From a virus: a stretch of DNA of 37,540 bases. The translations under genes and the position numbers were made by a program. Within the stretch, counting starts at the first letter, position 1. Every line of letters begins with the position of its first letter. The notes beneath the pieces are model-generated. The model saw only the letters and a program-made list of their open reading frames with translations, searched no databases and had not been told where the DNA came from. Shown here in pieces: positions 1 to 37,540 of this stretch. Location: positions 1-37,540 of IMG/VR virus record IMGVR_UViG_3300042402_001492. One strand, written 5' to 3'.

Positions 1-1458
1 TTTCTCAAAACGATCGGCATCTGTTCGATCGTTCACCATTGGCTCACCACGTATGTTCAAGCTGGTGTTGAGCAACATAGGACAACCTGTTGCTGCATAC
101 CAAGCTTCTAACAGTTGTCTGATTCCCGATCTTGAGTCTTTCGCCACAGTTTGTACTCTACTAGTACCGTCGTAATGAGCAATAGCGGAATATAGATCAG
201 GGCGAATACAGTTAGCGACAGATTGCATATAAGGGCTGTCAGTCCAACCACGAGGAAGATCAAAATACTCGCTAGCGCACTCTGCCAGGATAACTGGGGC
301 GAAGGGTCTAAATCTCTGTCGTCGTTTGATGTCATTTACTCGATCCTTAATGTGTAGACCTCGTGGGTCCGCTAATAAACTTCTATTACCTAGGGCTCGT
401 GGCCCGAATTCTGCTGCACCGTTGGCCACACCACAAATGCCATCACGCAGCAGAGCACCAACAAGGGCGTCAACAGGATAAGGCCCAGGGATAGTATAGC
501 CCAAGTAAGGGTCGTTCCATGCAAGACTACGACCGTGAGCCAAAGCAGCGGCCCCAAGACTAGAACCAGCGTCGCCAGGACAAGGCATAATCCAAATATT
601 ATCAAAGTATCTCCCTAAGTACTGATTGGCCAAACAGTTGAGCGCCACTCCGCCCATGTAAACTAAGTTATCACTGCCAGTAAGTTCGGCAGCTTTTTGT
701 ACTATGTGCTGTATTAATTTTTCAGTTACGACCTGCCCAGCAGCAGCAATCTTGTTGGGATCTTCTCCAGCAAATACCACAGGATCAAATCCTATGTGAA
801 AGTTTTCTGCCATACGGGCTGTGACGTAATCCTCAACCGCATACTGGCTCATTTTCCCCACAAGAGATAGATCACCGTAAGCAGCCATGCCCATGGTAAT
901 GTATTCTTCTTCCATGGGCTTCAGGCCCACACGTTGGGTTAGGGCACTGTAAAATAAACCAATGCTGTGTGGATAACGCTGACCCCATACTTTTTGATAC
1001 TGTGCTCGGCCGTGTACATCGTAACGAGCATGGTAGATTGATATGGTATCTAGTTCGCCAATGGCATCAATAACAACCACAGCAGCTTCCTGATAAGGAC
1101 TGGTTTGAAATCCTGCGGCTGCATGACTGAGATGATGCGGAAATGCCTGTAAACGTCTGCCACGTATACGATTGGTGCCAACATGTTGTTCTAGTGTGCC
1201 ACGCAAGGTCCAAGGCCCAAAGGCATTTTCACCTGATCTCAGCTGCTGTATGTTGTGCATCCAAGGACGTTCGTAGTAAGCAATAGTCGCAATATCGTAT
1301 TGATAAGCAGCGTCTAAGAGTTCAATGCTTAGTTCGGGATCATTTTTTGTTTTGCTGTAACGCTCGCTATGGCCAGCGAACACAATCTCGCCATCTTCTC
1401 TAACAACAGAGACAGCAGCGTCGTGATATCCAGCACTTACACCTAGTATATGTTTCAT
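1..1458 (-). CDS. NodU/CmcH-family O-carbamoyltransferase (3' end cut by window edge)
   Basis: The frame is open from the ATG at 1458 to the window edge, giving 486 residues with no stop, so the C-terminus lies outside. I translated it by hand. Family hallmarks are LGVSAGYHDAAVSVV at the N-terminus, PHHLSHAA (residues 107-114) in the ASKHA-like N-domain, MGGVALNC (268-275), PCPGDAGSSLG (about 291-301), EFGPRALGNRS (350-360) and LLNTSLNIRGEP (about 462-473). Known members use carbamoyl phosphate and ATP to carbamoylate hydroxyl groups, for example on Nod-factor sugars or cephalosporins. The remaining missing part is probably short, since the last family motifs are already present. The ATG overlaps the stop of the upstream 33-aa gene as ATGA, so translation is probably coupled. 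Next to several glycosyltransferases, the likely acceptor is a sugar made or attached by this operon, but that is inference. Confidence 0.93.
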   Translation of the reverse strand, partial: MKHILGVSAGYHDAAVSVVREDGEIVFAGHSERYSKTKNDPELSIELLDAAYQYDIATIAYYERPWMHNIQQLRSGENAFGPWTLRGTLEQHVGTNRIRGRRLQAFPHHLSHAAAGFQTSPYQEAAVVVIDAIGELDTISIYHARYDVHGRAQYQKVWGQRYPHSIGLFYSALTQRVGLKPMEEEYITMGMAAYGDLSLVGKMSQYAVEDYVTARMAENFHIGFDPVVFAGEDPNKIAAAGQVVTEKLIQHIVQKAAELTGSDNLVYMGGVALNCLANQYLGRYFDNIWIMPCPGDAGSSLGAAALAHGRSLAWNDPYLGYTIPGPYPVDALVGALLRDGICGVANGAAEFGPRALGNRSLLADPRGLHIKDRVNDIKRRQRFRPFAPVILAECASEYFDLPRGWTDSPYMQSVANCIRPDLYSAIAHYDGTSRVQTVAKDSRSGIRQLLEAWYAATGCPMLLNTSLNIRGEPMVNDRTDADRFEK

Positions 1459-1556
1459 TTGTAGATAAATGGATCTCGTTTACGCAGTTCTTTCAACTTC
1501 TTGCGATATCGTATTTCTAACCGAATCCGATTATATAAGTTTCTAAGCCACTTCAT
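1455..1556 (-). CDS. 33-aa basic peptide ending in RDPFIYK
   Basis: This is a short frame (ATG at 1556, TGA at 1457-1455) filling the space between the 389-aa gene and the carbamoyltransferase. It starts 14 nt inside the upstream gene and its TGA overlaps the downstream ATG as ATGA, the same packing seen across the operon, which argues that it is translated. The product begins MKWLRNLYNRIRLEIRYRKK, is dominated by Arg and Lys with spaced Leu/Ile/Tyr suggesting an amphipathic helix, and ends in RDPFIYK. No domain is recognised. It could be a nucleic-acid- or membrane-binding peptide, a small partner of a neighbouring enzyme, or a peptide substrate of the radical SAM enzymes; nothing in the sequence decides between these. 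Confidence 0.7.
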   Translation of the reverse strand: MKWLRNLYNRIRLEIRYRKKLKELRKRDPFIYK

Positions 1557-2712
1557 ATTCTGTCCTCTTTAAATTTTCTATCTGCCGTTGCTCATGGTCT
1601 GAATCGCTCCAGGCATAATCAAATACGCCAGTAACATCTCCAATTTCTATCTTGTGAATGTCGAGATGCTGACCTATTTGACGCCAAATCTGTTCAGGGT
1701 CTATAGTGCCAAAACTACCTTCGAGGTCTACTTGGCCAATCTTCAAATAACCCAGGCTCAACCGGTCGTTGTCTATAGACAATCCATTGTCTGTTAACCA
1801 GGATTCAAACAGATCCTGCTCCTGATCGTGCCAAGGATGAGATCCTCCGCGCACTACATCACGTGCCCATTCAATATCAAACTCGCCTGAATAGTATTTC
1901 AGTGCGGTTATAGCTTCGCAAGTGGTACCAGCACCTACGCTGATATCAGTAGCATCGCTACCCACATTAAGTTTAGGAGCAGACTCATCGCGAAATACTT
2001 CATATAATGTTTTACCAATTTGGGTCCAATGCATATAAACACCGCCTAACACACGATCATATCTGTTGCGAGCAAAGCCAGTTCTGTGTTCGTCTGTGAG
2101 ATCGTATCTTGGCGCATGTACAAACGTAGTTATCTGACTTGGCCTTACCCACTGAGGATCTTGCAGCATTTTGCGTTGACTCAATATCAAACTTTCAAGT
2201 TCGTGACAAATAAGATTCAATTGTCGTATTGCATAACGAGTAGTGGCATCAGCATGATGATAGTAAGCACTGGGATTCCAAACAGTGCCTTGCAGCACTT
2301 CAAAATGATTGTGCAGCCTATTCATTATGTTATGCTTGATAGAGTACTGTTTTCTGCCTATACCAGGATCGATTGAAAAGCGTACATTGGTGTCAGAAAA
2401 TACTTCTTCTATCCAGTAAGGTTCTAGTCCTGCTTCCTGCCATTTATCGGTACAATTATAATGATTGATCCATGTAACAAATCGATTCAGCTGATCGCAT
2501 AAAAATTTTACTGTGCGAGGCGTGTGCGGAAATCCCAAGAAGCAGAAGTTTTTCTCAAGATGCAGGTTTGACTGTAGTATCTCACGCAAGGCCTGTTGCC
2601 AGTCCCGTGACAACTGATTGTCCTCAGGTATAATAGTATACACCAACTGGCTTGCATGATCAAGTGGATCACGCAGCGTTATCTTAACAGGCGATAGCTT
2701 GGTACCAGGCAT
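1543..2712 (-). CDS. Hypothetical protein, 389 aa, downstream partner of the radical SAM array
   Basis: The ATG at 2712 lies 29 nt inside the preceding radical SAM gene and is preceded by an AAGGA-type ribosome site; no later in-frame ATG near the N-terminus offers an alternative. The protein is soluble-looking, with no signal peptide or membrane segment. The middle is rich in His, Glu and aromatic residues (RLHNHFEVLQG, AYYHHADATTRY, ICHELESLI, GGVYMHWTQIGKTLYEVFRDE at roughly 130-245), which could form a metal site, but no metal-binding family is recognised. Its position directly after six radical SAM genes, with an overlapping start, suggests that it works with them as a partner or a substrate. 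I do not recognise its function. Confidence 0.85.
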   Translation of the reverse strand: MPGTKLSPVKITLRDPLDHASQLVYTIIPEDNQLSRDWQQALREILQSNLHLEKNFCFLGFPHTPRTVKFLCDQLNRFVTWINHYNCTDKWQEAGLEPYWIEEVFSDTNVRFSIDPGIGRKQYSIKHNIMNRLHNHFEVLQGTVWNPSAYYHHADATTRYAIRQLNLICHELESLILSQRKMLQDPQWVRPSQITTFVHAPRYDLTDEHRTGFARNRYDRVLGGVYMHWTQIGKTLYEVFRDESAPKLNVGSDATDISVGAGTTCEAITALKYYSGEFDIEWARDVVRGGSHPWHDQEQDLFESWLTDNGLSIDNDRLSLGYLKIGQVDLEGSFGTIDPEQIWRQIGQHLDIHKIEIGDVTGVFDYAWSDSDHEQRQIENLKRTEYEVA

Positions 2713-3979
2713 GTATTTCAGGATCCTTTTCTAATATGTTTTCTAACGTGTATGTATCTTTTCTAATCTTCTCTAATTGTAACACACGACGCTTGCCTTG
2801 TGCAAGTCCTTCTTGCCATGTGTCTGGCCATTGTTCTTCAAAAGTAGGCCTGTTTTTAAGTTGCAATAAGACATCGCGTAACGCACCTGGCGGCAAATCT
2901 TTAGTGATCCGATCAATACGGTTATGTAGCAAGTGCTTGGGCAACGACAACGGACTCAAAATAATATTGGGACTAAAGCTGAATATAACTTTGGCTAAAA
3001 TATCTACTCCAAGATCTGTTGATAACTTTTGTACGTTTTCTATTTCAAACATACCCGGCAATGTCAGTGTAAAGTCCAAGCGCAACTGTCTAGGATGCTT
3101 TTGAAATTTTAAGCCGTATTTGAAATTCTCAAGCCATTGCTCAAAGTTGAGGCCAGTTCTGATGTATTCGCCAATGGCACCTGTGCCGTCCAAGCTGGCA
3201 CATATTTGCCAGTCACGTAGGTGTACTAGGATGTCATCAAACAAGTTAACGCCGCGATATTTAATACGACTAAAGTTGGTATTGTATCTAGCATACACTT
3301 TACTGCCATCTCCTTGATCCACAATCTGTTTCATGTAACGCCAGTGCTGTTCGTACATCAAGGGTTCGCCGCCGACCCAGTATATTTCTTCCACACGATG
3401 TTCTGCCACAGCCTGAGCAAACTCTGCTTCGATCTGTGTGTCTTGGAATTCGCTGATCTGTTCTCTCACTCCTGGTTGCATCCACATGTTTTCGGGTCTG
3501 TCCCAGTTGATCATGTTGTGCTGTCGCTGTTCGCTTTCCCACGAGCTGCTGAGAACATCTCCACACATACGGCATTTGAAGTTGCAAAGATTACTAAAAC
3601 GATAATCCCAGGATACAGGACGCATAGTAGTAGAGCCATCTTCTGCGGTCGAGTTTACCAGTTCTTCATACTTGTGGCCAAACAATCTATCAAAGTAAGT
3701 GCGGTAAACGTCCGTATTCAACAGCTTGTCGTTGCAAACTTCGCATTCTGGTAGTGTCTCGCCGGCCATCATACGTCGACGCACACTTTTCATATGGTCG
3801 TTATTCCAGTGTTGTTCTAGGGTGACAGGCACATACTTACCGGTGCCGGCACTGGTGTCGATGTATTGACTAAAACTCTGTGCTGGTTCGCGACTTGTAC
3901 AGCACATACGCCGCTCAGTCTGTGGATTGATGTAAGTATGCACCCAAGGTGCCATGCATAGAGTTTTGGGTTTATTCAT
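2684..3979 (-). CDS. Radical SAM protein with N-terminal SPASM/twitch-like domain (type A)
   Basis: 431 aa. The radical SAM core carries CNFKCRMCG (Cys132, Cys136, Cys139) for the SAM-binding 4Fe-4S cluster, GGEP at 203-206 and a SLDGTG strand with a nearby EYIRTG. Before the core, Cys8 (CMAPWVH), Cys26-Cys27 and a CxxC at 79-82 form a second cysteine set like an auxiliary-cluster (SPASM/twitch) domain, but at the N-terminus rather than the C-terminus. Such enzymes cleave SAM to a 5'-deoxyadenosyl radical; SPASM-type members often modify peptides. The substrate is unknown. The start overlaps the previous gene by 8 nt (ATGAATAA), and the end overlaps the 389-aa gene by 29 nt. It belongs with the 405-aa and 438-aa proteins by its C-x-x-PW and CC motifs. 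Confidence 0.93.
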   Translation of the reverse strand: MNKPKTLCMAPWVHTYINPQTERRMCCTSREPAQSFSQYIDTSAGTGKYVPVTLEQHWNNDHMKSVRRRMMAGETLPECEVCNDKLLNTDVYRTYFDRLFGHKYEELVNSTAEDGSTTMRPVSWDYRFSNLCNFKCRMCGDVLSSSWESEQRQHNMINWDRPENMWMQPGVREQISEFQDTQIEAEFAQAVAEHRVEEIYWVGGEPLMYEQHWRYMKQIVDQGDGSKVYARYNTNFSRIKYRGVNLFDDILVHLRDWQICASLDGTGAIGEYIRTGLNFEQWLENFKYGLKFQKHPRQLRLDFTLTLPGMFEIENVQKLSTDLGVDILAKVIFSFSPNIILSPLSLPKHLLHNRIDRITKDLPPGALRDVLLQLKNRPTFEEQWPDTWQEGLAQGKRRVLQLEKIRKDTYTLENILEKDPEIHAWYQAIAC

Positions 3980-5393
3980 ATTCTGCTATAAAAGGAAATA
4001 ATTCGCGCCAGTTGGTACCGCGTCTACGATCAAGTTCGTCGAGGTAAGTTTGCAATTTACGAATTTCTGCAAGATTGGGTTCTTTGATTTGTTGTAGTTG
4101 TTGTCTTAGGCCGGTCATGCGATGTCGTGCATGACGTTGATCCCAGTTATCTTCGCGCATGGTATTAAACAGTCTATCAAAATCGTTTTCCCATTCCGAC
4201 CAGCCAAAGTTTTTAGGATGCTGGAACATCTGTGGACCTGTGTAAAACTGGAAGTAGTGACCGATTTGATTGTTCTCACTATACTGATTTATCTTTTCCA
4301 CCAAGTCAGGCATGGTTTTTATGGTCATAGCAGTGATGGTCTGATTGATGTTTAATCTTATCCAAGGTTGTGTTACAGCCCAGGCCATTCTGGTTTCAAA
4401 CTTATCCAAGTTTAAGCCACTGCGTACATAACTGGACTGTGGCCCCCAACAATCAATACTAGCAGTCAAATCAAATATTCTTATGTGTCCAGACTCTTGT
4501 AGCTGTTGTATTCTACTGGTGTATTCATCCCAATATCGATCAGGAACGTTGCAGTTACTGAACACATTGAGTTCTAGTTTGGGATTGGGTTTGCGCCCTA
4601 TGATTTCTAACACTGAATTCATTAAGTCGTGTTGCAGAAAAGTTTCTCCGCCCAACAAGTGCAATCGCAACAGACTTTGTACATTGTTGTCTAACCAGTT
4701 AAGAAACTTGTCATAATACTCTTGTGTGGCAACAGGAACATTAACTACAGGAATATGTACACCATTTAGTTTAAATTCACCATGCTTTATGTTTTCTTGT
4801 TCAATCTTACTGCTGAGGCTGGCATTGCAATAGATGCAGGACAAGTTACAGGTATTTTGTGCAAACAGTTCCACAATCTTGGGTGTAACTCTAGTGGCTG
4901 TGAAATCAGTTTCAACTTCAATTGGTGTTAGCTTACGTATAGTATTAACATGCATACGATCGCTGAAACCACCAGAATCTTCCATGTCCTTGCAATACTC
5001 GCATCCGCCGTTGGGCCATTCACCGCCATCGCCGTTGGGCCAAAGTCCTTGCAGCATACGTGATCGATCTTCTAACTTCTTGGGTGTGTTGTGAAAGTCA
5101 TCAAAATTTTCAAGAGAAATTGGCACAGGTTTGACTCTATGGCAAGACGCAGTACTCAAGAGGTTTAGATAGATAGAACTCCAAGTCCATTTGTTTTGGC
5201 AAGCAGTAGCAGCCTCAATAGGAAATCTAACTCCATCGCCAATCCATACTCTTTCCCAGTTGTCTATGTTGCTTTGTATTTCCGGTATTTCGGCTTTTTT
5301 ACCTTGCACATACTCATCATAGGTAGGCCATCCTTGCCCAGCATGGGTATCATAATCGCTGCGGTCTACATATAGTTTTAAATTCACAGTCAT
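3972..5393 (-). CDS. Radical SAM protein with N-terminal four-Cys domain (type B)
   Basis: 473 aa. The SAM cluster motif is CNLSCIYCN (Cys182, Cys186, Cys189), followed by GGET at 248-251 in place of the usual GGEP, and SIDCWGPQSSYVRSG. The N-terminal domain has Cys65, Cys84 (in SCHR), an HNTPKKLE segment at 101-108 and CEYCKDMED at 131-139, giving four cysteines for a probable auxiliary Fe-S cluster. These features match the 445-aa and 466-aa proteins of this operon, although the spacing before Cys65 is longer here. The C-terminal part ends in a DELDRRRGTNWRELFPF segment that recurs in the other type B proteins (YDQRRGKDF and HDRRRNTDF). The start forms an ATGA overlap with the upstream gene. 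Substrate unknown; a peptide or sugar-linked substrate is inference. Confidence 0.93.
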   Translation of the reverse strand: MTVNLKLYVDRSDYDTHAGQGWPTYDEYVQGKKAEIPEIQSNIDNWERVWIGDGVRFPIEAATACQNKWTWSSIYLNLLSTASCHRVKPVPISLENFDDFHNTPKKLEDRSRMLQGLWPNGDGGEWPNGGCEYCKDMEDSGGFSDRMHVNTIRKLTPIEVETDFTATRVTPKIVELFAQNTCNLSCIYCNASLSSKIEQENIKHGEFKLNGVHIPVVNVPVATQEYYDKFLNWLDNNVQSLLRLHLLGGETFLQHDLMNSVLEIIGRKPNPKLELNVFSNCNVPDRYWDEYTSRIQQLQESGHIRIFDLTASIDCWGPQSSYVRSGLNLDKFETRMAWAVTQPWIRLNINQTITAMTIKTMPDLVEKINQYSENNQIGHYFQFYTGPQMFQHPKNFGWSEWENDFDRLFNTMREDNWDQRHARHRMTGLRQQLQQIKEPNLAEIRKLQTYLDELDRRRGTNWRELFPFIAEYE

Positions 5394-6607
5394 TTGGGAC
5401 TCCGGTAATTAATTATTTCAGCAAATTCTGGCTCAACCTCTGCAAGACTTTGTTTTCTTCTTTGGTCTGTTATAGTTATTTGATCTAGTAACTGTGTACC
5501 ATCAAGACTTTGACCCTGCATCATAAAGTCTATCACGGATTTGATTTCTGTTTGTGCCTTTTTAGACACACCAGCAGTAGATAATCTTTCAGCTATGGCT
5601 TGCTTGGCTGTGTCAGGTAAAGCTGCAATACTAAAATGTCTTGCTTCGTGTAACATATTCCAATAAACAAAATTAAAGCCTTGTTGATCTGCCCAGTTAG
5701 CTACTGTTTCTAAGTATAACACATTAAACACATTCACAGTAATACAGGCCTGGAGTTGTATGTTAGGGTGTCGATCACGCATGGTCATAAAACGTGCAAT
5801 ATTGTGCTCAACTTCTGACCATACAGCATTGGCACGTTGATATTCAAATCTTTCACCCACATCATCTATGCTGAATGCAATCTCCACTGTCTTAAAGTGT
5901 TGCCAGATGTCTTCGGCATTGTCAGGAAACTGTGTGCCGTTGGTATTATAGTGTATTTCTACTTGCCCAGCAATACCCATATCTACAATGCGTTCCAGGA
6001 ATCTAAAATGCTCGCGGATCATAAAAGGTTCGCCGCCGGTAAATTCTATGTAGCGTATCTGGTCTGACAGATTCTTAATTTCTTCCCAAAAGTCCTGATT
6101 GTCTTTGGCCCAGGCACCTTGCCGCAACATCTGATAGTGGAAACCCGTTTTCTTTTGTGCAATGGGAGAAAACTCTATTTCTTCTACTGCAAATGTGCTG
6201 CTACTCCACGATCCGCATATACGACATTTGAGGTTGCAGATGTTACCTAACTTAAGATCAAGAAACATAAGTGGTTTTGGATCTTGTGTCCATTCAGTAT
6301 CCGGAATCATGTGTTTGAGTCTATCTAAAGTATGCATACGCTTACTGGTACGGCCGGCATCTTCTTCCGCCCAGCACTTCCGGCAGGTCTCTGGTTGTTC
6401 TGCTCTTAGGAATTGTTTCCTTAGTTTACGCATATAGTTGCTGTCTTGTATATCAGCTAGTTCTGCTGACTTAGACAAGTCAAATTTGTTACCGTTTATA
6501 TCTACAATCTCTTCTTCGGCCAGACAGCAAGGACGTACAGTACCAATGGGGCTAGTTTCCAGGCTGATCCAAGGCAATACGCAGAATTTTTCGTGTGGTA
6601 TCTTCAT
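5390..6607 (-). CDS. Radical SAM protein with N-terminal SPASM/twitch-like domain (type A)
   Basis: 405 aa, the shortest of the six. The core has CNLKCRICG (Cys124, Cys128, Cys131), GGEP at 191-194, HYNTNGTQFPD and SIDDVGERFEYQR. The N-terminal domain begins almost at residue 1: KFCVLPWISLETSP with Cys9, then VRPCCLAEE (Cys27-Cys28) and CRKCWAEEDAG (Cys75, Cys78). This is the arrangement of a SPASM-like auxiliary-cluster domain placed ahead of the core. No cysteine cluster follows the core. The start is an ATGA overlap with the 438-aa gene and the stop is an ATGA overlap with the 473-aa gene, so the three are probably coupled in translation. Reaction and substrate are unknown. Confidence 0.93.
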   Translation of the reverse strand: MKIPHEKFCVLPWISLETSPIGTVRPCCLAEEEIVDINGNKFDLSKSAELADIQDSNYMRKLRKQFLRAEQPETCRKCWAEEDAGRTSKRMHTLDRLKHMIPDTEWTQDPKPLMFLDLKLGNICNLKCRICGSWSSSTFAVEEIEFSPIAQKKTGFHYQMLRQGAWAKDNQDFWEEIKNLSDQIRYIEFTGGEPFMIREHFRFLERIVDMGIAGQVEIHYNTNGTQFPDNAEDIWQHFKTVEIAFSIDDVGERFEYQRANAVWSEVEHNIARFMTMRDRHPNIQLQACITVNVFNVLYLETVANWADQQGFNFVYWNMLHEARHFSIAALPDTAKQAIAERLSTAGVSKKAQTEIKSVIDFMMQGQSLDGTQLLDQITITDQRRKQSLAEVEPEFAEIINYRSPK

Positions 6608-7920
6608 ACTCTGGTGTGTGCGGGTTTGTATTTTAATATCTGTTCTAGTTCCGGAACTACCTTTATTAGTCGCTCGTTACGACTCCAGTCCAAGTCTGAT
6701 ACAGTTTCCCAAAAGTCTGGCAATAGTTTGCTGTTGTCAGTGCCCATCATAAACGCAACAGCACCTTCAAAACCGCCCGTGGCACGATTGATTGGATCAC
6801 GCGGGCGCAACCATTCAATGTGTTCTTCAAACTGTTTTTTAAACTGTAGTTTTATTTCTTCTGGTAGTACATCAATTCTGTATTCGGCTGGCCCTTGCAG
6901 TATATTTAAGTTAAAGTCCTTGGGCTCAATAAAGCCTTGGTCGATCATGTAGCGGTGGAAAGGTACAAAATTCCAAATGTTCATCATGCTGAGTGTGGGG
7001 CTGATCATGAAATCAATGTGTGGGCATTCGCGTTTTAGATCGCGTATGTTTTGTTCTACCTGTGCCCAATCAGTCCCACTGCGTATCATAGCAGCACGTT
7101 CTCCCATGTCGTCTAAGCTGGCAGCTACACAGACACTGGGGAAGTGTTTCCATAACTCAAGCACACTTTCTCGTTTGAACTTCAATTCTGTTAAGTTGGT
7201 ATTGTAAATCAATCTAACTTGTGTATTGCCTTTTTCAATCAGGAGTTTGAGAATCCTGTTGTGTTCTTCCATGATCAAGGGCTCGCCGCCGGCAAAATAT
7301 ATTTGTTCTAGATACGGAATATGCTCTTGCATTTGTTGCCAAACGTCTTCGCTGTGCCGTCCGGCAAACTGCACTCTAGGGCGCAGAGCTTTGCCATACA
7401 ACTTTACATCATCGTCATACCAGCGACTGCTGAATATGCTGCCGCAGCTACGGCATTTTAGATTGCAGATATTGCTGAATCTCACGTCCCAGTAGTGCAG
7501 TTTCATGTCCGGCGAGGTGCCGTCTGGCAGGGTCTGGTCAACTAGATCTGTATGCTGACCAAATGCCTTGTTTGAATTGTTTCTCATGCTGGCAAAACCA
7601 GCTGCTTCTTGTTCGTAGCAGTCTTCGCACTGTCGGCTGGGTTTGTCCTCCAACATGTTGCGACGTATTTCACGCATGTCAGTGTCGTTCCAAATTTCAC
7701 GCATGGTCTTTTGTTTGAAGTTGCCTACAGGATGTGCTGCTTTGGCCAAACAACAGGGAAAAGCTGATCCGTCCGGCCAGGCATGCAAGTGTATCCATGG
7801 CAACATACAGAAGTTTTCACTTTCCATTAGTCTGAATTGCTGCTGTTCAGTTAGATCTTCCAACTTTACATAGTTGGGAATTCTGTCTTTCCAGTTGTAG
7901 TTGCGTAAGGGGTTGGTCAT
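6604..7920 (-). CDS. Radical SAM protein with N-terminal SPASM/twitch-like domain (type A)
   Basis: I place the start at the ATG at 7920 (438 aa) because it forms an ATGA overlap with the upstream stop, as at neighbouring junctions; an in-frame ATG at 7935 would add five residues. The N-terminal domain reads FCMLPWIHLHAWPDGSAFP then CCLAKAAHPVGN, with REIW and RQCEDCYEQEAAG following (Cys38, Cys56-57, Cys98, Cys101). This is the clearest SPASM-like signature in the array, including the pDG turn and the G-N before the eiW segment. The core has CNLKCRSCG (Cys152, 156, 159), FAGGEPLI (GGEP 211-214) and SLDDMGERAAMIRSG. The C-terminal 200 residues contain no further cysteine cluster. Substrate unknown. 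Confidence 0.93.
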   Translation of the reverse strand: MTNPLRNYNWKDRIPNYVKLEDLTEQQQFRLMESENFCMLPWIHLHAWPDGSAFPCCLAKAAHPVGNFKQKTMREIWNDTDMREIRRNMLEDKPSRQCEDCYEQEAAGFASMRNNSNKAFGQHTDLVDQTLPDGTSPDMKLHYWDVRFSNICNLKCRSCGSIFSSRWYDDDVKLYGKALRPRVQFAGRHSEDVWQQMQEHIPYLEQIYFAGGEPLIMEEHNRILKLLIEKGNTQVRLIYNTNLTELKFKRESVLELWKHFPSVCVAASLDDMGERAAMIRSGTDWAQVEQNIRDLKRECPHIDFMISPTLSMMNIWNFVPFHRYMIDQGFIEPKDFNLNILQGPAEYRIDVLPEEIKLQFKKQFEEHIEWLRPRDPINRATGGFEGAVAFMMGTDNSKLLPDFWETVSDLDWSRNERLIKVVPELEQILKYKPAHTRV

Positions 7921-9254
7921 AGTTGTTGGTACCATTCTCGTAAAATAGGAAACGTAGCAGCAAAGTCTTTGCCTCTGCGTTGGTCGTACTGTGTGTAAAA
8001 CTCACGGAAATCATTCAACAACGAAGGCATACTGAATGTCTCGCTGTGCGGAGTTTTGACAACGTCCAAGTAATCAATCAAACGTTGTAGGTGATTGATT
8101 TCGTGTTCATGCATGAGTGGATGTTCTCTGTGTGCGTCTAACCAGGCCTGTAGGTTGTTCTTAAACTGTGTTCGTAAATCGTCTGGTAAGATCAGAGCAC
8201 TTTGGAAACTGGGGAAACGCAAGATGTTGAGTGTGAAGCTAACACGTTCCTTGCCATACGTTTGTTTTAGGCCCATCAACTGCGATAAGAAATTAGGCAG
8301 TGTGGTCAAACACAAGGCATTAATGGTACACATAAAGTGCATGGCCTTAATGCTGTTGTGTGTCAGGAGTTCTTGTGCATTTTGCATCCATTGATCATAG
8401 TCTAGGCCGTCACGGATGTATTCAGCTGCGCCGTTAACAGCTTCGTTGCTGGTGTAGATTTCCAAGTGCGGAATATCTTTAACACGTTCAACAAAGTCCA
8501 AGAGCTTTTCGCGAGGCATTCCCAGGTTGCTGTTGATTGCTAACTTAGTCTGACTGCGTCCTTGATTGGTTTTGAACCAGTCAATCAATTTCCAAGTATA
8601 GCCTGACATCAAGGGCTCGCCGCCTGTTATTCTAAGTTCTTGAAGTGTGCGGTGCAGATCAGTTTCCCACCAGGCAAAAAATGCTTCCACATAAGGATTG
8701 GTTTCATTGATAGTGAACAGTTGACTGCTGTCGTGCGTGTGAGTAAAATGATTACGTCCGTCTGACACTAAATCTGTGTAGGGTCCATTGCGTTTTATGT
8801 CGTTGACCCAGGTGCTGCTGAAAGCTGGATTGCAATAACTACAAGCAAAGTTGCAGGTTCTGTCAAATGAAATTTCTAGTGTTCGAAGATTGATATCTGT
8901 GGATGAAGCGGTTGCAGCAGCTTCAGTCAAAGACTCTATGGGATAAATCTTACTTTTGTAAACACGATCGCTGACAGCATCGCGTCCCATGTCTTCAATT
9001 TTCCAGCAGTATTCGCAGCCAGAGGGACGAATACCAGCCTGCATCATTGCACGTTCCAATTTCTTCACAGTGGTATTGTGTATTGCTGCGGGATTTGTCA
9101 ATATTGCATCGCGGTCGATTGCGTGTGCCGGTGGGTGGTGACAACTGGTAGTCATACCCGAGCCCAGCCAGATTGTAGCATTGTACCATTTGGCGCCGCA
9201 AAAGCTGTCGCTGATGGGATCAAGCACCTTTTGCCGAAATTCTAAATCATTCAT
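7917..9254 (-). CDS. Radical SAM protein with N-terminal four-Cys domain (type B)
   Basis: 445 aa. The core motif is CNFACSYCNPAFSSTW (Cys134, Cys138, Cys141), then NPYVEAFFAWWE and ITGGEPLM (GGEP 211-214). The usual S-[IL]-D strand is replaced by TSNEAVNGAAEYIRDG. The N-terminal domain has Cys19 (FCGAKW), TSCHHPPAHAID with Cys38, IHNTTVKKLER and CEYCWKIEDMG with Cys80 and Cys83. It is clearly paralogous to the 466-aa protein two genes upstream, sharing NPYVEAF, TGGEPLM, FSSTW and the SCxHPPxHxID segment. It starts in an 8-nt overlap (ATGAATGA) with the putative glycosyltransferase and ends in an ATGA overlap with the 438-aa gene. Function beyond radical SAM chemistry is not known. Confidence 0.93.
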   Translation of the reverse strand: MNDLEFRQKVLDPISDSFCGAKWYNATIWLGSGMTTSCHHPPAHAIDRDAILTNPAAIHNTTVKKLERAMMQAGIRPSGCEYCWKIEDMGRDAVSDRVYKSKIYPIESLTEAAATASSTDINLRTLEISFDRTCNFACSYCNPAFSSTWVNDIKRNGPYTDLVSDGRNHFTHTHDSSQLFTINETNPYVEAFFAWWETDLHRTLQELRITGGEPLMSGYTWKLIDWFKTNQGRSQTKLAINSNLGMPREKLLDFVERVKDIPHLEIYTSNEAVNGAAEYIRDGLDYDQWMQNAQELLTHNSIKAMHFMCTINALCLTTLPNFLSQLMGLKQTYGKERVSFTLNILRFPSFQSALILPDDLRTQFKNNLQAWLDAHREHPLMHEHEINHLQRLIDYLDVVKTPHSETFSMPSLLNDFREFYTQYDQRRGKDFAATFPILREWYQQL

Positions 9255-10383
9255 GTTTAGCTATTAAATTAAAAAACTGCGGAGGAAAATCTGAGCGAAT
9301 ACGCGGGATGAGTTCTTGTAGATGCTGCTGATTGTATTTACATATATCTCGGCACTCGCTTAGGAAACTGGCAAGATCTTGATCGCACAAGTCTTTGATA
9401 ATGGTATAGATGCGGTCCATTCTGTCTTGATGATTTTCCACAAGATCAAAACTTTCATCAATCACTGTGCTGAATGTACGGAAACCCAGATTACGTAGGT
9501 CTCGATAAAAGCCCATACTAGTAGCAACAATAAAAGGATGGCCCATTGCTAGGACTTTTGCTATTTTTTCTGTTCTAAAACTGTAGGGATATTCAAACAC
9601 AGTTTCTGTAACCAAACTAAAATAAGTGTCGATATAGGGTGCAGGTTCTATGTATATTTCTCCCCACTGATTATTAAACAGTTCAGTTTTTACAAAAGTT
9701 CTTTCGGCAGGATCTGGATTGACTGTGGCATTACGATAAAATTCAAACTCGTATTTGGAATCCAGCCACCGTAGCTCGCTGGTAGTAGACAACATGTTTA
9801 CTCCATTGCGTTGCATGGTAAGCATACGATTATGACTGGGTCTACTGTCTAGCATGGTCCATAAGGCCTGCTCTAGCACACCAGATTCTCTAAAACGTTC
9901 GTAAAGATATTTTCTATGTGGCCTTGCTCGACCATTTAAGAAAAAGAACTTGTAGGGTTTATCAGTCCTGGAAAATATTTCGTCTGTACGCGACTGTGCT
10001 GCAATGTTTTCGTCATAGTTCAAAATCACTGATAAAAAATGATCGTAGCGTATATACTTGTAGGCACTTTCCATGTCGCCGCCGCCAATGACCAGCAATC
10101 GATGCTGTCGTGCTAGGTCATCAACACCTAACATTTGTAACTGACTGACCAAAGTCTCAGACCCTTCGGCTGCGTTGTCAAAAAACACAGTTGTATTGGG
10201 TTGATCTATCATGGCTATGATTTTGGCAGAATTTTCTACAAACTGTTTTCTGCCCACAACATATACACTATTAGCAATAGGATCATGCAAGGCCATATCC
10301 CAAAACTCATGTGTTATCCACGGTTTAAGAACATGATAAACTTCGCTAAATGTATCAACTACTAGATTACGTCCGTCGAGCAT
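9247..10383 (-). CDS. Putative glycosyltransferase (GT-B-like C-terminal motif)
   Basis: 378 aa, embedded between two paralogous type B radical SAM genes and overlapping both (17 nt at the start, 8 nt at the end). The segments that suggest a glycosyltransferase are FLNGRARPHRKYLYERF (149-165) and, near the C-terminus, ETVFEYPYSFRTEKIAKVLA followed by MGHPFIV (about 260-286), GFYRDLRNLGF and an IDESFD at 309-313. The pattern of a Glu/Lys pair before a helix, then G-x-P, resembles exostosin/fucosyltransferase-type nucleotide-sugar binding regions that are common in marine phage genomes. The N-terminal half (LLVIGGGD at 96-103) looks like a Rossmann-type fold. Donor and acceptor are unknown. The assignment rests on motif resemblance, so the fold is less certain than the reading frame. 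Confidence 0.75.
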   Translation of the reverse strand: MLDGRNLVVDTFSEVYHVLKPWITHEFWDMALHDPIANSVYVVGRKQFVENSAKIIAMIDQPNTTVFFDNAAEGSETLVSQLQMLGVDDLARQHRLLVIGGGDMESAYKYIRYDHFLSVILNYDENIAAQSRTDEIFSRTDKPYKFFFLNGRARPHRKYLYERFRESGVLEQALWTMLDSRPSHNRMLTMQRNGVNMLSTTSELRWLDSKYEFEFYRNATVNPDPAERTFVKTELFNNQWGEIYIEPAPYIDTYFSLVTETVFEYPYSFRTEKIAKVLAMGHPFIVATSMGFYRDLRNLGFRTFSTVIDESFDLVENHQDRMDRIYTIIKDLCDQDLASFLSECRDICKYNQQHLQELIPRIRSDFPPQFFNLIAKHE

Positions 10384-11767
10384 GAGCCTCGCACTCCTGC
10401 CAGAAAGATTTCATTTCTGGAAATGTCCTTAGAAAATCAGTGTTTCTTCTACGGTCGTGTTCACTAAAGAAACGGTAAAAGTCTGCTCGTTTTTGTTCTA
10501 CATTATCTGTTCCTTCGCGCATCCATGTAATGTCACGTCGAATACGTTGAACTTCATAATCCTTAAAACCGTGGAAAGGATCAGCAGGGGTTTCTAAATT
10601 CAGTTCCATCCAGTCTGCAGTACGCTCCAATATGTCGGCATAAGCAGGTGGCAGTGTTTGCAGACTCTGCCAAGCAGGTTGACGCAGCAAGGGTGTATCA
10701 AACCAAACACGCTGATATGTTGTACTGTATTCTCGGCGCATTTCTAATATTCTTTCTAACAGCGTTTGTAGACCCAACACGCTGAGATTATTCATAGTGA
10801 TGATAAATGTCAGGCTGTTGCGATAAGGAATCTCAGCCAGAAAATGGTGTGAATATGACATCACACGATCGTAGTTCATGCCGTGTCTGATATACTCAGC
10901 ATGTTTGTCGATGCCAGAATCAAGACTGACATACTGCATAAAGTGTTCGATCTGTGTATTGCATAATCTCTTTACGTAGTCAATGTATTTTTCAAACAAG
11001 CCAGTTTCTACACTGAAGTTTGATGTTACATTCAAATGCAAGTCAGGATTGGGTAGAGCCAGCACATAATCAAATACTCGATATGTGTTCTTGTCCATTA
11101 AGGGTTCGCCACCGGTCATGCGGAAATGCTTTAGCTGCGGATATAGTGTAGGCCACCACTGCCAAAAGGCTTCTACATAGGGATTATGTTCGCGGGCAGG
11201 TATAGGACGATTGCGCCCAACAAAATGGCTAGGATCATTATGAACAGTTCCAGTAGGATATCCACCGTGTCTTTCAACTTCCGATTGCCAGGTTGAGCTG
11301 AACTGAGGGCTACAATAGCTACAACTAAGATTACAAGCATGATTAAAGTTAACTTCAACATAACTGGGTACAATGTCCTCTGTTCCGGTACTGTTCTTAA
11401 TTATGTCAAATGCATCAGCGGCCCAGGGCTCACCAGACCGATAATGACGATCACTGAGTTCGCCGTGTTTTTCAATATTCCAACAGTAGCTACACTCTGC
11501 TGGCTTGTCATTTTTCAACATCATAACACGCTGTAGCTTTTTGTGACCAGTATTGTGTAAGGCACTGGGATTGTCTTTAAGAACTCCGGGGTCAATTGAA
11601 TGCAGGGGCGGATGATAGCACGAGTTGTTGAGACCAGTGGTCAAGTGCAGGCTTACCTGTTTCCATTTGGCCAAACAAAGTGCAGGGCCTAACTTTTCCC
11701 GCATGATCTCGGCCGAGTTCATAAACTTGCTTTTGTTATCTACTGACTCGTCGCCTTTGTTTGTCAT
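10367..11767 (-). CDS. Radical SAM protein with N-terminal four-Cys domain (type B), first of the array
   Basis: The ATG at 11767 gives 466 aa and a TGATG overlap with the upstream stop; the codon before it is TTG, so a slightly longer frame exists but is less likely. The core motif is CNLSCSYCSPQFSSTW (Cys145, Cys149, Cys152), with NPYVEAFWQWW and MTGGEPLM (GGEP 219-222) and SLDSGIDKHAEYIRHG. The N-terminal domain has Cys31 (LCLAKW), NNSCYHPPLHSID with Cys50, LHNTGHKKLQR and CSYCWNIEKHG with Cys92 and Cys95. These are the same landmarks in the same order as the 445-aa paralogue. It is the first radical SAM gene to be translated in the operon. Its reaction and substrate are not identifiable from sequence. 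Confidence 0.93.
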   Translation of the reverse strand: MTNKGDESVDNKSKFMNSAEIMREKLGPALCLAKWKQVSLHLTTGLNNSCYHPPLHSIDPGVLKDNPSALHNTGHKKLQRVMMLKNDKPAECSYCWNIEKHGELSDRHYRSGEPWAADAFDIIKNSTGTEDIVPSYVEVNFNHACNLSCSYCSPQFSSTWQSEVERHGGYPTGTVHNDPSHFVGRNRPIPAREHNPYVEAFWQWWPTLYPQLKHFRMTGGEPLMDKNTYRVFDYVLALPNPDLHLNVTSNFSVETGLFEKYIDYVKRLCNTQIEHFMQYVSLDSGIDKHAEYIRHGMNYDRVMSYSHHFLAEIPYRNSLTFIITMNNLSVLGLQTLLERILEMRREYSTTYQRVWFDTPLLRQPAWQSLQTLPPAYADILERTADWMELNLETPADPFHGFKDYEVQRIRRDITWMREGTDNVEQKRADFYRFFSEHDRRRNTDFLRTFPEMKSFWQECEAHARRT

Positions 11768-12327
11768 CAAATCTCTCGTGTTATCTTTAGATAAAATTCT
11801 GTTTGATCGCGATAAACATCTTGTACGCTGTAGTTTACAAATGTCTGATCAATGTGTTTTACAATCTGTTGTGTATTATAACGCAATCTGTGGTACTGTA
11901 AGTGCAGTATTGGCAAACAAACAACGGCATTACCATTGATTATGAGGGTGTCCAAAAAGTCAGCGACAGTTTTGCAATACTCTGGCACGGTCATGTACTT
12001 GAATGATTCAGAACCCAACAAAACCACATTGTCAAACATGGCATCAGTGGGCACTTTGTTTAGGGTCTTTACAAATTCCACTGGCTCATATTTTTGATGT
12101 TGCCATATCACGTTGTTTCTTTCAAACTCGTAATGCTTGTCGGCCCTTAGTCCTGGAGCAAAACTGTCAACAGCGACTGTGGTTCCTATGCCAGTATTAG
12201 CATCAACGAACCGTTTGAGATCTGTGTTGTTTCTTGCTAGGGCATGTGTGGCTGAGTAGCGTTGCCAGTTGCCCTCAAAGTCTGTGACCAAGCCCGGCTG
12301 AGTATTTTTAACTACAGATTCGTTCAT
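11767..12327 (-). CDS. Hypothetical protein, 186 aa
   Basis: The start chosen is the ATG at 12327 (MNESVV), which lies 20 nt inside the upstream gene; a GTG at 12372 would add 15 residues and a much longer overlap, so it is disfavoured. Alternating hydrophobic strands, such as FDNVVLLGSESFKY and NGNAVVCLPIL, with an early TGIGTTVAVDSF segment, suggest an alpha/beta Rossmann-like fold, loosely like a SAM-dependent methyltransferase. A true GxGxG motif is missing, so I do not assign it. The stop overlaps the first radical SAM gene by 1 nt, which ties it to the same operon. No signal peptide or membrane segment is visible. Confidence 0.75.
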   Translation of the reverse strand: MNESVVKNTQPGLVTDFEGNWQRYSATHALARNNTDLKRFVDANTGIGTTVAVDSFAPGLRADKHYEFERNNVIWQHQKYEPVEFVKTLNKVPTDAMFDNVVLLGSESFKYMTVPEYCKTVADFLDTLIINGNAVVCLPILHLQYHRLRYNTQQIVKHIDQTFVNYSVQDVYRDQTEFYLKITREI

Positions 12328-12808
12328 AATATGCGTTGGTGGTAGGGTGAGCAAAATTAAAATACTGTCCACGGTCTTCTAGATAATGACGGGACAATTC
12401 TCGGTAACCAAACAAGCTGTCGCCAATGATATCCAATAGATCTGCGTCGTAATCATCTGTTAGATCAGACCAGACCTGCTGTGTTTCAACCACATATTTG
12501 TTTACAGCTACATAGAGATAGGCGGGCTGAGATACTGCAATCTTTGACTGTAGCTCTTGTAGGAAGTTTTCTAAATTTAGATTTAAGCTGGTTTTTAATA
12601 CAGCCAGCATAAAAGAATCGTCGTGGTGTTTAGACGATACTGCGCACTCTGGCAAGCGTTGTTGGAAATACTCTATGTCTGGGTCGCCTTGAATAGTTAA
12701 CCGTTGTATGTTGTTTTGTTTGACAAATTCAATCAGACGATGGTCTTGTTCTATGATGCCAGTGCCACCGTAAAACATTTCCAGTTGTTTTAATCTCCAG
12801 CTGGTCAT
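12308..12808 (-). CDS. Hypothetical protein, 166 aa
   Basis: The ATG at 12808 forms a TAATG overlap with the upstream glycosyltransferase stop and sits just after an AAGGA ribosome site, so I prefer it to the in-frame ATG at 12814. The product begins MTSWRLKQLEMFYGGTGI and ends with a segment rich in aromatic residues (LFGYRELSRHY, GQYFNFAHPTTNAYYERI). The FAHPTTNAYYERI ending resembles the catalytic-His region of SGNH hydrolases in outline, but no GDS motif is seen near the N-terminus, so I leave the function open. It sits between a GT-A enzyme and another unknown protein, and probably serves the same pathway. Confidence 0.75.
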   Translation of the reverse strand: MTSWRLKQLEMFYGGTGIIEQDHRLIEFVKQNNIQRLTIQGDPDIEYFQQRLPECAVSSKHHDDSFMLAVLKTSLNLNLENFLQELQSKIAVSQPAYLYVAVNKYVVETQQVWSDLTDDYDADLLDIIGDSLFGYRELSRHYLEDRGQYFNFAHPTTNAYYERICS

Positions 12809-13731
12809 TACCATCCTTCTTGTTGTCTGATAACATCCATTTCAGTTATCATAACGCCACGATTGTGCCAGTTTGATTTGTAATGGTGTTTAAAGAATTT
12901 GCTTATTTCAGGACCGTGTAGACACATAGGAAGATCTAATTGGGTACGCAATGGGTCCTGGTATGTCATAATGATGTCAAATGGATCTCTGCCCTTGGTA
13001 TCTTCCCAGATGGCATCTAAGGCATCAAACCATTGTACTTCGCGGTAGTCCCAGTCAGATAGCATGGTCTTGTAAGTGCCCATCCTGGCACCAGCAATGG
13101 CCCATCCACCTTGCTGAACATCTACTCCCACATTGTGCCAAACAGTCAAATGGTCAAGATTACGTTGATGCACTCGATCCTTAAATTCAGACAGAGTTGG
13201 TCTACGTCCTTTGTCAAGACACATTTTAACGCCTTCTCTAAAACCAGCACGCCAGGCATGCTTGGGACTGCCGTTGGGGTGTGTGGTTGAATAACAGTCG
13301 TGCATGGGAATATACTTGGGATCAAAGCAAAACTCTACGTTGGTTTCATCTCTACCATCTGTATTCTCGTGTGTGCGCATGTTCAGGGCAAAGTCTCGTG
13401 TCCACGAACTCATACCACCGTTGCCGTACATGAGTCCATTGATGTGATTGCGAGCACGCCAACGAAATACACAATCCTGATTGCGATCGTTTAAAGTCAA
13501 CTGCAAATTAAAAAAACTAGGATCAGGAAGATTGTCACCGTCAATGAGAATAAATCTATCAGTGTCGCTGGCTTCTGCTGCTGCTTTGTGCGCAGCATCC
13601 GAGCCTTTGACGCCGTCCACCCGCTTGGCCCAGGGCACCATGTTTTTGATCTTGATCCAGAATTCTTCTTTTTGCGGTTCATCATATGATAGGTATACAG
13701 CGTCTAAGTCTGCTATGTCAATTGTGGTCAT
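12808..13731 (-). CDS. GT-A type glycosyltransferase-like protein with DGDN motif
   Basis: 307 aa. ILIDGDNLPDPSFF at about 61-74 contains a DxD-type motif (Asp64-Gly-Asp66-Asn) preceded by a hydrophobic strand, as in GT2-like GT-A glycosyltransferases that hold the metal and nucleotide-sugar donor. The N-terminal region (DAVYLSYDEP, PWAKRVDGVKG, SDAAHKAAAEA) fits the opening strands and helices of that fold. Related proteins are frequent in T4-like marine phages. The C-terminal half contains many Trp and His residues (WHNRG, KFFKHHYKSNWHN), possibly the acceptor side. Its start overlaps the upstream small gene by 14 nt. Donor sugar and acceptor are unknown; the family-level call is fairly secure. 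Confidence 0.8.
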   Translation of the reverse strand: MTTIDIADLDAVYLSYDEPQKEEFWIKIKNMVPWAKRVDGVKGSDAAHKAAAEASDTDRFILIDGDNLPDPSFFNLQLTLNDRNQDCVFRWRARNHINGLMYGNGGMSSWTRDFALNMRTHENTDGRDETNVEFCFDPKYIPMHDCYSTTHPNGSPKHAWRAGFREGVKMCLDKGRRPTLSEFKDRVHQRNLDHLTVWHNVGVDVQQGGWAIAGARMGTYKTMLSDWDYREVQWFDALDAIWEDTKGRDPFDIIMTYQDPLRTQLDLPMCLHGPEISKFFKHHYKSNWHNRGVMITEMDVIRQQEGW

Positions 13732-14062
13732 AATTTTTTAACTTCCATTTTTGATTGTGTTCTGCATCTGTTACTATTGTAACATCTTCTGGACAGCAGG
13801 CAGTACCTGTTAGGCTAGGTACCAATTTGGATGTTCTTGCGTGTTGTTGTTTTATTATTCGTCCGTTTTGAACTCGCACTCGGTGGCTGGATTCGGCATA
13901 CTGTTCTGCTGTTATTTCAATGTAGCTACCTGGCAAGTCTTCCATTGAGTAGCACAAGGGATGCCCGGCATCGTCGTAGTACAATCTAAAAAATACCGGC
14001 TTGGGTTCAGGCCAGGTGTATGTGTTCCAGAACTCTAAAAAATTGCGTGTGTTCTCATCCAT
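13718..14062 (-). CDS. Hypothetical protein, 114 aa
   Basis: I choose the ATG at 14062 (MDENTRNFLEFW) because it overlaps the upstream stop by only 8 nt and follows an AAGAAGGA ribosome site; an upstream GTG at 14098 gives a longer but less likely product. The protein is small and soluble, with FRLYYDDAGHPLCYSMEDLPGSY-like beta strands followed by YIEITAEQYAES and a charged C-terminus. The strand pair around PVFFRLYYDDAG followed by EITAEQY is seen in small phage proteins of unknown role. It has no recognisable catalytic motif and lies between two glycosyltransferase genes. Confidence 0.75.
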   Translation of the reverse strand: MDENTRNFLEFWNTYTWPEPKPVFFRLYYDDAGHPLCYSMEDLPGSYIEITAEQYAESSHRVRVQNGRIIKQQHARTSKLVPSLTGTACCPEDVTIVTDAEHNQKWKLKNYDHN

Positions 14063-14879
14063 TGGGATTCCAATCCTTCTTGTTGTAATGGAAGGCACCG
14101 TGTTGAGCCACAGTATTGATACGCAGGTTAGCGTTGTGATATTCCCAGGTCAGTTCCTGCGTCCAATCTTCGGTGCGTGTACCTATAATGTGCTTCTTCA
14201 TATGAATAATTTTTGGATATGTAGCAAATGGCATGGTAACTGTTTCTGGGCCCATTATCTGCGCGGCTATAGCATACACCACATCGGTGGTAGGCTCATC
14301 GTCGGGAAATTTCAATAGTGATTTATATTGATCCCAGTTTTCAAATATGCTTTGTACCCAAGACCAAAACTCCTGTGCTGTCTTACTAAGACGCCAGTAG
14401 GTGACAGCGTTGTACACATCTGGCAAATTGTTTGCATCAAAGATTTTGCGATACAATCTATTGGTAGCAGTATTATTATAATAATCTCTGGCTCCGGTTG
14501 ATATCACAACATCTCTATGCTGTAACATTGTCCACCAGTGATCTATAGAACTGGTTATCAGCATGTCAGCTTCTAACTTGATGGTTTGTCTAAACGGGCT
14601 GGCACGAAATGCCTGCCAATCGTTGCTGAGTCGCCAGCTGGCATTCATGGACACATCACCATACGGCAGTTGTGTCACATAGTCAAAATCTGGAAGATCA
14701 ACATCAAGATCAGTCAACAAACAGGTCTTGGCGCCAGGATTCCAAGTTTTTATACTGGTATTTAACCGTTGTGCGCATCTGACATAGTCCACTGTGTCAG
14801 TGTTGACAGCAATGATCAAGTACCCGCGTTCAGCTTGTACTGGCAATGATATCTCCCAAGTGTTGTTTACCCATGGCAT
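14055..14879 (-). CDS. GT8-like glycosyltransferase
   Basis: 274 aa. The pattern IIAVNTDTVDYVRCAQRL at the N-terminus, then KTCLLTDLDVDLPDF, then QTIKLEADMLI with Glu103-Ala-Asp105 in the DxD place, is that of a GT-A glycosyltransferase of the GT8-like type. A later VYNAVTYWRLS segment matches the acceptor-side strand seen in such proteins, and KIIHMKKHIIG may supply a metal-binding His. It has the same organisation as the gene just upstream, so the two look like diverged paralogues. The ATG at 14879 lies 50 nt inside that gene, an unusually long overlap here; a TTG at 14846 preceded by GGGAG is a possible alternative start. Donor and acceptor are unknown. Confidence 0.8.
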   Translation of the reverse strand: MPWVNNTWEISLPVQAERGYLIIAVNTDTVDYVRCAQRLNTSIKTWNPGAKTCLLTDLDVDLPDFDYVTQLPYGDVSMNASWRLSNDWQAFRASPFRQTIKLEADMLITSSIDHWWTMLQHRDVVISTGARDYYNNTATNRLYRKIFDANNLPDVYNAVTYWRLSKTAQEFWSWVQSIFENWDQYKSLLKFPDDEPTTDVVYAIAAQIMGPETVTMPFATYPKIIHMKKHIIGTRTEDWTQELTWEYHNANLRINTVAQHGAFHYNKKDWNPNG

Positions 14880-15633
14880 GAAAGTCTTGCCCGGTAATAA
14901 TCACGTGCCGAGGCTTTCCGTCGCTTGTTTTATAGCAAACTTTAAATGTGTCTTCGTTCACATACTCTAATTGGTGTTCAGGTACCACAGTAGCCAAGGG
15001 CCACGGTACGCTGGGCCATGACCCTTGATGCCCGTGTAGTGTATTCAGCGCAATGCTTAAGGCATGGTCATTGCGATAAGTGGATCTTGATATTCCGTAT
15101 AAGTCGCGGTAATGCTGCCAGTTGTTGCGTATCATTGACATCATGTCAAATACACTTTCGCTCAGTAGGCTGCGGTTAAAACGCATCACAGTGGCCCAGG
15201 CCATGGGCATGTGATTTGCACCAAACCAGTTTAAATCATCAAATGTTTGCGACCCAGTTACGTCATACGCCCAACGTGTTGCTAAAAAATCTTCAGGAAT
15301 ATCAAACAACACATTCAACTGATCACTGCAGACAACATAGTCTGCATCTAATACCAGTGTTTCGTCATAAGGACTCAGATCATAAACATCCATGCGATTG
15401 CCGTTGTACCAGGTAACATTATGACCAATGTCGTCAAAGTGTCTAGTACCGCCGGCTTCTGCAGCGGTTATTACAACTGATTGAAACGCAGATGTGTACG
15501 TGGGTTGTGTATCAGTTATCAGCGTGGTTGGCAAATCCAAGTACTGTTTAATACGAGCAGCACTCCATGCAGCCATTGCTTGATAATCAATCTCGCCACT
15601 GTTGTAAGCAAATATAACTACGCCACGCATCAT
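14830..15633 (-). CDS. GT8-like glycosyltransferase
   Basis: 267 aa. It opens with a strand GVVIFAYNSGEIDYQAMAAW, continues with TTLITDT and carries YDETLVLDADYVV with Asp96-Ala-Asp98 as the DxD motif. The C-terminal TGQDFHAMGKQHLG (His252) fits the metal-coordinating His and the Lys that contacts diphosphate in GT8-like enzymes. These enzymes transfer a sugar from a nucleotide-sugar to a glycan or protein acceptor. The start codon overlaps the upstream stop as ATGATG, so it is probably translationally coupled. The next gene encodes a protein of the same layout. Acceptor unknown; the virion or host surface glycans are the likely candidates by context. Confidence 0.83.
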   Translation of the reverse strand: MMRGVVIFAYNSGEIDYQAMAAWSAARIKQYLDLPTTLITDTQPTYTSAFQSVVITAAEAGGTRHFDDIGHNVTWYNGNRMDVYDLSPYDETLVLDADYVVCSDQLNVLFDIPEDFLATRWAYDVTGSQTFDDLNWFGANHMPMAWATVMRFNRSLLSESVFDMMSMIRNNWQHYRDLYGISRSTYRNDHALSIALNTLHGHQGSWPSVPWPLATVVPEHQLEYVNEDTFKVCYKTSDGKPRHVIITGQDFHAMGKQHLGDIIASTS

Positions 15634-15938
15634 CGTTGCTGAGATAATTCTTCGTGTTCAACTAACCAGGCATTCATTTGTTCATTCCATCGTTCCTGGC
15701 TCAACTTCATCAGCTCGACAGAATCAACTTTGACAGGAGTTTCGTACAAATCTAGTAAGACAATTTTGCCCATACGACCACAGGTGAAAATCATTGTGTT
15801 TAGTTCGGGACCAGCCCGCCACATACCGCCGGCGTAGGCAAACAGCATCTTGGCTTGGTATTTTTCTTTAAGTACTCGTCGTGCAGCCGCGTGATCGAAA
15901 CGGCTACGAGCCTGTTTAATAAGGTCGTTAGTATCCAT
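15630..15938 (-). CDS. Small conserved-looking phage protein, 102 aa
   Basis: The ATG at 15938 (MDTNDLIKQARSRFDH) is the first one after the terminator hairpin; a TTG-initiated extension into the hairpin is not credible. The product has a helical N-terminus with KEKYQAKMLFAYAGGMWRAG, then a beta pair including KIVLLDLYETPVKVDS, then a helical C-terminus (ERWNEQMNAWLVEHEEL). It resembles small uncharacterised proteins that I associate with T4-like marine phages; that memory is not verified here. It is the first gene of the accessory operon, and no Shine-Dalgarno sequence is visible. The stop overlaps the next gene as ATGATG. Confidence 0.78.
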   Translation of the reverse strand: MDTNDLIKQARSRFDHAAARRVLKEKYQAKMLFAYAGGMWRAGPELNTMIFTCGRMGKIVLLDLYETPVKVDSVELMKLSQERWNEQMNAWLVEHEELSQQR

Positions 15939-15944
15939 TGTTTG

Positions 15945-15973
15945 ATTGTACAGGAAAATGAGATAAAAGTAAA
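15945..15973 (-). promoter_or_regulatory. Possible sigma70-like promoter for the accessory operon
   Basis: On the minus strand TTTACT (15973-15968) and TACAAT (15950-15945) are separated by 17 bases. The -10 match is 5/6 and the -35 match is 4/6. The predicted start of transcription would fall at about the ATG at 15938, which implies a leaderless message; the lack of a ribosome site there agrees with this. It overlaps the terminator hairpin. Weak evidence. Confidence 0.25.
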
Positions 15974-15995
15974 GGACTTTGAATAAGTCCTTTAC
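15961..15995 (-). terminator. Intrinsic terminator after the structural module
   Basis: An 11-bp perfect inverted repeat has arms at 15969-15979 and 15985-15995, reading GTAAAGGACTT with a 5-nt loop. On the minus strand it is followed by TTTTATCT. It lies about 18 nt after the stop of the 332-aa structural gene and just before the accessory operon, so it should end or reduce read-through from the tail genes. Confidence 0.87.
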
Positions 15996-16012
15996 CAAAT
16001 TGCTTATGCTAG

Positions 16013-17011
16013 TTAAACTGCTGTAGCTGCAATAGTGGGTGTTCCCCAGGCTGCACTTGTCAAATAAGTAGAACTTGGCGGAAAATAAGTTACCAAAGTA
16101 GTTGGGGCTGTAGCAGCGCCAATGCTAGTAGCCGGACTAGATACACCAGTACCGCCCGAAATGTCGTCACTAGATCCTGTACCTGAGCCGCCTGGGTCAG
16201 TCCAAACTGTAGTCAACACTAGTTGTGTTCCCGACCCGGCAGTTTTTGCCGAAATCTGAATAAATTGACCGGTGTAAGGTGCAGTGTCAGCAAACTGTTT
16301 GTAGATGATGGTATCACCGGTAGTCAAATCATACCAACCTGTTGTGGTCAACAGTGTGGTTGGAGTACCGGTGCCACCAACTTTTGTTGTGCCTGTGTAA
16401 CTTGATCCTGCAATAACTTGTGTTCCTGTTCCACCAGTGATATAAATGTCACCTACTAGGGTATTAGCTAAATCATTCCATTCAGTATCAGCTGCTGTAG
16501 AGTCTGCAGTTTTTGAAGTTTCCCACTTGATACGACCGCCGGCATTGAAAAAATAACGTGCCGCATCAGCACTGGCAAAAGTAATAGTGTGTGTAAAAGT
16601 AATAGTCCAAGCAGCAGCACCAGACCCAGTGGCAGTAGTTTTTGATACTGCCCCAGTAAAGATACCGTATTGAGTACCATTTGCTGCTGCATTACCTCTG
16701 TTGGTGGTCAGTGTTGTTAAGTCAGTATTGAGATTGCTTAATATTGTGATAGTATTACCGGTTACTGGTGCAGATCTTGCAGTAACAGTAGTACCTTGGT
16801 GGCTAGCAATTGAGCTAATAGTATTAACCAAACTGGCCCATTGAGTAGCTGTTACAGTACCAGCAGCTGATACTGTGCTAAGAGCACTTTCTCCGTATCC
16901 TGAATCTGTGGCTCCTGTGCTCCAGATACTGTTGACGTTGGCACCCGAGGTGGTGCTAACAAATCCATTGTAATCTGTTGCTTGTATTAATCCGCCTACT
17001 GAATAAGTCAT
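16013..17011 (-). CDS. Virion structural protein, fibre-like, 332 aa
   Basis: The protein is very rich in Thr, Gly, Ser and Ala with few charges, typical of a beta-rich virion or fibre protein. The N-terminus MTYSVGGLIQATDYNGFV, then GYGESALSTV and TATQWASLVNTISSIASHQG, matches a layout I associate with structural proteins of marine T4-like phages. The middle has repeated TGG/TGT strands (GDIYITGGTGTQVIAG, GTGTPTTLLTTTGWYDLTTG). It ends just before the strong terminator and starts 14 nt after the 452-aa fibre gene, with a GGA ribosome site in TTGGAAACATAAAAATG. The exact location in the particle (fibre, collar or whisker) is unknown. Confidence 0.78.
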   Translation of the reverse strand: MTYSVGGLIQATDYNGFVSTTSGANVNSIWSTGATDSGYGESALSTVSAAGTVTATQWASLVNTISSIASHQGTTVTARSAPVTGNTITILSNLNTDLTTLTTNRGNAAANGTQYGIFTGAVSKTTATGSGAAAWTITFTHTITFASADAARYFFNAGGRIKWETSKTADSTAADTEWNDLANTLVGDIYITGGTGTQVIAGSSYTGTTKVGGTGTPTTLLTTTGWYDLTTGDTIIYKQFADTAPYTGQFIQISAKTAGSGTQLVLTTVWTDPGGSGTGSSDDISGGTGVSSPATSIGAATAPTTLVTYFPPSSTYLTSAAWGTPTIAATAV

Positions 17012-17025
17012 TTTTATGTTTCCAA

Positions 17026-18384
17026 TTAGTTGATGGTCACAATTGCTTCAATGACTCCAAGACTTTCGCTTTCTTTGGATTCTAGAGCACGACCAATTAC
17101 GTTAAACGCTGTGGCTTCGCCTGCTTTAGCAGCGCGAGCTAGACCGTTACCTGCTGCTACTAATCGGTCACCTTTGCAGATTGACCCTGTTACTCTAACT
17201 GGTACACGACCTGTCATTGCGATAGGAGGGTGAGTTGAATCTGTTCCTGCACCAGAGTTCATTAGATAAGCAGCTCTTGTACTTATCACTCCGAACACAT
17301 TTTCACTTAATTCATCTACACTTTCGGTAATTTCAGCCGATCCGCCAAGTTCAACCACTGTACCCGGCAACATTTCTACGTCTGCTGCAAAACGTTCTGC
17401 AACGTCGGCGTATAAGGCTGTAGTGGCTGTGGCAAACACTGTGTTGAACACAGCGCCAGCAGCACCAATATTACCTACACCGCTAGAGTTTAAGTTGGTA
17501 ATACCAAGAACACCTACTTGGCTAGTGGAACCATTAATTAACAAGGCTGTGGTAGTTGAACCACCGTCGTTTACTTGAATATTGATGTTGGCATCTTGTG
17601 TTTGATTTTGAATATTAACCGCTGAAGTGGCCAATGTAACAGAAATCTTTGCATCTTGATCCAGACCGACTGTGAGCCCTGAATCATTGATGATACCCAA
17701 AGTGCCGCTGGTAGTATCGTTTTGATCACTGCGCAAGAATGATGTACTGGGCACGCCGCCCAATGAATTTGAATCAGTAGAAGTTCCTCTGAATAAGTTG
17801 TTGCTTACTGTGCTGCTGAGCTGAATGCCAGGACTGATAGTAGCAAAACCAGCAATAGCAACCTGAGGAGTGAATGTTGCATCTTTTGAAATGATGCCAA
17901 CAATTGTGTTAGCCACATACAGCTTGATAACCACGTGATCAACAGCGACGTTATCTACTACTGTTTCAACAATGGCGCCACTTGTTCCTTGGCCGGACGA
18001 ACTGGCAGGACCAACTAAAACAAATGCAGTTCCATTCCAAACTTTCAACTGTTGATTAACTGTGTCCCACCAAATGTCTCCGGTGACGTTGCCAGTTGGG
18101 GCTGTGGCACTTGCGGTAGCAGCTGAAATAGTCTTAAAGGCTGTGCCTGTATAAACTTTCATCAAGCTGTTGGCTTTATCCCACCACAGTTGACCTGTTA
18201 AGGGTGCGCCGGGAGCAGTTGTATTAGAACCGTTCTCCAAGAGATGAATAAAGTTCTCATCTAAAAATTCGCCGTAACCAGCGTAGTTCTTACCAACCAG
18301 GATCATGCTGGATGTGGTGTTGATGGTACCGTCTGCTATGGTAGCAAATATAGTGCCATCTGTTAGGTTGATTGTGTATGCCAT
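17026..18384 (-). CDS. Tail-fibre-like structural protein with C-terminal processing or chaperone-like domain
   Basis: 452 aa. The N-terminal region has two copies of a short beta motif, PLTGQLWWDKANSLMKVYTG and GNVTGDIWWDTVNQQLKVWN, at about 60-120; it is common in marine phage tail proteins. The middle is a Ser/Thr/Asn-rich beta region (SSTVSNNLFRGTSTDSN, NIQNQTQDANINIQV). The C-terminal 140 residues begin YADVAERFAADVEMLPGTVV and contain VFGVISTRAAYLMN and MTGRVPVRVTGS, a domain seen at the end of T4-like marine fibre proteins and reminiscent of Peptidase_G2/intramolecular chaperone domains. Whether it self-cleaves is not known. A GGAG ribosome site and a late-promoter-like box lie upstream. 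Confidence 0.82.
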   Translation of the reverse strand: MAYTINLTDGTIFATIADGTINTTSSMILVGKNYAGYGEFLDENFIHLLENGSNTTAPGAPLTGQLWWDKANSLMKVYTGTAFKTISAATASATAPTGNVTGDIWWDTVNQQLKVWNGTAFVLVGPASSSGQGTSGAIVETVVDNVAVDHVVIKLYVANTIVGIISKDATFTPQVAIAGFATISPGIQLSSTVSNNLFRGTSTDSNSLGGVPSTSFLRSDQNDTTSGTLGIINDSGLTVGLDQDAKISVTLATSAVNIQNQTQDANINIQVNDGGSTTTALLINGSTSQVGVLGITNLNSSGVGNIGAAGAVFNTVFATATTALYADVAERFAADVEMLPGTVVELGGSAEITESVDELSENVFGVISTRAAYLMNSGAGTDSTHPPIAMTGRVPVRVTGSICKGDRLVAAGNGLARAAKAGEATAFNVIGRALESKESESLGVIEAIVTIN

Positions 18385-18406
18385 TTTTTAGACTCCGTCC
18401 TGTCTG

Positions 18407-18414
18407 TATTTATG
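18407..18414 (-). promoter_or_regulatory. T4-type late promoter-like box (CATAAATA)
   Basis: On the minus strand this reads CATAAATA, one base from the T4 late consensus TATAAATA and matching the relaxed NATAAATA form described for T4-like marine phages. It lies 23 nt before the ATG of the 452-aa fibre gene, with a GGAG ribosome site between, which is a good late-promoter geometry. Confidence 0.55.
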
Positions 18415-18431
18415 CAAGTATTTTATACCCA

Positions 18432-18439
18432 TATTTATG
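18432..18439 (-). promoter_or_regulatory. Second T4-type late promoter-like box (CATAAATA)
   Basis: An identical octamer 25 bp upstream of the first, overlapping the stop codon of the 201-aa gene. With the first it forms a pair of GCATAAATA copies. Only one may be used; the nearer one has the better spacing. Confidence 0.35.
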
Positions 18440-19040
18440 CTGCACTCAAATTGGTGAGTGTTTGGATTCTTACAGTATAATCTATTTGAATCTGTCTGTT
18501 CAAGCTCTTTTGGACTGGGTGAAAAATCACATGAGTAATCAACATGAGATCATCCGCGGTTCCTTCCCAGGTTTTTAAGCCTAACTCGTCAAATACAAAT
18601 TCACCGTTAAAATTGGTGCTGTTATCAAATGCCTGCTGTCCTGCAGGTTCGCCATAATCCAACAAACAGGTCACTAACACATCAGTGTACACTTTACCTG
18701 ATGTATGCAGCACTGTGAGATTGTTGCGTGTGGGGTCTGTGTTGGCCGGACTGTTTCCGTCCACAACTTTTAAGTAAGTTTGGTTATACAAGTCAGCATT
18801 TTGTCCAGTCACGTTTGGCGGAAGATAAGTGATGACTCCAGTAGGATCTACACTGCTACCACCATTGCCAAATGCCATTGCATAGATGTAACCAATGTTC
18901 TTATTAGATATACTTTCAGCCAGAGCTATACTCATGTTTTCATAATGAATAGCGTTGTGTTTATCAACAAACACTTCTTTTGAATCGGGATCGTGGATTT
19001 TAAGAAATCCCTCTACCATCACTGGTCCTAGCGACATCAT
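18435..19040 (-). CDS. Virion structural protein, 201 aa
   Basis: The N-terminus VEGFLKIHDPDSKEVFVDKH then NAIHYENMSIALAES, followed by YIYAMAFGNGGSSVDPTGVI and TYLPPN, is a layout I associate with structural proteins of T4-like marine phages. The C-terminal half is beta-rich (VYTDVLVTCLLDYGEP, NGEFVFDELGLKTW, VIFHPVQKSLNRQIQIDYTV). It probably belongs to the tail or fibre attachment region, since it sits between the giant tail protein and two fibre-like genes. The ATG at 19040 overlaps the stop of the 50-aa gene (ATGATG); the second Met at 19037 is equally possible. The first about 25 residues resemble the C-terminal half of that 50-aa gene. Confidence 0.82.
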   Translation of the reverse strand: MMSLGPVMVEGFLKIHDPDSKEVFVDKHNAIHYENMSIALAESISNKNIGYIYAMAFGNGGSSVDPTGVITYLPPNVTGQNADLYNQTYLKVVDGNSPANTDPTRNNLTVLHTSGKVYTDVLVTCLLDYGEPAGQQAFDNSTNFNGEFVFDELGLKTWEGTADDLMLITHVIFHPVQKSLNRQIQIDYTVRIQTLTNLSAA

Positions 19041-19189
19041 GCTCTTTTCTCCACTATAACTTCTTCGGTGTTTGGATCAAAAATCTTTACAAATCCTTCA
19101 ATATGAAGTGCCCCATTTTCGTTGGGCTTTGTGGGCTTTTTTATCACAGCCGGTTCTATATTTGACACAGATTCTATTTTATCGTTCAT
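19037..19189 (-). CDS. 50-aa protein related to the N-terminus of the next structural gene
   Basis: A short frame that fills the gap between the giant gene and the 201-aa gene. ATG is at 19189 and TGA at 19039-19037, overlapping the next ATG. The product starts MNDKIESVSNIEPAVIKKP and ends HIEGFVKIFDPNTEEVIVEK plus two residues. The last 22 residues align with the start of the 201-aa protein: GFVKIFDPNTEEVIVEK versus GFLKIHDPDSKEVFVDK, with 9 of 17 identities by eye. This suggests a partial duplication or a free copy of an N-terminal domain. A small structural or assembly role is plausible. Confidence 0.75.
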   Translation of the reverse strand: MNDKIESVSNIEPAVIKKPTKPNENGALHIEGFVKIFDPNTEEVIVEKRA

Positions 19190-19206
19190 GTTGTTATTTA
19201 CCACGC

Positions 19207-22200
19207 TTACTCACCACGAATAAACCTTGCTGCCACAGTGTTCTGTTCTTGCAGAGCAATGCCGTTGCTGGCAGTACCTGCACCAGGTGCGTACCAGCTT
19301 AGACCGCGTTTTACCAAAATAGTAACTTGGTAATTCTTAGTAGGTGGTGTAGTAAACACAATTGTCACTGGGTCTGCGTCTTGAATAGTATAGCCGCCAG
19401 TTTGGCGTATTCCGCCAACATAGACTTCTACAGCTTCGTCTTGCTCTGTGGAATCTAAGTTTGTTACTGAAATATCCGCAGCGGTAAATGTCGTCTCTAC
19501 ACCATCTGCTAGGAAGTTTTCTGAAACCACATAGTTTTGATATTCTGCTGGTAATCTATTTCCCAATCCAATATCATAAACTGCTGTGCCTGCTGCATGC
19601 GTAGCTGCGCCTGTGCCGGCTGTACCGCGTCGTAGACCACTTACAGTGTTGTTAACAGTGTCTCTGCTGCGATAAGCAATGCGTTCACCATCAATGGTGA
19701 TTAGGCCAAATATACCTTGTGGCAAGTTTGGTTCGCTAAGGGCACTGGCATCAACAACCGAGATAATGTCAGCAGTGGCTGACAAAGCGGCTGCCAGTTC
19801 AGTTGTGGTTGATGGTGTGATACGGTAAGTGCTTTGCAGACCGCGCATGTCTTGGAATATACGGAAAGCAATAGCTCCAGGAATCACACTGGCAGTGTAG
19901 CTGGTAATACTGACCACTTGTGAAGCATTGATCACAGGACCTGATACAGTGACCACAGATCCATCTACTGTAAAACCAGTCCCCTCAAACAAGTAAAATC
20001 CGTCAAGTGTGACTTCAATTCTTTCTACGTTGGCAATAGGACGACCTGTGTCAAACTCGTTGGTTTGAATCACGCTGCCTGCACTGTAATCAAACGATCC
20101 AGGTGCATTGTTTACTGTGCCGTCGTCGTAGTCGGTGTCGTCGTATCCTTGGCTAATCAACACACCGTCTGTGCTTGGTCCTTGGAACACCTGTGTCAAG
20201 ATATTTTGTTCGCTGGTGTCGTTGAATGTGGTTACCGAAACAATGTCGCCAGCAATAGGAATCAAAGATCCTGTTGTTTTCCAAATCAGTGTGTTACCGC
20301 TGATATAATATTGAGCAGCGGTGCGCACTGATATCAAGATTGTGGCGCCAGCTGGTGGTGAAGCAGTCAATGTAATAGTTCTATCTGTGCTGCCATCATA
20401 TGGGTCTACTACAAATTCAACACCCAGTACTAATGGCTCATTGTTGACGTAAACAGTAACATCGTTATCAGAAATTAGGGCCTGGCTGTATCCGCCGCGT
20501 GTAGGCAAGTAGTATTGCAAGCTGGAACCATCATCAATGTATTCTACACCTTCGGCAGGTCTGGCTCTGATACCGTTTTTCTCAACAATTATGTTGGCAG
20601 GGTTGGTGCCTTCTAAGCTGTTGGTCAATGTGTAAGCAAAGTTTACGCCGTCGGCCACAAAATACTGTGTCTGCGGAATACTCCATGAGTAGCCACCAGC
20701 AGTGGTTCCCATGGCAGTGATAACAAGTTGGTCGGCCGAGGTATATGAACTTGAGAATGTAATCAGTATATTATAGGTATCATAGTCTACGAATGTGTAG
20801 TTGGTAATCAACTCACCGTTGACAAATATTACCAACTGCTCAATGAGACTATATTGAACTGGTACTATCAATGTGTTTGATTCTATATCTGTGCCGTTGG
20901 CAGATTCAACATAAAGCTGATTGCCACCACCTAAGCTGTAGGCTGTTATTACCAGTGTATCACCTTCTTGGGCATCACTTGATACTGTGGCTGTTTGATT
21001 AGGCCAGTCTAACTCAAAATTTACGTCTGGAGTTAGCTGCACGCCAGCAGTCAAGTTGTAAATCTGTACAACAGCTGGGTAGTCCAATAGTCCTGCCCAG
21101 TTATAGTTTTCTGTGGCTGCTGCGTACACATACCTACGCGACGACACCGGAAATCCGTGCCCGTTGACGTCCCAATCAGATCCCAGTGTGGTAAACACAC
21201 GCATATCTAATGTATCGAACATGGCTCCTGGCACTAACTCTTCTGGTGCATGACTTGAATATGTGTCGACAAAACCACCACCGTCTACTACAATTGGGTT
21301 AGGACCAGTGGTAGGCGGTGCACCTGCATAAGCAGGTGCTGGCAACGTGCCTAGGTAAGGATCTGTGAACTCGCTTTCGTAGATAGTATCTAAGATAGCA
21401 GGGTCGTATGTGGGACGACCTTCTGGGCCGTAAGCTAGGTTGTCAAAAGGATTGATGTCAAAGTTGCCAACGTCAAATCCAGTATTTTGATTAAAATCTG
21501 GAGCAGATACTTGAACGCCCGGATAATCAACACCAGTGATCAATAAGGCCAGGTCCAAGCCAGGTTCATTTACTTGCGGCGTATAGTAACCCATTGTGCG
21601 GTCGACACCGCTGAGGTCGCCGGCTGGAACAATGGTCCATTGATCTGGGTCAAATGTTGGGCTTAGTACTGCGGTGCTGTCGTCAGAGTTAGCAGCCCAT
21701 ACACGATCAATATATCTTACTTGTGTTCCATTGTCGTAGCTGACATTGGGTTCCCAATCTACAACGGTGGTCTGATATTGATAACGGTCGTACTTGATTG
21801 TGGTTACGATATCTCTTACTAGGCCGTTGCCCATTACTGCCACAGCACGGGCTCGTCGACCCAAATAAGTCAAGACAGCAGTCCCGTCAATCACAGGAGA
21901 TACTGTGGCAGTGGGTGGCACTACATTTAAGAATCCACTAGCAATGACATTATACACTAATCCAGCCGGGGTCTGGATTACTGCACCAGAAAATACTTGA
22001 GTATTGCCGGACCAGGCCACTGCTTCTGGCAATCCTCCAAAGATAGTTATTACGGGTGTGGTAACAAAATTATCTAAAGTGCCAATGACATCAACAGCCA
22101 CAACAGACCCAGCACTGTTGACACGACTCACTAGCGCAGTGGTTGGTTCACCATTTAACAGCACTTCTGGTGGCAATTGATATCCTTCGCCGCCATCAAA

Positions 22201-25200
22201 CACATTAACTGATTCAACCGTGAGTAGATAGTTTTGATACCACTGATTCCACGGAAGGGTCTGCCAAACTTCACTGGTGCTAGGTAAACTGCTGGTTGTG
22301 CTCAACACTGGTGGGATTGCATTGTCCAACACCGGGCTTATGTAAAGATTTTTAGCGGCATCCCAATACGCTGGCAAATCAAAGTCGTTGACTGTGCCGT
22401 TGTATTGATCAGAGCCGTCGTATATCAAATTGAATTCGCGAATTTGCACGTGGTACGGTTTGACTTCCTGAATGTAGTTCAATACAAAGTCTTGATTGTC
22501 CTTGCGATAAGACTGGAATGGTACCAAGTTTCGTATGGTGTGGTTCACATCAATCAAGCTGGTCTTGGCTAACCAAGTGGGAGCTTGCTCTTCAGTCAAA
22601 ATGTAGTTGAACATCAAGATCAACGCACGGTTGCGTTCAATCAGCAAATCACCTACCAGCAGTTCTTCGTTGACAGCTTGTATAATCTTGCGTGTTTCGA
22701 TTACAGGCTCTTGGTCGTAGTACTGTGCATCAAATACTTCTACGTCAAAGCCAAAGCGACCCAGGCTGTAATCCCACAAGGTAGCAGAAAATTCTATTGT
22801 ACCGTCTTGCAGACCCACTCTAGTCCAAGTAGGAACTGTAGCGTCTGTCAGTTGATAAATTTCCCATTTTCCTTGAGCATTTGCAGTTACTTTAACGCTG
22901 CTGCCTTGCGGTACTGTGATTGTGTCCAGGGCTGAGTAGTTAGGAACTTCAACGATGATACGTGTTGCTGAATCATACCCAGGCTGATACCAGTTGATGT
23001 AGTTCCAGTACAGTTTGGTGTCGTAGTTTTGAACTCGCACTAATACCAGAACTTTTTCACCTGGCAATACACCATTGGCAACTTGATATATGGTCCATAG
23101 ACCGTTGTTGTTTGCATCGCTGGCCACAAGATATCGGTAACCTACATCTACTGCTGCTAGATCTTGATACGTTAGTTCTTCGTAGTTGGCCACTCGCTTG
23201 TTCCAAGCACCAGAATAACTGGATGGCTCTGGTTCTGCACTGTTCAACAGATTAAACACACGCGATTCTGCAATAGGTAACTGCAATAGAACTGTGTTGA
23301 CACGGGTCAAGTAGTTCTTGAGTGCCAAAAATCTGTTGACAAACATACTCTGACGTGGTCTTGAAGCCACACCGTATTGCTCGCTGATAGGGGCTGTCGG
23401 GTCTGGTACTGACGCACCTGTTACGTCTACGCCGCAGAAACTGTCTTGTAGTTTGTTATAAAGTGCAGGCGATAAAAATCCATCAGCTCTGTCCTGTACT
23501 ATCAGTTGATATTCCACGTGTACTGCTGCATCATTGAGAGTCTGATCATATTCCACGTGCAAGATGGTGTCTTGTGCAGAAATATATTCAAGACCGTTGT
23601 AGATGGCCACTGTGCTGGCGTTGATAGGAGCAATATAACTTATTCCGCTGCTTCTGGGACTTTCAATGTAGTTGCGAATAGTTTCAATACTGAGTGTTTT
23701 CTTGGCCGCAGTATTGACTGTGTTTATTCCAGAGACCCAGAAATAATACTCTGTGGAGAATATTCCTTGCTGGTTCAAGCTACCAGAGATAACGTAACTG
23801 TTGAGATCTGCTGGTGTGCCGGGTCCTGTGTAGTCGACTGGAGCTACTACACTGGCGACCCACTGATATATATCGACTGTGCTGTCTGGAAATAACTGTC
23901 CCCATCTACGGCTGGCATACACAACATCGTCTTGATTTACGTCAATGAATCTGGCATTACTGGTGTTCCACCAAATTTCGCCCACGTGTTCTTGTGTCCA
24001 ACTACCGCCATAGTTGTTGAGTGCACCTATGTTGTAAGCAGCAGGATCTATTGCGCCAATGTAGTTGATGTTCTGTGCAACCACCCCCAGCAAGCGACCT
24101 TGTAGGGGATCAAAATAATCAAAGTACTGTTTTGGCTTGTTGGTCACACGGTCGTACATGTAAACAGTATTCAACAGGTTAATGTCAACTACTGGTTGTT
24201 GTACTCGTGTGGTTTGCCAAGCTGGCAACTGGTTGTCGTTTCTGAACCAAACAGCTCGTCCATAGTTGGCAGCACTGTCGCCTTGGTCATTGCCGGGTGC
24301 GCCGATCAACAAAGTGCCAGTGGTGTAATCAACGCCGGCGCCAAACTCATCCAAGCTGGCCATTGAGTCGTCAAAAATCTGTTGACCAAACACAAACTGT
24401 GCAGGATTAGACACTGACGGAGAAGCAGATGGCAACTGATCGTATAGATAAACCACACCGCTTTGTGCGATTGCGTCACTGAATATAGTGGTCTTGGCGT
24501 CAAACGTTGTGGTTTGATTGTCAAATGTCACAAACTCTATTAGTGCGCCGTTTGGTGCACTGATCAATAAACTTGTGGTGTTGTCGCTGATAAAAACTTT
24601 TTTACCAAAGTTTGCATAAGACTGTGGCACTGGAGATAAGATCTTTTGCTGATGTACGTAAAGGTCAAAGCCTATGTCAGCAAATGCTGTTCCAGTACCA
24701 GGCAAAACTTGCATTCTGTTGAGTGGGGTTGATGCTGCAAAATTCTTCACTGACAGCACTATTCTACCTGACACCACAGTGATTACGCTGCCAAAAGTTG
24801 GAGCAATGGTAAATGTCACAGTTTCGTCAGTGTTGCTGTACACATAGTTTACGCCGGCAGTTTGTAACACATCGTCGATCAACACACGGGTAGTATAGGA
24901 AGAGGCAGCAGAATACACTGAACCAACATCAAATACTGTGGAAGTTCCGTCACCCAACAGTTCCACGTCAACAGTTGCGGCGGCCTGTATGTTGGGAACG
25001 TTGGCTGCGTTAATGTCATTGACTAGGTCTTCTATGGTGGTACCTGTTAGTGCAACAAAGAAACTACGAATACGCAGAGTGTTGCCTACTGTCAACACAG
25101 GGTTGGCAACAGTGCTGGTGATTGTACCATACACACGGGCTTGGTTGATATCAAATTCTACAAAACCTGACTGTAGTAGTTCAGAGTCAGCAAATGGTGC

Positions 25201-28200
25201 TCCAATGTACACGCTGCAATCGTTAATACACTGGTCAACCACATATCCAAACTGATCGCTGTTGCCAGGAGTTTCTGATATTATAGTTTGTATCAACGCA
25301 AAATTGTTGGTTTCAACTGTTACAATGTCGCCTACAGCGATTGCAGTGTCAACAAGTGTTACTGTGCTACCAGCAACAGAGAATGTTCCTGCAATATTGC
25401 CATTGGTATTAGTCAGGAACTGACCATTTAATAGAACTGAAACAGGTGCAGTCGGAGATTCCACAGTGGTATAATTAACAACACTGGCATCGGTCACTTG
25501 GAAATTCTGTATACTTCTATCAAACACATACACTTTACCAGCATCAGCAATACCGTTGACACTGACAGTAGGAGTACCTACCATAACTTGACGTCCGTCG
25601 GTGGTTGTAGATACGCTGAATCCAAATTGTTCTGTGCTGGATAACCCAGGAACAGTTAAAGTGTCAACCAAGGTGTAGTAAGTTTGTGCTTTTACAGCAA
25701 TCTGCGCAGTGTTGGCAGGAGCTGTGGCAAATATAAGGTTCTGCGATCCATCAACTGTGTAGTCAATCTCAGGACGTTGTATTGCTGAATCAAGGTAAAC
25801 CACAACTGCGTATTCATTGACCGCAGAATATATGTTGGCCAAACTGAAAGTGACAGTGGATCCGTCGCCTGCAAATGACGAAGCAGCACGACGAGTGATT
25901 GTTACCAATGAACCTTCCAACGGAGGAACAGGGAATACTACATAATTGTCGGACACAGTGTAATCTGTGCCAAATGTCTGTATTTGATCGCCTACTGCCA
26001 CTGACAGTTGTTCGTCAGCAGCAATAACAATTTTGTCGCTGTACAAGAACAAGTTTTGGCTGGCACCAGCAATCAATTTTGTGGACTGTGTCTGATAGTC
26101 TACCCGGCCATATGCATAAACAATATTTCCGCCAGGTGCGCCCACATAGATCCAACGCTCGTCTTGACTCATTGTGACTGAGTGTCCAAAACGGTCAGTA
26201 GATGTCACAGCATCAGCAGGAGGAATTGCCAGCAACTGTGCCTGTTCAAATACGTTTGATCCCGGATCTCTATAGATTACAGCAGCATATCCACGATCGG
26301 TGGAACTGGCACTGGCACCTATAACAGCCCAGTTTTGATCGCCAATGTCGGACGCATTGCCGTAGCCGGCAGCATCAGTGGTACCTAGTTGCAAAATACT
26401 GTTTTGTTCGTACACATTGTCAGGCGTCTTAACATAAGTGTACACCGCACCCGGGGCGGTGCCCGCTGCGGTGGGGTTGTAGCCAGGAGCTCCAATCAAG
26501 GCGCTGAGATTGCTGAGACCTTGCGCAACACTGGCACCAAACCGAGTATTTTCGTACTGTGTTTCTGGTATTAATTCTGTAGGTGATCCAAACGGATCTG
26601 TTTTTTCAATAACTTCCCATAGGCCGTTGCCGTTGTTGTCTACCCATACTCTAGCACCCGGAACCAGCTGCAAGGCATATGGAAGATCAATCACATCGGC
26701 TGCTTGTGCAACGCGAGCAGTTTGTAGTGTAAAGCCTAAGCCGTCGCCAGTTATAGTGGTTTGGAATCCAGTGAATACATAATCAATCAACAAGGATGTG
26801 ATATCTGTTACCACACGCACACGATAGATACCGTTGATTGCTGGGTCAAAGTACTTGATCACCAGCACGTCGCCCACTGACAATCCGTGCGGCTTGCTGA
26901 ATTCCACAAGAGCTCGGCCATCTAAGTTGTCTGATACTGAAGTAATATCACCGGAGATTAACTCTGTGCGGTAAACACTCCAGTCGTAGGGATTGATCTT
27001 GGCCACCCAAATGGTAGTTGCTTGACCGATGTCGTCTAATACCAGGCTGTTGAATCCTGCATCAAATTCAAACAGTGTTAGGTCTACATCATTTAAGTTC
27101 ACGTATCCAGCAGTGGGCAGGGCAACATCTGCCGACGACGGAACAGTAGTGGTAGGCAGAATATCAGGAGAATTTAATACTGTGCTGGACTTCCAGACAT
27201 TTTCTAACAACACTGTTTGATCAGCTGCTGATTCTTGTTGCGGCAATACTACCTGGATCAAACTAGGGTCGCTGGGTAGCAGGGCTTCGTTTAATCTCAA
27301 CTCAAAGTAACTGCGGTTGGCAGTTGCGCCGTACTGACTACGTAAGATAGCCCAGTATTCGTAGATGTCGTATTGTGCTATTTCTTTGCCTAGGTCAGCA
27401 AGACTAAACAGTTCTGCTGCACGTATGGTACCTTTGCTGCCCAAGAACTGTTGGTACAGATTAACTTGGCTTACGTCATCTAAGTTGAGAGCCTGCATGT
27501 ACTCTCTAGGACGGAATCCAATCAAGCCATAACTAAACAGGTCGACTTCGGTTTCAAGGTTGGCATCAAACACGCTGTAGGCTGTGGCCAACTGATCGCT
27601 GGCGTTGGCTGCATTAGGTAACAGACCTTTCTGTATTGCGCCATAGTCGCTCTTGATCCAAAGATTGTAATTAAATTCTTGGCTGGGCTGAATGATTGTG
27701 CCGGATGACCAGTATTCGTTCTTAAACAACACAATCTCACCTTTGGCATACTTTTGATTTGGAATCCATTCCTGTATATTGTCTTGGTTAAGTACGAAAC
27801 CGGGTGCATTAACAGTGCCGTTCCAATCGCCGCTGAGATTACCAGAAACTAAAATACGATTCTGTCTAGCGCCAGTTACCGGTTGATAAATCAAGTCAGC
27901 AAAGATACTGCGATTGTCTAGAACCATCATGTGTTCGTAAGCAGTGAATCTCAAATTAGCAAAGTTTATGGTATCACTTGTCAGTGTTGTTATCTTAAAG
28001 AAATTGTTTAAACGTTCAATTACTAAATTACCTGTTGACAACGGCTGCCGATTTTGATTTAAAACAATATCGTCTGGGCTGTATGTTTTGATGCTGTCAA
28101 CTACACTGAGTGGCTGATCAACACTGATGCTGGTAGCAGCCGGATTCAAGTTGATGATTGTGCCAACTGCCCAGCCCTGCTGAGTCCAGTATACAAATTC

Positions 28201-31200
28201 CTGAGCCATCTGCAGCCAGTCAAGAACATACCCATTTTCTCTATCAGCAAATACCAAGCCTTGGTTTTCCAGCAGTTTACCGTAACTGACCAAAAAGTCG
28301 CAAACACCACCAATGTTGGTAAATGTAAATCCATAAGGAACTTTGACCACGTTTGTGGTATGTTCCAGCGATACTCTGACTTCGTCGGCGCCGATGGAAA
28401 TTGTTGCGGAGCGACCACTGGGTCTCGATTCAAGTATTTCAAAATAGGGATTTTTTGTACTGTATCCCAGCACTGTATAACCGTTTTGTACTTTTTGGAC
28501 AATGACCGAACTGTAGGTTATTTCGTTAAAGGGCTGATTCTTGTACAGCAATAACTGATAGCTTTCGTCTGGTAACAGCAGGCTGGTGTTAAGGCTGCTG
28601 GGTGTAGATCTTTCAGTGTAGACTTTGAGATAATTTTTGTCGCTGAATGCTGCCATTCTCCAACACAAACGAATATCAATGTTGTTTAATGTCAGCGTCA
28701 GATTATCAGTTGAGTTAATACCCAACTGACGGTTGTAGTCAATGATCCAGTTTAGGTAGCTGGCCTTGCTGGTACCATTGCCGTATAACGGTGTTAATTT
28801 TTTAGCATCTAAACGATAACGGCCATCCCAGAGATACTGATCTAAGGGTGCATCAAACACATAACGATCGCGATCCGATAACAGACTGAAGAATTCAGCT
28901 GGTTTAGTCAATGCCAATAATCGCATGACTGCAAACGGCCAGGCACTCGAAGTGCGCCATGCGTTTTCTACAGGACCGTCGTCACCAAACGTCCAGCTGC
29001 GACGGAAGCTGGTAGCATTGTAGTTTCCGATCACAGAATATAACGGACCAACCAATTGACCTTCTGAATCAACTGGCAATACTTGCGGCAGTTCTGGACG
29101 AACAAAGCGTGGGTCAACTCTGTAGTTTCCGGGTTCTTTGATCAGGCCAGCAGCCAGATCGTCCCATAGAACTGTGTTACCTGAAGTAAATGGTGCTACG
29201 CCGTATTCTGCTGCCCACCAATCAGGTTCTTCAGTTAAGCCCAGCATTTGCCACGGTGTTGAATCTGGTGTGTAAGTGTCGTAAAAATAGTTGTAAAGTC
29301 CGCGCCAAGCACCAACCGGCGCCGGTTGTGTGGTTAATACATTACTGCTTTGACTATAGTTGTAGGTAAATTCATTATCAGCAATATAATTCTGTGTGGT
29401 ATAATCTAATTTGTTCCAGCCTACCCAAGTCAAGAAGTCTGTGCTAAGAATGTCATTTACTTGGATCAGTGTATACTCTGTGGTTCTAAACTGTCCAGGC
29501 ACAACGTCTTCGTATATCAAAGGTATTGTTGAAACAATCTTCAGGTTGTTGAAGATTCTCTTTTCAAATTCTAATAGTACCTGATCTCTTATATCACTGA
29601 ACGCCAACGTTATAGAGCCATCGTGGCCACGGATGACAACACGCGGATCAACATAAGTAGTATCAACATAAATTTCTGGACGGAACGCAGGATATAATCC
29701 AATCTTGGTTGGCGTGTTAGGCACGTAGCTGCCGTAAGTGGTTGGATATTCACGAATCTGTATAATATCGCCAACAGCCAGTGCTGTGGTAATCACAAGG
29801 CTTGGTGCATCTGGTACTACATCATAATCGTATCCACGAGTCAGTAGTATGCCGTTTAAGAATACCGATAGACCCAAATAGTTTGATGCTGTAAAATCGT
29901 ATGTCTGAATGGTGTCAAATGTGGGTGTGCTGACAAACGAATAAGTGTAAGTATTCTCTGTATAAGTTTCGCCAGCAGTGATCATGTCAGACCAGTAGAA
30001 CGGCGATATTTCGCTACGTCCCAAGCTGATCTCTTGTAGCACTGCGTCAAGCACTTGCGTGGCTGTTAAGTTTTCAAAGTCGCCGTTGGCTGTGAGATCT
30101 AACAGCAAGGCTTTAAATTTAGCATATTCTCTGCTGTTGAATTCTAAGGAATTGAACAGTTCAAACTGTTGTTTGCGTAAGAACACACCGGTCAATGCCA
30201 ACGGTGACGAATGCTGGACAATGACATCGCCATAGGTGATGATATCGCCTAAGTCTCGTGTGTTGTTGGCTCCAACAATAGGTCCTTGAATAGTTTTTAG
30301 ATTCTGACCAATGCTTTCGTAGTGTGTACGGATAGTGCCCAGTGTAAATGTGTTGCTGTTTTCGTTTAGCGGATTATTTTCTAAGTTCAGCGGTATTTGA
30401 TAAAACCCAATGCTGCTGGTTTGGTTGCTTAGAACTTGTACTTCAATTACAGCACCGGTGGTCACACTGTCTACCAGGGTTATTGTGGTAGAACTTGCGC
30501 CTGTTGTATAAGTGTAGTTTGTGGGATCTAAGAAAATACCTTCTACAAATAACTGTATTGGTGCGTATACAGTTTCTGTATCAATAGCAATGTCCAACAC
30601 CAGGGGAGATTGGTCATAAACAAAACTAAACACCTGGCGACTACGATTTTCAGCGGCCGCACGTTGCCAGCCTATTAGACTACCAAAAGTTACACGGTCT
30701 ACATACTGTCTAATAAATCCTGTACTGATTGCCAGTTCTGAACTGGCATTGTTGCGAACATAGATAAAAGTGTCGGTGTAAAGATAATTTTCAAATACAA
30801 TATCTCCCACGTTGCTGATATTGAGATATCGTAACGGGAATCCCAAGAATTCGTCTATAATTTGTGTGGTGCCGTTGGCATAGCCAAACAGTTGGCTACC
30901 TCTAAAAGTGGTACTGGGATAAACAACAAGATTACTGAAGCTGACACCATTGGCATCAAATACATCAAACAGGGGCGGTTGGTTCACATTGATTTTTTCT
31001 TGTGCTGGCAACCAATTAACTCCGTCAAACCAAAAACTCTTTCCTTGTTGAATATTGCCACTCAGTGTAACCACAGTTTGATTTACTAATGCAGTGCCGT
31101 TGGGCACTTCAACTAAGTCAATGATTAGAATACCGCTGTTGTTGGGATCAATGAACTGTACTTCGTAAATTTTATTGCGTACATCTGGATCAAGATCAGC

Positions 31201-33324
31201 AGCAAATATTACGCGGCTACCAGTGATAAATGTGTAACCATCAATGCCGTAGCCACGCTGACCGTTGATGTTGCTGAGTGCATCAGTTTCTACAAAGTCA
31301 ACTATGTCAACCGGTTGCTTGCCTTGTGTTCCAAAATTGTACAGATTAATATCAGCACGGAATTCAATGATGGGACGCTTGGCACGACGACTGTTGTCGA
31401 TTACCTGATCTTGATTATTGTAAGTAGCTGTGGCTCTAATAACATCAATGTGGAACCATCGGTTACTGCGTGTCCACGCATTGAGATCTTGACTGGCACG
31501 ATTGATGGTGATATAGTCTGGCACAGTGGGTGCGTTTAGACTTGAATCGTAGGGTTCGCTGTCGTAGCTGGTACTGTCGTAGGGAATTGTTGCGCTGCGT
31601 GTATAGGTTTCTGGAGTTACAAAGTTGCTCACCGGCAATAGTTTAATACCGTTGCCTATGTTGATACCAGTTACAGCAGTGTTGGGTAATGCAGCACCTG
31701 CAGGAGATCCGGCTCCTGTATTCAATATGCTTTCTTCTACAGTTTCATAGATGTACTGATGAAAACTACTGGTATGAGTGCTGCCTGTCATCCGTTGGCC
31801 TTGGTGCACATGAAAGGCACCAAAGTACGCTTCGCCATCTACAAATCCCACGCGAGCATCAACTCCGGGTCCAGTGCCAACACCTTCTACATAGTATTCT
31901 AAGTTTTGATAGCGAGCAGGCTCAACAGGTCCACGGAACTGTACTTTAAGTCCGTTGGTAAACACCACTCCATTGGGACTGGTGTAATTTTTAGCACCAA
32001 TGATGTCGTCCAGGTCAATAAATAACTCTTCACCTGGATCTACCAGTTTGATACGACCATACAATGCTGGATTCTCACTGTCTTGATAAAAGAGATCATC
32101 AAGAACCGCAGTCAACAACGGAACTTGTTGGAAATAGCCTTCAGCATCTTTGTACCATTGGGTACTGGCATAGACTGTACCAAAGTTAATGGTAAACTTG
32201 CTGAAATTGGCAATTGTCTGTATGCTGGTCAACTGCATAAACGGATTGCCAGACAAGTCGTTGATGTATTGAATCTGCCAGATACTGTAACGCTGTGCTT
32301 GGCTGTCAATGTTGGTAGTTTGATCAAATGTGGTTGTGTCAAAGCTGCCAACAAGTCCGTTGTCGGCGTTGTCGCGTGGCAAAGGATCAAACTGTGTGGT
32401 CACTTGCCAGCCACCAGCTTCGGCATCAGCAGTGGTGTTGGTAAAAATTACAGTACGACCATTGAGGTTGGTGATACCGTCAATACCTTCTGGATATTGA
32501 GCTAAGAATTCGCTGACATAAACATTGTTGAGCTGATTGAACTTTAAACCTGTCAACAAATCCACTGTGCCAATATTGGTCAGTGTGTAGTAAAAGTCTT
32601 GTGCTGTTTTAAGAGGAACATTAAAAGTAACTGTGCCCTGTGATTCACCGTTGTTGACCACTCCTAGTACATCTCTGCTGCTGATGTTGGGAGTAGCTGG
32701 CATACGACCGTTGACGCCAGGTGCTGCTTGAATCCAAAAATCAAAGCCGGGTTGATTGACTACAAACTCATAGTTGCCGCCACGAACCAAGGTCAGCACA
32801 GGATTGTTACCGGCCAGGTCGCTGAATGTATAAGCTGTTTCTCCGCGGGTGATATCCCACGAGTCAGTTAGAGCAATAGGAGTGCCAAACACATCAACAG
32901 AATCAGGACCTTGCGGTAACCAGTAATATTGGCTGTAGTTTGTGAACTTGTCTAAGTCGCAGAAAGGATCCCAGGCGTAGTATTCGCTTTGAAACAGTGC
33001 ATCCTGGCGTGTGGTATCAGCACCTTTGATATTCAGTGCGTCAATAATACCAGGATACGTAACAACATCCTCAACTGTGTTGGTATCAGGCTTTAAGAAA
33101 ACAACACCAGGTTCAAGTTGGTAATCACTTCTTGTGGCAGTTGGTTCAGTAACATAATTGTCAGCAGGGTTAACACCTGGGCCAACTCGCCGTCCCACAT
33201 ATCCTTGAGTGCGCTTGATAACAGCTTCTTGAGTCAGCTGATCGAGTGTGGCATTGAAGAATTGACGGTTCGTTTGTGTACGAAATATTTCTGGTAGTAG
33301 GTCTACGGTGCGACGTGTGGCCAT
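19207..33324 (-). CDS. Giant tail/baseplate structural protein, 4705 aa
   Basis: One uninterrupted frame of 14.1 kb starting in a TAATG overlap with gp6. The N-terminus (LLPEIFRTQTNRQFFNATLD, GYVGRR, YQLEPGV, YSQYYWLPQGPDSVDVF) resembles large structural proteins that follow gp6 in marine T4-like phages. Residues about 175-250 (LTLVRGGNYEFVVNQPG, NISSRDVLGVVNNGES) look like a small beta-sandwich. Residues about 2255-3020 hold seven FG-GAP-like blades. Beta modules of the form V-x-[LV]-N-G-x-x-L ... Y ... V-T-[IL] ... A-P recur near 926, 1148, 2421-2548, 2618-2675, 2785-2852 and 4079-4480. Later landmarks are VGEIWWNTSNARFIDVNQDD (about 3110), GGGFVDTYSSHAPEEL (about 4011) and IDGERIAYRS with LRRGTAGTG (about 4540-4570). 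It probably forms a large peripheral baseplate or fibre structure that contacts the host; no enzymatic domain is recognised. Confidence 0.88.
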   Translation of the reverse strand: MATRRTVDLLPEIFRTQTNRQFFNATLDQLTQEAVIKRTQGYVGRRVGPGVNPADNYVTEPTATRSDYQLEPGVVFLKPDTNTVEDVVTYPGIIDALNIKGADTTRQDALFQSEYYAWDPFCDLDKFTNYSQYYWLPQGPDSVDVFGTPIALTDSWDITRGETAYTFSDLAGNNPVLTLVRGGNYEFVVNQPGFDFWIQAAPGVNGRMPATPNISSRDVLGVVNNGESQGTVTFNVPLKTAQDFYYTLTNIGTVDLLTGLKFNQLNNVYVSEFLAQYPEGIDGITNLNGRTVIFTNTTADAEAGGWQVTTQFDPLPRDNADNGLVGSFDTTTFDQTTNIDSQAQRYSIWQIQYINDLSGNPFMQLTSIQTIANFSKFTINFGTVYASTQWYKDAEGYFQQVPLLTAVLDDLFYQDSENPALYGRIKLVDPGEELFIDLDDIIGAKNYTSPNGVVFTNGLKVQFRGPVEPARYQNLEYYVEGVGTGPGVDARVGFVDGEAYFGAFHVHQGQRMTGSTHTSSFHQYIYETVEESILNTGAGSPAGAALPNTAVTGINIGNGIKLLPVSNFVTPETYTRSATIPYDSTSYDSEPYDSSLNAPTVPDYITINRASQDLNAWTRSNRWFHIDVIRATATYNNQDQVIDNSRRAKRPIIEFRADINLYNFGTQGKQPVDIVDFVETDALSNINGQRGYGIDGYTFITGSRVIFAADLDPDVRNKIYEVQFIDPNNSGILIIDLVEVPNGTALVNQTVVTLSGNIQQGKSFWFDGVNWLPAQEKINVNQPPLFDVFDANGVSFSNLVVYPSTTFRGSQLFGYANGTTQIIDEFLGFPLRYLNISNVGDIVFENYLYTDTFIYVRNNASSELAISTGFIRQYVDRVTFGSLIGWQRAAAENRSRQVFSFVYDQSPLVLDIAIDTETVYAPIQLFVEGIFLDPTNYTYTTGASSTTITLVDSVTTGAVIEVQVLSNQTSSIGFYQIPLNLENNPLNENSNTFTLGTIRTHYESIGQNLKTIQGPIVGANNTRDLGDIITYGDVIVQHSSPLALTGVFLRKQQFELFNSLEFNSREYAKFKALLLDLTANGDFENLTATQVLDAVLQEISLGRSEISPFYWSDMITAGETYTENTYTYSFVSTPTFDTIQTYDFTASNYLGLSVFLNGILLTRGYDYDVVPDAPSLVITTALAVGDIIQIREYPTTYGSYVPNTPTKIGLYPAFRPEIYVDTTYVDPRVVIRGHDGSITLAFSDIRDQVLLEFEKRIFNNLKIVSTIPLIYEDVVPGQFRTTEYTLIQVNDILSTDFLTWVGWNKLDYTTQNYIADNEFTYNYSQSSNVLTTQPAPVGAWRGLYNYFYDTYTPDSTPWQMLGLTEEPDWWAAEYGVAPFTSGNTVLWDDLAAGLIKEPGNYRVDPRFVRPELPQVLPVDSEGQLVGPLYSVIGNYNATSFRRSWTFGDDGPVENAWRTSSAWPFAVMRLLALTKPAEFFSLLSDRDRYVFDAPLDQYLWDGRYRLDAKKLTPLYGNGTSKASYLNWIIDYNRQLGINSTDNLTLTLNNIDIRLCWRMAAFSDKNYLKVYTERSTPSSLNTSLLLPDESYQLLLYKNQPFNEITYSSVIVQKVQNGYTVLGYSTKNPYFEILESRPSGRSATISIGADEVRVSLEHTTNVVKVPYGFTFTNIGGVCDFLVSYGKLLENQGLVFADRENGYVLDWLQMAQEFVYWTQQGWAVGTIINLNPAATSISVDQPLSVVDSIKTYSPDDIVLNQNRQPLSTGNLVIERLNNFFKITTLTSDTINFANLRFTAYEHMMVLDNRSIFADLIYQPVTGARQNRILVSGNLSGDWNGTVNAPGFVLNQDNIQEWIPNQKYAKGEIVLFKNEYWSSGTIIQPSQEFNYNLWIKSDYGAIQKGLLPNAANASDQLATAYSVFDANLETEVDLFSYGLIGFRPREYMQALNLDDVSQVNLYQQFLGSKGTIRAAELFSLADLGKEIAQYDIYEYWAILRSQYGATANRSYFELRLNEALLPSDPSLIQVVLPQQESAADQTVLLENVWKSSTVLNSPDILPTTTVPSSADVALPTAGYVNLNDVDLTLFEFDAGFNSLVLDDIGQATTIWVAKINPYDWSVYRTELISGDITSVSDNLDGRALVEFSKPHGLSVGDVLVIKYFDPAINGIYRVRVVTDITSLLIDYVFTGFQTTITGDGLGFTLQTARVAQAADVIDLPYALQLVPGARVWVDNNGNGLWEVIEKTDPFGSPTELIPETQYENTRFGASVAQGLSNLSALIGAPGYNPTAAGTAPGAVYTYVKTPDNVYEQNSILQLGTTDAAGYGNASDIGDQNWAVIGASASSTDRGYAAVIYRDPGSNVFEQAQLLAIPPADAVTSTDRFGHSVTMSQDERWIYVGAPGGNIVYAYGRVDYQTQSTKLIAGASQNLFLYSDKIVIAADEQLSVAVGDQIQTFGTDYTVSDNYVVFPVPPLEGSLVTITRRAASSFAGDGSTVTFSLANIYSAVNEYAVVVYLDSAIQRPEIDYTVDGSQNLIFATAPANTAQIAVKAQTYYTLVDTLTVPGLSSTEQFGFSVSTTTDGRQVMVGTPTVSVNGIADAGKVYVFDRSIQNFQVTDASVVNYTTVESPTAPVSVLLNGQFLTNTNGNIAGTFSVAGSTVTLVDTAIAVGDIVTVETNNFALIQTIISETPGNSDQFGYVVDQCINDCSVYIGAPFADSELLQSGFVEFDINQARVYGTITSTVANPVLTVGNTLRIRSFFVALTGTTIEDLVNDINAANVPNIQAAATVDVELLGDGTSTVFDVGSVYSAASSYTTRVLIDDVLQTAGVNYVYSNTDETVTFTIAPTFGSVITVVSGRIVLSVKNFAASTPLNRMQVLPGTGTAFADIGFDLYVHQQKILSPVPQSYANFGKKVFISDNTTSLLISAPNGALIEFVTFDNQTTTFDAKTTIFSDAIAQSGVVYLYDQLPSASPSVSNPAQFVFGQQIFDDSMASLDEFGAGVDYTTGTLLIGAPGNDQGDSAANYGRAVWFRNDNQLPAWQTTRVQQPVVDINLLNTVYMYDRVTNKPKQYFDYFDPLQGRLLGVVAQNINYIGAIDPAAYNIGALNNYGGSWTQEHVGEIWWNTSNARFIDVNQDDVVYASRRWGQLFPDSTVDIYQWVASVVAPVDYTGPGTPADLNSYVISGSLNQQGIFSTEYYFWVSGINTVNTAAKKTLSIETIRNYIESPRSSGISYIAPINASTVAIYNGLEYISAQDTILHVEYDQTLNDAAVHVEYQLIVQDRADGFLSPALYNKLQDSFCGVDVTGASVPDPTAPISEQYGVASRPRQSMFVNRFLALKNYLTRVNTVLLQLPIAESRVFNLLNSAEPEPSSYSGAWNKRVANYEELTYQDLAAVDVGYRYLVASDANNNGLWTIYQVANGVLPGEKVLVLVRVQNYDTKLYWNYINWYQPGYDSATRIIVEVPNYSALDTITVPQGSSVKVTANAQGKWEIYQLTDATVPTWTRVGLQDGTIEFSATLWDYSLGRFGFDVEVFDAQYYDQEPVIETRKIIQAVNEELLVGDLLIERNRALILMFNYILTEEQAPTWLAKTSLIDVNHTIRNLVPFQSYRKDNQDFVLNYIQEVKPYHVQIREFNLIYDGSDQYNGTVNDFDLPAYWDAAKNLYISPVLDNAIPPVLSTTSSLPSTSEVWQTLPWNQWYQNYLLTVESVNVFDGGEGYQLPPEVLLNGEPTTALVSRVNSAGSVVAVDVIGTLDNFVTTPVITIFGGLPEAVAWSGNTQVFSGAVIQTPAGLVYNVIASGFLNVVPPTATVSPVIDGTAVLTYLGRRARAVAVMGNGLVRDIVTTIKYDRYQYQTTVVDWEPNVSYDNGTQVRYIDRVWAANSDDSTAVLSPTFDPDQWTIVPAGDLSGVDRTMGYYTPQVNEPGLDLALLITGVDYPGVQVSAPDFNQNTGFDVGNFDINPFDNLAYGPEGRPTYDPAILDTIYESEFTDPYLGTLPAPAYAGAPPTTGPNPIVVDGGGFVDTYSSHAPEELVPGAMFDTLDMRVFTTLGSDWDVNGHGFPVSSRRYVYAAATENYNWAGLLDYPAVVQIYNLTAGVQLTPDVNFELDWPNQTATVSSDAQEGDTLVITAYSLGGGNQLYVESANGTDIESNTLIVPVQYSLIEQLVIFVNGELITNYTFVDYDTYNILITFSSSYTSADQLVITAMGTTAGGYSWSIPQTQYFVADGVNFAYTLTNSLEGTNPANIIVEKNGIRARPAEGVEYIDDGSSLQYYLPTRGGYSQALISDNDVTVYVNNEPLVLGVEFVVDPYDGSTDRTITLTASPPAGATILISVRTAAQYYISGNTLIWKTTGSLIPIAGDIVSVTTFNDTSEQNILTQVFQGPSTDGVLISQGYDDTDYDDGTVNNAPGSFDYSAGSVIQTNEFDTGRPIANVERIEVTLDGFYLFEGTGFTVDGSVVTVSGPVINASQVVSITSYTASVIPGAIAFRIFQDMRGLQSTYRITPSTTTELAAALSATADIISVVDASALSEPNLPQGIFGLITIDGERIAYRSRDTVNNTVSGLRRGTAGTGAATHAAGTAVYDIGLGNRLPAEYQNYVVSENFLADGVETTFTAADISVTNLDSTEQDEAVEVYVGGIRQTGGYTIQDADPVTIVFTTPPTKNYQVTILVKRGLSWYAPGAGTASNGIALQEQNTVAARFIRGE
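24280..26560 (-). other. FG-GAP-like beta-propeller region within the giant protein
   Basis: Seven segments follow the pattern F-G-x-x-V ... [VI]-G-[AT]-P: FGASVAQ with LIGAPGYN (about residue 2260), WAVIGASASS (about 2335), FGHSVTMSQDERWIYVGAPG (about 2378), FGFSVSTTTDGRQVMVGTP (about 2568), FGYVVDQCINDCSVYIGAPF (about 2691), FGKKVFISDNTTSLLISAPN (about 2905) and FGAGVDYTTGTLLIGAPGND (about 2993). FG-GAP repeats build the integrin-alpha seven-bladed propeller. Here several blades are separated by inserted beta modules. Confidence 0.7.
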
Positions 33325-36300
33325 TAGTATCCACCTCCACCATTGCTGGGTGAATAACCACCTCCACCATTGCTGGGTGAATAACCACCTCCACCATTGC
33401 TGATAGAGCTGGACTGAGTGCTTGTGATCACTGTTCTCTGTCCACTGGTGCCTTGGCTTATGGCAGTTGGGTACAGTCCTGAAACAGCAGTTTGACTGCG
33501 GATGTTGCTTTGTGTCAGCGCATCAATCACTTCAATGTCCGATACTGTGGCAGCACTGACAAAAATTTCGTTGGCAGCTGAACGTATTTCATATAGATCA
33601 CCAAAACTCTTGAGAGGATTCAGAGGTACTAACACCACTGAACTAATGATTGATCCCAACTGTCTATGTAGATACGCAGCAAGCTCGCTGAAGAAAAAGC
33701 TACTGCCAAAATCCCATTTATCTATAGTAAAGTATTCATTGATATTGGCAATCACCTGGCTCTTGATTTCGCTCACACTGGCAGTGGTATTGGCTGCACG
33801 GACTACTTTGATTGTGGCACGTAGTTCTGGAGCAGCTTTGGCGCCAAATAACGGCTTGAATATCACTGAGTTTAGAATCATATTGTCTGAAATCATTTTA
33901 TAATCGTTAAGATCAGAATAAGCTACACTAAGATCATTAATAGTAGGCGGCGTAGGTTCTTGTACAGATCCAGTTGTATCTTTGATATAGTTCTGATATG
34001 CAGTATAGTATTCTTGATTAACAAGATAGACGTCAATGATGTTGGTAATTCCAGGATCAATCACATTGGTCAGTCCACTATTGTGACGGTATTGGAAATA
34101 CAGGTCCTGACGGCCAACTCTGGCGTCAAAGCCGCTGCGCGGTATTACAGTACGCTGTATAATGCCATTGACATTAGAAATCACTAATTCGTAAAATAAA
34201 CCACTTTCATAGGCATAAAAAATCTGCCCATTAATGTATTGACTCTTTACCAGTTCAATAGCATCTTTGGTGGCGTAGGTTGAATTGACTACGCCTGCTG
34301 CCACCGGCAAATAATTTTCAGTGTTGTTAGCATCAACAGTTAACTCTAAAAATACCAGTTTGGAATTTGGATTCACTGCGGGGGCTACAATTTCGTCAAA
34401 GAAGTCTGGATTGTCAGCAACGCCGTCACTGTCACTGTCTCTGTAGCTGACCACAACTTGAAAGTCGTTTACATAGCCATCGCTTTGAACTGGCTGTGCA
34501 ATAATTTCCATTGATATGTCGCCCGACAGCGGCGAGTTTGAATCTGGCTTAGAATTGGTTTTGAGTACACGCACAAAGTCTTTGATCACTTTGCCTGTCT
34601 TGCTGTCGTATATTTTTTCACTGGTATCAAAGAAAAATCTAGTTTCAATAATGCTGGCAAAAATATAATCCAAACCGCGTGATACCACTGTGTAAGACTG
34701 TCCGTTGGTCACAAACTGCACCAACCAGCTGGCGTCAAGATTGATACCTTGAGTATTTTGCGCATTTGCCAAGCTGAAAGGAGCATCTTGCGCCAAGTTA
34801 GTGCTGGTGATAACATACCAAGTGCTGGTCAAGTTGTTATAGCCCAGGCCAAAGTTTCTAAACAGTTCAATCTGCTGCAACATGCTTTGTTCAATCGTGG
34901 CAGGAATGTCGTCTACAAACTTGGGAATTACTTGTTGCGCCAGTGCACCTGTAGGCACAAATATGTTGAGTGCGACAGGACCAGAACCGTCTGGCAAGTT
35001 GCCTAGGCCTGATGCTGTTCCTTCCAGAACTACTGCGCTGACTGTGGCCCAGATTTCTAACTTTTCGTCAGCACGGATTGGTACACCTGCTACCAAGCGA
35101 TTGTTGGCATCAAAGAAATAACCAGCTGGCGGAATAAATTTTACTAGGGAACCTTGAGTAATATACTTGGCGTTGTTGCTGGCATATCCGCCAATGTTCT
35201 GCGGGGTCAAGTTGTTGGTATTATAAAAATATCCAGTGGTTTCATTTACCACAGTTGTGCTTTGATTCCAAGCCAGGTTCAGTACCAGCAAGTTTGGACG
35301 CAGATAATTAGCGTAGTAAAACTGCAATATGCTTCTTGAAGTCAGCAAGGGTTCTATTGAATTTGTTATGATATCTACAATGTCGTTTCTGTTGACCCAG
35401 TCAAACTCAAAACTGATAAGAGGATTTTCTTCATACAACATGCCGTCGCTGGCAAAAATATTTGTGCTGGAGTACTTGCCGGTCACATCTGATAAGTCAA
35501 TGTATCGTGTGGTGCCTGTGGCTGAACGTGCCACTGCCTTGCTTTTTATAATGCTGTTGTAACGAGTAAACGGAAAGTTATTGTAGTCTTCACCGTTGAC
35601 CATTCTATTCTGTGTGTAGTAACGTGCAGGTGCACGTTGTTTAATTTCTTCTATGGTTTCACGCTGTTGTGCATTTGAAACAGGGTTAGTGATACCGCAA
35701 TTGAAAGTCAGCACTTCGTTGCGACCAAATCTGCTGACATAGGTAATCTGCAGCACAACACTTTGCATTTCTTCAGGATTAATGATGTACTCTAATCCGT
35801 TTGAAGCACGTACATAGGTACGGAAAAATCCCACTGGCACTTCTGAAAACACACCGTCGCCAAAGGTCAAGGTAATCTGATCATTTACACGACTGGTTAT
35901 ACTGTAGATCTTTCTTTGATTTGGAGCCAACTGTTCAACCGCAGCAGCGTAAATGCTTTCAGCATACGCCCACTCGCTGGCCACTGTTCCGATGTCATCC
36001 AGTTGATACAACCAGTAATCTTCGTTGTTGACGCCTTCAATATTGATATCAACTGTGCGATTGGTAATGGCCTCAGCCAAGTTAAAGTCTTGATTTTGTA
36101 GTACACCTTGCTTGAACAGAAAGAAGAAACCAGTGTTGTTAGATCCAAATCCCAGCTTATCGTTGAGGTATAGGATATTAAACTCACCGTTGGGCTGCGG
36201 CGGTGGTTCGTACACATAGTTTTTGCCTTGTGTTGACGAACTCACTGCTTCAAATGGCATGTTTATACCGTCAACATTAGATGTATAAGGTATAACTGGC

Positions 36301-36887
36301 AAGAACCCAGTGGCAAAGTTTATGGTGTACTCAGATGTTTCTACACCCAAAATTGTTTGTTTGTTGGCAGGACGGCCAAACTTTTGACTGTCAACAAAGG
36401 CAGCATTCATCACATAAGTGAACTGTTCAAGCCAATTGGCATTTGTGGGGTCGTTCCAGTTGATAGTGACGTTTGATAAGTTGACACCGTTGAAATCTGT
36501 AATGCTTTCTGTGGTCTGTACAGAAAACACTTTTAACAAGCCTTGTGCTGATTGGTTGCGCTTGGGAGTATAGCTGACTAAATCAGCCAATCTGACCACT
36601 GAGTCGCGTCGCTCTGCAGTATCTAAGAAGTTTTCTCTGGCATTTAAGTCGTTGCGAAATGCCAGGGCCTGTCCCATAAAGGCCATGACATCAAGAATCG
36701 CTATAAATTCAGAAGATTCAATATAGTCGTTAAAAGTCTCTGGGTAGTATAAACGCAGATAGTCTACAAAACTCTTGCGTAGAGTTTCAAAATCGTAGCT
36801 CTGGAAGTCAGCTTCTCTGTAGGTCTGGTACAGACGCTTCCAATCTTCTACTCCAAATATTGCTGTTTGTCGTGCTGTCTTAGCCAT
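33324..36887 (-). CDS. gp6: Baseplate wedge protein gp6 (Baseplate J-like), enlarged
   Basis: 1187 aa, against about 660 in T4. The N-terminus (DFETLRKSFVDYLRLYYPET, FNDYIESSEFIAILDVMAFM, ALAFRNDLNARENFLDTAER, VRLADLVSYTPKR) is the conserved opening of gp6 of T4-like phages. QRETIEEIKQRAPARYYTQN and MVNGEDYNNF near 410-440 is the Baseplate_J signature. gp6 dimers form the iris ring of the contractile-tail baseplate together with gp25 and gp53. The C-terminus ends in three copies of a SNGGGGY(SP) unit not expected in gp6. A late-promoter-like box lies 19 nt upstream of the ATG. The stop overlaps the giant gene by 1 nt. Confidence 0.93.
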   Translation of the reverse strand: MAKTARQTAIFGVEDWKRLYQTYREADFQSYDFETLRKSFVDYLRLYYPETFNDYIESSEFIAILDVMAFMGQALAFRNDLNARENFLDTAERRDSVVRLADLVSYTPKRNQSAQGLLKVFSVQTTESITDFNGVNLSNVTINWNDPTNANWLEQFTYVMNAAFVDSQKFGRPANKQTILGVETSEYTINFATGFLPVIPYTSNVDGINMPFEAVSSSTQGKNYVYEPPPQPNGEFNILYLNDKLGFGSNNTGFFFLFKQGVLQNQDFNLAEAITNRTVDINIEGVNNEDYWLYQLDDIGTVASEWAYAESIYAAAVEQLAPNQRKIYSITSRVNDQITLTFGDGVFSEVPVGFFRTYVRASNGLEYIINPEEMQSVVLQITYVSRFGRNEVLTFNCGITNPVSNAQQRETIEEIKQRAPARYYTQNRMVNGEDYNNFPFTRYNSIIKSKAVARSATGTTRYIDLSDVTGKYSSTNIFASDGMLYEENPLISFEFDWVNRNDIVDIITNSIEPLLTSRSILQFYYANYLRPNLLVLNLAWNQSTTVVNETTGYFYNTNNLTPQNIGGYASNNAKYITQGSLVKFIPPAGYFFDANNRLVAGVPIRADEKLEIWATVSAVVLEGTASGLGNLPDGSGPVALNIFVPTGALAQQVIPKFVDDIPATIEQSMLQQIELFRNFGLGYNNLTSTWYVITSTNLAQDAPFSLANAQNTQGINLDASWLVQFVTNGQSYTVVSRGLDYIFASIIETRFFFDTSEKIYDSKTGKVIKDFVRVLKTNSKPDSNSPLSGDISMEIIAQPVQSDGYVNDFQVVVSYRDSDSDGVADNPDFFDEIVAPAVNPNSKLVFLELTVDANNTENYLPVAAGVVNSTYATKDAIELVKSQYINGQIFYAYESGLFYELVISNVNGIIQRTVIPRSGFDARVGRQDLYFQYRHNSGLTNVIDPGITNIIDVYLVNQEYYTAYQNYIKDTTGSVQEPTPPTINDLSVAYSDLNDYKMISDNMILNSVIFKPLFGAKAAPELRATIKVVRAANTTASVSEIKSQVIANINEYFTIDKWDFGSSFFFSELAAYLHRQLGSIISSVVLVPLNPLKSFGDLYEIRSAANEIFVSAATVSDIEVIDALTQSNIRSQTAVSGLYPTAISQGTSGQRTVITSTQSSSISNGGGGYSPSNGGGGYSPSNGGGGY
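33331..33402 (-). repeat. 27-bp tandem repeat at the 3' end of gp6
   Basis: Exact 27-bp units occupy 33331-33357 and 33358-33384, followed by an 18-bp partial third copy to 33402. Each unit encodes GGGGYSPSN, so the gp6 tail ends with three GGGGY blocks. The unit is a multiple of three and copy-number changes would keep the frame. Confidence 0.9.
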
Positions 36888-36905
36888 GTTATCTCGTCTA
36901 TAGAG

Positions 36906-36913
36906 TATTTATT
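36906..36913 (-). promoter_or_regulatory. T4-type late promoter-like box (AATAAATA) before gp6
   Basis: The minus strand reads AATAAATA in the short gap between gp25 and gp6, 19 nt before the gp6 ATG, with a GAG ribosome site between. It matches the relaxed NATAAATA late consensus of T4-like phages. Confidence 0.55.
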
Positions 36914-36934
36914 ACAAGTAAAAACAGCGTAGTT

Positions 36935-37309
36935 TTAGATGAAAGTGGCTCTGCGAGACTCTTGATCAAGGAACAAGGACAGCAGTTGTGCTTCTGAACT
37001 GTTGACTGTTCTGACAAATAGCTCTATGAGAATACCGTTTTCTTGCGGATATATTTGTGCGTCCTGTATAGAAACTCTTGGATCGCCGCCAGCAACTCTT
37101 TGTATTTCGGCTAGCATGTCTTGTGTGGTGTCAATGGCTTGATTTTCAAACACATAGCTCCACAGTGATGTCCCGTACTCAGGACGTCCAGGTATTTCTC
37201 CCTTTTGAATGTTGAAGGCATTGGCCAAATCGCGCTTGATTAACTCAAAGTCAATCAAGGTAAATTTTTTATACTGATTGATAGTATTAAATCCAATGAA
37301 TGTAGTCAT
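36935..37309 (-). CDS. gp25: Baseplate wedge protein gp25 (GPW/gp25 family)
   Basis: 124 aa, close to T4 gp25 (132 aa). The family signature GEIPGRPEYGTSLWSYVFE lies at 37-55, preceded by LIKRDLANAFNIQK and followed by DMLAEIQRV and DPRVSIQDAQIYPQENGILI. gp25 is a core subunit of the contractile-tail baseplate wedge and nucleates sheath assembly in T4; related proteins occur in type VI secretion. Its place immediately upstream of gp6 is conserved among T4-like phages, which supports both calls. The ATG at 37309 is followed in order by gp6 after a 47-nt gap. Confidence 0.93.
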   Translation of the reverse strand: MTTFIGFNTINQYKKFTLIDFELIKRDLANAFNIQKGEIPGRPEYGTSLWSYVFENQAIDTTQDMLAEIQRVAGGDPRVSIQDAQIYPQENGILIELFVRTVNSSEAQLLSLFLDQESRRATFI

Positions 37310-37354
37310 AACAATACTTATCCTATTTTGGTAGTTGTATGTGCAACACGCTAC

Positions 37355-37540
37355 TTACTTCTTTGCAGCAAATTTTTCTGCTGCAATTTCAGCATCAATT
37401 TGGGCCTGTGATTGAAATTGCGAATCATTGGGATTTACAATTATCCCCCGGGTTTGTGCCAATGCTGCATCTGCATTTGATCCTGCATTGGTTACTGGTA
37501 GATTAGTTACCGAAATATTTTTGCCTCCCAGGAACGTGGA
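37355..37540 (-). CDS. C-terminal fragment of an unidentified protein (start beyond window)
   Basis: The frame is open from the window edge to a TAA at 37357-37355, giving the last 61 residues. It starts with STFLGGKNISVTNLPVTNAG and ends with an Ala/Glu/Lys helix, AEIAAEKFAAKK. The first part, with an S-T-F-x-G-G-K-x-I turn, is loosely like the end of PAAR-type spike-tip proteins, which commonly sit next to gp25 in marine T4-like phages, but the fragment is too short for a firm call. It lies 45 nt upstream of gp25 and in the same orientation, so it is probably another baseplate component. Confidence 0.6.
   Translation of the reverse strand, partial: STFLGGKNISVTNLPVTNAGSNADAALAQTRGIIVNPNDSQFQSQAQIDAEIAAEKFAAKK

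Follow-up and report, generated by a model that had tools for sequence, protein, structure and literature searches.

What is an integrin-like repeat doing inside a phage tail protein? The question is raised by the window, the whole stretch of 37,540 nucleotides that we analysed (IMG/VR virus record IMGVR_UViG_3300042402_001492, positions 1 to 37,540). A sequence-only reading had recognized seven FG-GAP-like blades in a tail protein at positions 24280–26560 and suggested a binding platform for host ligands. We followed this reading up by computation, asking what fold the region has, how many blades it contains, where its inserts lie and how they are related, which genes surround it, how it is distributed across the phylogeny and how variable its loops are. 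The source of the window is most likely an uncultured phage related to the T4-like jumbo phages.

Fold of the propeller region

A 4705-residue protein contains seven FG...GAP-like motifs, which begin at residues 2258, 2317, 2375, 2563, 2688, 2902 and 2990. The regular expression FG..[V]..GAP matches six of the seven and nothing else across the 4705 residues; shuffles of the segment (n = 2000) gave a mean of 0.03 matches with a maximum of 2, and shuffles of the whole protein (n = 1000) a mean of 0.12 with a maximum of 3. The motif not caught by this expression is that of blade 2 (AAGYGNA...VIGAS), a weak variant. A profile search places the whole protein in the Pfam family FG-GAP_2 (PF14312; E = 2.7e-13, 50.3 bits vs a cut-off of 23), and all 39 members of the region alignment match this family (E ≤ 0.01). 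The seven motifs and the family match confirm the earlier count of blades.

The AlphaFold2 model of the propeller (pLDDT 88.2, pTM 0.87) predicts seven four-stranded blades with FG-GAP motifs in one ring of the integrin alpha type. The best VIA-align match is integrin alphaM (9t3y_A; Z 35.4, 360 residues, 2.7 Å, model residues 55–851), and the 50 best PDB entries are all integrins (Z 32.4–35.4, rmsd 2.6–3.0). Integrin alpha5 (chain 4wjk_A, residues 1–452) aligns over 377 residues. Both integrins share the seven FG-GAP blades and superpose over the whole ring (Z 33–35, 360–377 residues, 2.7–2.8 Å) at an identity of about 15–21%. Closure of the predicted ring is read from this superposition on complete integrin propellers. 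The model agrees with the earlier proposal of an integrin-alpha-type propeller; the proposed location also held, with the modelled propeller slightly wider than proposed. As modelled, the region appears to be a true seven-bladed integrin-alpha-type propeller inside a giant protein of a baseplate gene cluster, and this fold is well supported. Its parts are the following:

24199–26598, minus strand: whole FG-GAP propeller including its inserts, predicted to be seven-bladed and of the integrin alpha type, residues ~2243–3042 (Pfam FG-GAP_2, AlphaFold2, VIA-align)
26392–26541, minus strand: blade 1, residues 2262–2311 (DSSP strands of the model and alignment)
26230–26361, minus strand: blade 2, residues 2322–2365, with the weak motif GNA...VIGAS (model and alignment)
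25657–26190, minus strand: blade 3, residues 2379–2556, split between strands C and D (model and alignment)
25282–25626, minus strand: blade 4, residues 2567–2681, split between strands C and D (model and alignment)
24640–25251, minus strand: blade 5, residues 2692–2895, split between strands C and D (model and alignment)
24376–24609, minus strand: blade 6, residues 2906–2983 (model and alignment)
24199–24345, minus strand: blade 7, residues 2994–3042 (model and alignment)

In integrin propellers, several blades bind Ca through a DxDxDGxxD hairpin that joins strands A and B. Unlike these, the A-B hairpins of the window propeller contain only 2–5 residues and no integrin Ca-binding loop, so that the proposed check for such loops in each blade came out negative. 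The span from the start of strand A to the end of strand B measures 16–18 residues, with a single length per blade in 39/39 members. DxDxDG-like motifs occur in 10 of the 39 sequences, nine times ahead of blade 1 and once inside an insert (L011); the only member with such a motif at an A-B span is L056 (blade 7), where it is the second of its kind. A Pfam scan of the 4705 residues at E ≤ 1 revealed no integrin domain (thigh, calf, membrane anchor) beyond FG-GAP_2. Weak CBM_X2 or CHB_HEX_C_1 matches appear in the propeller region of single relatives. Another difference concerns the inserts: blades 2 and 3 of alphaM, alphaX and alphaL have the I domain between them, whereas the window propeller is interrupted in the C-D hairpins of blades 3–5.

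Propellers have been described in phage tail proteins before. PhiKZ gp131C (4GBF) is seven-bladed and phi11 gp45 five-bladed (PMC6115969), and by these descriptions both resemble the window protein in being tail proteins with a propeller domain. Neither phiKZ gp131C nor any other phage tail propeller is among the 50 best VIA-align entries listed, which excludes nothing because integrins fill these 50. A Foldseek search of the BFVD viral models returned FG-GAP-like matches (E 1.9e-30 to 1.9e-10) from uncultured Caudovirales (A0A6J5L8L4, A0A6J5S3H5), cyanophage S-TIM5 (H6WG31), Atu_ph07 (a 'hemagglutinin') and giant viruses; several of these, unlike the window protein, are shorter, separate proteins. 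By title and abstract, and with subscription journals mostly outside the search, we found no report of FG-GAP in phage tails or baseplates.

The giant protein and its baseplate neighbours

The propeller is encoded on the minus strand; in the opposite direction this region is full of stops. The reading frame and its surroundings are:

19207–33324, minus strand: giant virion (baseplate-cluster) protein with the propeller, 4705 aa (ORF and phrog_10938 match)
33324–36887, minus strand: gp6-like baseplate wedge protein of 1187 aa, encoded immediately upstream of the giant (phrog_10646 'baseplate wedge subunit', E = 5.7e-288)
36935–37309, minus strand: gp25-like baseplate wedge protein, 124 aa (Pfam GPW_gp25 and phrog_43)
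27265–33324, minus strand: residues 1–2020 of the giant, the conserved N-terminal part, common to propeller-less jumbo phages (alignment A4, 10 giants)
22156–24156, minus strand: residues 3057–3723 of the giant, the conserved C-flank part, common to propeller-less jumbo phages (alignment A5, 10 giants)

The giant matches phrog_10938 'virion structural protein' with 1019.5 bits and, judged by its sequence, belongs with the giant virion proteins that jumbo phages have in common. The gp25-like protein matches phrog_43 'baseplate wedge subunit' (2.8e-10) and falls just under the cut-off of Pfam GPW_gp25 (5.6e-6; 26.5 bits vs 27.2). The gene order gp25-like, gp6-like, giant recurs in PA5oct, PBECO4, Phosso and XbC2, and Atu_ph07 has the gp6-like gene followed by the giant. 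Two orthologues have been recorded in virions: PA5oct gp355 carries the record note ESI-MS/MS, and CBB_236 has a mass spectrometry record (PMC5259590). The family match, the gp25- and gp6-like neighbours and the virion orthologues bear out the earlier assignment to a phage tail, and the tail/baseplate setting of the propeller protein is well supported.

The giants of PA5oct (gp355), CBB (CBB_236), PBECO4 (gp538) and Atu_ph07 (gp180) share the conserved N-terminal and C-flank parts and the adjoining gp6/gp25 homologues with the window protein, but the propeller is missing from 7/7 cultured members examined. Since residues 1–2020 and 3057–3723 are common to these propeller-less phages, the propeller can be regarded as an outgrowth of a backbone that belongs to the baseplate.

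The giant directly follows the gp6-like gene as gene 7 follows gene 6 in T4 (order 6-7-8), and T4 gp7 may contain a propeller. Comparison of profiles A3, A4 and A5 with the single T4 gp7 sequence gave an hhalign probability of 0.1%, and all probabilities against nine T4 tail proteins were below 1%; these comparisons lend no support to kinship with gp7. In PDB sequence searches, 0 chains were found with the profile of the propeller, with residues 1–2181 or, at E ≤ 1, with the profile of the N-terminal part, and the C-flank profile gave weak, unrelated matches alone. The available text of PMC7296036 and PMC6115969 makes no mention of a gp7 propeller.

Inserted modules and variable loops

The sequence-only reading had described the blades as interrupted by beta modules, and three well-supported inserts are indeed present in 39/39 aligned members, each between strands C and D:

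25681–26100, minus strand: blade-3 insert, residues 2409–2548, two tandem ~65-aa modules (3a, 3b) predicted to be T7-fibre-anchor-like (hhalign, AlphaFold2 and fold match)
25327–25497, minus strand: blade-4 insert, residues 2610–2666, one module with weaker kinship to the others (hhalign)
24661–25143, minus strand: blade-5 insert, residues 2728–2888, module at 2786–2860 (hhalign)

Modules 3a and 3b are related to each other with an hhalign probability of 98%, and the blade-5 module to 3b with 99% and to 3a with 97%. The blade-4 module is related to 3a (94%) and not significantly to 3b (4%) or to the blade-5 module (1%). Stretches elsewhere within the giant are homologous as well. These profile comparisons indicate that the inserts hold copies of one ~65-residue module, less surely so in blade 4. 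The blade-3 insert was modelled from 25 of the 39 members, omitting 14 with longer inserts, and the AlphaFold2 model reached a pLDDT of 93. Its residues 9–75 match T7-type fibre N-terminal domains with a VIA Z of 9.4 (9efk_AE; 65 residues, 1.3 Å), with 7ey9_a (Z 9.1) and several more following, and residues 73–143 match such domains with Z 8.1–8.2. According to the model, both modules fold like the N-terminal anchor of the T7 tail fibre (gp17; PF03906), and they share this fold with the N-terminal domains of CBA120 TSP4 too. Unlike the T7 anchor, the modules sit inside propeller blades and not at the N-terminus of a fibre. Phage_T7_tail (PF03906) itself matches the blade-3 insert of L050 above the cut-off (E = 5.2e-8) and is found in 8/39 aligned members at E ≤ 0.01; the whole window protein gives no match at E ≤ 1.

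To compare conservation we aligned eight relatives with the window, and the following identities refer to the six more distant ones. Identity amounts to 57–73% in residues 1–2250 and 61–84% in the A-B hairpins, 43–57% in the inserts, 42–57% in the B-C loops and 26–44% in the D-A loops; the short C-D hairpins on the opposite face are likewise variable (38–55%). Conservation of the propeller strands equals that of the remaining giant. Among the most variable parts of this protein are the D-A and B-C loops, which form the ligand face in integrins. Loops change faster than strands in any protein, so this variability may at best hint at a ligand face.

These inserts and loops bear on a rival explanation, in which the propeller acts as a scaffold within the baseplate, either as a rigid spacer or as a hub where tail fibres and other tail proteins dock. 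It would make no host contact, and the T7-fibre-anchor-like inserts would be its working part. Such a role is consistent with inserts that are homologous to each other and to sequences elsewhere in the giant, resemble T7-type fibre anchors and occur in 39/39 members, and with propeller strands that evolve no faster than the remaining protein. The inserts nevertheless change fast, where conservation would be expected of a fixed docking surface, and the high variability of the D-A and B-C loops also speaks against a scaffold. We consider a pure scaffold plausible, though less than probable.

Distribution and possible role

The first 2181 residues of the giant match 57 of 50,697 phage records (tblastn), and among the seven of these 57 that were examined for blades none has a propeller. 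The corresponding interval spans 176–240 aa in four cultured members and 407 aa in SCTP-2. In Phosso and Atu_ph07 it consists of 1316–1322 aa with repetitive 'GxGY' sequence, and both of these phages have FG-GAP_2 matches in genes other than the giant. Among uncultured members, the propeller profile matches 80/80 of the nearest (the best 80 of 585 confirmed stretches) and 68/80 of those ranked by PA5oct (the best 80 of 574). Long contigs, among them L046 (337 kb) and L038 (320 kb), identify members as jumbo phages. Presence was called with a profile built on the near clade, inserts and short flanks included; a profile of blades only finds at least one blade in 67/80 and at least three in 58/80 of the PA5oct-ranked set. 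One locus (L181) matches the propeller profile and shows no blade and no Pfam match, and the absence noted for another (L149) is a weak label because only 567 residues lie upstream. In a tree of 104 rows (16 of the 80 nearest loci, the 80 PA5oct-ranked, seven isolates and the window), propeller presence is confined to one branch.

A DNA search of phages with the region gave no match. By tblastn against the 50,697 records, four query propellers (window, L050, L158 and L162) found none, and that of L041 found seven Synechococcus phage records through query residues 312–450 only, which belong to its blade-3 insert and not to blades. Five query propellers hence found matching blades in none of these records, in contrast to 80/80 and 68/80 uncultured members, and cultured phages are therefore unrepresentative of this type of tail. 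Since cultured family members do without the propeller, it is not needed for infection in general. A scan of genome contigs with profile A3 yielded 253 pattern matches and no relative, and therefore no host assignment.

A second alternative would make the propeller a carbohydrate-binding or -modifying head, lectin- or lyase-like, instead of a platform for protein ligands. Other receptor-binding propellers of phages are thought to bind sugars, for example phi11 gp45 with its putative GlcNAc cavity (PMC6115969), and a weak CBM_5_12 match below the cut-off lies elsewhere in the giant, as it does in 8/10 giants of alignment A1. The closest fold is that of integrin alpha, however, and not a lectin or lyase propeller, and no enzyme or lectin family matches the window propeller fragment at E ≤ 0.01, so that we regard this head as improbable. 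A decayed, neutral FG-GAP insertion with no role, to which the weak motif of blade 2 and the few recognizable blades of some distant members might point, is most improbable given that seven blades and three insert positions are retained down to 39% identity, that the strands are as conserved as the rest, and that reading is stop-free in 43/43 translated loci, with no frameshift seen (48 were collected, five partial ones were left untranslated and five near-duplicates were excluded from alignment A3).

On balance we favour the explanation that combines an integrin-type propeller in a baseplate giant, inserts that dock and a variable face directed at a host ligand. The backbone would hold the propeller at the rim of the baseplate. 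The inserted modules, on the C-D/A-B side, may fasten it to fibres or to adjacent parts of the tail, and the opposite face, formed by the variable D-A and B-C loops, would touch a ligand on the host surface without integrin-type Ca-binding hairpins. What we infer here is where the propeller sits in the virion, that its inserts dock and that it binds a host ligand. Doubtful, and offered tentatively, is the further idea that in a large branch of jumbo phages, so far uncultured, the propeller serves as the head that recognizes the host. An integrin-like wheel set into the baseplate would then bear a hypervariable face for the ligand and, opposite to it, the fibre-anchor modules of three successive blades, and a single polypeptide would combine binding of the receptor with the docking of fibres and the switch of the baseplate.

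Propellers of the FG-GAP type and propellers of phage tails are each known already, but separately. A full integrin-type head in a baseplate giant, with T7-fibre-type modules in three of its blades, would, if true, represent a different design of recognition device. With its high-confidence model, this domain of ~800 residues is a clear target for finding the ligands of such phages.

Motifs and predicted fold of the propeller

The seven FG-GAP-like blades proposed by the sequence-only reading lie within a single open reading frame of 4705 residues. The window comprises a complete virus record (37,540 bases).

19207-33324, minus strand: giant open reading frame, assigned to family phrog_10938

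Seven FG-GAP-type motifs were located in this protein, starting at residues 2258, 2317, 2375, 2563, 2688, 2902 and 2990. A simple regular expression recovers six of them and matches nowhere else across the giant; shuffled segments gave a mean of 0.03 matches and a maximum of 2. The profile search also confirmed the assignment, as the giant scores 50.3 bits against Pfam FG-GAP_2 (cut-off 23). This family is matched by all 39 sequences in an alignment of the window with 38 relatives (39-90% identity to the window). The FG half of the motif is kept in 38 or 39 of the 39 sequences for each of blades 1-6 and in 26 for blade 7; for the GAP half, the count ranges from 30 to 39 across blades.

An AlphaFold2 model computed from this alignment has a mean pLDDT of 88.2 and a pTM of 0.87. 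The best 50 rows against the PDB were integrin chains throughout with Foldseek (top E 1.2e-9), and integrins only with VIA-align (Z 32.4-35.4, rmsd 2.6-3.0, 349-377 residues). On the alpha5 propeller chain 4wjk_A (residues 1-452), 377 residues of the model are aligned. Such a match requires all seven blades in ring order; it supports the integrin-alpha type propeller that had been suggested, with closure of the ring read from the superposition. Calcium-binding loops, sought in each blade, are missing: the loops between strands A and B comprise just 2-5 residues, and the Ca hairpin, a feature of integrins, is absent from the window propeller. Within a given blade, the stretch covering strands A and B is equally long (16 or 18) in 39/39 sequences.

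Inserts in blades 3, 4 and 5

The proposal that inserted beta modules interrupt the blades also held. In the model, the connection between strands C and D is broken by 140 residues in blade 3, 57 in blade 4 and 161 in blade 5. All three inserts occur in 39/39 members, with lengths of 139-361, 56-63 and 96-210 residues, respectively. The two blade-3 modules and the blade-5 module are homologous (hhalign 97-99%); the blade-4 module resembles the first blade-3 module (hhalign 94%) and neither of the other two. The blade-3 modules also weakly match other stretches of the giant (~1135-1191, 4288-4335 and 4602-4669).

Modelled alone, the blade-3 insert reached a pLDDT of 93.2, and both its halves match the fold of phage fibre anchor and related domains. 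The first half superposes on T7-type gp17 N-termini (Z 8.7-9.4, 64-65 residues, 1.2-1.6 Å; further T7-type rows score lower), the second on tail proteins of other phages (Z 8.1-8.2, 1.8-2.2 Å). In one relative (L050), the Pfam T7 tail fibre domain falls on this insert above cut-off (E=5.2e-8). Given these matches and the C-D positions, we conclude that fibre-anchor-like phage modules are inserted in consecutive blades, always at the same topological position.

Distribution of the propeller

Ten giants were aligned; the propeller interval measures 768 residues in the window, 176-240 in PA5oct, Vibrio 2.275.O, PBECO4 and XbC2, and 407 in SCTP-2. Phosso and Atu_ph07 have 1316-1322 residues there. 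None of these seven giants contains an FG-GAP_2 match or a blade. In Atu_ph07 and Phosso, the interval equivalent to window residues 2254-3021 holds ~1320 residues of repetitive 'GxGY...P.V...GG' sequence, so this site of the giant tolerates very different large insertions. The FG-GAP_2 matches of both phages sit in other genes. Sinorhizobium phage Phosso has 64, mostly in two open frames, 3182 and 3702 residues long, which are probably arrays of several propellers.

PV764938.1, 48386-68852 and 92229-94508: Phosso FG-GAP_2-rich frames

Among uncultured giants nearest the window (best 80 of 585), the propeller profile matched 80/80. A blade-only profile found seven blades in 66 of this set, six in 9, five in 4 and one in a single partial giant, and none among 80 shuffled sequences. 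Among uncultured giants ranked by similarity to PA5oct (best 80 of 574), 68 matched the propeller profile and 12 did not. Pfam FG-GAP_2, which is independent of our own profile, matched 8/9 propeller-positive and 0/9 propeller-negative giants tested. On a tree of the conserved part following the propeller (residues 3057-3723, 104 rows, propeller excluded), propeller presence is a single change that separates 85 rows from 19 with support 100; judged from these sequences, it may be either a gain or a loss. Queries with the propellers of five members found no blades in 50,697 phage records, 57 of which match the first 2181 residues of the giant. Propeller-bearing contigs reach 337 kb, so at least some carriers are jumbo phages.

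Baseplate setting and possible role

The presumed tail setting is borne out by gene order. A gp25-like gene, a gp6-like gene and the giant follow one another in the window, PA5oct, PBECO4, Phosso and XbC2; in Atu_ph07 the gp6-like gene precedes the giant. The PA5oct gp355 record is annotated ESI-MS/MS, and CBB_236, the orthologue of the giant in phage CBB, appears in PMC5259590, where a table lists the structural proteins that were checked by mass spectrometry. The C-terminus of the gp6-like protein is encoded by perfect tandem repeats immediately ahead of the giant's start. In Salicola phage SCTP-2 (5633-14923), the gene preceding the giant encodes ~3096 residues; the gp6-like proteins at this position in other phages have ~1100-1300.

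33331-33402, minus strand: 27-base tandem repeats of the gp6-like gene, coding GGGGYSPSN
17026-18384, minus strand: 452-aa tail gene; tail-fibre PHROG match, weak Peptidase_G2 match near the C-terminus
2684-3979, 3972-5393, 5390-6607, 6604-7935, 7917-9254 and 10367-11770, minus strand: six radical-SAM genes (Pfam), downstream of the tail genes
1-1458, minus strand: NodU-type carbamoyltransferase, incomplete at the record end; strong matches to both Pfam halves

Peptidase_G2 is an intramolecular chaperone, and from its sequence the 452-aa product may be a self-cleaving fibre. The radical-SAM cluster (2684-11770; SPASM match in 3/6, part of the Pfam scores below cut-off) might have virion proteins or surface sugars as substrates for modification. 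Downstream of the equivalent tail block, Atu_ph07 and Phosso likewise carry a radical SAM gene.

FG-GAP models are present in viruses, and propellers in phage tails are described in a passage of PMC6115969; this kind of domain is thus already known. What is new is the combination of an FG-GAP propeller with anchor-like inserts, and its location in a giant of the baseplate cluster. Our literature search, in a collection of limited coverage, found no publication on this combination.

Identity to the window was compared by segment in eight giants. In the six more distant ones it is lowest in the D-A loops (26-44%), followed by short C-D loops (38-55%), B-C loops (42-57%) and inserts (43-57%); blade strands (60-71%), A-B hairpins (61-84%) and giant residues 1-2250 (57-73%) are more alike. 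In propellers, D-A and B-C loops lie together on one side, which in integrins is the ligand face; A-B and C-D loops lie on the opposite side. The most variable loops therefore face away from the anchor-like inserts. The propeller might serve as a structural scaffold of the baseplate, a role that we consider possible but less likely than recognition. The simplest reading is that the propeller would act as a recognition head, gripped from behind.
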